Shown here: piece after piece, positions 1 through 46,308 of the stretch
How positions within the stretch are numbered: the stretch's first letter is position 1
Layout of the letters: each line of letters begins with the position of its first letter
Assembly (NCBI GenBank): GCA_014860455.1
Contig: JACZJQ010000334.1
Location: 1-46,308 of the forward strand
Direction of reading: 5' to 3'
From: Bryobacteraceae bacterium
GTDB taxonomy: Bacteria; Acidobacteriota; Terriglobia; Bryobacterales; Bryobacteraceae
Length of the DNA stretch: 46,308 nucleotides
The notes under the pieces: model-generated
What the model was told of the DNA's origin: nothing
The model's input: the letters and a program-made list of their open reading frames with translations, nothing else
Database searches by the model: none
Made by a program: the position numbers and the translations under genes

Positions 1-139
1 TACATCGGCTCGTACGTTTGCTCCACGCTTCTTTCAGACCCCGCCTCACGACGACGCCCTTGCGCTTCGCTATCACTTCGCCTCCATCAGGCTGTGAAGG
101 GGACTTTCACCCCCAAGCTGTCGAACATGCTCGGCACAC
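1..139 (-). mobile_element. Group IIC intron, 5' portion (runs off the left edge)
   Basis: Read on the minus strand from 139 downwards, the sequence begins GTGTGCCGAGCATG, which fits the GUGYG intron start and closely resembles the 5' end of bacterial class C group II introns such as the Oceanobacillus iheyensis ribozyme. Further domain I landmarks follow in the right order: a GGGG-TGAAAG-TCCCC hairpin (99-114), a GCGCAAGGGCGTC block (53-65) and a GGGGTCTGAAAGAAGC block (27-42). The rest of the ribozyme and any reverse transcriptase ORF lie outside the window. The insertion point is 7 nt beyond a strong hairpin (147-172), the target preference known for class C introns. Open reading frames across this stretch are not genes. 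The assignment rests on remembered consensus, not an alignment. Confidence 0.82.
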
Positions 140-146
140 ACAGGGA

Positions 147-172
147 GAGGGCGCCGCCGAAGCAGCGCCCTC
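147..172 (-). terminator. Terminator-like hairpin after the 197-1360 gene
   Basis: GAGGGCGC (147-154) and GCGCCCTC (165-172) form a perfect 8-bp stem. Two more inner pairs close a CGAA tetraloop. It lies 25 nt past the stop of the minus-strand oxidoreductase gene. There is no U-tract; the sequence after the hairpin is 7 nt and then the intron start, so the intron may have replaced the natural tail. Confidence 0.6.
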
Positions 173-196
173 GATGAATGTGCGGCTGAATCCGTG

Positions 197-1360
197 TTAC
201 TTCTTGCCCTTGGCCGGGGCGCATTTGACCCAGGCGCGTTTCTTGTTGGATTGGATGACGGCCTCGAGCAGTTGCATACCGCGCAGGCCGTCGGCGAAGG
301 TCGGGTATTCAATTGGGAGCGATGGGTCTGCCACACGCGCCCAGAAGCGCTTGAACAGTTGCTTATGCGCGTCGGGATAACCTTCGGCATGGCCGCCGGG
401 GTAATCGGCATAGCCGGCCGCCTTGGGGGCCAGCATCGACGGGTCTTTCAGAAGCAGTTTGTTCGGTTCATTGCGGTTGCCGACCCAGATCTGGTTGGGA
501 TTCTCCTGGTTCCAGGCGACTGAGCACTTCGAGCCACAGACCATGAACTCGAACCGGTTTTTGCAGCCGGCTGCCACCTGGCTGACGGTGAAGGCGCCGC
601 GGCAGGATTTACCCATATGCAGCAGGCACATGCCGAAGTCTTCGGTGTCGATTTTGACTTCGTTGTAGTCCTCGGGCTGGAGGGTTTTGCCGGCGAATGT
701 CTCAATGGCGACCTTGGGCTGTTTGCGGGTCTTGTGGATGATGGCGAGGTCGGCGCAGAGTTCAGTGATGGCCAGGCCGGTGACATGCTGGATGGTGTCC
801 ATCCAGTGGGAGCCGATGTCGCCCATGACGCGCAGCGGGCCGTTGGCTTTCTTCTGGATGCGCCAGTTGAAGTCGGTGTCGTAGAGCAGCCAATCCTGGG
901 AATAGGTGCCCTGGACGGTGAGGATTTCACCGAGTTCGCCGGCTTCGACCATGCGGCGAATCTGCTGGACCATGGGGTAGTAGCGCAGGTTATGGTTGGT
1001 GGCATTCACCAGCTTCTTTTTGGCTGCCAGTTCCACCATCTGTTGGGCTTCGGCGGCGGACATGGCAAGCGGTTTTTCGCAGAGCACATGCTTGCCGGCC
1101 TTCATGGCCTCAATGGCGATGGGGGCGTGGGTGGCGTTGGGGGTGCAGATATGCACGCCGACGATTTCGGGGTCGGCCAGGATCGCCTTGTAGTCAGGGG
1201 CCGCCACGGGGATACCCTGGGCGGCGGCGAAGCTCTGGGCCTCTTCAGGGGAGATGCCGGCGACGGAGGCGACTTCCACCGTGCCGAGGCGGCGCAGGGC
1301 TTCCACGTGGGTTTTACCCATGAATCCCGCACCGATGACTGCTGCTTTCATTTTCCGCAT
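197..1360 (-). CDS. Gfo/Idh/MocA family oxidoreductase (cytoplasmic)
   Basis: 387 residues. The N-terminus carries the Rossmann nucleotide-binding motif GAGFMGKTH (about residues 11-19), followed by the family signature CEKPLAM (about 94-100), whose Glu-Lys-Pro is the usual catalytic/cofactor lysine segment. The C-terminal half is the typical GFO_IDH_MocA alpha/beta substrate domain. These enzymes oxidise or reduce sugars, inositols or sugar acids with NAD(P); the substrate cannot be read from sequence. No signal peptide is seen, unlike the second family member at 10391-11713. A start at 1351 (MKAAVIGAG) is equally possible; 1360 was kept because an AGGA lies about 11 nt upstream. Transcription probably ends at the hairpin 147-172. 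Confidence 0.9.
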   Translation of the reverse strand: MRKMKAAVIGAGFMGKTHVEALRRLGTVEVASVAGISPEEAQSFAAAQGIPVAAPDYKAILADPEIVGVHICTPNATHAPIAIEAMKAGKHVLCEKPLAMSAAEAQQMVELAAKKKLVNATNHNLRYYPMVQQIRRMVEAGELGEILTVQGTYSQDWLLYDTDFNWRIQKKANGPLRVMGDIGSHWMDTIQHVTGLAITELCADLAIIHKTRKQPKVAIETFAGKTLQPEDYNEVKIDTEDFGMCLLHMGKSCRGAFTVSQVAAGCKNRFEFMVCGSKCSVAWNQENPNQIWVGNRNEPNKLLLKDPSMLAPKAAGYADYPGGHAEGYPDAHKQLFKRFWARVADPSLPIEYPTFADGLRGMQLLEAVIQSNKKRAWVKCAPAKGKK

Positions 1361-1470
1361 AAAGTTGAAATCCTGTCGTGCCGATGACTAGTTCGAAGGG
1401 GTCTCGAGAAAACCCTTTTCACTCTATCGCAACCGGCGAGGCGGCAGAAAGAGGCGGGGCTCACAAACCG

Positions 1471-1971
1471 ATGAAAGTGAAGGTGAGGTTCAGCAGATGG
1501 GACACGGGCTATCCGGTGCGAGGCTCGGCGGTGCCCAAGGCGATCCCTGAGGACCAGCCGGCGCAGGAGCGCTGGCAGTATCCGCCGCGATACGAAGTCA
1601 GAGGTGGGGAAACGCACGAAAAGGTGGTTCCGATCTGGGTTGAAGCGCCTGTCCAGAAGGCTGAAGTGTTGCCGATCCGTCCGGGGAAATGCCGTGAGCC
1701 GGAGGTGGTGACGCCGGAGGAACTGGCGCAGGCCATGAGCCAGTTGCTGAATCCGGCGGCTGTGCTGGCCTTGGCGTTGGCGGTGTGGGGTCTCAGCGCT
1801 GACTTTGGACTGGCGAATTCGTTCGCGGTGACCGATGGGCCGTTCTCGCACTGGCAAAGCTGGGTGGCCGTGGCCGGCGGGATCCAGTACGCCAGCCGCG
1901 CACTGCGGAAACGGTTTGGCCGGCCCGCGGAGCAGGCTGAAGCCGGAACGCCTGTCGATTCAGGTCAATAG
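1471..1971 (+). CDS. Hypothetical protein with one hydrophobic segment
   Basis: 166 residues if it starts at ATG 1471 (MKVKVRFSRWDTG); the frame is open from 1378, but the first 31 residues look non-coding. The N-terminal two thirds is polar and proline-rich. A hydrophobic stretch at about residues 95-120 (PAAVLALALAVWGLSADFGL) could be a membrane segment, followed by a basic C-terminus. No family is recognised. It faces the metalloprotease tail to tail, overlapping it by 7 bp. Its reality is supported only by open frame and codon character. Confidence 0.5.
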   Translation: MKVKVRFSRWDTGYPVRGSAVPKAIPEDQPAQERWQYPPRYEVRGGETHEKVVPIWVEAPVQKAEVLPIRPGKCREPEVVTPEELAQAMSQLLNPAAVLALALAVWGLSADFGLANSFAVTDGPFSHWQSWVAVAGGIQYASRALRKRFGRPAEQAEAGTPVDSGQ

Positions 1972-4370
1972 AGCGGCGATTCCCAGTGGCACGTCTCGCC
2001 CATGCCAATGGGCATGCCGGGCGGCGCGGCTGGGGCGGGCTGAAGAATGAACGACTTGGGCTCCTTTTCGAAGGCCGCGATCTGAGCAAGCGCAAACTTC
2101 GCGTGTGGCGAGGCAACCGCGGCCAGAGAAGATTTGAGCGATTGAATCCGTGTCAAAGCCGTTCCGCGCGCCGCCGGCGAGGCATCGGGCGATGCGGCCA
2201 GCGCCAGCAGCCGGCGCAGATAGGCGATCGACGCCGCACGGCGCATCTCGCCGGCCAGACCCTTTTCGGCAGGGCGCAGCCAGGTGGAGTTGCCCAGCGA
2301 CTGGAGAACGCCGTCGAGCGTCAGCTGTCCGACGGTGGAGGTTGGCGACTGGGATAGCCGGGTGGCGCGCTGAGGATCGAGCAGGAGTGCGATGACGAGA
2401 TCGGCTGCGGTTTCAGCGGCCGAGACAGGGTCGAAGACCGGGCTGGTGCGGCCCCGGAAGAGTTCGGCGGTGCGATTGATGCCCGCCGGGCGAGGGGGGA
2501 TCAGGTTGCGGATCCGATCCGGGACCAGCAAAGCCTGGGGTTCGATGGCGGCCAGCAGTGAGGCGAGGGCCTTTTGCTGTTCCGCTGACGGGACCGCCTC
2601 AATCACCGGTTGGCCGTCGCCCTTCACCGCATACCGATAGCGGACGCCTCCGACCACTTTTGCCGCCGCCTCCACCTGATAGCGGTGGGAGAAGTACAGC
2701 GGCGCGAGTAGGTCTTCGAGAGCTGCCCAGGCATCGCCGGTGCGGATCGTGTTCTCCCCGAAACGGGCCAGTGCCGCAGCGCGGACCTTCAACATGCGCG
2801 ACAACTCGGATGCTGCGTCAGCGCCGTTGTCCCAGAGATGGACCTCGGGGTGGGCGCTGCCTGGCGGGCGGGCATCCTGGTCGGTGAGGTAGTAGAGGCC
2901 GCGCTTGATGGCCGCCTGAATGATCTGGTCCAGCGACTTGCGCTCGTCGGCACCGGAGGGGAACTGGCGGTAGCCGTAGTCGATGGAAACTTTGTCCCAG
3001 TCGCCGATGCCCTCGGGGTAGGCCTTGGCCAGAGACGGTACGCCAGCGGCGTCCAGTTCGATATGAGGGTGCGGGTAGTCCATGACGGATGAGTTCGAAT
3101 GCGCGCTGGCGATGTAGTTGTGGCCCAGGCCGAGCGTGTGGCCAACCTCGTGCGCGGAAAGCTGGCGCAGGCGGGCGAGCGACATGCGCTCCATTTCATC
3201 GGTGGATGAAGACGCCGCGCCGAACGGGGAGAGGAAGGCCTGGGCGATGAGGAAGTCCTGGCGGACGCGCAGCGAGCCGAGCGAGACATGGCCCTTGATG
3301 ATTTCGCCGGTCCTGGGGTCGGAGACGCTGGAACCATAGCTCCAGCCGCGCGTGGAGCGGTGGACCCACTGGATGACGTTGTAGCGGACATCCATCGGGT
3401 CGGCGCCCTCGGGCATCACTTCAACGCGAAAACCGTCGCGGAATCCGGCCGCTTCAAAGGCCTGGATCCACCAGCGGGCGCCTTCGACCAGGGCCGTGCG
3501 AATGGGTTCCGGCGTGCCGCGGTCCACATAGTAGATGATCGGTTTGACGGTCTTGCCGGAGGCGTCCTGCAGCAAACGGTGCCGGCGGATCACGCGCTTA
3601 ACGATGGGTTCGGTGATGGGAGAAGAGTAGTCCATCCAGGTGGCCGGGAAGTAGCCGGACCGGGGGTCGAATGTGCGCGGGACGTATCCTGGCTCGGGCG
3701 GCGCAATGAAGCTATGGCGCTGACGGACGGTGACCGACTCATCCGACGGCACAACCGAGCGCATCAGTCCGCCGGCGCCGGAGCCGGTCAATGTGACAAT
3801 CGCCTCAACCTCGGTATTGTGCGGGAAACTCCTGGTCATCGGCTTGTAGATGGCCGAGCGGGAGGCGTCGGCCCGCCAGGACCCCTGCCGGGCGCGCTCC
3901 AGCGTCCTGCCCACCTGATGCGCGTCACGCAGGTAAAACGCCGTGGCGTCCACCAGCACCTGGCCGTCTTCCTCCGCGGCGGCCTCGAAGCCCCAAACGA
4001 CCGATTCGGCGAAGCTGTCGCGCACCGCGCGGCGCTCGTCGGCGTCTGATGAAGACGCGCGGTAGCCGGTGTTGGACTCAATCAGCAGGATCTTCTGCCC
4101 GTGGCGCTCGAAACGGACCATGCGGGTGTCGCCAAGTTGACCGCGGTCCAGCCCGATGTCGTTCGAACCGATGCCCGCAGGCAGCGAAGAGACGTAGATG
4201 AACTCATCGTTCCACCGGCCTACCTCCAACCAGACCTTGGCCTGGCCGGCGTCGTGATGGATGGTGAAGAATCCGGGCAAACGCTCCATCCCGGCGGTCT
4301 TCTCAGAGATTTTCGGCAGCGGGGCGGCGGAGAGAGAAAGGGCAACAGCAAGGCCTGCGATCAGACGCAT
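1965..4370 (-). CDS. Secreted zinc-dependent metalloprotease (DUF5117/DUF4953 type)
   Basis: 801 residues from ATG 4370, chosen because AAGGAG sits about 7 nt upstream and the protein then begins with a clean signal peptide (MRLIAGLAVALSLSAAP); the open frame extends upstream to 4472 without support. Residues about 25-200 match the DUF5117 N-terminal domain. The catalytic site HEVGHTLGLGHN (about 407-418) is the extended HExxHxxGxxH metzincin-type zinc motif, in the DUF4953 region. Such proteins are abundant in Acidobacteriota and Bacteroidota and are thought to be exported peptidases; their substrates are unknown. Transcribed divergently from the glycosidase at 4435, with 64 bp between the starts. 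Confidence 0.88.
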   Translation of the reverse strand: MRLIAGLAVALSLSAAPLPKISEKTAGMERLPGFFTIHHDAGQAKVWLEVGRWNDEFIYVSSLPAGIGSNDIGLDRGQLGDTRMVRFERHGQKILLIESNTGYRASSSDADERRAVRDSFAESVVWGFEAAAEEDGQVLVDATAFYLRDAHQVGRTLERARQGSWRADASRSAIYKPMTRSFPHNTEVEAIVTLTGSGAGGLMRSVVPSDESVTVRQRHSFIAPPEPGYVPRTFDPRSGYFPATWMDYSSPITEPIVKRVIRRHRLLQDASGKTVKPIIYYVDRGTPEPIRTALVEGARWWIQAFEAAGFRDGFRVEVMPEGADPMDVRYNVIQWVHRSTRGWSYGSSVSDPRTGEIIKGHVSLGSLRVRQDFLIAQAFLSPFGAASSSTDEMERMSLARLRQLSAHEVGHTLGLGHNYIASAHSNSSVMDYPHPHIELDAAGVPSLAKAYPEGIGDWDKVSIDYGYRQFPSGADERKSLDQIIQAAIKRGLYYLTDQDARPPGSAHPEVHLWDNGADAASELSRMLKVRAAALARFGENTIRTGDAWAALEDLLAPLYFSHRYQVEAAAKVVGGVRYRYAVKGDGQPVIEAVPSAEQQKALASLLAAIEPQALLVPDRIRNLIPPRPAGINRTAELFRGRTSPVFDPVSAAETAADLVIALLLDPQRATRLSQSPTSTVGQLTLDGVLQSLGNSTWLRPAEKGLAGEMRRAASIAYLRRLLALAASPDASPAARGTALTRIQSLKSSLAAVASPHAKFALAQIAAFEKEPKSFILQPAPAAPPGMPIGMGETCHWESPLY

Positions 4371-4399
4371 GGGAAAGCTCCTTGGAACGGATCTCCGTA

Positions 4400-4427
4400 T
4401 TGTCTCATCACAATGAGTAGATAGACT
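4400..4427 (+). promoter_or_regulatory. Sigma-70-like promoter for the glycosidase gene
   Basis: TTGTCT (4400-4405), a 16-bp spacer and TAGACT (4422-4427). The -10 box ends 7 nt before the ATG at 4435, so the transcript would start at or within a few bases of the start codon. No Shine-Dalgarno sequence is visible, consistent with a leaderless mRNA. Confidence 0.5.
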
Positions 4428-4434
4428 TGTAACC

Positions 4435-6363
4435 ATGAGGGCGATTCTCTGCATTATTGCCATCGGCGCCATGACGGCCGGCGCTCAGACCGTCTGCGGG
4501 CCAACGCCCACCTACGGCCGTTGCGACATCGTCTTTGACCTGCCGGCGGAGGCCGTGCGCGCACATCCGAATCCTTACGAGACGGTTGACGTCTGGGCCG
4601 AAATCCGATCGCCGGGCTTCAGTACCTATAAGGTGTACGGCTTCTGGGATGGCGGCGGCAAGTTCGTCCTCCGCTTCTCACCCAACGAGGTGGGCAACTG
4701 GACGTTCCGCGTCACGTCGAACATCCCAGCCATGGACGCCAAGTCCGGTTCGTTCCAGGCGACGGCGTCGGAGGACCCGGGCTTCATCCGCCGGGCGAAT
4801 CTGCACCACTGGCAGTACACAGAAAAGTTCAAGCCCCATCTTTGGATGGGCGACACCTGCTACCGCTGCGGTTCAATGGAGCGCGCGGCATTCGACCAGC
4901 ACATTGCGAAGCGCGCAGAGCAGAAGTTCAACCACATCCGCCTGGCTGTGGTTGGCTGGGATGCGGACGAGAAACTGGCCTTCCCCACCGCGGAGAAGCC
5001 CAATCCGGCCTACTTCCAGGAACTCGACGCCCGGCTGGCGGCGATGAACTCGAAGGGCATTATCGCCGACCTGATCCTGGGCACCGACAACAACCGGTTG
5101 GCCGATATGTTCCCCACCGCGGAGCAGTTGCGGCGGTATCTCAAATACATCACCTCCCGGTACTCCGCTTACAAGGTGACGTGGCAGATGGTGCAGGAGA
5201 TCGAGGAGTACAAGAACCCGCGCGAGTTCGTGAAAACGATGGGCCTGGCGGTGAAGGAATTCGACCCCTACGGCCACCCGCGAACGACGCACACGATTGT
5301 GACGTCGTCGGCTTACCTGAACGACGGCTGGATGGATCATATCCTTTACCAGTCGTCGAGCGACGACGTCGGCGCGATCGAACACCAGGCCTATGGCGTG
5401 CCGCAGGTGAACTCCGAATTCGGCTACGAAGATGCCGGCGCGGGCAAGACCCACGCGCATCACGTCGATTCCGACACGTTCCGAAAACGGCTGTGGAACG
5501 CGACGATGAACGGCCAGTATCCGACGTTCGGCAACACCGGGACCTACGGATCGCGGCGCATCGCGCAGGATCTGAAATACCTCGATTCGCCGGGCTCGAA
5601 GGCCATGACCGCCTGGTTCGATTTTTTCTCGCGCACGCGCTGGTTTGAGCTTGAACCGTACTTCGACGTTGAAGGCGCGCGGGCGCTGGCCACGCCGGAT
5701 GTCGAATACGTGGTCTATGTTGAGAAGCCCGGCCCCTTCGAGATCAAGGTGGTGAAGCGCAGCTATCAGGTGTACTGGTTCAATCCCATCACCGGCGAGA
5801 TCGTCAAGGAAAAGAAAGACTGGAAGGGTGAGGAGACCGAGGAAGAGAAGAAGCGCCGCCGCAACATCTCGGCGCTGGACGAAGACGACGCGCCGACCAT
5901 GGTCCTGTGGAAGGGCCAGCCGCCGACCGATTCGCAGGACTGGGTGCTCCATCTGTCGCGCGACGGCCGCAAGGAAGGCCTGTATCGCGGCTACAAGTTC
6001 GAGTCGCGGCGCAACATCCTGCAGGAGCCGGAACTGGCGCCGCTGAAGATGCCGTTCGATCTGGTCACACCGACCAAGGACACCGTGCTGACCCCGGGCG
6101 AGGATGTCGCCTACGAGATCAAGCTGAAGCGCGAAACGCTGGGCACGCGCCGGATGTATTACATGATCAAGGGCGACATCGCCCGGGACGGCGAAGGCCT
6201 GCGCCTGCTTGCCGCCGGGCCGAAAGGGACATTCCGCATTCCCAAGGTGATGCTGAAGCAGGATACAGGCACGCTGATGTTGCGCGTCTACGCATTGAAC
6301 GCCTTCGGCAAGCTGTATGCGGTGGACGCTTTCCTGCAGGCTCGCCAACCGGCGGCGAAGTGA
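4435..6363 (+). CDS. Secreted DUF5060/DUF4038 glycoside hydrolase-like protein
   Basis: 642 residues with a signal peptide (MRAILCIIAIGAMTAGAQ). Residues about 25-120 form a DUF5060-like beta domain, followed by a TIM-barrel of the DUF4038/apiosidase-like group: LWMGDTCYRCG opens the barrel, QEIEEY (about 257-262) offers a candidate acid/base glutamate and NSEFGYE (about 319-325) a candidate nucleophile. The C-terminal 200 residues look like a beta-sandwich. The family acts on plant or bacterial polysaccharide side chains; the linkage here is not predictable. A lysine/glutamate-rich segment (KEKKDWKGEETEEEKKRRR) around residue 465 is an unusual insertion. Probably heads an operon with the RidA-like and KDG kinase genes. 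Confidence 0.8.
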   Translation: MRAILCIIAIGAMTAGAQTVCGPTPTYGRCDIVFDLPAEAVRAHPNPYETVDVWAEIRSPGFSTYKVYGFWDGGGKFVLRFSPNEVGNWTFRVTSNIPAMDAKSGSFQATASEDPGFIRRANLHHWQYTEKFKPHLWMGDTCYRCGSMERAAFDQHIAKRAEQKFNHIRLAVVGWDADEKLAFPTAEKPNPAYFQELDARLAAMNSKGIIADLILGTDNNRLADMFPTAEQLRRYLKYITSRYSAYKVTWQMVQEIEEYKNPREFVKTMGLAVKEFDPYGHPRTTHTIVTSSAYLNDGWMDHILYQSSSDDVGAIEHQAYGVPQVNSEFGYEDAGAGKTHAHHVDSDTFRKRLWNATMNGQYPTFGNTGTYGSRRIAQDLKYLDSPGSKAMTAWFDFFSRTRWFELEPYFDVEGARALATPDVEYVVYVEKPGPFEIKVVKRSYQVYWFNPITGEIVKEKKDWKGEETEEEKKRRRNISALDEDDAPTMVLWKGQPPTDSQDWVLHLSRDGRKEGLYRGYKFESRRNILQEPELAPLKMPFDLVTPTKDTVLTPGEDVAYEIKLKRETLGTRRMYYMIKGDIARDGEGLRLLAAGPKGTFRIPKVMLKQDTGTLMLRVYALNAFGKLYAVDAFLQARQPAAK

Positions 6364-6418
6364 GCCGAGCCGGGCGGGCAGCGCGGCGAATCGTCTTTGA
6401 TAAGATGGCATCCGAGTG

Positions 6419-7537
6419 ATGCGAATCTTCAGAATCGCCGTCGCCGGGCTGCTGTGTCTCTCGCTGACAGCCTTGGCGCAGCGCGGCAAGAAAAAGGACG
6501 AGGAGCCGGTCACGCAGGTCCTGGAACTGCCGCCTGACCCGCCTTCAGCACTGACCGCCGACCCGTCGCGGCTTGTCTTCGACGTCGCGCCATTGACCTC
6601 CAAGGGCCTTCTGTCGCAACAAGTCCGCGACCAGACGAAGTGGATCCTGTCGCGCTACGGACGGTCGCGCATCATCAAGATCCGCGCTTTTGTCGCCGGC
6701 TCGGGCGACCTGCGCCGCGTGCAATCCGTCGTCGCCGAGATGTTCAGCGAGAAACGAATTTCGCTGCCGGTGTTCAGCGTGGTGCTGGTTGGTGCGCTGC
6801 CGCTGACGGGCGCGCAGGTGCAGATCGAGGTCACCGCCGAGGACCGTAAGGCAGTGAATCCCGCGGGGCTTGCCTTCATCGCCGGGCAACTGGTGGAAGG
6901 CGAACCCGGCACGTCGAAGCCGGCCGCGCTGGCGCGGGAATCGATGACCCGCGTCAGGACCGCCATGGAGGCAGTCGGCGCGCAGGCGGCGCGGCGCGTC
7001 ACCTGTTTTGTCAGCAACATCGAGGGCGCGGCGGAAATGCGGCAGTCGGCTGCGTCGATGTTCCCGAAGATACCGTTCACGCTGGTTCAGGCGCAGCGCG
7101 CCTTTGCCCGCCCGCTGGCTGAATGCGAAGCAGTGGCCTCGCTGGCACGGCCGCCCGCGGCGCCGGTTGTCCGGATCAACCCGCCTGGGCTTCCAGCCGC
7201 AACCCGTTACTCGCACGCCGTCGCCGTCAACTCGCCGCGCCTGGTCTTCGCCGGCGCGCAGATGGCGTTCAACTTCGAAGACGCTGACGCGAAACTGGCC
7301 TTCGAGCGTCTGGAAAAAACGCTCGCCTCGGCGGGTTCCAGCATGAAGCGGACCATCATGATGCGCGCCTACCCGCTTTCGGCGAAACTGGCCGGGCTGG
7401 TCCGGAAGTACTGGTTCGAGTTTCTTGACGAGGCCGCGCCGCCGGCCAGCACTCTGATGATCCTCGAAGGGCTGCCTTCGATGGACGCGGCATTCGCGCT
7501 GGAAGTGGTGGCGCTGCCCGATGAGGCGCCGAAATGA
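6419..7537 (+). CDS. Exported protein with tandem RidA/YjgF-like domains
   Basis: 372 residues from ATG 6419; an in-frame GTG at 6416 is one codon earlier. Begins with a signal peptide ([21 protein letters not shown]). Two repeats of the RidA (YjgF/YER057c/UK114) fold can be traced. The first runs roughly residues 40-150 ([21 protein letters not shown] ... VQIEVTAED). The second runs roughly 255-370 ([24 protein letters not shown] ... FALEVVALP). A linker region of the same style lies between. Canonical RidA enzymes hydrolyse reactive enamines in the cytoplasm; the active-site Arg of the RxTV motif is not evident here, and export is atypical. It lies 55 bp behind the glycosidase and 28 bp before the KDG kinase. 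A TAAGAT box sits 12 nt upstream of the start. Confidence 0.65.
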
Positions 7538-7565
7538 CGGCAAGCAGTTCATAGGAGAATCCCCC

Positions 7566-8606
7566 ATGTCATCATCCAAACCCGTTGTGACGTTCGGCGA
7601 GATCATGCTGCGCCTGGCTCCTCCAGGCTATGAGCGCTTCCTGATGTCGCCCTCGCTGGTGGCGACCTTTGGCGGAGGCGAGGCCAATGTGGCCGTCTCA
7701 GTGGCCAACTACGGCCAACCGGCGCGTTACGTCACCGTGCTGCCGCCGTCGAATCCCATCGCGGACGCATTTATCGGCCAGATGCGCAGCTTCGGCATCG
7801 ATACCGACTACATCAAACGCCAGGCCGGGCGATTCGGCATTTACTTTGTCGAACCCGGCGCCAACCAGCGGCCGTCGAAGGTGGTCTATGACCGGGCGAA
7901 TTCGTCCATCGCCCTCGCCAAGCCGGGCGACCTGGACTGGAAAACGATCTTCTCCGACGCCGGCTGGTTCCACATCACCGGCATCACGCCGGCCTTGTCG
8001 CAGAGCTGCGCCGATTTGTCGATTGAATCCGTGAAGGCGGCCCGCGAGATGGGCCTGACCGTCTCCTGCGACCTGAACTACCGCAAGAACCTCTGGAAGT
8101 ACGGCAAGACGGCTCCCGAGGTGATGTCGGAACTGACCAAGTACGTGGACGTCGCCATCGCCAACGAAGAGGACTGCCAGAAGGCGCTCGGCATCGAGGC
8201 GGGCGTCGATGTGCACTCGGGAGAACTGGATCGCAGCAAGTATCAGGCGCTGGCCGAGAAGGTGCTCGAGACGTATCCGAACCTGAGGATGATCTCGATC
8301 ACGTTGCGGGAGTCCAGGAGTGCGTCGCATAACGGGTGGTCGGCGTGTCTGCACGACCGCAGCCAGTTTTACCTGAGCCGCCATTACGAGATCACGCACA
8401 TCGTGGACCGCGTGGGCGGCGGCGACGCCTTCGGAGGTGGATTGATCTACGGCCTGCTGAACCTGGCCACGACGCAGGACGCGCTGGAGTTCGCCGTCGC
8501 CGCGTCGTGCCTGAAGCACTCGATCCCGGGCGACTTCAACCGCTTCACGAAGGCTGAAGTCGAGGCGCTGCTCAAAGAGGGCGGCTCGGGGCGGGTGCAG
8601 AGATAG
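7566..8606 (+). CDS. kdgK: 2-dehydro-3-deoxygluconokinase (PfkB family sugar kinase)
   Basis: 346 residues from ATG 7566, preceded by TAGGAGAAT at a good distance. N-terminal PfkB features: GEIMLRL and the glycine-rich [15 protein letters not shown]. The C-terminal signature [18 protein letters not shown] contains the catalytic Asp and anion-hole glycines. The [10 protein letters not shown] form is typical of KDG kinases rather than fructokinase or ribokinase. The enzyme phosphorylates 2-keto-3-deoxygluconate to KDPG, feeding Entner-Doudoroff-type catabolism of uronic acids. Its position behind an exported glycosidase suggests use of uronic-acid-containing glycans. Other ketose kinase specificity cannot be excluded. 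Confidence 0.85.
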
Positions 8607-8654
8607 GGTGTCTTGCGTCGAAGCCCGCGTGCCCGTCGAGCAGGCGGGCGCGGA

Positions 8655-8858
8655 TCACCGGTCCATCTTCAACTCTTCGAGCGAGGCTTGGAATCGGACT
8701 TTGCCGCGCAGCCGCCGCAGTTCCGCATAAGCCTTCGAAGCAGCCACCAGTTGCAGCCCCGTGCGGACCGTTTCAGTGATGCCGCTTCCGCTGGCCCGCT
8801 GCGCCCGTTCGAGCAGATCAGCGGAAACCTCCACAATGATCTTCCGCGTCGCGCCCAT
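8655..8858 (-). CDS. VapB/RHH-type antitoxin-like protein (orphan)
   Basis: 67 residues, MGATRKIIVEVSADLL... with ITETVRTGLQLVAASKAYAELRRLRGKV. This matches the short VapB-type (DUF2191-like) antitoxins: an N-terminal ribbon-helix-helix DNA-binding part followed by a toxin-wrapping tail. In such operons the PIN-domain VapC toxin follows immediately, but here only 48 bp separate the stop from the end of the convergent kdgK, so no toxin gene is present. It may be a solitary antitoxin remnant or a stand-alone regulator. Confidence 0.7.
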   Translation of the reverse strand: MGATRKIIVEVSADLLERAQRASGSGITETVRTGLQLVAASKAYAELRRLRGKVRFQASLEELKMDR

Positions 8859-8924
8859 GTCCTCACGTTACCTTACGCAAGACCTGTGTTGGAAATGCTG
8901 TGATACCCGATGAGAACTCTGCTT

Positions 8925-8945
8925 CGCACGGTTCAAAGCCGTGCG
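8925..8945 (-). terminator. Hairpin downstream of argG
   Basis: CGCACGG (8925-8931) and CCGTGCG (8939-8945) make a perfect 7-bp stem with a 7-nt loop, 7 nt past the argG stop codon on the minus strand. No U-tract is visible, so efficiency as an intrinsic terminator is uncertain. Confidence 0.45.
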
Positions 8946-8951
8946 GCTTGC

Positions 8952-10283
<1,332 letters not shown>

Positions 10284-10331
10284 CTATCCAGGATATCGCC
10301 CCGCAGGCTGCCGGTGCGGGAACGGCTGAAG

Positions 10332-10363
10332 ACAAAACGGCCGGACGTCGCCGCCCGGCCGTT
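10332..10363 (-). terminator. Intrinsic terminator after the 10391-11713 oxidoreductase
   Basis: AACGGCCGG (10336-10344) and CCGGCCGTT (10355-10363) form a perfect 9-bp stem with a 10-nt loop. On the minus strand the stem is followed by TTTTGTC, a short U-run. This is the clearest rho-independent terminator in the window, and it separates the oxidoreductase transcript from argG. Confidence 0.8.
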
Positions 10364-10390
10364 CGTATCGAGTGATTTGCGTGAGGCCGA

Positions 10391-11713
10391 TTACGCTTTG
10401 GGCGCCTTGTCGGACATCTTGAAGGCGCGTTCGTCGAAATAGAGCACCTTGCCCTGGCGGTAGCTGTGGACGGCCATGGTGATGACCACCTGGGCGCGGG
10501 CGGCGGTTTCGACATCGAGGGTCGGCTTCTGGCGCGAGCGGATGCAGTCGAGGAAGTTGCCGATGTGGGTGTCCATCGTGTCCTTGTTGTCGACGGCGAT
10601 CTTGATGGGCTCGGCGCCGAACTTCGCCTTGTAGTCGGCGCTTATGACGCGGGGTTCGGGTTTCACCGTAATGTTGGGGGCGAAGCCTTCAAACCGGCCG
10701 TGCTCGACCATGACGATGGTGCCATCGTGGCCGCGAACGGTGCCCGGGATGTGCTCGGAATTGGCCATCGACGAACTGAGAACAACCGAGAAGCCCTTGG
10801 CGTATTCGGCCATGAAGTGGAAGGTGTCGGGGACTTCGCGCTCGTCCTTGAACTGGTAGATGCCGCCGGAGCCGGCGACGCGGTAGGGGAACTGCGCCTC
10901 GCCCCAGCAGATGTTCATCGGCGCCATGACGTGGAAGAACAGATCGGTGGCGATGCCGCCGGAGTAGTCCCAATACTTGCGGAAACGGAAGTAGCGGTCG
11001 GCGTCGTAGGGGCGCTTGGGGTTGGCCGAAGCGGCGGTGTACATCTTCCAGTCGATGAAGTCGTCGCCCTTGCCGGTGGGGCCGGCGTTGGGATCGATCT
11101 TCCAGTTCCACTCGCCCTCGGTGGAGTTGCGGTGGTAGGAACCCTGGCTCATCAGGTGAGAGCCGATCATGCCGTCGGCGATGGCCTTGCGGGCCTTCCA
11201 CCACTGGTCGCCGGAGGTGGTCTGCGAGCCGACCTGTACGACGCGCTTGGTTTCGCGAACGGTGTCGATCAGCGCCTTCACCTCTTCGATCGTGTGGCAC
11301 ATGGGCTTTTCGAGGTAGACATCCTTGCCCTTGTCCATGGCTTCAAGGGCGATCTTGGCGTGCCAGTGGTCCGGAGTGGCGACGATCACGGCGTCGACGT
11401 CGCTGCGCGAGAGGATTTCGCGGTAGTCGAGCGTGCCGGCGCACTTGAAGCGCTCCTTGCCGTTGGTGACGCGGCGCTGCCAGACGTCGCAAACGCCCAC
11501 GAGTTGGCAGGAGTTGGCCTTGATGGTGTTGTATTTGTCGAATTTGTCGGCGACATAGAAGCCGCGTCCGCCGGTACCGATGACGGCGACATTGATGCGG
11601 TCGTTGGCGCCGATCACCCGGCCTTGATTGGCGGGGCCGGCCTTAGCAGCCGAAGCCAGGCTCAGGGCCGCGGCGCCGGCGACGAACTGCCTGCGATTTG
11701 ACTGGATAGACAT
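10391..11713 (-). CDS. Tat-exported Gfo/Idh/MocA family oxidoreductase
   Basis: 440 residues from ATG 11713 ([25 protein letters not shown]), chosen for its upstream AAGGAAA and a Tat signal with the RRQF core. After the signal comes a Rossmann domain ([17 protein letters not shown]), a [30 protein letters not shown] block containing the EKP signature, and the C-terminal substrate domain. This subgroup of predicted periplasmic oxidoreductases is greatly expanded in Acidobacteriota and Planctomycetes. They are thought to act on sugars with a tightly bound cofactor. The transcript appears monocistronic, with a promoter at 11751-11778 and a terminator at 10332-10363. Confidence 0.92.
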
Positions 11714-11750
11714 GGTGTTAGCGTTTCCTTGGAGGGTGGATTCCGCCTTC

Positions 11751-11778
11751 ACTATACCCCAGTTCGGTTATCGGTCAA
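11751..11778 (-). promoter_or_regulatory. Sigma-70 promoter of the Tat oxidoreductase gene
   Basis: On the minus strand TTGACC (11778-11773), a 16-bp spacer and TATAGT (11756-11751). A start around 11744 would give a leader of about 30 nt carrying AAGGAAA before the ATG at 11713. The -35 part overlaps an imperfect inverted repeat (about 11758-11790), which could be an operator or the terminator of the upstream gene. Confidence 0.65.
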
Positions 11779-11906
11779 AACCGGAACCTGGCTCGTCGAG
11801 TGAGGCGGCTTCAAGTGATCCCGATGAACTCGCCGGGCCGGAACGCCGGCTCGCGCAGATCCCACGGAGCAGCCCGCTGGTGTGGAGTGCGCTCACGCCA
11901 AGGAGG

Positions 11907-12497
11907 TCAGGTGGCGCGCCTTCGACGCCGGTAGCCGGCCGCGGCCACGGCCAGCGCCAGACCGGCGAGCGAGAACGTGCCCGGCTCGGGCACCTGAGCG
12001 AGGGTCCCGCGGATCTCTCCGCCTGGAGCAAAGCTCGAGTGGATGTTGAAATAGGCCTGTCCGTCCATCAGCCCTTGAAGCAGTGCCGCCTCGGCGCCAG
12101 CCACCGTGCCACCGCCAAAGTTGCTCGTGAAAGATGCGGTGAAGCTGCCGGCCAGGGTGAGGTCAATCGGTGCACTGCTGTAGACGCCCGAGGTCACGCC
12201 AGCCGGAAAGCCGATGAACGTGCCGGGGTAGGTCGCCACCCCAACATTGTTGGCCGGGTCGGTGCAGCAATGGATATGGGCGACCGTCGTTGTCCCGACG
12301 AGGCCGGTAAAATTGGCCTCCACTTGCAGAGTGTGGGCGGTGGTGTCGAATGTGACCAGGGCGTAGCCGCTTCCAGGCGTCACCACTGGCGGGTTTTCGT
12401 TGGCGCCCAACAGCAGGGTTTCGAATTGGATTATCGCTGCCTGCCCCGCAACCGCAAAGCAGGCGATCAGTGAGAGTGTGGAAATCAGCCGGCGCAT
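11907..12497 (-). CDS. CHRD-domain protein with PEP-CTERM sorting signal
   Basis: 196 residues from ATG 12497 (a TTG one codon earlier is in frame); AGGGGG precedes the start. Signal peptide MRRLISTLSLIACFAVAGQAA, then a CHRD domain (ANENPPVVTPGSGYALVTFD ... AHIHCC ... GEIRGTLAQ), and a C-terminal tripartite PEP-CTERM tail: VPEPGTFSLAG, a hydrophobic segment, and the basic end YRRRRRAT. Such proteins are exported and cleaved by exosortase (EpsH/XrtA type) for surface attachment or release. No exosortase is in this window. A TAGAAT box (12520-12525, minus) may be its -10. Confidence 0.88.
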   Translation of the reverse strand: MRRLISTLSLIACFAVAGQAAIIQFETLLLGANENPPVVTPGSGYALVTFDTTAHTLQVEANFTGLVGTTTVAHIHCCTDPANNVGVATYPGTFIGFPAGVTSGVYSSAPIDLTLAGSFTASFTSNFGGGTVAGAEAALLQGLMDGQAYFNIHSSFAPGGEIRGTLAQVPEPGTFSLAGLALAVAAAGYRRRRRAT

Positions 12498-12703
12498 CAA
12501 ATCCCCCTTTCCTCAGAGGATTCTAGCATCGATCGGCCAGAAAGCATACAAAATTCTACAGATTGAATTTCCACCCTGGGCCCAGCCAGCGACCGCTTGC
12601 GCCGGTTCAGCGGGAGTTTATCCCGCAGCGCGGTGGCTGCCCATCACATCTGCCCGGCTACGAGGGCGGCTGGACGCCGCGTACCGCTGTCCCGCCCCGT
12701 GGC

Positions 12704-14863
12704 TTATTTCGCCAGCCGTCCGGTGCGTTCCAGCCAAGCTCTGAACATGCGGGCGAAGCCGGCGGCCTGGGCACCTTCGAGTTCGTCGAGCGTCAGCGCC
12801 ATCTTGCGTTTCCAGTTCGGATACTGCCAGGTGGTGGCCGGCAGGTTCTGCTGCTCGGTCTCCTTGGTCAGGTCTTCCTGATTGAGGAGGAACAGCATGG
12901 AGGGCGTCGACGCCAGGTAACCGATGATGGCGTTGTGCAGCTCGCCGGTCAGTTCGGTCCAGTTGGCGGCATCTCGAGGGAAATCGTCGGGCAGAAAGCC
13001 CTGACGAATGAGCGCATCAAGCAGGGCAGCCTTGTCGCGCAACCGTTGTTCGGTCTGGCTGTCGAACCACTGCTGGTCGGGCAACAATCCGGTTTCCCGG
13101 CGCAACGCCAGGTCGCGCATCGACCAGAAACCGGCAAGTGTAGGCAGGTCGTGCGTTGTCGATGAGACCAGCGCCTGCGTGTCGTACTCGCCCGGCGACT
13201 TGGGCCGGCCCTCGTGGCCGCGTTCAAAGTAGAACAGCTTGTACGACAGGATGCCGTGGTCGCGCAGCGCATTGCGGACCCAGTCGGGGCACGTCCCCAG
13301 GTCCTCGCCGACCACCAGGAACTTGCCGCGGTGTGATTCCAGGCACAGCACGCGGATCAGGTCCTGCCAGTGGTCATGGAGATACGATCCGGCCTTGGCC
13401 GCCATGCCGTCAGGGATCCAGAACAAGCGGAAGAACCGCATGACGTGGTCGATCCTGAGCGCGCCGCCGTGGCGGGCGTTGCGGCGGATCGATTCGGCGA
13501 AAAGCCGGTAGCCGTCGGCGCGGTGGACATCGGGCAGCGGCGGCGGAAAGGCCCAGTCCTGTCCCTCGGGCGCGAAATCGTCAGGCGGAGACCCGACGCG
13601 CGCGCCCTTGGCATAGAACTCGCGGTAGCCCCATAGGTCGGCGCCACAACGGTCGGTGGCCAAGGCGAGGTCATGATAGAGGCCCAGCGGCATACCGGCA
13701 TCGCGTGCCGTGCGCTGGACCCGCTCCAGTTGGCGGTCGATATGCCATTGCAGCCACTCGTGATAGAGAATCTGCCGCTGATGCGCGCGGGCGAATCTCA
13801 CGACTGAGGGCGAATCGGGATCCTGATATTCGGCTGGCCAGTCGGGCCAGATCCAAAGATCGGGATTCAGCCTGTGAAGATGCTCATCCAGCGCGCGATA
13901 CGTCGCATAGCGGGCCAGCAGGTCGCCCTCGGCGGCGCGCCAGCGGGCGAACTCACGCGCATGGGGCGTGTTCGAGCGCATGTCGCGCAGGAACTCGCGG
14001 AACAGAGTACGAAAGACCAGCCGCTTCACCCGCACGATCGATTCGTATTCGACCAGATCGGACTCCCGCAGACGGTCGATCTCGGCCCTAAACCCTTCGG
14101 ACTCGACAATCCTGCGCGCCCAGCGGCTGCGGCTGAACTCTTCCATACGCTCCGGATCCAGATACAGGTCGTTGCGGTAGAAGACGGTCAGAGGCAGGTA
14201 AGGCGAGATGTTGTAGGGTTCGCGGTTGTGCAGGGCGTGAAGCGGATTCAACCCGACAAAGGAGGCGCCCAGGCTGGACGCCGCCCAGCGGACAGTTTCC
14301 TCAAGATCGGTGAAATCGCCGGCGCCCCAGTTGCGCTTCGAACGGATACCCCAGAGGCAAAGCGACAGTCCGGCCAGTTTCCTGCCCGAAGAGAGCGCCG
14401 GGGGCAGCCACGCGCGGTCCGGGGCGGCGATGATGCGCATGGTGGCGCGGACATCCGGCTTGCCGGCAGCGCTGATGGCGATCTCGAAGTCGTGGTAGCC
14501 GAGGCGAAGCTGGCCGGGCAAGGGCAGGCGGAAGAGCCCCTCATCGTCGGAGACGTCCAGCGAGCCGGCGGGATAATCGCGCCTCACCGCGCTGCCGTCC
14601 TCCCAGTAGATCGCCGTCGAAACCGTTCCGGATCGGTAACCCGCCGGCAGGCGAACAGAAACGCTGGGCGAGGTGTCTGAAGCCAGCAGCACGGCCACCG
14701 CCTCCAGCGGACGGCTTTCTGAAATCGGCTCGGGTTGATCGGGGTCCAGGCCAAGCGAAGCCAGGATGGCGCGTAGCGCCTGATCGGAGGGTTCGTGGCG
14801 CTGGCCCCAGATGTCCCAGTATTCGGTTTGCAGTCCGGCTCGGCGGCAGAAGTCTTGAAGCAT
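12704..14863 (-). CDS. malQ: 4-alpha-glucanotransferase (amylomaltase, GH77)
   Basis: 719 residues, which is the long form with an N-terminal carbohydrate-binding-like region (about 1-155) before the GH77 barrel. Landmarks include SLCLWGIRSKRNWGAGDFTDL, GASFVGLNPLHALHNREPYNISPYLP, ALRIDHVMRFFRLFWIP (containing the nucleophile Asp of the RIDH motif), VVGEDLGTCPDWVR (containing the acid/base Glu) and SSTTHDLPTLAGFW (containing the third acidic residue). It transfers alpha-1,4-glucan segments between maltodextrins in glycogen or maltose metabolism. No other maltose or glycogen gene is adjacent. The 203 bp between its stop and the CHRD gene show no feature. Confidence 0.93.
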   Translation of the reverse strand: MLQDFCRRAGLQTEYWDIWGQRHEPSDQALRAILASLGLDPDQPEPISESRPLEAVAVLLASDTSPSVSVRLPAGYRSGTVSTAIYWEDGSAVRRDYPAGSLDVSDDEGLFRLPLPGQLRLGYHDFEIAISAAGKPDVRATMRIIAAPDRAWLPPALSSGRKLAGLSLCLWGIRSKRNWGAGDFTDLEETVRWAASSLGASFVGLNPLHALHNREPYNISPYLPLTVFYRNDLYLDPERMEEFSRSRWARRIVESEGFRAEIDRLRESDLVEYESIVRVKRLVFRTLFREFLRDMRSNTPHAREFARWRAAEGDLLARYATYRALDEHLHRLNPDLWIWPDWPAEYQDPDSPSVVRFARAHQRQILYHEWLQWHIDRQLERVQRTARDAGMPLGLYHDLALATDRCGADLWGYREFYAKGARVGSPPDDFAPEGQDWAFPPPLPDVHRADGYRLFAESIRRNARHGGALRIDHVMRFFRLFWIPDGMAAKAGSYLHDHWQDLIRVLCLESHRGKFLVVGEDLGTCPDWVRNALRDHGILSYKLFYFERGHEGRPKSPGEYDTQALVSSTTHDLPTLAGFWSMRDLALRRETGLLPDQQWFDSQTEQRLRDKAALLDALIRQGFLPDDFPRDAANWTELTGELHNAIIGYLASTPSMLFLLNQEDLTKETEQQNLPATTWQYPNWKRKMALTLDELEGAQAAGFARMFRAWLERTGRLAK

Positions 14864-15017
14864 GAAAGGGAAACTTTAATTGTCGCAAGTCGGCCGCCTG
14901 AGGGGAAGAGGGCACTTTGTTTTGAATGGTTTGCACTGGCGTCTGCGATGAACGGGGCCCGCCTGCCCATCACAGGAGCTTCACCTTCGCCTCGTTTTGG
15001 GGTAATAAATGGAAGCA

Positions 15018-15923
15018 ATGGTGCAGAACCGCAGTTCGGCTTCCGCATCCGCTTACGCCCGTACACTGGCGCATCCGCCGCAGGAACTCCGTGGCGGAAA
15101 ACTGGATCGTCTGGGAGAAGGGATCGGCAAGGTGGTCTACGCCTCCCGGCACTGGGTGGTCAAGAGGGAGCGGCGGCCATCCGAGATCGTGGCGTTGATC
15201 GTCATTTGGAAAGCCATGCGCCGGGTGGAAAGGCTGCTGCCGGGACGGCTGGGCCGGAACCTGCTCAGCCGGCCGTCGATCCAACTCCGAGGGCTGCGAG
15301 TCCTGGTTCAGGCGCTCATGTACCCATTGCCGAGGACGGTATGGATGGCATCGCATATCGGGCAGGTCTTCGAGGTGTATCGCAGCCGCGACAGCCGCGG
15401 CGAGCAACTGGCGCGGACGCTGCTCACCGGCACGCCGCTGGTGCCCGAAACCGTTTCGTTCCCGCCAACCCGCGTCCGAGTGGGCGGCTGGCCCGGTTGG
15501 CTGATGGTGGCCGAGGCGACCGAAAGGGTGGAATGCACCCTGCAGGACCGGCTGAGCGAACTGGCCCGCGCCCGCCGGTTTGATGAAATGGAGATCTGGC
15601 TCGACCGCCTCCTCGAGACGCGCCAAGCCGGTTGGCAGCGCGGCGTCTTTTCGCTTGACGCCCATCTGAAGAACTTCGGCGTCACAAGTGACCGCGTCGT
15701 CCTGCTCGATCCCGGCGGTCTCACCGACAACTGGGAAGAGATCGCCGACCGGCTCGGTTTCGAGGACGAGGTCACCCGGCCGCACATCCAATTGGGCCTC
15801 GAATTCACCTTGCGCGACCGGCCCGACATCGCCCGCCGATTCGACGAAAAATGGAAAGCCACCGTCAATACCGAGGGCGTCCGCTCCCACTGGCCGGCCG
15901 GCGAGAGCCCGGAAGCCGCCTGA
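15018..15923 (+). CDS. Kinase-fold-like protein of unknown substrate
   Basis: About 301 residues from ATG 15018 (MVQNRSS); ATG 15009 is in frame three codons earlier and cannot be excluded. Not recognised as a named family, but kinase-like landmarks are visible in order (numbered from 15009). These are a glycine loop GEGIGKVVY (36-44), a lysine in WVVKRE (52), a catalytic-loop-like SLDAHLKNFG (215-224, candidate Asp217 and Asn222) and a metal-binding-like LLDPGG (232-237, Asp234). This order resembles atypical small-molecule or lipopolysaccharide kinases and YrbL-like proteins. A TAATAA box lies 9 nt before 15018. The cyclophilin gene follows 21 bp downstream. Function unknown. Confidence 0.55.
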   Translation: MVQNRSSASASAYARTLAHPPQELRGGKLDRLGEGIGKVVYASRHWVVKRERRPSEIVALIVIWKAMRRVERLLPGRLGRNLLSRPSIQLRGLRVLVQALMYPLPRTVWMASHIGQVFEVYRSRDSRGEQLARTLLTGTPLVPETVSFPPTRVRVGGWPGWLMVAEATERVECTLQDRLSELARARRFDEMEIWLDRLLETRQAGWQRGVFSLDAHLKNFGVTSDRVVLLDPGGLTDNWEEIADRLGFEDEVTRPHIQLGLEFTLRDRPDIARRFDEKWKATVNTEGVRSHWPAGESPEAA

Positions 15924-15944
15924 ACGATGCCACAATGAAAGGGC

Positions 15945-16481
15945 ATGTCAGAACCATTCAAAGTCAAGTTTCAAACCACCAAAGGCGACTTCGCCATTGA
16001 AGTGAACCCGGCCTGGGCTCCGCTCGGCGCCGCCCGTTTCAAGGAACTCATCGAGCAGGGTTTCTACGACAACGCCAAGTTCTTCCGCGTGCTGCCGGGC
16101 TTCGTAGTCCAGTTCGGACTGCCGGCCGATCCAACCTCCGCGCCCGACGTGCCTAACATTCAGGACGACCCGGTGACGGAGTCCAACCTCAAGGGCTCTA
16201 TCACGTTCGCCACCGCCGGCCCCGGCACCCGTACCTCGCAGGTCTTCATCAACCTGGCCGACAACAAGCGGCTTGACTCCATGGGCTTCTCGCCGTTCGG
16301 CAAGGTCGTCGAGGGCATGGAAGTTGTCGAATCCCTCTACGCCGGCTACGGCGAGGGCGCCCCTCACGGCAATGGCCCGGACCAGGGCCGTGTCCGCCGG
16401 CTCGGCAACGCCTATCTCGACGGATCGTTCCCCAACCTCGACGCCATCAACCGTGCGTCCATTGAAGTCCAGTCTTCCTGA
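15945..16481 (+). CDS. Cyclophilin-type peptidyl-prolyl cis-trans isomerase
   Basis: 178 residues. A bacterial single-domain cyclophilin: KVKFQTTKGDFAIEVNPAWAP, FYDNAKFFRVLPGFVVQFG (containing the FFRV active-site Arg and Phe), and TSQVFINLADNKRLDSMGFSPFGKVVEGMEVV. It catalyses isomerisation of Xaa-Pro bonds and aids folding. No signal peptide is visible, so it is probably cytoplasmic. The start is supported by GAAAGGG immediately upstream; a CACAAT box is also close (15931-15936). Confidence 0.93.
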   Translation: MSEPFKVKFQTTKGDFAIEVNPAWAPLGAARFKELIEQGFYDNAKFFRVLPGFVVQFGLPADPTSAPDVPNIQDDPVTESNLKGSITFATAGPGTRTSQVFINLADNKRLDSMGFSPFGKVVEGMEVVESLYAGYGEGAPHGNGPDQGRVRRLGNAYLDGSFPNLDAINRASIEVQSS

Positions 16482-16563
16482 AGACTGGCGAAGATTAGTC
16501 TTCACCAAACCGGAAGGGCGGCTCTTTCCGCCTCGCGGACTCCAATCTCCGCATGCGCCGCCC
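16471..16563 (+). other. Structured intergenic element between the cyclophilin and sensor kinase genes
   Basis: AGTCTTC occurs at 16471-16477 and 16497-16503 around one copy of its complement GAAGACT (16480-16486); the second pair can form a 7-bp hairpin over the cyclophilin stop. Downstream, GGGCGGC (16516-16522) pairs with GCCGCCC (16557-16563), enclosing GCGGA/TCCGC. A competing short hairpin GGCGG/CCGCC (16517-16532) is also possible. At least part is probably the cyclophilin terminator, although no U-tract is present. Confidence 0.4.
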
Positions 16564-16608
16564 TCCTAATACTGGACGTCTAACTCCGAAAAGAGATAAA
16601 GTCCAGTC

Positions 16609-18222
16609 ATGAGGCGAAAACTCTCCTTCAAGCTCATCGTCTCTCTCACCCTCATCGTGGTGATGATCAAGTCGATCTTCGGCTTCATCACCCTCAATAC
16701 ACAGCAGAGCCACTTGCTCGACACCATGGTCCTCGGCGCCGACCAACTGTCGAAGAGCATCACCAGCGCCACCTGGCAGGCCATGCTCGACGACCACCGC
16801 GAGGTGGCCTACGACATCATGACAAAAATCGCCGAAAAGCAGGGCGTCGACCGCATCCGCATGTATAACGGATCAGGCGACCTGACGTTCTCCACCCGCT
16901 CCGAGGACGCCGGCGTCAAACGCTCTTTCAACAGCCCTCCGTGCTCCTCCTGCCACGGCAAAGGCGCCGTCAAGGAGCAGCTCACCGTAGATGCCCGCGC
17001 ACGCATCAGCGATTCACCTGAGGGCTTCGGCACGCTCAGCATGATCACGCCCATCTACAACGAGCCGGCCTGCAGCCAAGCCGCCTGTCATGCCCACCCG
17101 TCCAACGTCAAGATCCTCGGCGTTCTCGATGTCGCCCTGCGAACTGACCCCATCGCCGAGGAAGAAGCATCCATCAAGTTCCAGACCGCTTTGTCCACCC
17201 TCGTCCAGACCGGCCTCATCGCACTGTGCATCGTCTTCTTCACCCGCTTCTTCGTCACCCGTCCGATCGACGAACTCATCGCCGGAACAAAAGCCGTCAG
17301 CGCCATGGAACTCGATAGGCCGATCGAGATCGAGCACCGCAGCCAGGAAATGGACGAACTGGTTTCCAGCTTCAACACCATGCGCGAACGCCTCGGCGAC
17401 GCCATGGACAAGGTGAACCAGTTCACCCAGGGACTGGAGGAGAAGGTGGAGGAGCGCACCCAGCAACTCAAGGCCGCCCACCAGAAACTGCTCCACTCCG
17501 ACCGCCTCGCCTCGCTTGGCCAGCTTTCGGCAAGCGTGGCCCATGAGATCAACAACCCGATTTCGGGCGTGCTCAACCTTTCCATGCTCTGCCAGCGCAT
17601 CCTCAAGGACGACTCACTGCCCCCGGAGCGCGTGCCCGAGTTGAAGAAGTACCTGAACCAGATCAGCCGTGAAACGTCACGCGTCGGGCGTATCGTCAGC
17701 GACCTGCTGGCCTTCTCGCGCCGATCCAAGCCGCAGCGCGCCAATGCCGACCTCAACCGCCTGATCCAATCCACCGTTTCACTGGTGGAACATAAACTGC
17801 GGCTGAACGAGGCGTCCATCCAATTCAATCTCCAGCCCGACCTGCCGCTCATCCCCTGCGACGCATCGCAGATGCAGCAGGTCATCCTCAATCTGGTGCT
17901 GAACGCCGCCGAGGCCATCCAGCCCGCCGGCGGTGGCAAGGTGACGGTCTCCACGCAAATCAACTCCAGAAAGGACGCCGTGGAACTCATCGTCGAGGAT
18001 AACGGCGAAGGAATCCCCGAGGAAAACCTGGATAAGATCTTTACTCCGTTCTTCACGTCGAAACCCGACGGCAAGGGCGTCGGCCTCGGACTGGCCGTGC
18101 TCTATGGCATCGTTGAGGCGCACGACGGCCATGTCGAGGTGAAAAGCTCGAAAGGCCTGGGGTCCACGTTTACCGTCACCCTGCCGCTCGCGCCCGCCAC
18201 ACATGCGGAGGCGCGCGCCTGA
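16609..18222 (+). CDS. Membrane sensor histidine kinase with heme-c-binding-type periplasmic domain
   Basis: 537 residues. A membrane helix at about 8-28 is followed by a periplasmic domain (about 30-195), a second helix (about 198-215), a HAMP linker, a coiled coil, and a HisKA/HATPase_c core. The H-box is [12 protein letters not shown] (His312); N and G boxes are [20 protein letters not shown] and [12 protein letters not shown]. The periplasmic domain contains CSSCH (112-116), an exact c-type heme CxxCH motif, and CSQAACH (155-161), a CX4CH variant. One or two covalently bound hemes would make it a redox, oxygen or NO sensor. It is followed within 20 bp by an archaemetzincin and then its probable response regulator. 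A TAAAGT box ends 6 nt before the ATG, suggesting a leaderless transcript. Confidence 0.88.
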
Positions 18223-18240
18223 GGGCGGCAGGACCTGGCA

Positions 18241-18795
18241 GTGAAGCTGGCCTGCATCGCGCCCGTCGGCTTTGTCGAGGATGACATCCTGGCGGAGGTC
18301 GAGATGGTGATCCGTAACAACTTCGGCTTCGAGACCCAGCGGTTGCCGGGCCGGCCATCGCCGGGCGGCGCGTTTGACCATGACCGGGGCCAGTGGAGCG
18401 CCATCGAGTTCATGAAAGACCTTGTCGCATCGCGCCCTCCAGAAGCAACCCGCATCCTGGGCATCACCTCCGACGACCTCTTCATCCCGATGCTCAGTTT
18501 CCTGTTCGGCCAGGCCCAGTTGAACGGAGCCGCCGCCCTGGTCTCCACCGCACGGTTGCGGCAGGAGTTCTATGGCCTGCCGTCGAACCGCGACCTGCTG
18601 ATGGCGCGCGTCCGGAAGGAATCCCTGCACGAGATGGGACACACGCTCGGCCTGATCCACTGCCCCGATCGATCCTGCGCCATGTGCCTGTCAACAAACC
18701 TGGAACAGGTTGACACCAAACTCGACCGTTTTTGCCGCGCTTGCGCCGCTTCGGCCAACACGCGCATGAGATCGCTGCTGGAAAATGACAAATGA
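18241..18795 (+). CDS. Archaemetzincin family zinc metalloprotease
   Basis: 184 residues with a GTG start (18 bp after the kinase gene, preceded by GGCAGGA). The C-terminal zinc motif HEMGHTLGLIHC (130-141) is followed by C146, M148 and a CxxC pair (C165/C168). This is the archaemetzincin hallmark: a catalytic HExxH zinc site with a third His, then a four-cysteine structural zinc site. The family is mainly archaeal with scattered bacterial members, and its biological substrate is unknown. There is no signal peptide, so it is cytoplasmic. Its position inside a sensor kinase/response regulator operon suggests that it takes part in, or is an output of, that pathway. Confidence 0.9.
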   Translation: MKLACIAPVGFVEDDILAEVEMVIRNNFGFETQRLPGRPSPGGAFDHDRGQWSAIEFMKDLVASRPPEATRILGITSDDLFIPMLSFLFGQAQLNGAAALVSTARLRQEFYGLPSNRDLLMARVRKESLHEMGHTLGLIHCPDRSCAMCLSTNLEQVDTKLDRFCRACAASANTRMRSLLENDK

Positions 18796-18805
18796 GGTTT
18801 GAGAG

Positions 18806-20161
18806 ATGAAATCGCGCTGGCAGATCCTGATTGTCGACGACGAAGAGGTGATGGCCGAATCGCTCGCCGCTTGGCTCCGCGAAGACGGCTATACCGTGGA
18901 CACGGCTCCATCGGGCCGCGCTGCGGTGTCGCACGCCCGCGAGACCGACTACGCCATCTACTTTGTCGACCTGAAAATGCCGGGCGGCATGGACGGCATC
19001 GAAACGATGATGGAGATCCGCCGCCTGCGGCCAGACGCCTCCGTCATCATCATCACCGCCTACGCCACGGTGGACACCGCCATCACAGCCATGAAGGAAG
19101 GGGCGCAGGAGTATATCGTCAAGCCCTGCAATCCCGAGGAGATCTCGCTGCTGGTGGACCGCATCATCAAGGTCAAGAACCTCCAACTCGAAAACCAGAT
19201 GCTGCGCAAACGTCTCACCGGCCAGTACGAATACCGCGACATCATCACCAAGAATTCGAAGATGCAGGCCATCCTCTCGCTGGTGCGCGACGTCTCCAGC
19301 CTTCGCTCCACCGTTCTCATCCGCGGCGCCAGCGGAACGGGTAAGGAACTGATCGCCCGCGCCATCCACTACTCCGGCGACCGCGCCTCAAGCCCGTTCG
19401 TCGCCGTCTCCTGCGCCTCGCTCGCCGAAACGCTGCTCGAAAGTGAACTGTTCGGTTATGAGAAGGGAGCGTTCACGGGCGCGGCCAACCAGACCAAGGG
19501 CAAATTCGAGGTCGCCGACGGCGGAACCATTTTCCTCGACGAGATCGGCGACATCTCGCCCAAACTCCAGGCCGACCTGCTCCGCGTCCTTCAGGAACGC
19601 CGTTTCTACCGCCTCGGCGGGACCACCGAGATCCAGGTGGATGCGCGAGTCATCGCCGCGACGAACAAGGATCTCACCGAGGAGGTCCGCGAGGGCCGCT
19701 TCCGCGACGACCTCTACTACCGCCTCAACGTCATCGAAATCAACATTCCGCCGCTGGCCGATCGCCGTGACGATATCCCCCACTTGGCCCGCCACTTCGT
19801 CGCCCGTTTGTCGTCGGAAATCGGCAAAGCGGTCTCCGGCATCGGCGATGATGCACTCAAAGTCCTGCTCGATTACGACTGGCCCGGCAACATCCGTGAA
19901 CTCGAAAACGCCGTCGAGCGCGCCATCGTGACCACCCGCAACCGCTCGCTCTGCGCCGAGGACTTCGCCTTCCTCGAAACCGCCATGCGGGCCCGCGCCA
20001 ACTGGGCCGTCCCGCCGATTTCCCTGTTGGACATCGAGAAAATGGCCGTCGAATCCGCCCTCGGACGTTCGCAAGGCAATATCAAGGAGGCTGCCGCCTC
20101 ACTCGGCATCGACCGCTCCACCCTCTACGAGAAGATCAAGAAGTTCGGCATCCAGCGCTGA
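18806..20161 (+). CDS. NtrC-family sigma-54-dependent response regulator
   Basis: 451 residues. Receiver domain 1-125 with phospho-acceptor Asp55 (YFVDLKMPG), the acidic pair DD11-12 and Lys106 (VKP). The AAA+ domain (about 145-380) has Walker A GASGTGKE (174-181), the sigma-54-contacting GAFTGA loop (221-226) and FLDEIGDISPKLQADLLRVLQ. A Fis-type HTH ends the protein (NIKEAAASLGIDRSTLYEKIKKFGI). It activates sigma-54 promoters when phosphorylated, presumably by the heme-type kinase encoded 600 bp upstream. The start has GAGAG upstream, 10 bp behind the archaemetzincin stop. Its target promoters were not located. Confidence 0.95.
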   Translation: MKSRWQILIVDDEEVMAESLAAWLREDGYTVDTAPSGRAAVSHARETDYAIYFVDLKMPGGMDGIETMMEIRRLRPDASVIIITAYATVDTAITAMKEGAQEYIVKPCNPEEISLLVDRIIKVKNLQLENQMLRKRLTGQYEYRDIITKNSKMQAILSLVRDVSSLRSTVLIRGASGTGKELIARAIHYSGDRASSPFVAVSCASLAETLLESELFGYEKGAFTGAANQTKGKFEVADGGTIFLDEIGDISPKLQADLLRVLQERRFYRLGGTTEIQVDARVIAATNKDLTEEVREGRFRDDLYYRLNVIEINIPPLADRRDDIPHLARHFVARLSSEIGKAVSGIGDDALKVLLDYDWPGNIRELENAVERAIVTTRNRSLCAEDFAFLETAMRARANWAVPPISLLDIEKMAVESALGRSQGNIKEAAASLGIDRSTLYEKIKKFGIQR

Positions 20162-20180
20162 CCGGCTGCTGGATCCGGTC
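20160..20180 (+). terminator. Hairpin closing the two-component operon
   Basis: GACCGG (20160-20165) and CCGGTC (20175-20180) form a 6-bp stem with a 9-nt loop that begins in the stop codon of the response regulator. The following sequence TCTCTGGG is only weakly U-rich. Confidence 0.4.
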
Positions 20181-20297
20181 TCTGGGCGTGGTACTCAATG
20201 ACAGAAACTTCATTCAGATCAAGCCATTCCGTGCCGATGCGTTGATTGGCGGCGGATCGGAGCCGCGACGTAAGATAACTGTGCAGGCAGGTGCGAG

Positions 20298-21086
20298 GTG
20301 AATCCATTCGCCACTTCAAGCATGGCAGCGGGCTACGCAACTGCCAGACCGCCGGTCCATGCCATCGTGCTCGATAAGGTCCGGGAGGCCTTCTGCGGGA
20401 GGATGCGCCCGCGCCGGGCTCTGGATGTCGGCTGTGGGGCTGGGCTGTCGACGAAGCCGTTAACCGCCTTCGTCGAGCATTGCATAGGGCTGGAACCCGC
20501 GGTTTCAATGCTGAAGTTCGCCCGCACAGTCGTGCCAGGGGCGCGGTTTGTCTCCGGCGTGGCCGAGTCGCTGCCCTTTCGCAGTGGTTCGATCGACTTG
20601 ATGACGGCCGCCGGCTCGCTGAACTACGTCAGCCTAAACCACTTCTTTCCTGAAGCGCTGCGGGTGCTGGACCGCAGCGGCTGCCTGGTGGTTTACGATT
20701 ACCCGGCGGGGCGCAACTTCCATTCCTCCGAGGATCTCGACCTCTGGTTTGGTCATTTTCGCGCACGTTACCCGAAGCCGCCATCCGAGGCGCTTAAACT
20801 GACACCGGAGATCCTTGAGCGCATCGTTACCGGCTTCCGTCTTGGCCCGCATGAGTATTTCGAGACCTGCATCAAAATGACCTGCCAGGCCTATGCGGCC
20901 TACATGATGTCGGAAACCAACGTCGCCAGGGCAATCCGTGAGGGCGAGAGCGAGGAGGCCATTCGCAACTGGGTTGAATCGACGCTTCCTCCGGTTTTCG
21001 ACGGCCGGGAGCGGGAGATCGTCTTCAAGGGCTATTATGCTTGCCTGGAGCCGGCTCGCGGCGTCAGTTCCAAGCACTTCCAGTAG
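20298..21086 (+). CDS. SAM-dependent class I methyltransferase
   Basis: 262 residues from GTG 20298; ATG 20322 (MAAGYATARPP) is an alternative. Class I fold: motif I ALDVGCGAGLSTKPL (about 41-55), an acidic residue at the end of strand 2 (GLEPAVSML), motif for strand 4 GSIDLMTAAGSLNYV, and a loop containing LDRSGCLVVYDY. Resembles the UbiE/Methyltransf_11 group acting on small molecules. The acceptor is unknown. It appears to be transcribed alone. The 205 bp between it and the tRNA gene hold only the tRNA promoter. Confidence 0.8.
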   Translation: MNPFATSSMAAGYATARPPVHAIVLDKVREAFCGRMRPRRALDVGCGAGLSTKPLTAFVEHCIGLEPAVSMLKFARTVVPGARFVSGVAESLPFRSGSIDLMTAAGSLNYVSLNHFFPEALRVLDRSGCLVVYDYPAGRNFHSSEDLDLWFGHFRARYPKPPSEALKLTPEILERIVTGFRLGPHEYFETCIKMTCQAYAAYMMSETNVARAIREGESEEAIRNWVESTLPPVFDGREREIVFKGYYACLEPARGVSSKHFQ

Positions 21087-21255
21087 CCATCCAGACAGCG
21101 GAAAGCGTGGCGCAGCAGCAGCGCTCAAGCCCGGATGGGGAGGCGGTTTGCTCCGAATCAGGATGGGTCCGGATATGCGCATCCGTAGCGCCAGCGCGCA
21201 GCCGCCGGTGCAGAAAACGCACCCCCCAAACTGGCTCTCGCGACGGTGGCGAGCT

Positions 21256-21285
21256 TTGCGCCGCGGGCCCTGTGTGCGCTATCTT
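21256..21285 (+). promoter_or_regulatory. Promoter of tRNA-Ser
   Basis: TTGCGC (21256-21261), an 18-bp spacer and TATCTT (21280-21285), ending 7 nt before the mature tRNA 5' end. The spacing implies an almost leaderless precursor. Confidence 0.5.
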
Positions 21286-21292
21286 GGTAAGC

Positions 21293-21382
21293 GGTGAGGT
21301 GCGAGAGTGGTTGAATCGGGCGGTCTCGAAAACCGTTGAACCTTTACGGGTTCCGTGGGTTCGAATCCCACCCTCACCGCCA
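21293..21382 (+). tRNA. tRNA-Ser (anticodon CGA)
   Basis: The acceptor stem GGTGAGG (21293-21299) pairs with CCTCACC (21372-21378), followed by discriminator G and an encoded CCA (21380-21382). The anticodon arm is GCGGT-CTCGAAA-ACCGT with anticodon CGA at 21327-21329. There is a long class II variable arm, as expected for serine, and the T arm is GTGGG-TTCGAAT-CCCAC. It reads UCG codons. Confidence 0.96.
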
Positions 21383-21659
21383 TATTAAAATCAACAACTT
21401 AGGCCAGGACAGCCAAAACGGCGGGCAATGATTCTGCAATGGCGCCGTGGCTGTCGCCAAGTTGAATCGGCTCTACGCCAAAAACGGGGGACACCCCGGC
21501 TCCAAGAACAGTTTACGCGCATTGGACTTCCACTTGGGCAGTTCTTGGGCAATGCCTGTCAGAATCGAGGCGGTCAACCATGGTCTCGAACGTCTACCAC
21601 CGTCACGAAGCCACGCGATGCATCCGCGCGTACTCTTGGGCTTGCCGTCACGCTCAACC
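21383..21659 (+). other. Gene-poor stretch downstream of tRNA-Ser
   Basis: 277 bp with no recognisable gene. Short open frames occur on the plus strand (for example from 21447) but match nothing known to me and lack ribosome-binding sites. No duplicate of the tRNA 3' end was found, so there is no direct sign of an integrated element. Confidence 0.4.
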
Positions 21660-22358
21660 TTAGAGTTTGTCGAACGTGTCGGCTGAATGGAACCACACCA
21701 GCGCCTGAGGTTTCACCCAGCCGGATGTGATGAAGGGATCCTCTGAGCAGAGTTGCAGCGCTTCGCCGGCCTTTTCCGTCTTGTAGATGGCGACGCCAAC
21801 GAACTCCTTCGAGCCCACAAGCGGTGCGATGGCGTGAACGGCGCCCGATGCCTTCAGTTTGTCCATGAAAGCCATGTGCGACGTCAGAATCCCGCGGTTG
21901 GCCTCCGCGTTCAGGTCGGCCGGCCACCGGCTGGTTTTCCAATAGACGACCAGCGCGCTGCGGGTCATCTTGAACTCGGCGTTGGGATCGGCCTTCATCT
22001 TTGCCATCGTCACAGCACCGATGCCGGGAGGCCCCGGCCACGGGGCGACATCCACGATGAGCCTCTTGTTCTGGACCGCCGGATCCTGCGAAGCGAGTTC
22101 GCGGGCCTGCTCCAGCGTGATGCCCTGAAACAGGACGACGCCCCGCAGATCCGGATCGCCCAGAGGCCCGGCAGCGATCAGATGCCCCATGCCGGCCATC
22201 TTGCCGAGGTGAGCCATGTGAAGCTTCTGGATCTCTTGGGCTTTTTCGGCGGGGATTTCGGCGCGCTCGGGGTGCGCGCGTAGGAATCCAAAAACATACT
22301 CCGGCGCGGTTTGCGCATGGATGGCGGTACAGAGCAGCAAGGTCAGAATCAGACGCAT
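21660..22358 (-). CDS. Exported protein with two YciI-like domains
   Basis: 232 residues from ATG 22358 (MRLILTLLLCTAIHAQT), chosen because it yields a signal peptide; an in-frame ATG lies six codons upstream (22376) and the frame runs further without support. Two ferredoxin-like YciI/DGPF repeats are visible. The first runs about 20-105 (YVFGFLRAHPER ... MAHLGKMAGMGHLIAAGPLGDPDLRGVVLF). The second runs about 120-225 (SALVVYWKTS ... SHMAFMDKLKASGAVHAIAPLVGSKEFVGVAIY). YciI proteins bind small ligands, and some are dioxygenase- or dehalogenase-like; the role of exported tandem forms is unknown. Confidence 0.65.
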   Translation of the reverse strand: MRLILTLLLCTAIHAQTAPEYVFGFLRAHPERAEIPAEKAQEIQKLHMAHLGKMAGMGHLIAAGPLGDPDLRGVVLFQGITLEQARELASQDPAVQNKRLIVDVAPWPGPPGIGAVTMAKMKADPNAEFKMTRSALVVYWKTSRWPADLNAEANRGILTSHMAFMDKLKASGAVHAIAPLVGSKEFVGVAIYKTEKAGEALQLCSEDPFITSGWVKPQALVWFHSADTFDKL

Positions 22359-22462
22359 CTGGTGAGGATACACCATCTCTTCTGGTCCGGAAGGTAACAT
22401 CTGGTGTCGTGGACAGGTTGATCTTCGCGTATTCCGGACGCCGAAGGCCGATGCGGAAAGGC

Positions 22463-22492
22463 TTGCCGCCATCACCGCCCGCGGCGTATGCT
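22463..22492 (+). promoter_or_regulatory. Promoter of the nfeD-slipin operon
   Basis: TTGCCG (22463-22468), an 18-bp spacer and TATGCT (22487-22492). The start codon at 22514 is preceded by a strong GGAGG (22503-22507), so this transcript has a conventional short leader. Confidence 0.5.
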
Positions 22493-22513
22493 GGGGTCGG
22501 CCGGAGGTTCGCC

Positions 22514-23812
22514 ATGTCACACTGCGTGCTCGGCTTACTGGCGTTGAGCTTGGCTTCGCTGCAATCGCAGGCCCAGTGCCTGCTGCGCGTGGACATCGAC
22601 GGGGTCATCCACCCTGTCACGGTCGAGATTCTCGAACGCGCCGCCTTCCAGGCTAAACAGCAGAACTGCTCCCTGCTGCTGGTCAGGCTCAACACACCCG
22701 GCGGTTTTGCTGACGCCACCCGAAGAGCGGTAGAGGTCCTGATCTCCTCCGAGCCGCCCGTCGTGGCCTACGTCGCACCCAGCGGGGGACGCGCCGCTTC
22801 AGCCGGATTCTGGCTGCTGGAAGCCGCCGACGTCGCAGCGATGGCGCCCGGAACCAACACCGGGGCGGCGACGCCCGTCCTGCTGGCCGGACAGCCCGAC
22901 GAGGTGATGAAGCGGAAGATCGAAAACGACGCCGCGGCGTCGATTCGTAGCCTGGCCGACCGCCGCGGCCGCAACAGCGCCGAAGCCGAAAAAACAGTCC
23001 GTGAAAGCAAATCGTTCACCGACCGGGAGGCGCTGGAACGAAATCTCATCGACCTGGTCGCAACCAACGAGACTGAACTGCTGCGGTTGCTCGACGGGCG
23101 CGAAGTCCGCCGCTTCGACGGCCGGCGGCAGAAGCTGGCTTCATCCCCGGCCCGGATCATAGTCTACGAACGCAGCCTGAAGCAGAAGGTGCAGGAATCG
23201 TTGAGCGATCCGAACCTGGCGCTGGCGATCCTGGTGCTCGGCCTCATGGGGCTCTATATCGAATTCACGGCGCCGGGCGTGGTGCTGCCAGGCGTGTTGG
23301 GCGGCATCCTGACGCTGCTGGGCCTGTCGGCTCTCAGCGTGATGCCGGTCAGTTGGGCGGGGGCGGGGCTGATCCTGCTGGCCATTGCATTGTTCGCGCT
23401 GGAGACGCAGGTGCCGTCACACGGAGTCCTTGGGACTGGCGGCGCGGTGGCGATGGTGCTGGGCAGCATCCTGCTTGTCGATAGCCCGTTACCCGAATTG
23501 CGGATCCGCCTTTCCACCGCTCTCGCCTTGAGCCTGCCCTTTGCCCTGATCACACTCTTTCTGGTGACCATCGTCGTCAAAGCGCGCAGGCGCAAGGCGG
23601 CAACAGGCGTCGAGGGCATGACCGGTCTCAGCGGCATCTCCCTCACTGACGTTGGCGCCGCAGGCCAGGTTCTCGTCCATGGCGAGATATGGCAGGCCCG
23701 ATCCGATTCGCCGATTCCTTCGGGCGCCCCTATCCGGGTGTCCTCCATCCACGGACTTGAACTGACCGTGCGTCCGGACTCTGGCCCGGACGCCGGGGAG
23801 AATCCAACATGA
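22514..23812 (+). CDS. NfeD family protein, long form with ClpP-like serine protease domain
   Basis: 432 residues from ATG 22514. Signal peptide [21 protein letters not shown], then a ClpP/crotonase-fold protease domain (about 25-200) with [18 protein letters not shown] and the serine motif [13 protein letters not shown]. Next comes a membrane region of about four helices (about 225-355) and a C-terminal OB-fold (about 370-432). Long NfeD proteins are membrane proteases that cleave the hydrophobic tails of stomatin-type partners. The slipin gene overlaps its stop by 4 bp (ATGA), confirming the pair. Confidence 0.9.
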
Positions 23813-24585
23813 TTGTCAACTACTGGTTCGTCGCCATCCTCATCATCGCCATCTACCTTCTCTCCTCCATAAAGATCCTGCGCGAGTACGAGCGCGGCGT
23901 CATATTCCGTCTCGGCCGCGTGCTGGAGAAGCCCAAGGGTCCCGGCATTATCCTCGTCTTCGCTCCCGTCGACCGGATGGTGCGCATCTCCCTGCGGATC
24001 GAAACCCTCGAGGTCCCTTCACAGGACGTAGTCACCCACGACAACGTGACCGTCAAGGTGAATGCGGTCGTTTTCTTCCGCGTGATCGATCCCAATCTGG
24101 CCGTCCTCGAGGTATCAAACTTCCTGCATGCGACATCGCAACTGGCGCAGACCACGCTGCGCAGCGTGCTCGGCGAGGTCGAACTCGACGAACTGCTGAG
24201 CAACCGCGAAAAGCTCAACGCGCGCCTCCAGTCCATCCTCGACCGCCACACCGCCGCCTGGGGCGTCAAGGTCGCCATGGTCGAGGTCAAGCAGGTCGAA
24301 CTGCCCGAGCAGATGGTCCGAGCCATCGCCAAGCAGGCCGAGGCCGAGCGCGAGCGCCGCGCCAAGGTGATCCACGCCGAAGGCGAACACATGGCCGCCG
24401 AGCGGCTGGCCATGGCCGCGGCTGTGATCCAGCAGCAGCCCGTCGCCATCCAGTTACGCTACTTGCAGACGCTGGTCGAGATCGGCACCGAAAACAACAC
24501 GACCGTTGTCTTCCCGCTGCCCATCGATTTTCTGAACTCTCTTGGAGGCCTCGTCAGGAAAGACAAGAAGGAGGACGCCGCCTGA
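23809..24585 (+). CDS. Slipin (stomatin-like SPFH membrane protein)
   Basis: 258 residues: an N-terminal membrane anchor ([19 protein letters not shown]), the SPFH/Band 7 domain ([33 protein letters not shown] ... [17 protein letters not shown]), a coiled coil rich in Glu, Arg and Ala ([26 protein letters not shown]), and a C-terminal hydrophobic segment ([15 protein letters not shown]), the typical target of NfeD cleavage. It organises membrane microdomains as oligomers. Translationally coupled to nfeD. Confidence 0.93.
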
Positions 24586-24601
24586 CGCAGGCCCTTCAGG
24601 C
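24580..24601 (+). terminator. Possible hairpin after the slipin gene
   Basis: GCCTGA (24580-24585) and TCAGGC (24596-24601) form a 6-bp stem with a 10-nt loop starting in the slipin stop codon. There is no U-tract. Confidence 0.3.
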
Positions 24602-24639
24602 ACAGCGGACGACGACGCCCGCGTACAATAGTCGAGGAA

Positions 24640-25575
24640 GTGCCTTCACCAGTCTCCTCGCGACTATCGGCAAAACTGTGCGGCATCCCGCTGCGCAACC
24701 CCGTATTGGCGGCGTCGGGGACTTTCGCCTACGGCATCGAATTCGAATCCGTGCTGGACCTGGAACAGGTGGGCGGCATCGTCGTCAAGGGCTTGTCGAA
24801 GGAGCCGATGAACGGCAACCCGGAACCCAGGGTCTACGAAGCCGAGGCCGGCATGATCAACTCCATCGGTCTGCAGAACATCGGTGTGCGGGCCTTCGTC
24901 GCCGATAAACTCCCCGCCCTGCGCCGCCATTCGACTCCCGTCTTCGCCAACGTCTTCGGCTACGAAATCGACGACTATGTGGAAGTCGTCCGCGTCCTGA
25001 ACGGCGCCGAAGGTCTGGTCGCTTACGAACTGAACGTCTCCTGCCCCAATACCAAACACGGCGGCATCTATTTCTCATCCGACCCGGCACTGCTGGCCCA
25101 GCTTATCTCCGCCGTGAAAGCCATCGCCACCCGGCCCGTCATGGTGAAACTCTCCCCCAATGTAGCCAGCATCCCCGCCGTCGCCAAGGCGGCCGAGGAC
25201 GCCGGCGCCGACGCCATCTCGCTAGTAAACACCTTCATCTCGCTGGCCATCGATCCACGCACCCGCAAGCCTCGCCTCGGCGCCGGTTTCGGCGGACTCT
25301 CCGGCCCGGCCATTAAACCCATCGCGCTGCGCATGGTCCACGAGGCATGGCGGACGGTGAAGATCCCGGTTGTCGGACTCGGCGGCATCGGCTCGGGCAC
25401 GGACGCGGCCGAGTTCATGATCGCCGGCGCATCGGCGGTCCAGGTGGGCACGGCCACGTTCTGGGACCCGCGCTCGCCTGTCCGCATCGCGCGCGAACTC
25501 GACGCCTTCCTTCAAAATGAAAAGATCGGCAGTGTCCAAAGCCTCACCGGCACTCTCGATTGGGGAAAGAAATAA
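24640..25575 (+). CDS. pyrD: Dihydroorotate dehydrogenase, class 1
   Basis: 311 residues with a GTG start. It oxidises dihydroorotate to orotate in pyrimidine synthesis using FMN. Visible features are RNPVLAASGTFAYG, the catalytic-base cysteine in ELNVSCPNTKHGG (class 1 enzymes use Cys, class 2 use Ser), KLSPNV, GGLSGPAIKPIALRMV and GLGGIGSGTDAAEFMIAGASAVQVGTA. It looks like class 1B, whose NAD+-linked form normally needs PyrK, but no pyrK is adjacent. GAGGAA abuts the GTG and TACAAT (24624-24629) lies 10 nt upstream, so initiation may not be SD-driven. ridA follows by 2 bp. Confidence 0.93.
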   Translation: MPSPVSSRLSAKLCGIPLRNPVLAASGTFAYGIEFESVLDLEQVGGIVVKGLSKEPMNGNPEPRVYEAEAGMINSIGLQNIGVRAFVADKLPALRRHSTPVFANVFGYEIDDYVEVVRVLNGAEGLVAYELNVSCPNTKHGGIYFSSDPALLAQLISAVKAIATRPVMVKLSPNVASIPAVAKAAEDAGADAISLVNTFISLAIDPRTRKPRLGAGFGGLSGPAIKPIALRMVHEAWRTVKIPVVGLGGIGSGTDAAEFMIAGASAVQVGTATFWDPRSPVRIARELDAFLQNEKIGSVQSLTGTLDWGKK

Positions 25576-25577
25576 CC

Positions 25578-25967
25578 ATGAAGCAGATCATCTCCACCGA
25601 ACTCGCGCCCAAGGCCATCGGGCCGTATTCGCAGGCCGTCGCCTGGAACGGGCTTGTCTATCTCTCGGGCCAGATCCCGCTGGACCCCACCACGGGCCAG
25701 TTGGTCGAAGGCGGCATCACCGAACAGACCGTCCGCGTCCTCGGCAACCTCAAGGCCGTTCTCGAAGCCGCCGGTTCTGACCTGTCGCATGTCCTGAAGA
25801 CAACTGTCTTTCTCAAGGACATGGCCGAATTCGCCGCCATGAACGAAGTCTACGGCCGCTACTTCAGCCACAATCCGCCTGCCCGCGCCACCGTGGAAGC
25901 GGCCCGTTTGCCGCGCGATGTGCGGGTCGAAATCGAGTGCGTGGCGGCGGTCAAGGCTGAATCCTAG
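25578..25967 (+). CDS. ridA: RidA family enamine/imine deaminase
   Basis: 129 residues from ATG 25578, 2 bp after the pyrD stop. Canonical RidA features are present: APKAIGPYSQAV, VYLSGQIPLDPTTGQLV, TTVFLKDMAEFAAMNEVYGRYF, and the active-site segment PARATVEAARLPRDVRVEIECVA (Arg of the RATVE motif). It hydrolyses reactive 2-aminoacrylate-type enamines made by PLP enzymes. Unlike the tandem protein at 6419, it is cytoplasmic and has the full active site. Confidence 0.95.
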   Translation: MKQIISTELAPKAIGPYSQAVAWNGLVYLSGQIPLDPTTGQLVEGGITEQTVRVLGNLKAVLEAAGSDLSHVLKTTVFLKDMAEFAAMNEVYGRYFSHNPPARATVEAARLPRDVRVEIECVAAVKAES

Positions 25968-26017
25968 ACCAGGAAGCAATAGATCAGGAAACCCTCGAAA
26001 AGTTCTGCAATCCGGTG

Positions 26018-26048
26018 TACACTTTCCTCTGGCCCGAAACCTTGGGCC
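26018..26048 (+). promoter_or_regulatory. Aquaporin leader: -10-like box and 5' hairpin
   Basis: TACACT (26018-26023) is followed by GGCCC (26031-26035) and GGGCC (26044-26048), a 5-bp hairpin that would sit at the extreme 5' end of the mRNA. The strong Shine-Dalgarno GGAGGAGGA starts directly behind it, before ATG 26061. Confidence 0.35.
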
Positions 26049-26060
26049 GGAGGAGGAAGA

Positions 26061-26765
26061 ATGCCCATTTCCAAAAGGCTGGCGGCCGAGTTCTTCGGTA
26101 CGTTCTGGCTCGTCTTCGGCGGTTGCGGCAGCGCAGTGCTGGCCGCGGCCTTTCCTGAACTCGGTATCGGATTCGCCGGCGTAGCTCTTGCGTTCGGCCT
26201 CACTGTGCTGACGATGGCCTATGCCGTCGGACACATCTCGGGCTGCCATCTGAACCCCGCGGTGACGCTCGGTCTGGCGGCGGGTAAGCGCTTTCCTCCC
26301 GGCGAGATCCTGCCCTACTGGGTGGCGCAGGTGATTGGCGCGGTGGCCGGCGCGGCAGTATTGTTCGTGATCGCCAGTGGCAAGGCAGGTTTCGACGTCA
26401 CCGCCGGTTTCGCCTCAAACGGCTACGCTGAACACTCCCCCGGCGGATACACGCTCGTGGCCGGCATGACGGCCGAGATCGTACTGACCTTTTTCTTCCT
26501 GATGATCATCCTCGGCTCGACCGACAAACGCGCGCCTGCTGGATTTGCGCCCATCGCCATTGGCCTCGGCCTGACCCTCATCCATCTGATCGGCATCCCC
26601 GTGACCAATGTTTCGGTGAATCCGGCGCGCAGCACCGGCCCGGCGTTGTTCGCCGGCGGCTGGGCGCTGCAGCAGTTGTGGATGTTCTGGGTGGCGCCGC
26701 TGATCGGCGGAGCGCTCGCCGGAATCGTCTATCCTGCCATTGCCGGATCGGACAAGGACGAATAG
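26061..26765 (+). CDS. aqpZ: Aquaporin Z (MIP family water channel)
   Basis: 234 residues, six membrane helices and two half-helices carrying the NPA boxes: [11 protein letters not shown] (about 62-72) and [13 protein letters not shown] (about 184-196). The Arg after the second NPA and the His in [17 protein letters not shown] match the narrow aromatic/arginine filter of water-specific AqpZ rather than glycerol facilitators. It occupies the inner membrane. Transcribed alone, convergent with the TrmB-type gene. Confidence 0.94.
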
Positions 26766-26769
26766 GCCT

Positions 26770-26783
26770 ACCCCGGCTGGGGT
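26770..26783. terminator. Small hairpin between convergent aqpZ and TrmB-type genes
   Basis: ACCCC (26770-26774) and GGGGT (26779-26783) with a GGCT tetraloop, 5 nt after the aqpZ stop and 6 nt before the stop of the convergent gene. It could serve both strands; neither side has a U-tract. Confidence 0.4.
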
Positions 26784-26789
26784 CCGCAA

Positions 26790-27614
26790 TCAGGGCTGCC
26801 CTGGGTTCGCTTGGTCCCAGCACTGGTCAAACAAAGTCCGCATGGCGCCTGCGAATCCCGCGTGATCGAAGATCACCGCGGTCCAGGCCGGTCGTGTGGT
26901 CACCGGATCAAGCAAGGCGACCAGACCTTGCTCGCCATCAAAGACCGCCAATTTCATTGGCAGTTCCGCCACCAGCCGCACTTCAACGCCGGCTAGCCGG
27001 TACTCGTCCAACCGCGACTGATGTGCCCGGTCCATGGCGCCCTGCTCGACAAGCAGCCGGCACCGCACTCCGCGCGCGCAGCACTGCTTCACCAGTTGCT
27101 CGTCCAGCGGATCCACCGCATACGGCGGCCGCGAAAACTCCACATAGTCCCGCTCCACGCTGGCCAGCATCGACCGGTAATGCACCGCAATCTGCGACGG
27201 GTCGCTCACGATGCGCAGGTAGTCGAGGTTGCCGCGGCCGTCCTGGCCGGCGGCGTAGGAGACCTTCAACTCGTGCGCCAGCGATTGCCCTTGCCGGCGC
27301 TGTTGCTCGAGCTCATGCTCGACCGCCTCCTTCTGCCGTTCCAGATAGGCCGGAATCGCCAAACCCGGCTCGACGGCGTAAAACAGCTTCGTCTTCTCCT
27401 GCACCACTTGCGCGAAGCCCTTCTCGACAAGGCTGTCGAGCACCTCGTAGATCTTCTGCCGCGGCACGCTGGCACGGGCCGCCAGCTCCAGCGCCTTGAA
27501 GCGAGGGTGCCCCACCAGCACCAGATACGACCGCGCCTCATAGGCGTTCAGCCCGATCTGCTGCAGCCGCCGCCAGTAGTTCTCATACCCTGGATCAGTC
27601 AGTTCGTTAGCCAT
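26790..27614 (-). CDS. TrmB family transcriptional regulator
   Basis: 274 residues. An N-terminal winged helix (about 10-85; LGLNAYEARSYLVLVGHPRFKALELAARASVPRQKIYEVLDSLVEKGFAQVV) matches the TrmB domain of sugar-responsive regulators. A coiled coil follows (about 95-125), then a PLD-like effector domain (HYRSMLASVERDYVEFSRPPY ... LVALLDP). TrmB proteins are mostly archaeal maltose/trehalose regulators but occur in bacteria. No sugar transporter is adjacent, so the target is not evident. The start is supported by AGGTCCT just upstream. Confidence 0.82.
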   Translation of the reverse strand: MANELTDPGYENYWRRLQQIGLNAYEARSYLVLVGHPRFKALELAARASVPRQKIYEVLDSLVEKGFAQVVQEKTKLFYAVEPGLAIPAYLERQKEAVEHELEQQRRQGQSLAHELKVSYAAGQDGRGNLDYLRIVSDPSQIAVHYRSMLASVERDYVEFSRPPYAVDPLDEQLVKQCCARGVRCRLLVEQGAMDRAHQSRLDEYRLAGVEVRLVAELPMKLAVFDGEQGLVALLDPVTTRPAWTAVIFDHAGFAGAMRTLFDQCWDQANPGQP

Positions 27615-27703
27615 AGGACCTGCGTGAGCCCATCACTTATATCACACGGCAGAGTCAGATTCGCGCCCGTGCCCTGAGCCGGTTGAGAGATCATGGTTCT
27701 TGC

Positions 27704-28111
27704 ATGAAGAGCTGGCTTGGCAAGTTCATCCGCCGCGGCCCGCCGCCTCCTGAGCCACTGAAAGGCAGCCCCGCCGTGGCGCGGGTGAAGCACTACTCGG
27801 CCCTGAGCGGCTACGTCTACGAGTACGTTTATCAGGGCTATCTGGACACCGGCTCAGTTCGGTCACACAGATTTAGAGTCTCGGCCGACCGCAAGGTGTG
27901 GTTCGACCTGGAAGTCGCCATCCAGGACGAAGGCGTCCGCGCCTGGGAACAGGCCAACGACAGGCAGTTGAACGCGGCTGAGCGCTATGCCGTCGCCAAG
28001 CTCGCCCTGTTCGCCGCCTTCGATGAACGTGAAACGCCGGCGGCGATGCGCCAGCCGGTGAATGTCCCGGCCCAACGCATCGCCGCGCTGCTGGAGTCGA
28101 TCGATTTCTAG
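27704..28111 (+). CDS. Hypothetical protein
   Basis: 135 residues from ATG 27704. No signal peptide or membrane segment. The centre (YEYVYQGYLDTGSVRSHRFRVSADRKVWFDLEVAIQDEGVRAWE) has alternating beta-strand character and the C-terminal half is helical. No family recognised. It ends 2 bp before the convergent maeB stop. Its opposite neighbour is the TrmB-type regulator, with 89 bp between the divergent starts. Confidence 0.6.
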   Translation: MKSWLGKFIRRGPPPPEPLKGSPAVARVKHYSALSGYVYEYVYQGYLDTGSVRSHRFRVSADRKVWFDLEVAIQDEGVRAWEQANDRQLNAAERYAVAKLALFAAFDERETPAAMRQPVNVPAQRIAALLESIDF

Positions 28112-28113
28112 GT

Positions 28114-30384
28114 CTAGTCGGCGCCGACGGGCTCCAGTGTCTGCGCCTCCACCACGGCCAGCGCGGCCATGTGCACGATCTCGTTCACTTCGGCGCCGCG
28201 CTGCAACACCGCCACTGGCTTCGAGAAGCCCAGCAAAATCGGACCCACCACCTCCGCACCGCCAAGCCGCATCAACAGCTTGTAAGCGATGTTGCCGGAT
28301 TCAAGCGACGGCGCAATCAGGATGTTCGCCGGCTGCGTCAGTTTGCTGAACGGGTACTCGGCCAGCAACTCCGGCGTCACCGCCGTGTCGGCCATCATTT
28401 CGCCGTCGATTTCAAGCCACGGCGCGCGCTGCCGCGCCAGTTCCGTCGCTCGCCGCACCTTCTCCGTCAGGGGATGGCGCGTCGAACCGAAGTTCGAAAA
28501 CGACAGCATCGCCACGCGAGGTTCAATGTTGAACCCGCGCACGGCTTCGGCCGTGTGCACCGCGATCTCGGCCAGGTCCTCGGCCGTCGGCTCGATGTTC
28601 ATCGTCGTGTCGGCAAGGAAGTAGATCTGGCCCTTCGGCATGATCAACATATACATGCCCGCCAGTTTTTTCACCCCCGGGCGCAATGAGATGATCTCCA
28701 GCGCCGGGCGGATCGTCTCCGGATAGTGTTGCGTCACGCCGGCGATCATCGCGTCGGCATCGCCCATGTGCACCATCATGCAGCCGAACCGCGTGGGGTC
28801 GGTCAACAGCCGCGGCGCCTCGCTGGGCGTCACGCCCTTGCGGTGGCGCAATGCGACGAACTCGTTGATATAGCCGTCGCACTTCGGGCAGCAGAGCGGA
28901 TCGACGATGTCCACCGCCCCGTCGAAATGCAGATGCAACTCCTCGGCGCGCTGCCTGATCTTCTCGGCGTTGCCGATCAGAATCGGACGCGCAATTTGTT
29001 CGTCCACCAGGATCTGTGCCGCGCGCAGGATGCGGTCCTGGTCGCCTTCCGGCAGTACAACCCGCTTGGGCCGCCGCTGCGCCCTGTGGATCGACATCCG
29101 CATCACTTCCTGGCTCTTGCCCAGGCGCATCTCCAGCCGCTCGCGGTAGATCTCCGGCTCAACCGGAATCTGCGCCACCCCGGTCTCGATCGCCGCCCGC
29201 GCCACCGCCGGGGCCACCCAGGTCAGCACTCGCGTATCAAACGGCTTCGGGATCAGATAGAGCGGGCCAAACTGCATCTCCTCCACGTCGTAGACCTTGC
29301 GCACCGAATCCGGCACATCCTGCTTGGCCAGCATTGACAGCGCATAGGTCGCCGCCAGCTTCATCTCGTCGTTGATCGCCGTCGCCCGCACATCCAGCGC
29401 ACCCCGGAAGATGAACGGGAACCCAAGCACGTTGTTCACCTGGTTGGGATAGTCCGATCGCCCGGTCGCCATGATCACATCGCTCCGCGTTGCCACGGCA
29501 ACGTCGTAAGCGATCTCCGGATCCGGATTCGCCAGTGCGAAGACGATCGGCTTCTCGGCCATCGCCAGCAGCATCTCCGGTGTCACGCAGTTTGCCTGCG
29601 ACAGCCCGATGAACACGTCGGCCCCGTGCATGGCCTCTTCCAGCGTGCGCAACTCAGTCTGCCGCGCGAACCGCTGCTTGTACTTATTCATTCCCGCCGT
29701 GCGGCCCTCAAAGATGACCCCCTTGGTGTCGCACATCAGAATGTTCTCGATCGTCGCCCCCAGCCGGACGTAGTGGTCGGCGCAGGAAATCGCCGACGCC
29801 CCCGCACCCGAAAAGACGATCTTCACATCGGCCAGCGGCTTGCCCACGATCTCGCAGGCGTTGATCAGCGCCGCGCCCGAGATGATCGCCGTCCCATGCT
29901 GATCGTCGTGGAAGACCGGGATCTTCATCGTCCGCTTCAGTTCTTCCTCAATCTCGAAACACTCCGGCGCCTTGATGTCTTCCAGATTGATGCCGCCGAA
30001 TGTCGGCTCCAGCAACTGGCACGTCCGGATCACCTCCTTGGGATCCTCCGTGGCAAGCTCGATGTCAAACACATCGATGTCGGCGAATCTCTTGAACAGC
30101 ACGCCCTTGCCTTCCATCACTGGCTTGCCCGCGGCGGGGCCGATGTTGCCTAATCCAAGCACGGCGGTACCGTTGGAGACCACGGCGACAAGGTTCCCCT
30201 TCGACGTGTACTGATACACCGCTTGCGGATTCTCCGCAATCTCAAGGCAGGGGACGGCGACGCCAGGCGTATAGGCGAGGCTCAGATCCCGCTGCGTCCG
30301 GCACGGCTTGGTCGGCGTGACGGAGACCTTTCCAGCGGGTTCGCTGGAATGGTAGGCGAGCGCTTCTTCTTTGCGAATCAGCAT
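28114..30384 (-). CDS. maeB: NADP-dependent malic enzyme fused to a phosphotransacetylase-like domain
   Basis: 756 residues, the usual length for MaeB. The N-terminal half (about 1-425) is the malic enzyme: [13 protein letters not shown], the metal/substrate region [17 protein letters not shown], and a Rossmann site [17 protein letters not shown]. The C-terminal half (about 430-756) is PTA-like (PRRVVLPEG-type start, [32 protein letters not shown]). It converts malate to pyruvate and CO2 with NADP+. The PTA part is usually regulatory, binding acetyl-CoA, rather than catalytic. AGGAGAGGAAAGGA precedes the ATG and TATAGA lies further upstream. Confidence 0.95.
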
Positions 30385-30589
30385 AAATGTGTCCTTTCCT
30401 CTCCTGTTCTATACCCAGGCGGCAAGAAAAGCCAGCGCCGGTCCGATTATGTCTGGCGAAACAGGGTCCGCAGGCAACCTCCAGAGCCTTCAGGTCGTCT
30501 TCTAGGTGCGTCCGGACGCGTTTGGGCTATGGTGCTCCGGGCGATTATTGCATACTGAAAGGCGCGGGGCTCAACTCAGGCAACAACAT

Positions 30590-31396
30590 ATGTCAGAACC
30601 GATCATGCCGCCGGTGGATGAACTCAAGGGCAGGCCCTTCTCCTTCTATCCGCCGATCCTCAACATCACCCATAACGAGTGGACCCTGAAAGAAGCCACC
30701 TGGTCCGAGATGCTGGTCTCCAATACCAAAATGCATCTCGAAGTCGCCGTTCCGCGCCGGTACTTCGGCCAGATCTCCCAGATCGAAGAACCGGTCATGA
30801 TCGTCGGGCTGAACCGCGAACTCGAATACAAAACCGGCGCCATCTGGCCCACCGAGCGCAAAGTCCTAGCCATGCCCGGCAAGGTCCTCCCGATGCCGCG
30901 AAAGAAAGGCGAAGCCAGCGACGAACCCAAATCGCCCGGCGCGTTTAGGTCCATCACCGGTCTCGGCGATTCCGGCACCGACTCGCGCATCAGCCGCATG
31001 ATCCTCACCATCTTTGGCGCTGTCGTTTTCGTCGGCATCCTTGTCTGGGCCCTGGTCGAGTTCACCCCCGCTGCCAAACCCACCTTCGTCGCCAAGGACC
31101 AGGCCTATCTCGAACTCACCCGCGACGACGACTTCCACGCCGTCGTCCGCAAACTCGGCGCCCCCTCCCTGGACCGCTTCAAATCCACCGAAGGCGAGAT
31201 CCATTACCGCGCCCTCACATACAACGGCCGCGGCTACGTCATTATCCTCATGGGCACCGAACGCGAACAGGTCCGTTACATCGGCACCTTGAGCCATTCC
31301 GGCGACCCGAAAAAAGACTGGCAACCGATGCACTACGTCGAGTTCGCCAAAGGCGCCACCACCGTCTCCATGCTCCGCACACTGCCTAAGTTCTGA
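30590..31396 (+). CDS. Unknown single-pass membrane protein
   Basis: 268 residues from ATG 30590. Residues 1-135 are predicted cytoplasmic, with a proline-rich opening and a beta-rich segment (HLEVAVPRRYFGQISQIEEPVMIVGLNRELEYKTG). One membrane helix at about 137-158 (MILTIFGAVVFVGILVWALV) leads to a C-terminal beta-rich domain (YLELTRDDDFHAVVRKLGAPSLDRFKS ... RALTYNGRGYVIILMG). No family recognised. Located 47 bp before cstA on the same strand, but a separate TACAAT box precedes cstA. Confidence 0.65.
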   Translation: MSEPIMPPVDELKGRPFSFYPPILNITHNEWTLKEATWSEMLVSNTKMHLEVAVPRRYFGQISQIEEPVMIVGLNRELEYKTGAIWPTERKVLAMPGKVLPMPRKKGEASDEPKSPGAFRSITGLGDSGTDSRISRMILTIFGAVVFVGILVWALVEFTPAAKPTFVAKDQAYLELTRDDDFHAVVRKLGAPSLDRFKSTEGEIHYRALTYNGRGYVIILMGTEREQVRYIGTLSHSGDPKKDWQPMHYVEFAKGATTVSMLRTLPKF

Positions 31397-31443
31397 CCGC
31401 CGGCCCCAGCGCCCGCCATCCATCCGGATACAATCGTTAGTTC

Positions 31444-33486
31444 ATGAAGCAACGACTGTCTACACTGGCATGGATCGCAATCGCCCTCGCCGGCGCCTTC
31501 AGCCTGGCCGGAGTGGCCATCTACCGCGGAGAGTCCATCAATAGCGCCTGGCTCGTCATCGCCTCGGTCTGCACCTACCTCACCGCCTACCGCTTCTACG
31601 GCGCCTTCATCGCCGCCAAGGTCATGGCTTTGGACGACCGCCGCGCCACTCCCGCCGAACGTCTCCGCAATGGCCACGACTTCGAACCCACAAATAAGTG
31701 GATCGTCTTCGGCCACCACTTCGCCGCCATCGCCGGGCCCGGCCCCTTGGTCGGACCCACTCTCGCCGCCCAGTTCGGCTACCTCCCCGGCACCCTCTGG
31801 ATCATCATCGGCGTCGTCATCGGCGGCGCCGTCCAGGACTTCATCATCTTGTTCTCATCGGTCCGCCGCAACGGCAAGAGCCTCGGAGAAATGGCCCGCG
31901 AGGAGATCGGGAAGATCGGTGGAGCCACCGCCCTGCTCACCGTCCTGCTCATCATGATCATCCTGCTCGCCGTCATCGCACTAGTCGTTGTCAACGCCCT
32001 CAAAGGCAGCCCCTGGGGCACTTTCACCATCGCCGCCACCATGCCCATCGCCGTCTTCATGGGCCTTTACCTCCGCTACTGGCGGCCCGGCAAAGTCCTC
32101 GAAGTTTCGCTGATCGGCTTCGGACTCGTCGTCGCCAGCATCTTCGCCGGCGAATGGGTCGCCGGTCACGCCGTTCTCGGACCCTGGTTCACCCTCGGCG
32201 GCATGGCCCTGGCCATCTCGGTCATCATCTACGGCTTCCTCGCCAGCGCTCTGCCGGTCTGGCTGCTGCTCGCCCCGCGCGACTACCTGTCGACCTTCGT
32301 CAAACTCGGCGTCGTCCTCATGCTCGGCGCCGGCATCCTCTTCGTCCGCCCGGAACTCCAGATGCCCGCCCTCACCCGTTTCACCGATGGCACCGGACCC
32401 ATCTTCGCCGGCACTATCTTCCCGTTCTGCTTCATCACCATCGCCTGCGGCGCCATTTCCGGCTTCCACGCCCTCATCAGCTCCGGCACCACGCCCAAGA
32501 TGATCGCCCGCGAAGGACACATCCTCCCGGTCGGCTACGGCTCCATGCTGCTTGAAAGCTTCGTCGCCATGATGGCCATGATCGCCGCCTGCTCGCTCGA
32601 ACCCGGCGTCTTCTTCGCCGTGAATTCACCCGCCGGCATCGTCGGTGCCACGCCCGCCGCCGCCACCGCCACCATCACCTCCTGGGGCTTCCCCGTCACC
32701 CCTGATCAAATGTCCACCCTCGCCAAGCACGTCGGCGAAGATACCCTGTTTTACCGCACCGGCGGCGCCCCCTCGCTTGCCCTCGGCATGGCCCACATCT
32801 TCTCTCAGATCTCCGGCAACGAATCGGTCCTGCGCTTCTGGTACCACTTCGCCATCATGTTCGAGGCCCTGTTCATCCTTACCATCATCGACGCCGGCAC
32901 CCGCGTCGGACGCTTCATGCTTCAGGACTTCCTCGGCCACTTCTATAAACCCCTCGGCCGCACCTCCTGGATGCCGTCCGTCATCCTCACCTCGGCCCTG
33001 ATCGTCTGTGCCTGGGGCTACTTCCTCATCCAGGGCGTCCTCGACCCCCTCGGCGGCATCAACTCCCTCTGGCCCCTGTTCGGCATCGCCAACCAACTGC
33101 TCGCCGCCGTCGCCCTCTGCGTCGCCACCACCATCCTCATCAAGGCCTTCCGCCTCAAATACGCCTGGATCACCATCACCCCGCTCATCTGGCTCGTCAT
33201 CGTCACCTATACCGCCGCCTGGCAGAAAATCTTCTCCGCCGTACCGCGCATCGGTTTCCTCGCTCAGGCCGCCGCCCTCGAAGCCGGCCCGCAATCGGCA
33301 GCCACGAAACAGCTCATCTTCAACAACCGCCTCGACGCCGTCGTCTGCGGCATCTTCCTGGTCCTGGTGACAACAATCCTCGTCGATTCCATCCGCGTCT
33401 GGACCGGCATCCTCAACGGCTCGCGCACCCGCGCCACCACCGAAACCTCCTTCGTCGCCACCCAACTCCAGGCAGGAGAATTCTAA
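31444..33486 (+). CDS. cstA: CstA family carbon starvation protein (pyruvate/peptide transporter)
   Basis: 680 residues, about 16-18 membrane helices. Family landmarks are [45 protein letters not shown] near the N-terminus, [14 protein letters not shown] in the middle, and the [18 protein letters not shown] segment. CstA-type proteins import pyruvate and possibly peptides during carbon limitation and act with a small YbdD/YjiX partner, encoded immediately downstream. TACAAT (31429-31434) lies 9 nt before the ATG, implying a very short leader; no Shine-Dalgarno is visible. Confidence 0.95.
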
Positions 33487-33665
33487 TGATCCGCCTCCTC
33501 AGAGCCTTCGGTTCGATCATCCTCGGTATCCTTCGCGAGATCTCCGACGAATCGGCCTACGCGCGCCACCTCGCCTCGCACGGCCGCCCGCACTCGGGCG
33601 AGGAATACCGCCGCTTCGCCGAATGCCGCCTCCGCCAGAAATACCAGCGCGCCAAGTGCTGCTAG
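33486..33665 (+). CDS. YbdD/YjiX family small protein (CstA partner)
   Basis: 59 residues, [16 protein letters not shown]... ending RQKYQRAKCC. The start A is shared with the last base of the cstA stop (TAATG), and AGGAGA lies about 9 nt upstream, so it is translationally coupled. The pattern SDESAYARHLASHGRPHSGEEYRRFAECRLRQKY matches the Y-x-x-H...P...EEF...R...Y signature of DUF466 (YbdD/YjiX) proteins, which are needed for pyruvate uptake by CstA/BtsT-type transporters. The terminal Cys-Cys is not a typical family feature that I know. Confidence 0.85.
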   Translation: MIRLLRAFGSIILGILREISDESAYARHLASHGRPHSGEEYRRFAECRLRQKYQRAKCC

Positions 33666-33671
33666 GCGGAA

Positions 33672-34001
33672 TTACGCGCCCGCCGCCACGCCCTTCACCA
33701 TCGTCAGCAGCATCACCACTTCGGTCCGCGCCTTGATCGCATGCTCCAACTTCGGCGGCATGTAAGCGAACGCACCCGGCTTGATCTCCTTCGTCTCCCC
33801 GCCCAACTTCACCGTCCCCTCGCCTGAAACGAAGTACAGCGTCGCCGGCATCGGCGCCGTGTGCGCGCTCAACTCTTGCCCCGGCGCAAAGACAAACAGC
33901 ACCACCTTCGACCGGTCGTCAGCTTGGAGCGTCCGGCTCAGAATCCCGTTCTCTGGAATCGGCCCGTGCTCGGCCAGGTTGTCGTGAAAAATGTAGTCCA
34001 T
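33672..34001 (-). CDS. Small single-domain cupin protein
   Basis: 109 residues. A single cupin barrel: VVLFVFAPGQELSAHTAPMPATLYFVSGEGTVKLGG (motif 1, with His and Glu at partially conserved metal positions) and GAFAYMPPKLEHAIKARTEVVMLLTMV (motif 2, with the His). Single cupins may bind metal, sense small ligands or act as isomerases; no substrate can be named. AAGGAGACAC precedes the ATG. It is divergent from the radical SAM gene across a palindromic site, suggesting shared control. Confidence 0.85.
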   Translation of the reverse strand: MDYIFHDNLAEHGPIPENGILSRTLQADDRSKVVLFVFAPGQELSAHTAPMPATLYFVSGEGTVKLGGETKEIKPGAFAYMPPKLEHAIKARTEVVMLLTMVKGVAAGA

Positions 34002-34026
34002 CGTGTCTCCTTACACCCCAATCATG

Positions 34027-34074
34027 GACCGTGCTGGTCGCACTTCTCAGTGACTTTGGTCATATCGACCAAAG
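34027..34074. promoter_or_regulatory. Palindromic operator region between cupin and radical SAM genes
   Basis: A perfect palindrome CTTTGGTC-ATATC-GACCAAAG occupies 34054-34074. A second pair with the same half-sites in everted order, GACC-GTGCT-GGTC, lies at 34027-34039. The GGTC half-sites are 22 bp apart, about two helical turns. A TACAGA box for the radical SAM gene begins 5 bp after the palindrome, so a bound dimer would cover its -35 area. The cognate regulator is unknown; an 8-bp half-site with a 5-bp gap is the size expected for Rrf2-, MarR- or Crp/FNR-type dimers. Confidence 0.6.
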
Positions 34075-34109
34075 AAAGTACAGATTAGTCTTGATCCAGG
34101 AGACCCGCC

Positions 34110-35192
34110 GTGAGAGATTTTTCCGAAGCCCCCTTCCTTGTCATCTGGGAGACCACCCAGGCCTGCGACCTCGCCTGCAAACACTGCCGCGCTTCCGCCC
34201 AACCCGGCCGCGATGCCCAGGAACTCTCCACCAGCGAAGCCAAGGCCCTCCTGCGCCAGGTGAAACGCCTCGGCGACCCCCTCATGGTGTTCACCGGCGG
34301 CGACCCGCTCAAACGCGACGATCTCCTCCAACTGCTCGAATACAGCGTCTCCATCGGCCTCCGCACTACCGTCACCCCCAGCGCCACCCCCCTGCTCACA
34401 GCCGAAGCCATCGAGCGTTTCAAAGCCTGCGGCGTCGCCCGCATGGCCATCTCCATCGATGGACCCGACGCCCAATCCCACGACGATTTCCGCCAGGTCG
34501 CCGGCTCCTTCCAGACCTCCATCGACGCACTGAACTCAGCCCGCGCCTGCGGCCTCGAAACTCAGGTCAACACCACCGTCACCCGCTCCAACCTCCACCT
34601 CCTCGCCGATATCGCCGCCCTCGTCGCCGCCAGCGGAGCCAGGCTCTGGAGCGTCTTCTTCCTCATCGTCACCGGCCGCGCGCAACTCGACGACGACCTC
34701 TCAGCCGCCGAATACGAACAGGTCTTCGAGTTCCTCTACGAAACCAGCCTCATCGCCCCGTTCGACATCAAGACCACCGAAGCCCAGCACTACCGCCGCT
34801 ACGTCGCCCAGCGCCGCAAGCTGGACGGCGTGGCGGGTCCTTCGCGCTCCGGCCATGCCCCGCCCTCCATCGCCCGCCAAGCCGGCATCAATGACGGCAA
34901 GGGCTTTGTCTTCGTCTCCCGCCGCGGCGAAATCTTTCCCTCCGGCTTCCTGTCCATCTCCGCCGGCAACGTCCGCGACGTTGAACTCGGCCACGCCTAC
35001 CGCACCGCCCCCCTGTTCCTCTCCCTGCGCGACAGTTCGCAACTCGACGGAAAATGCGGCGGCTGCGACTTCAAAAACCTCTGCGGCGGTTCCAGATCTC
35101 GCGCCTACGCCCTCACCGGCGACTACCTCGCCTCCGACCCCCGCTGCGTCTACATCCCCGTCCAGTTGCTCACCGGCGCCAGCGCCATGTGA
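34110..35192 (+). CDS. Radical SAM/SPASM-type maturase-like protein
   Basis: 360 residues with a GTG start preceded by AGGAGA. The [4Fe-4S] radical SAM motif CxxxCxxC is C19, C23 and C26 (TTQACDLACKHCRAS). MVFTGGDPL provides the GGE-like SAM site and AISIDGPDAQSHD the family mid-motif. The C-terminal cysteine cluster KCGGCDFKNLCGGSRSRAYALTGDYLASDPRC is SPASM-like and would hold extra Fe-S clusters. The overall style resembles the TIGR04053 and heme-d1/AhbD/NirJ-related group, which modify peptides or tetrapyrroles. No precursor peptide or heme gene is adjacent apart from the cupin. The 3' end overlaps the convergent ASKHA gene by 43 bp. Confidence 0.85.
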   Translation: MRDFSEAPFLVIWETTQACDLACKHCRASAQPGRDAQELSTSEAKALLRQVKRLGDPLMVFTGGDPLKRDDLLQLLEYSVSIGLRTTVTPSATPLLTAEAIERFKACGVARMAISIDGPDAQSHDDFRQVAGSFQTSIDALNSARACGLETQVNTTVTRSNLHLLADIAALVAASGARLWSVFFLIVTGRAQLDDDLSAAEYEQVFEFLYETSLIAPFDIKTTEAQHYRRYVAQRRKLDGVAGPSRSGHAPPSIARQAGINDGKGFVFVSRRGEIFPSGFLSISAGNVRDVELGHAYRTAPLFLSLRDSSQLDGKCGGCDFKNLCGGSRSRAYALTGDYLASDPRCVYIPVQLLTGASAM

Positions 35193-36596
35193 TCCGCGAA
35201 GGCGTCCTGGAAACCCGGATCGGCAGCCAGTTCAACATGCTCGGTCCGCTCAAGCACCCGCCGGATCGACTCATCCCGCCCCCCGGGCTTCAGCAACAAC
35301 TGCCTCACGCCCCTCAGCGCAGTATTGCCTGACGGCGTCACCCGCGCCCGCCTGGGCAGCAGCCCAATGCGCCGTGCCCCGGCCTCGCGCAGGTAGTTGC
35401 CAAACGCTCCGGCAAGATACAGATGCGTGCCCGCGCCGCCCAGCAGCGCCAGCGCTGCCGCCGCCGCACCCTTGGCCAACTGCAACTGCCGCACATCCCC
35501 CTGATACAGCGACACACCATCCCGCAGCCCGATCTCCCCATCCGCCATCCGCCCATTCGGCTTCAACAGCCCCAGGTCCAGGGCTGCCGCAACGGCATCC
35601 ACCAGCCCGCTGCCGCAGATCCCATGCGCCGCCCCGCCGCCCAGCACATGGCACACCATCGCGCCGCCATCAATCCACGCATGATCGATCGCCCCGTCCC
35701 CGGCCCGCATCCCGCGCCTGATTCCGCCCGCCTCAAACGCCGGACCCGCCGCCGTCGATGCGCAACGGATCGCCCCGCCACCAGCAACAGCCACTTCGCC
35801 GTTGGTCCCCAGATCCATGATCGACGCCCGCTCAGCAGCAATATGCAGCCCCGTCGCGATAATCCCGCACAACAGGTCGCTCCCCGCAAACCCGCCGATC
35901 ACCGGCAGAAACTCCACCCGCCCCGCATCCACTCCTGCCTCGTCGCCCGTCATCACAACGGCCTCCGGCTTCGGCGTCCGGAACGGCACCGCCGCCAGCG
36001 GTCCAACATCCAACCCGCCGTACAGATGATGCATCACCGTGTTGCCGCAGATCAGCACTTCCTCCACCGCACGCCCGCCGGCCAACTTCGCCGACATTCG
36101 CGCAATCTGCCGCCGGATCAGTTCTGTCAACATCCCAGGCTGCCGCAGCGCGCTTTCCACGCGACTCATCAGGTCGGCCCCGTGGCGCGCCTGGGCATTC
36201 AGTTCGGCCTCGATGCCGAGAATCTCGCCGGTCGTCAAATCGACAAGCTGCGCGACAACAGTCGTCGTCCCCAGATCCACCGCAATGCCCAACCCCTCGC
36301 GCGGCTCGACCTCCACCTCCGCTTCATCGGTCAGGATCCGCGGCGTCCACTGCGCCACTTCAACCGTCACCGCCCCGTCCGCCTCGGCCTCGCACGCCAG
36401 CCGCCACCCGGCGCTGATCTCATCCGCCTCGAGCGCCCCCCGCATCGTCTCGGTCACACCGACTTCGCCCTCCACCACCCGCACCTTGCAAGTCCCGCAC
36501 CCCGACCCGCCGCCGCAAGGAAACTCCACCCCACTCGAACAACTGGTCTGCCAGCGACTTGCCCACCTCCGGCTCAATCCTCACCCGCCGCGCCAC
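35150..36596 (-). CDS. ASKHA/DUF4445 [2Fe-2S] corrinoid reactivation protein, apparent N-terminal frameshift
   Basis: RamA-like reductive activators re-reduce inactive Co(II) corrinoid proteins. The [2Fe-2S] ferredoxin domain has FPCGGGSGCGTCKVRV and a fourth Cys in RLACEAEA. Then comes the linker and the ASKHA ATPase part (GIAVDLGTTTVVAQLVDLTTGEI, MDLGTNGEVAV, GICGSGLVDAVAAAL, LAGAFGNYL). The natural start is GTG 36596 with GGAG 8 nt upstream, 2 bp after the preceding gene; it reads VARRVRIEPEVGKSLADQLFEW. That frame leaves the ferredoxin frame at a GGGG run (plus-strand CCCC 36529-36532), where removing one G (or adding two bases) restores continuity. The uninterrupted frame alone begins with an unconvincing TTG at 36577. 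It may be a sequencing indel, a recent mutation or programmed slippage. Last gene of the corrinoid operon. Confidence 0.8.
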
Positions 36597-36598
36597 GT

Positions 36599-37609
36599 TC
36601 AGCTCCGCGAACGCGCAAACCGCGCCATCGCCAGCAGGTTCTCATGCGGCGTCCCGCGCGGCACTTCGCAGCCCGCCCCGCAAATCCACCGCGGCCCCGC
36701 CGCCTGCCAGCACTCTTCCAGCGCTGCCGTGATCGACTCCGGCGTCCCGTCCCTCAGCGCCCTCACCGGGTCGATGTTCCCAAGCAGCACCTGGTCGGGA
36801 CCCGACGCCGCACGCGCCTCCCCCATCGGCGTCAGAAAATCCAGATCGACAATCTCGGCCCCCGTCTTCGACATCAGCCCCGCAATCCGCCGCGTGTTGC
36901 CGCAGATGTGCAGCCTCACCGGCACGCCCAACCCCTTCACCCGTTCAATCAACCGGCACTCGGCCGGATACACATGCTGCTCGTATAGCTTCGGCCCGAT
37001 CAACGATGCCGCCGCGTCGCCGATGCCCATCAACGTTGCCCCCGCCTCCACCTGCGCCTTCGCAAACCTGAACTCCATCTCCATCACAAACTCGAACAGG
37101 TCCTCGACAAACCCCGGGTCGTCGTAGAAATCCAGCATCAGCGTGTTCACGCCGCGCAGGTCCGCCGCCATCGCGCACGGCCCTTCAATCCAGCCTTCGA
37201 CGATATGCGTCGAGCCTGCCCGCTCGGCCAGCATCGCCGCCCCCGCCACACGGTCCCTCATCCGCTCGCCCGCATGTGGATCCGGCACTTCCAGCTTCGC
37301 CAGCGTCGCCTTATCCTCGATCAACGCCCGCGACTCGATAATCGCCGGCGGCTGATTGTCAAACCATTCGATCGCCGCGCCCAAATCCGACGCCTCCCGC
37401 GCCGGGTCCGAAATCACCGAAACATAATCCGTGTCAAATGTTTCAGCGATCCGCAGCTGCGCCTCCGCCAGCTTCCGGTAATCCCGCGCATACTCCCCAT
37501 ACGCGATCCCGCTGCAGTCGCCCGCGAACATCATCGTGATCGGCATGAAGGGCAGCGCGTCCAGCGCCTCCCCGGCGATCATGCTCAGGATGCGCTGTTT
37601 GCCGTTCAC
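36599..37609 (-). CDS. UroD-family methyltransferase (MtaA/MtbA-like)
   Basis: 336 residues. Start MNGKQRILSMIAGEALDALPFMPI is typical of MtaA/CmuA-type proteins of the uroporphyrinogen decarboxylase fold. The zinc-binding set His234-x-Cys236 (RLHICGNT) and Cys314 (CGAGCEVPRGTPHENL) is complete, as in corrinoid:coenzyme methyltransferases and unlike true HemE. It should move a methyl group between the corrinoid protein and a thiol or other acceptor. It lies 3 bp after the DUF1638 gene and 2 bp before the ASKHA gene. Of the three UroD-like proteins in the operon, this is the closest to the MtaA pattern. Confidence 0.85.
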   Translation of the reverse strand: MNGKQRILSMIAGEALDALPFMPITMMFAGDCSGIAYGEYARDYRKLAEAQLRIAETFDTDYVSVISDPAREASDLGAAIEWFDNQPPAIIESRALIEDKATLAKLEVPDPHAGERMRDRVAGAAMLAERAGSTHIVEGWIEGPCAMAADLRGVNTLMLDFYDDPGFVEDLFEFVMEMEFRFAKAQVEAGATLMGIGDAAASLIGPKLYEQHVYPAECRLIERVKGLGVPVRLHICGNTRRIAGLMSKTGAEIVDLDFLTPMGEARAASGPDQVLLGNIDPVRALRDGTPESITAALEECWQAAGPRWICGAGCEVPRGTPHENLLAMARFARSRS

Positions 37610-37612
37610 CTC

Positions 37613-38338
37613 TCAGCTCCTCTCTGCCGTCACAATCCGTTCATCGTATCGCGCCGTGAACCGCTCGCCCGGCTTGGCAACGGCGAAGTCGTCCGACTCC
37701 CATTCGCCCCAAACAAATCGCCTGAAAATGTCCAGGCTCCCCTTCACCGCCTCAAAACGCCAGCCCCGCGTCTCCGCCTCGCGCACGGCTTCATCGTGGA
37801 AACTCGCATCCGGCTCCAGGCCCGTCTCGATATACACAAGCCTGCTGTAGTTGGCCTGATACCGCGTCATCTCATCGTAGAGGTAGCGTCCGTTGTCCTC
37901 GCCGTACCTCTCAATGAACTCATCCAGCGAGATCCCGATCCCCGTCCGGTTCATCACCAGTTGCTCCAACCCCGCGCCCCGCTCCAGCCAGCCCGTCGAG
38001 CGGAAATAGGTCCCCGGCTCTTCGGTCACAATCTGCACATACCGCTCGCGGCTGCCCAGCAGCAGCGCGATGCAGTCGTGCGCCCGCATCGCCACCACCG
38101 GCGTTGTCCTCGCCGTGATCCCGTGCAGCCCGTTGCCGCACAGCGCGTAGCCCAGCAGCACGGCGTCGTAGCCGTTGGTCTCGTCCACCCGCTTTTGCAG
38201 CTCGCGCGACATCGCCGCCCCGCCCAGGTCATGCAGTCCCTTGCTCAGAAACTCCACGTCCACCTGATGCGGCGAACGCGCCACCGCGTCGCACATCTCG
38301 CGGAACAGCACTTCGCAACTGATCAGCTTGAGGCGCAT
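37613..38338 (-). CDS. DUF1638 domain protein
   Basis: 241 residues matching the DUF1638 pattern: LISCEVLFREMCDAVARSP at the N-terminus, YDAVLLGYALCGNGLHGITARTTPVVAMRAHDCIALLLGSRERY in the centre, and EPGTYFRSTGWLER. Members recur beside corrinoid methyltransferase genes in methanogens and anaerobic bacteria, but their function is unknown. Cys8, Cys in GYALCGNG and His in AHDC could form a metal or cofactor site. The start overlaps the preceding homocysteine methyltransferase-like gene by 16 bp, so the two are probably translationally coupled. Confidence 0.85.
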   Translation of the reverse strand: MRLKLISCEVLFREMCDAVARSPHQVDVEFLSKGLHDLGGAAMSRELQKRVDETNGYDAVLLGYALCGNGLHGITARTTPVVAMRAHDCIALLLGSRERYVQIVTEEPGTYFRSTGWLERGAGLEQLVMNRTGIGISLDEFIERYGEDNGRYLYDEMTRYQANYSRLVYIETGLEPDASFHDEAVREAETRGWRFEAVKGSLDIFRRFVWGEWESDDFAVAKPGERFTARYDERIVTAERS

Positions 38339-39201
38339 CGTTTACGCTCGGCCACCAGCGCCTCGATAAACTCCGGCGACGTACCGCAGCAGCCGCCCAC
38401 GAAGCACGCGCCCGCGTCCAGCAGGCCCGCCAGATGCGCCGCAAACGGCGCCGCCCCCATCGAATAGGAAATCACGCCCGCCTCCACCACCGGCATCCCC
38501 GCATTCGGCTTCAACCAGATCGGCAAATCGCAAGTATCCCTGAACCGCACGCCAATCCCGGCGAACGACTCCGGCCCCGCCCCGCAGTTGGCGCCAATCG
38601 CCGACGCCCCTTCATCCGCCATCCGCTTGGCCGCCTGCTCCGGCGTCACGCCCATCATCGTCCGGTCTTTGTTCTTGCCCGAATCGAACGCAAAGCTCAC
38701 CACCACCGGCAACCCGGTCGCAAGCGACGCCCGCAACGCGATCGACGCCTCCTCCAGATCGCTGAACGTCTCCAGCAGCAGCGCATCCGGACGCGCCTCC
38801 GCCAGCGCCGCCGATTGCATCGCGAACGCCCGCTCAATGCCCGCCTCGTCGATCTCGCCCGTCATCATCATCTTCCCCGTCGGACCCATCGACGCCACCA
38901 CCCGCGCCTTGCCCGCCGCCGCCCGCCGCGAAATCTCAACACCCGCGACGTTCACCTCGCGCACCTTCTCCTCCGACGCGCCTTCAAGGCTCACCCGGTT
39001 CGCCCGGAACGTATTCGTCAGAATGATCTCGCTGCCCGCCGCCACATACAGCCGCGCCACGCCCTCCACCAGCTCCGCATGGTCGAGGTTCCAGAAGTCC
39101 GGGCACACCCCCGGCGCCAGCCCGCGCTGCTGCATCTGCGTACCCCAGGCGCCGTCGGTAATCAGCGGCCCGTTGTGGAGCCAGTCAAGCAGTGGGTTCA
39201 T
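38323..39201 (-). CDS. Homocysteine S-methyltransferase family protein
   Basis: 292 residues, a Hcy-binding/BhmT-fold barrel like the N-terminal domain of MetH. Substrate-loop segments DGAWGTQMQQRG and TNTFRANRVSL are present, and the three zinc thiolates are intact: Cys206 (GANCGAGP) and Cys271-Cys272 (GGCCGTSP). It could accept a methyl group on homocysteine from the neighbouring corrinoid protein, giving methionine. A pterin-binding methyltransferase for tetrahydrofolate is absent from the operon, which makes this the only evident acceptor module besides the UroD proteins. Overlaps the MFS gene by 4 bp. Confidence 0.85.
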   Translation of the reverse strand: MNPLLDWLHNGPLITDGAWGTQMQQRGLAPGVCPDFWNLDHAELVEGVARLYVAAGSEIILTNTFRANRVSLEGASEEKVREVNVAGVEISRRAAAGKARVVASMGPTGKMMMTGEIDEAGIERAFAMQSAALAEARPDALLLETFSDLEEASIALRASLATGLPVVVSFAFDSGKNKDRTMMGVTPEQAAKRMADEGASAIGANCGAGPESFAGIGVRFRDTCDLPIWLKPNAGMPVVEAGVISYSMGAAPFAAHLAGLLDAGACFVGGCCGTSPEFIEALVAERKRCASS

Positions 39202-40529
39202 GACTTGTATTCCTTCCAGAATCCTTCAATCTCCTCCAATGTACGGTTTTTCGTCTCCGGCGTCAGCCTCCACACAAACCACGCCGTGAACGCGCACATC
39301 CCCGCATAGATGTAAAACGCACCTGTCGGGCCCAGCGCCGTCGTGATGCTCAGAAACGTCATCGTCAATACCGTACACGCCACCCATAACGAAAGCGTCG
39401 CAATCGACATCGCCCGCCCGCGAATCCGGTTCGGGAAGATCTCCGACAACACCACCCACACCCCCGGCCCCAGCCCTACCGCGAACGACGCAACGCACAT
39501 CAGCATCAACGTGATCACCAGCGCCGCCGGCGGCGGCGTCATCCGGAACACCAGCGCCAGCCCCGTCAGGCTCAGCCCCATCATTGTCGACGAGAAGATC
39601 AGCAGCGCCTTTCTCCCCACCCTGTCAATCAGCGCTATGGCGACAATCGTGAACAGAAAATTCACCGCACCGATCAGCACGTTCGCCCCGATCGCCGCCG
39701 ACGCCGAATGCCCGCCCACCTTGTCCTGCAGGATGATCGACCCATAGAACAACACCGTATTCACGCCCGACCATTGCTGCATCACCGCCAGCACAATCGC
39801 GATGAACAGCGCCCGCCTGATGCCCGGCTGAAACAGTTCCTTCCATGTCCCGGACTCCTCCGCCACAGCCGCGCGAATCTCAACCAGCTCGATCTCGGCC
39901 GCCTGCTGTCCGTTCACCCGCGCCAGGATCCGCAGCGCTTCGGCTTCCTTGCCCATCTCCACCAGCCAGCGCGGACTCTCCGGCACAAAGAACAACGCCA
40001 CCAGGAAAAACACCGCCGGCGCCGCCGCCACCGCAAACATCCATCGCCAGCTTTGGTCGCCCTGGAAACTCAGCACCCAGTTCGTCGCGTACGCCAGCAG
40101 GATGCCCGTCACAATCGCCATCTGGTTTAGCGAAACCAGCCGCCCGCGCAGCCTCGCCGGCGCCACCTCCGCGATATACAACGGCGCCAGCACCGACGCC
40201 ACTCCAATCGCCACCCCGCCCAGTATCCGCGCCACGGCAAACTCGGTCAGGTTCCTCGGCAGCGCCGCCCCCAGCGCCGACGCCGCGAACAGGACCGCCG
40301 ACGCCATCAACACAATCCGCCGCCCGTACCGGTCGCTGAACCACCCGCCAACAGCCGCCCCCGCAATGCACCCGCTCAGCAGCGCCGACGCCGCCAGCTC
40401 CGTCTGAAACTCCGTCAGCGCCCACTGCTTCTTCAGAAACACAATCGCGCCATTGATCACCGCGATGTCGAATCCAAACAGCAGCCCCGACGTCGCCGCC
40501 ACCAGCGAAACCACCCAGACGTAGATCAT
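39198..40529 (-). CDS. MFS sugar porter (sugar:H+ symporter type)
   Basis: 443 residues, 12 membrane helices. Sugar-porter signatures are all present: GGWFSDRYGRRIVL (loop 2-3), PESPRWLVEMGKEAEALRIL after helix 6, DRVGRKALLIFSS (loop 8-9), SEIFPNRIRGRAMSIAT and the C-terminal PETKNRTLEEIE. The nearest styles are XylE/GalP/AraE, importing pentoses, hexoses or cyclitols. It sits between methyltransferase genes with 4-bp overlaps on both sides, so it is certainly co-expressed with them. This is the main hint that the methylated substrate is sugar- or cyclitol-like. Confidence 0.93.
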   Translation of the reverse strand: MIYVWVVSLVAATSGLLFGFDIAVINGAIVFLKKQWALTEFQTELAASALLSGCIAGAAVGGWFSDRYGRRIVLMASAVLFAASALGAALPRNLTEFAVARILGGVAIGVASVLAPLYIAEVAPARLRGRLVSLNQMAIVTGILLAYATNWVLSFQGDQSWRWMFAVAAAPAVFFLVALFFVPESPRWLVEMGKEAEALRILARVNGQQAAEIELVEIRAAVAEESGTWKELFQPGIRRALFIAIVLAVMQQWSGVNTVLFYGSIILQDKVGGHSASAAIGANVLIGAVNFLFTIVAIALIDRVGRKALLIFSSTMMGLSLTGLALVFRMTPPPAALVITLMLMCVASFAVGLGPGVWVVLSEIFPNRIRGRAMSIATLSLWVACTVLTMTFLSITTALGPTGAFYIYAGMCAFTAWFVWRLTPETKNRTLEEIEGFWKEYKS

Positions 40530-41572
40530 TCGCGTCCTTCCGCCAACAGGATTTCAACTTTTTTCAGAATCGTCCCCGACGCCCCTTCCACATGCAGCAC
40601 GTCGCATTCCGATCCGAGAATGTGCGGGTGCCCTGTCTCTTCCATGCGCCCCGCCAGCTCGCGCGTCATGCTTGCCACCAGTTCACACGGCATATCGGCG
40701 TCTGAGTAAAACATCCGCGTCGGCAGATTCCCAAACAAAACGACGTCATCGGGCACAAGCGCCGCATCTTGCCACAGCTTCCTCGACGACCCCATGCTCA
40801 ACACTGACGGGTGAATCACATGCCCGAACGCACGCACCATCTTGTCGTCCAGATGCCCGCAGTTGTGGAAAATCAGATCCACCCCGGCCTCATCCATCAG
40901 CGATCTCACTCGCAGGTTCGGCTCCAGCACGAATCGCGCAAACGCCCCCTCGCTCTTCGCCAGTTGCCTCGGCGACAAAAAGACGATATTCGCCGCCGGC
41001 TCGCATATGATCATCGCCCGCGCCCCGGCTTCAATCTGCGCTTTCACCGATCGCGCCACCGCCGCCTCGGCCAGCCGGCAACATCGCTCAACCGCCGCCA
41101 CCCCCGCGTCCTCTTCCGCCGTCACTCCCGATAGCGCCATCGCCAGCGGCGTGATCGGATCGGCCAGCAGCTTCGTCATCAATGAAAACGGCCCGATCGC
41201 CATCCCCACCGGCATCAGTTCCGTGTTCGCCGCCACCCACTCGATCGCCCCGATCTGCGCCCGCTGCCGCTCCGGGAACCCGCCCTCCGCATACACTTCC
41301 TTCGCCGGGCCGGTCTCGAAGTGAAACCTGTCGGCCTGCTCTTCGCCCATGCCATAGGCCGCCAGCAGGTCGGCTTTCTCCAACCGCAGATCCATCAGCG
41401 GAATCGCCAGCGGCGTCTTCCACCGCGCCGCCGATTCCGCCACAACTCGCCCCAGCCCCGCCCCATCGCGCCGCACATCTTCTGCATCGTCGCGTTGATT
41501 GAGGACCAGGTCTGTCCCCACAATAGCCCTGTGCCGCCCTGCGGCAAGGCGGAGGAAGTATTCCCGCGCCAT
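40526..41572 (-). CDS. UroD-family methyltransferase (second copy)
   Basis: 348 residues, UroD/MtaA fold, with the zinc-binding set His236-x-Cys238 (FHNCGHLDDK) and Cys323 (GSECDVLHVEG) retained. The N-terminal part differs from the 36599 protein (long RDDAEDVRRDGAGLGRVVAESAARW segment; DLRLEKADLL), suggesting a different methyl donor or acceptor. Follows the corrinoid gene by 8 bp and overlaps the MFS gene by 4 bp. A role as substrate:corrinoid methyltransferase (MT1) or corrinoid:acceptor enzyme (MT2) cannot be decided from sequence. Confidence 0.82.
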   Translation of the reverse strand: MAREYFLRLAAGRHRAIVGTDLVLNQRDDAEDVRRDGAGLGRVVAESAARWKTPLAIPLMDLRLEKADLLAAYGMGEEQADRFHFETGPAKEVYAEGGFPERQRAQIGAIEWVAANTELMPVGMAIGPFSLMTKLLADPITPLAMALSGVTAEEDAGVAAVERCCRLAEAAVARSVKAQIEAGARAMIICEPAANIVFLSPRQLAKSEGAFARFVLEPNLRVRSLMDEAGVDLIFHNCGHLDDKMVRAFGHVIHPSVLSMGSSRKLWQDAALVPDDVVLFGNLPTRMFYSDADMPCELVASMTRELAGRMEETGHPHILGSECDVLHVEGASGTILKKVEILLAEGRE

Positions 41573-41580
41573 GCTCGCGC

Positions 41581-42213
41581 TCAGTTCGCGATGCTGCGCG
41601 CCAGCGCCACCGCGCCGCTGGCCGTCTCGCTATAGCCGTCCGCCCCGATCTCCTTCGCGTACTGTTCGGTCACCGGCGCGCCGCCCACAAACACCTTCAC
41701 CTGCTGCCTCACTCCCGCCGCGTCCAGCGCCTCGATCGTCTTCTTCATCGATGGCATCGTCACCGTCAGCAGCGCCGACAAACAAACAATGTTGGCCCCA
41801 GATGTTCTTACCGCCTCGATGAACTTCTCCGGCGACACGTCCGCGCCAAGGTCCATCACTTCAAACCCGCCACCTTCCAGCATCGACGCCACCAGGTTCT
41901 TCCCGATGTCGTGCAAATCCCCCTTCACCGTCCCGATCACCACCCGCCCCGCCGGCTGCGCCCCGCTCGCCGCCAGCAACGGACGCAAGTACGCCAGCGC
42001 AGCCTTCATCGCCCGCGCCGCCAGCAGCAGCTCCGGAACGAAATACTCCTCGGCTTCATATCGCCGGCCCACTTCGTCCATCGCCGGCACCATGTAGCCC
42101 GAGATCAGCTTCACCGGATCGGCGCCCTCGGCCAGCGCCTCCTGCGTCACCGCCGACGACGTCTTCGCATCGCCGTCCAGGATCGCGTCATAGAGTTTTT
42201 GCAGGTCTGCCAT
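41581..42213 (-). CDS. Corrinoid (B12-binding) methyl-carrier protein
   Basis: 210 residues, the normal size for MtaC/MttC/MtvC-type proteins. An N-terminal helical cap domain (about 1-85; EGADPVKLISGYMVPAMDEVGRRYEAEEYFVPELLLAARAMKAAL) is followed by a Rossmann-like B12 domain with the cobalt-ligand motif D99-x-H101-x-x-G104 (GTVKGDLHDIGKNLV), EGGGFEVMDLGADV and FVGGAPVTEQYAKEIGADGY. It shuttles the methyl group between two methyltransferases as methyl-Co(III)/Co(I). Two UroD-like genes flank it directly, and the ASKHA protein at the operon end would reactivate it after oxidation. Confidence 0.95.
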   Translation of the reverse strand: MADLQKLYDAILDGDAKTSSAVTQEALAEGADPVKLISGYMVPAMDEVGRRYEAEEYFVPELLLAARAMKAALAYLRPLLAASGAQPAGRVVIGTVKGDLHDIGKNLVASMLEGGGFEVMDLGADVSPEKFIEAVRTSGANIVCLSALLTVTMPSMKKTIEALDAAGVRQQVKVFVGGAPVTEQYAKEIGADGYSETASGAVALARSIAN

Positions 42214-42237
42214 ATTCGCTCCAATTAAAATCGTTGT

Positions 42238-43497
42238 CTAGCCGCGGCCGCCAAATTCCCTCACCGCATCGAGCATCGCCACCACATTCTGCACCGGCGT
42301 CTCCGCCTGGATGTTGTGAATCGTGTTGAACACAAACCCGCCGCCTTCGGCGAACACCTCGCACCGCTCCAGCACTTGCCGCCTGACCTCTTCAGGCGTA
42401 CCGAACGGCAGCGTCTTCTGCGTATCCACACCCCCTCCCCAAAACGTGATCCGCTCTCCAAACGTCTCCTTCAGGTGCCGCGGCTCCATCCCCGCCGCAG
42501 AACACTGCACCGGATTCAAAATGTCAAAACCCGCTTCGATCAGCGGCTCGATGAACCGCTCCACTGATCCACAGGAATGTTTGAAACACTTCCACCCCGT
42601 GTTGGCATGGATCCATCCGCAAATCTGTTTGTAGTACGGCAGCCACAGTTCCCTGAACGTGGCCGTCGAACAAAACGTCGAACTCTGCGTCCCGAAGTCG
42701 GTCCCGCACAAAAACAGCGCCCCCGGCATATCGCCCACCGCGCTGTGAATCGCCGCCAGGTTGCCAAGCGCGATCTCGCACTGCCGGCTGAAAATCGCAT
42801 GGACATAATCCCTGCGCGCCCGCGTCGAGACATACCATTCGGTCACATCGCGAATCCCTCGCGGATCTTTGGCAAACGGCGCCGGCACCAGCGCGATGTC
42901 GCCAAACGCCGTGCCTCCAAGCCCCGCCACCACATACCGCCCCGTCGCATGCGCCGCCCGCACATCTTCCGCGATCTCGCCGATCTCGGCCTCGGTCAGC
43001 GGCTTGAACTCCTCAAGATTGTCCGCCGGATCCAGGCACTCCTCATCGAAGTGCCTCTGCCGGATAATCGAATCGAAGAAGAACCCGCCCTTCGGCATCC
43101 GCCCCGATGGCGCCGCCGACATGTCGCCTTCCGGATGCACCAGCACATCGCCGGCCTCGTCAATCGTCACATTGAACTCGCCCGCCACAAGCACTTCCAG
43201 CCCGTTGAACACCCACGGCTTCCAGTCCTTGTTCTCAATGCCGAACATGTTCTTGCGCCGGTACACGCCCGCCGTGTCGATCCCCATCGCCGCGATCAGA
43301 TCCTCATCGATCCAGCCCAGCATCTGATACGGCTCATGCACCTTCACCGGCCGCCGTTCCAGCCCGTAGTGTTCGCGCAGCGCCGCCACAACCGAAACAT
43401 GAATCCCTGTCACCGCCGTCGCGCCGAAATCAATCGGCACACGCCCGGCCCGCCGGTGCTGAACGGCAGCGGCGACGCACTGTCTGGAATCGCTCAT
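42238..43497 (-). CDS. UroD-family methyltransferase-like protein, first gene of the corrinoid operon
   Basis: 419 residues from ATG 43497 (MSDSRQCVAAAVQHRRAGRVPIDFGAT); the open frame extends upstream but runs through the promoter. A long UroD-fold protein carrying His307-x-Cys309 (FKHSCGSVERFIEPLIEAGFDILNPVQ). At the position where the other two proteins have the third zinc ligand Cys, this one has FVFNTIHNIQ, with His394 as a possible replacement. The missing Cys sets it apart from MtaA-like enzymes; it may be the substrate-specific methyltransferase. No clear Shine-Dalgarno; the predicted mRNA starts about 7 nt before the ATG. Confidence 0.82.
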   Translation of the reverse strand: MSDSRQCVAAAVQHRRAGRVPIDFGATAVTGIHVSVVAALREHYGLERRPVKVHEPYQMLGWIDEDLIAAMGIDTAGVYRRKNMFGIENKDWKPWVFNGLEVLVAGEFNVTIDEAGDVLVHPEGDMSAAPSGRMPKGGFFFDSIIRQRHFDEECLDPADNLEEFKPLTEAEIGEIAEDVRAAHATGRYVVAGLGGTAFGDIALVPAPFAKDPRGIRDVTEWYVSTRARRDYVHAIFSRQCEIALGNLAAIHSAVGDMPGALFLCGTDFGTQSSTFCSTATFRELWLPYYKQICGWIHANTGWKCFKHSCGSVERFIEPLIEAGFDILNPVQCSAAGMEPRHLKETFGERITFWGGGVDTQKTLPFGTPEEVRRQVLERCEVFAEGGGFVFNTIHNIQAETPVQNVVAMLDAVREFGGRG

Positions 43498-43510
43498 CGT
43501 GTCAGCGACA

Positions 43511-43539
43511 AGAGTATCGAAAACTCCCGTATCGGTCAA
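43511..43539 (-). promoter_or_regulatory. Promoter of the corrinoid operon
   Basis: On the minus strand TTGACC (43539-43534), a 17-bp spacer and TACTCT (43516-43511). The predicted start near 43504 leaves about 7 nt before the ATG at 43497. Only 15 bp separate this -35 from the -35 of the divergent GH116 promoter. Confidence 0.6.
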
Positions 43540-43554
43540 TGATCCACCCTCCGC

Positions 43555-43582
43555 TTGACACCCGCGCCAGACGCGATAAAGT
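43555..43582 (+). promoter_or_regulatory. Promoter of the GH116 gene
   Basis: A perfect TTGACA (43555-43560), a 16-bp spacer and TAAAGT (43577-43582). The -10 box ends 6 nt before the ATG at 43589, so transcription should begin at the start codon itself. No Shine-Dalgarno is present. Confidence 0.7.
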
Positions 43583-43588
43583 TGCCCC

Positions 43589-46150
43589 ATGGCAACAAGA
43601 CGAAGAGACTTCCTGAAGTCGATGCCCGCAGCCGCCGCGGCCGCTGCCCAGCCCCCCACGATCGGACCCTCAACGCCCCGCATGGGATGGCCTCGCCGCT
43701 TCACCGGCCGCGCCCTGGCCCAGATCGCCATGCCTCTCGGCGGCGTCGCCGCCGGCTCCATCAGCCTCGGCGGACGCGGAAATCTCCGCGATTGGGAGAT
43801 CTTCAACCGCCCCGACAAAGGCAACCAGCCCGCCCAGGTCTTCGCCTCGGTCTGGGCTCAGGCCGCCGGCTCGAAGCCTGTCGCCATGGTCGCCGAGTCC
43901 CGCCACCTGCCGCCATTCGAAGGACAGAACGGTCTCGGCGCCAACAACGTCCCCGGCCTGCCGCGCCTGCAAAACGCGGTCTTCCACGCCTCCTACCCCA
44001 TCGCCCGCATCGACTTCTCAGACCGCCTCCTCCCCGTCAAACTCTCGCTCGAAGCCTTCACCCCCGTCATCCCTCTCGCCGAGAACGACTCCGGCTATCC
44101 CGCCGCCGTCCTCCGCTACAAGGCCACAAACCCCACCTCCTCCCCCGTCGATGTCGCTCTCGCCTTCTCCCTCGAAAACCCCGTCGGCACAGGCGAAGCC
44201 CGCAACAACTCTCCCGTCTCGGCCCCCGGCATCAAGGGCATCATGATGACCAACTCCAGGCTCGCCGCCGACGATCCGCTCCAAGGCTCCTTCGCCCTCT
44301 CCACCCCCTTCCAGGGCGAGGTCTCCATCTGGCGCGGCTGGCCCCGCAACCGTTGGTTCAACTCGCCCATGCTGTTCTGGGACCAGTTCTCCGTCAACGG
44401 CCGTCTCGGCGAAGACCCTGCCAAACCCGGACCCGTCGGCGTCGTCTGCCTTCGCGCAACAATCCCCGCCGGCGGCTCCGTCGAGTTCCCATTCATCCTC
44501 AGTTGGCACTTCCCCAACCGCACCCCCGAGCGCTGCCGCTGGACCGCCCCCAAGGGCGAGGAGAAAACCGTCATCGGCAACTGGTACTGCTCCCGCTTTC
44601 CCGACGCCTGGTCCGCCGCCAAAGACTTTTCCTCCCGCCTCCCCGATCTCGAACGCCGCGGCCGCGCCTTCGTCACCGCACTCGCCGAATCCACCATGCC
44701 CGCCGAAATCAAGGACGCCGCTTCGGCCAACCTCTCCACCCTCGCCACCCAAACCGTCTTCCGCACCCTCGACGGCGAGTTCCACGGCTTTGAAGGTTCC
44801 AACGACAAAGCCGGCTGCTGCTTCGGCTCCTGCACCCACGTCTGGAACTACGAATCCACCACCGCCCACGTCTTCCCCGGACTCTCGCGCTCCATGCGCC
44901 GCATGGCCTTCGTCCACACCCTCGACGACAAAGGCGGTATGCGCTTCCGCCTCCTCCTGCCCGCCGGCCGCCAACTGTTCGGCTTCGCCGCCACCGACGG
45001 CCAGATGGGCCAGATCATGAAGGCCTACCTCGATTGGAAACTCTCCGGTGACGACGTCTGGCTGCGCGCCATCTGGCCCCAGGTCAAGCGCGCCATGGAG
45101 TTCTCCTGGGTCGATGGCGGCTGGGATGCCGACCGCGACGGCGTCACCGAAGGCGTCCAGCACAACACCTACGACGTCGAGTTCTACGGGCCTAACCCCC
45201 AATGCGGCATTTACTACCTCGGCGCGCTCAAAGCCTCCGCCGAAATGGCCGCCGCCATGGGCGATGCCGGCTTCGCCTCCGCCTGCAAATCGCTGTTCGA
45301 ACGCGGCGCCGCCTGGACCGACTCCAACCTCTTCAACGGCGAATACTACATCCAGAAGGTTGTCGGCGCCGACCGCTCCTCCATCGCCCCCGGACTGCTC
45401 TCCTCCATGGGCTCCGAGGACACCAAAAACCCCGAATACCAGATGGGCGAAGGCTGCCTCGTCGATCAACTGATCGGCCAGTACCAGGCCGACGTTTGCG
45501 GCCTCGGCGACCTGCTCAAATCAGCCAACATCCGCAAGTCTCTTGAATCCGTCTATCGCTACAACTACCGCCGCGACCTCTCCTCGCACGAAAACCCCCA
45601 GCGCACTTTCGCCGTCAGCGACGAAAGCGGCCTGCTGGTCTGCGACTACGGCAAAAAGCCCCGCCCCAAAATCCCGTTCCCCTATTACGCCGAAGTCTGG
45701 ACCGGCTTTGAATATTCCGCCGCCGCCCAGATGATGTGGGCCGGCATGGTCGACCAGGGCATCGAGATCATCCGCTCGGCCCGCCTCCGCCACGACGGCG
45801 AGAAACGCAACCCCTTCGACGAACCCGAATGCGGCCACCACTACGCGCGCGCTATGTCCGCCTGGTCCCCCTTGCTCGCCTGGAACGGCTTCGACTACAG
45901 CGCGCCCAAACGCCGCCTGTCAGTCCATCCCAAACGCATGCCCCGCGTCGGACCCTTCAAGGGCTTCTGGTCCACCGGAACAGGATGGGGCGATTTAGTT
46001 TGGAACCGAAACTCCCTCGAACTCCGCGTCATCGAAGGCCGCCTCGCCGTCGACTCTCTCATCCACGGCGGCGAAACCATCGCCCTCGCCGGCCCGCAAG
46101 TCGCCGAGCCCGGCCGCCCGCTTGTCTGGAAGCGCCCTGCGAAGGCGTAG
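43589..46150 (+). CDS. Tat-exported GH116-family glycosidase (GBA2-like)
   Basis: 853 residues. Tat signal with TRRRDFLKSM, then an N-terminal beta domain (about 45-360) opening with IAMPLGGVAAGSISLGGRGNLRDWEIFNRP, the conserved start of the GBA2-type N-domain. The (alpha/alpha)6 catalytic domain (about 420-800) contains KYLDWKLSGDD-type repeats, DADRDGVTEGVQHNTYDVEFYGPNPQCGIYYLGALKA with the conserved NTYD/E region, and YAEVWTGFEYSAAAQMMWAGM. GH116 enzymes are retaining beta-glucosidases, beta-xylosidases or glucosylceramidases. Divergent from the corrinoid operon on a shared promoter region, suggesting a common substrate. Numerous long open frames on both other strands here are composition artefacts. 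Confidence 0.9.
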   Translation: MATRRRDFLKSMPAAAAAAAQPPTIGPSTPRMGWPRRFTGRALAQIAMPLGGVAAGSISLGGRGNLRDWEIFNRPDKGNQPAQVFASVWAQAAGSKPVAMVAESRHLPPFEGQNGLGANNVPGLPRLQNAVFHASYPIARIDFSDRLLPVKLSLEAFTPVIPLAENDSGYPAAVLRYKATNPTSSPVDVALAFSLENPVGTGEARNNSPVSAPGIKGIMMTNSRLAADDPLQGSFALSTPFQGEVSIWRGWPRNRWFNSPMLFWDQFSVNGRLGEDPAKPGPVGVVCLRATIPAGGSVEFPFILSWHFPNRTPERCRWTAPKGEEKTVIGNWYCSRFPDAWSAAKDFSSRLPDLERRGRAFVTALAESTMPAEIKDAASANLSTLATQTVFRTLDGEFHGFEGSNDKAGCCFGSCTHVWNYESTTAHVFPGLSRSMRRMAFVHTLDDKGGMRFRLLLPAGRQLFGFAATDGQMGQIMKAYLDWKLSGDDVWLRAIWPQVKRAMEFSWVDGGWDADRDGVTEGVQHNTYDVEFYGPNPQCGIYYLGALKASAEMAAAMGDAGFASACKSLFERGAAWTDSNLFNGEYYIQKVVGADRSSIAPGLLSSMGSEDTKNPEYQMGEGCLVDQLIGQYQADVCGLGDLLKSANIRKSLESVYRYNYRRDLSSHENPQRTFAVSDESGLLVCDYGKKPRPKIPFPYYAEVWTGFEYSAAAQMMWAGMVDQGIEIIRSARLRHDGEKRNPFDEPECGHHYARAMSAWSPLLAWNGFDYSAPKRRLSVHPKRMPRVGPFKGFWSTGTGWGDLVWNRNSLELRVIEGRLAVDSLIHGGETIALAGPQVAEPGRPLVWKRPAKA

Positions 46151-46154
46151 CCGC

Positions 46155-46308
46155 TCAGAACCGGTACATCATCTCGAGATAGCCGAACGCACCGTCCTTG
46201 CACTGCGGGTAGATCCTCGCCATCGCGCTCTTGCCGATGGCGTACCCGTAGAATCCTGACAGCGTCACATTCGGCCTCACGTTCCAATCGGCGCTCGCGT
46301 CGTAATAC
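46155..46308 (-). CDS. Outer-membrane beta-barrel protein, C-terminal end (alginate-export-like; partial)
   Basis: The last 50 residues of a minus-strand gene cut by the window edge; stop codon at 46155-46157. The visible sequence (YYDASADWNVRPNVTLSGF ... YLEMMYRF) shows alternating hydrophobic beta-strands and ends in an aromatic Phe, as needed for BAM-dependent outer membrane insertion. The style resembles alginate-export family barrels of Acidobacteriota. It ends 4 bp after the convergent GH116 gene. Family assignment is tentative because most of the protein is missing. Confidence 0.6.
   Translation of the reverse strand, partial: YYDASADWNVRPNVTLSGFYGYAIGKSAMARIYPQCKDGAFGYLEMMYRF

Follow-up and report, generated by a model that had tools for sequence, protein, structure and literature searches.

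The window analysed here, i.e., the whole stretch of 46,308 nucleotides, comprises positions 1-46,308 of contig JACZJQ010000334.1 from a soil-type Bryobacteraceae bacterium (GCA_014860455.1). Its minus strand carries, between positions 35150 and 43497, eight closely spaced genes that code for a corrinoid methyltransferase system together with a XylE-like sugar porter (Table 1). The eight open reading frames which an initial annotation had assigned to one operon were all recovered with Pfam matches above cut-off, and Pfam agrees with the annotation for each product, namely three UroD-type proteins, a corrinoid protein, an MFS transporter, a homocysteine methyltransferase-type protein, a DUF1638 protein and an activator. 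Likewise, the coordinates yield gaps of 24, 8, 3 and 21 bp and overlaps of 4, 4 and 16 bp, in line with the tight spacing of at most 24 bp described before. For Uro419, the ATG at position 43497 was preferred as start over a longer TTG open reading frame reaching position 43824. Not only the parts of the system but also their order can be observed directly, as the core order Uro419-Corr-(Uro348)-HcyMT-DUF1638-UroA336-RACo is found again across many genera. An Rfam scan of positions 33400-46308 gave nothing at the gathering threshold, so that neither a cobalamin nor a SAM riboswitch of a known type was found in this part.

Table 1. Genes of the corrinoid methyltransferase operon and the divergent glycosidase gene
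Product	Coordinates	Strand	Supporting matches
Uro419, UroD-superfamily protein, proposed substrate:corrinoid methyltransferase MT1	42238..43497	-	PF01208
Corrinoid protein (Corr), MtxC type	41581..42213	-	PF02607, PF02310
Uro348, second UroD-superfamily protein, thiol-methyltransferase-like His-Cys-Cys site	40526..41572	-	PF01208, 46 bits
Sugar-porter MFS protein, XylE/GlcP-like (Sugar_tr)	39198..40529	-	TIGR00879, 369.6 bits
Homocysteine S-methyltransferase-type protein (HcyMT)	38323..39201	-	PF02574, 201 bits
DUF1638 protein, conserved core component	37613..38338	-	PF07796
UroA336, MtaA/CmuA-like UroD protein, His-Cys-Cys	36599..37609	-	URO-D Pfam match; TIGR01463, 146.8 bits (under the 235.4 cut-off)
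RACo-type ATP-dependent reductive activase	35150..36577	-	PF14574, PF17651, PF00111
Exported GH116 glycosidase, exo-beta-D-arabinofuranosidase-like, divergent	43589..46150	+	PF12215, PF04685; 8ic6

Active sites and predicted roles of the core proteins

The AlphaFold model of Uro419 (pLDDT 89.7) has the UroD/MtbA fold and aligns with 4ay7 at a Z-score of 23.3 (3.7 Å over 309 residues), while a search against PDB sequences gave no match at an E-value of 0.01 and all NCBIfam models scored below their cut-offs. Uro419 is proposed to be the methyltransferase MT1 acting on the methyl donor. Its predicted site consists of His307, Cys309 and His394, the first two being present in 80 of 80 loci and the third in 79, with a gap in the remaining one. 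In the alignment Uro419 thus displays His-Cys-His, whereas Uro348, in which H236 and C238 are present, and UroA336 display His-Cys-Cys. According to the respective reports, enzymes acting on sulfur or selenium compounds have a His-Cys-Cys zinc site, some Mlp1 proteins excepted (PMC10418091), and CdmB works without zinc (PMC13222342). A His-Cys-His site does not by itself establish that Uro419 uses an O-methyl donor.

Among the UroD-type proteins, only UroA336 scores well against the MtaA/CmuA models, yet below cut-off; it matches the MtbA-type protein 4ay7 with an E-value of 1e-13, with the LHICGN motif and a C-terminal cysteine aligned, and it is proposed on these grounds to be a methylcorrinoid:thiol methyltransferase. 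The corrinoid protein contains exactly the motif D99-x-H101-x-x-G104 read from it before, scores 193 bits against TIGR02370 (cut-off 215.3) and is, apart from two MetH-size open reading frames, the sole match of its kind in the entire genome. A standalone corrinoid protein with DxHxxG and a dedicated RACo activase, two of the hallmarks of a three-component system, are both present. The three zinc-type cysteines ascribed to the homocysteine methyltransferase-type protein could be located as Cys206, Cys271 and Cys272 within GANCG and GGCCG, and this protein is proposed to form the methyl acceptor side, yielding methionine. In the DUF1638 protein, C8, H36, C67, H87, D88 and C89 are invariant in 21 sequences. 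A Foldseek search with it gave no match at an E-value of 0.001, and deducing its function from its fold was abandoned, the best VIA-align hits being sugar-repressor-type folds in the uninformative range (Z 8.0, 3.7 Å, 138 residues). The ferredoxin-like (Fer2) N terminus of the activase lies partly in another frame, and comparison with locus L062 of the sister genome G003, where it is in a single frame, indicates that the gene is apparently frameshifted near its start in this assembly.

With respect to the fate of the methyl group, the genome carrying the window (95.4% complete) contains no PF02007 protein, and its PF00809 matches comprise only a FolP-size open reading frame of 282 amino acids and two of MetH size. 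As no free-standing folate methyltransferase was found, the methyl group is probably transferred to homocysteine or another thiol; folate as acceptor was set aside for want of a free-standing PF00809 or PF02007 candidate, about 5% of the genome being missing from the assembly. The acidobacterium Holophaga foetida is known for sulfide-methylating O-demethylation. Two matches above cut-off to the COX1 family, i.e., heme-copper oxidase genes, suggest that the host respires oxygen.

Association of the sugar porter and of glycosidases with Uro419

The porter clears the curated cut-off of TIGR00879 (237.8 bits) by a wide margin and aligns with XylE at an E-value of 1e-84, retaining Q168, Q288, Q289, N294, N325, W392 and W416. 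A porter like that of the window is the first non-core neighbour of the Uro419 block in 16 of 158 cases, as compared to none of 124 genes located five to seven places away in the same loci (p = 9.3e-5, Fisher's exact test). The Pfam family Sugar_tr accounts for 16 of 110 near proteins and is absent among the 25 commonest families of 110 far proteins, where MFS_1 occurs twice. Per locus, the porter lies beside Uro419 or inside its gene block in 16 of 80 loci, in 14 of these 80 at a distance of 21-121 bp from Uro419 and in many phyla; in one further arrangement (L166, genome G014) the HcyMT gene comes right after the porter gene. The majority of Uro419 loci have no adjacent porter. On the Uro419 tree, at least eight separate porter changes are forced when the porter in L112 is included and 17 rows of truncated loci are left uncounted, and a single clade of Uro419-adjacent porters was sought without monophyly being found. 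The claim that a B12 methyl-transfer system is tied to a sugar porter therefore holds, since the adjacency recurs across phyla and exceeds the control drawn from the same loci, and homologous clusters do not consistently lack the porter.

The same association is evident at the level of whole genomes. In 101 relatives, the porter was found in 22 of 31 Uro419 carriers as opposed to 3 of 70 non-carriers, the exceptions thus being three porter-bearing genomes without Uro419 and nine carriers without porter, and the corrinoid protein in 29 of 31 versus 4 of 70. GH120 is present in 11 of the 101 genomes, all of them Uro419 carriers (p = 5e-7, and 5e-5 within the family), and when the three genomes that had raised the idea are removed it is still confined to carriers (8 of 8; p = 2e-5 and 6e-4, respectively). 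The GH120 partner in locus L049 is a full-length XylC-like protein matching the xylosidase 3vst over residues 22-634 (E = 2.8e-177). In no more than 3 of the 11 relatives with GH120 does this gene map to within 10 kb of a Uro419 or porter gene. A further Uro419, the second copy within one genome, is accompanied by a galactonate-type transporter, GH28 and GH120. In these co-occurrence tests phylogeny is not fully removed, and most of the genomes compared are MAGs in which contigs may be misplaced. GH115 served as a control, Uro419 being present in 5 of 19 GH115 genomes and in 26 of 82 others (p = 0.79); 4-O-methylglucuronoxylan, probed through GH115, was accordingly rejected as the specific substrate, as GH115 does not co-occur and is absent from the window's own genome.

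The sugar genes near Uro419 are a mixed set including GH120, GH28, GH78, GH36, GH29, GH106, GH4, FKP and sulfatase, and due to this heterogeneity no single sugar can be pinned down. Compared over the 25 commonest families per set, no general enrichment of glycosidases near Uro419 was demonstrable against the in-locus control, which likewise includes GH2, xylose-isomerase-like, oligogalacturonate-lyase and sulfatase-modifying families. In the Aminicenantes loci, an amino-acid-permease-type gene (four of six loci) and pirin (three) take the place of glycosidases.

The divergent GH116 gene is where the initial annotation had placed it, and its product scores above cut-off with both PF12215 (180.7 bits) and PF04685 (139.1 bits). 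It resembles the exo-beta-D-arabinofuranosidase 8ic6 (E = 5.5e-145) far more than the best GH116 glucosidase (E = 2.7e-28), and its N terminus, with the twin-arginine-like RRDFLK, is consistent with the Tat export suggested for it. As a conserved partner of the operon, though, GH116 had to be rejected: an intact gene lies next to Uro419 only in the window, the sister genome G003 keeps a deleted remnant (residues 1-127 and 728-852), and among the called genes of the other fetched loci GH116 occurs once, four genes away from a Uro419 (L054), so that homologous clusters do lack it. Of the original interpretation, the link between the B12 system and sugar uptake consequently stands, as the porter, Corr and GH120 follow Uro419, and the GH116 partnership falls.

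Candidate substrates of the corrinoid system

Plant, algal, lichen and bacterial glycans commonly bear O-methylated sugars as end caps or decorations, and a known route for removal of the methyl group is the O2-dependent P450 demethylation of 6-O-methyl-galactose. The pairing of the operon with a sugar porter, which recurs in several phyla, suggests an undescribed way of removing methyl groups from methylated sugars. We infer such a donor from the gene context and consider it fairly probable that the corrinoid system strips O-methyl groups from sugars, i.e., from O-methyl pentoses or hexoses and possibly from O-methyl cyclitols or methyl glycosides; perhaps the substrates are methylated sugars of the xylose type.

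Uro419 might instead demethylate methoxylated aromatics such as lignin monomers in the manner of MtvB, OdmB and VdmB, the porter being incidental. Methoxyaromatics are substrates of the known O-demethylases of this superfamily (PMC13222342), and mtxB genes expressed by Acidobacteriota in peatland were assigned to methanol and methoxylated compounds (PMC10805028). However, aromatic catabolism is absent among the 25 commonest of 137 near-neighbour families, the recurring transporter is a XylE-like sugar porter, GH120 tracks Uro419, and no stand-alone folate MT2 of the type used by such systems was found in the window's own genome, which renders methoxydotrophy unlikely. Salvage of methyl-sulfur or methyl-selenium compounds, the role suggested for type 1 mlp gene clusters, appears the least likely of the alternatives. 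The His-Cys-Cys sites of Uro348 and UroA336, the HcyMT within the operon, the presence of TauE-family exporters among the near neighbours (4 of 110) and, according to PMC10418091, a broad gene set in common with the mlp clusters would fit this scenario. It is at odds with the near-invariant His-Cys-His of Uro419, it leaves the link to the sugar porter and xylosidase unexplained, and the mlp clusters are reported in the same paper only from obligate anaerobes, whereas the window's own genome has heme-copper oxidase genes.

Alternatively, porter and glycosidases might bring in ordinary sugars, with a small C1 compound from plant litter, such as chloromethane, betaine or methanol from pectin, as methyl donor. 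Methanol is released from pectin, and GH28 and pectate-lyase-type genes are indeed found near some loci. To our knowledge, though, MtaB, which acts on methanol, and the MttB-family betaine enzymes are not UroD proteins; moreover, the most recurrent neighbour is the porter and not a pectin gene, and GH120 is associated with Uro419, so that we regard this explanation as quite improbable.

If methylated sugars are the substrate, extracellular glycosidases would free them, and the porter, given its family and its retained sugar-site residues, would take them up. The HcyMT-type protein and/or the His-Cys-Cys UroD proteins would then pass the methyl group on to homocysteine or a different thiol and not to folate, as the lack of a detected folate-type MT2 suggests, and the RACo activase, from what is known of its family, would re-reduce any corrinoid oxidized to the Co(II) state. 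A wider proposal can be put forward only tentatively: B12-dependent O-demethylation of sugars, with methyl sugars of the xylose type leading, might cross phyla in carbohydrate degraders, both respiring and anaerobic, that pass the methyl group to homocysteine or another thiol and not to folate, and Uro419 might be the founding member of a family of sugar-specific UroD O-demethylases with a His-Cys-His metal site. If true, such a route would not need O2 and the methyl group could be recycled as methionine or methyl thiol, a UroD family now labelled by fold alone in many MAGs would gain a function, and some of the mtxB genes from the environment that are taken as signs of methanol or methoxyaromatic methylotrophy could be sugar demethylases. 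Among the titles and abstract beginnings listed from the mostly open-access literature, none concerned corrinoid demethylation of sugars.

Compared with known systems, the operon resembles the three-component MtxB/MtxC/MtxA systems with Ram/RACo in uniting a UroD-type MT1 candidate, a corrinoid protein, an MtaA-like protein and an ATP-dependent activase, and differs from them in that no methyl-H4folate MT2 was found and in having HcyMT and DUF1638 as core components as well as the sugar porter. MtvB, OdmB, VdmB, MtoB and CdmB are, like Uro419, UroD-superfamily proteins used with a corrinoid protein and an activase; going by their descriptions, Uro419 is set apart by its sugar instead of aromatic neighbourhood and by His-Cys-His. 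Type 1 mlp clusters, as described by Kountz and Balskus (PMC10418091), share several UroD paralogues, a corrinoid protein, an activase and the lack of a folate methylase in the cluster; the operon is distinguished by HcyMT and DUF1638 as members of its core, by a His-Cys-His site in one of its UroD proteins, by respiratory oxidases in the genome and by sugar rather than sulfur or selenium neighbours. In Ruegeria pomeroyi, a respiring bacterium, the MtgBCD(E) system (PMC12478193) links corrinoid demethylation to a split homocysteine methyltransferase module, and its PF02574 module separate from the corrinoid protein is also present in the operon; its MT1 for glycine betaine, in contrast, is a PF06253 protein and its MtgD is pterin-binding, no MtgD-like free-standing PF00809 protein having been found in the window's own genome. 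Finally, the families of the XylE/GlcP sugar porters and of the exo-beta-D-arabinofuranosidase 8ic6 are shared with known proteins, and here their members lie beside a B12 methyltransferase operon, the GH116 gene without being conserved.

Gene content and conservation of the operon

The operon consists of eight minus-strand genes that either lie no more than 24 bp apart or overlap by 4–16 bp (see table), its UroD-superfamily members Uro419, Uro348 and UroA336 having been named in this analysis from their protein lengths. The host genome (5.29 Mb, 356 contigs, 95.4% complete), of which the window is contig C107, has 12 matches to the URO-D family, and Corr, the corrinoid protein, is the sole match of its kind apart from two MetH-size ORFs. 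Two MetH-type genes lie on contigs C288 and C313. The gene for the reductive activase, RACo, is apparently frameshifted near its start, its N-terminal ferredoxin half being split across two frames, while in the sister genome G003 (locus L062) it is a single uninterrupted frame. The cupin-like and radical SAM genes found 3′ of the operon hold the same place in G003 and G002.

Features of the window and of related loci (phylum names are the titles of MAG records; neighbours of Uro419 were assigned by family scan, some by similarity)
Feature	Locus	Position	Strand	Remark
Operon	window	43497-35150	minus	Uro419, Corr, Uro348, sugar porter, HcyMT, DUF1638, UroA336, RACo-type activase in order of transcription, by profile matches
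DUF1638	window	37613-38338
Apparent activase frameshift	window	36500-36620	minus
GH116	window	43589-46150		divergent from operon
Cupin-like and TIGR04053/AhbD-like radical SAM genes	window	33672-35192		3′ of operon
GH116 remnant	L062 (G003)	8376-9130
Second Uro419 (61%)	L049 (contig C46)	2106-7939		GH28 divergent from galactonate-type MFS transporter and Uro419; GH120 beyond
GH115	G005, contig C64	22363-29814		Uro419 copy at a distance of about 5 kb
TauE/SafE, acetate-kinase family	L045	5837-8674		Pfam
TauE/SafE, acetate-kinase family	L080	10588-13431		clustering
Porter beside Uro419	L109			KSB1
Porter beside Uro419	L110, L116, L125, L129, L130, L142			Aminicenantes
Porter beside Uro419	L122			Planctomycetota
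Porter beside Uro419	L153			Bacteroidota
Porter beside Uro419	L156			Hydrogenedentota
Porter beside Uro419	L158			Verrucomicrobiota
Porter beside Uro419	L090, L161			Acidobacteriota
Porter beside Uro419	L112			contig titled Actinomycetota; its Uro419 groups with KSB1
Neighbour: FKP-type gene	L043
Neighbour: GH36	L073
Neighbour: Gfo/Idh, xylose-isomerase-like barrel, GHL6	L069
Neighbour: GntP	L059
Neighbour: sulfatase	L064, L067
Neighbour: GH28	L046, L104
Neighbour: GH78	L055
Neighbour: GH29	L154
Neighbour: GH106	L109
Neighbour: GH4	L138
Neighbour: GH2	L158
Neighbour: AXE1	L156

Uro419 (at least 55% identity over the matched part) is present in 31 of 101 relatives, the own genome counted among them, with some copies on short contigs. 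Gene order was read in 40 genomic stretches that contain these Uro419 copies or additional ones, and reveals a block Uro419-Corr-(Uro348)-HcyMT-DUF1638-UroA336-RACo that recurs in many genera, while other Uro419 copies are solitary. In 18 stretches around Corr, mostly Corr genes located away from Uro419, at least one of HcyMT, DUF1638, UroA336 and RACo lies beside Corr in 15 and at least two in 10. Among the 101 genomes, Corr (at least 67%) occurs in 29 of the 31 Uro419 carriers versus 4 of the 70 non-carriers, the two carriers without it being 62% and 81% complete. Given this co-occurrence and the existence of Corr blocks apart from Uro419, the latter looks like a donor-side module able to use a shared corrinoid module. 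A wider scan with Uro419 (one genome per species, 84,980 species) matched at least 582 relatives, of which the best 80 loci, with 56–91% identity, were kept; in 39 genomes behind other loci of this set, a TIGR02370-type corrinoid domain was found in 38, and a free-standing, near-full-length protein of this type, as counted from ORF size and coverage, in 35. DUF1638 is a conserved core member whose residues C8, H36, C67, H87, D88 and C89, invariant in the alignment, might perhaps form a metal site; a fold search was uninformative.

Proposed methyl donor and acceptor

The model of Uro419 has a UroD/MtbA fold (pLDDT 89.7), and among the best 80 of at least 582 relatives its site residues H307 and C309 are present in 80 of 80 and H394 in 79, with one gap. 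UroA336, Uro348 and the MtbA-type protein 4ay7 have a Cys at the third position. According to Kountz and Balskus (PMC10418091), S-methyltransferases of the UroD superfamily carry His-Cys-Cys, whereas in O-methyltransferases one or both Cys are replaced; by this rule the His-Cys-His site makes Uro419 look like a non-thiol donor enzyme, with UroA336 and Uro348 resembling thiol enzymes. The Cys site of HcyMT, the homocysteine-methyltransferase-like protein, is complete, and a search of the own genome (95.4% complete) for a folate-transfer protein of the PF00809 or PF02007 family gave no free-standing candidate; this genome has two heme-copper oxidase genes over the cut-off. In Ruegeria pomeroyi, a respiring bacterium, a similar module couples demethylation to methionine synthesis (PMC12478193).

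Beyond the operon, its conservation and the statistical ties between Uro419, Corr, the sugar porter and GH120, which are directly observed, we infer that the putative methyl donor is an O-methylated sugar, the likeliest kind being of the xylose type, and that the methyl group would pass to homocysteine or another thiol. Demethylation of methoxyaromatics is the main rival to sugar demethylation; in its favour, expressed Acidobacteriota genes were assigned to methoxylated compounds and methanol in a peatland study (PMC10805028). In the literature searched, no corrinoid demethylase linked to sugars was described.

Links to the sugar porter and GH120

The porter (at least 53% identity) was found in 25 of 101 genomes, two of them (G001, G051) on the basis of a partial or broken gene, and 22 of the 25 are Uro419 carriers; within the family (61 genomes) the association is strong (table 22, 6, 3, 30; p = 4e-8). 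Among relatives whose gene order was read, the window, G003, G002 and G017 alone have it inside the block; elsewhere it is on separate contigs or far off, and once, in G014 (L166), an HcyMT gene comes after it. In 14 of the best 80 of at least 582 relatives the porter starts or ends 21–121 bp from Uro419, and in L082 (a G003 contig) and L087 it stands further along the block; some of the adjacent porters are incomplete, being broken in L110 and L130 and truncated at a contig end in L112, L125 and L129. By BLAST, 16 of 158 first non-core neighbours of Uro419 in 100 distinct loci match the window porter (one at 39% identity, the others at 44–91%), in contrast to none of the 124 genes in the same loci that stand at a distance of five to seven genes (p = 9.3e-5). 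Pfam scans of 110 near versus 110 far proteins agree (Sugar_tr 16 versus not listed; MFS_1 16 versus 2).

On a quick Uro419 tree of 112 rows porter adjacency requires 10 or 11 changes, and starred branches make eight of these unavoidable; it is therefore repeated or repeatedly lost and not one simple inheritance. The Uro419-adjacent porters form no single clade. Of the XylE positions that we take to be sugar contacts, the aligned window porter retains Q168, Q288, Q289, N294, N325, W392 and W416, with Q175, Y298 and Q415 changed.

Among the sugar-related families GH120 stands out. It is rare, with a single match in each of 11 of the 101 relatives, and every one of these 11 carries Uro419 (p = 5e-7 overall, 5e-5 within the family and 1.5e-4 within the family minus the own genus). 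After removal of the three genomes that had raised this idea (the own genome G000, G014 and G019), 8 of 8 are carriers (p = 2e-5; family 6e-4). The xylan-side-chain family GH115, taken as a control, occurs in 19 genomes, five of them Uro419 carriers, with no association among the 101 relatives; one GH115 gene is near a Uro419 copy (see table). In 3 of the 11 genomes (own genome, G014, G019) no more than 10 kb separates GH120 from Uro419 or the porter, and GH120 is found in 10 of 39 genomes behind other best-80 loci. In L049 (own genome), L208, L156, L122 and L143 a homologue is the first to third gene counted from Uro419 or the porter, and in L207 the seventh. In the own genome, the GH120 next to the second Uro419 aligns with xylosidase 3vst over its full length, and no corrinoid gene was called nearby in L049. 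From the layouts on C46 and in the window, each of the genome's two Uro419 copies of this kind has beside it a transporter of the MFS type and a glycosidase gene that points the other way.

Other neighbouring genes

The window GH116 protein is far nearer to the exo-beta-D-arabinofuranosidase 8ic6 than to GH116 glucosidases, and its G003 counterpart is cut down to residues 1-127 abutting 728-852, in two frames. Carbohydrate-related families recur beside Uro419 (see table), but the same scans also gave ill-fitting neighbours (amino-acid permease, pirin, MacB-like permease, OPT transporter, EF-G, SurA, Tle1-like), several neighbours matched no family, and the far control genes likewise include carbohydrate families; glycosidases in general were therefore not counted as evidence for a sugar link. 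A TauE/SafE-type gene and an acetate-kinase-family gene stand after a Uro348-like gene or Uro419 in L045 and L080 and, as assigned by clustering, in L096 and L098, a hint that a sulfur compound may act as acceptor or be exported.
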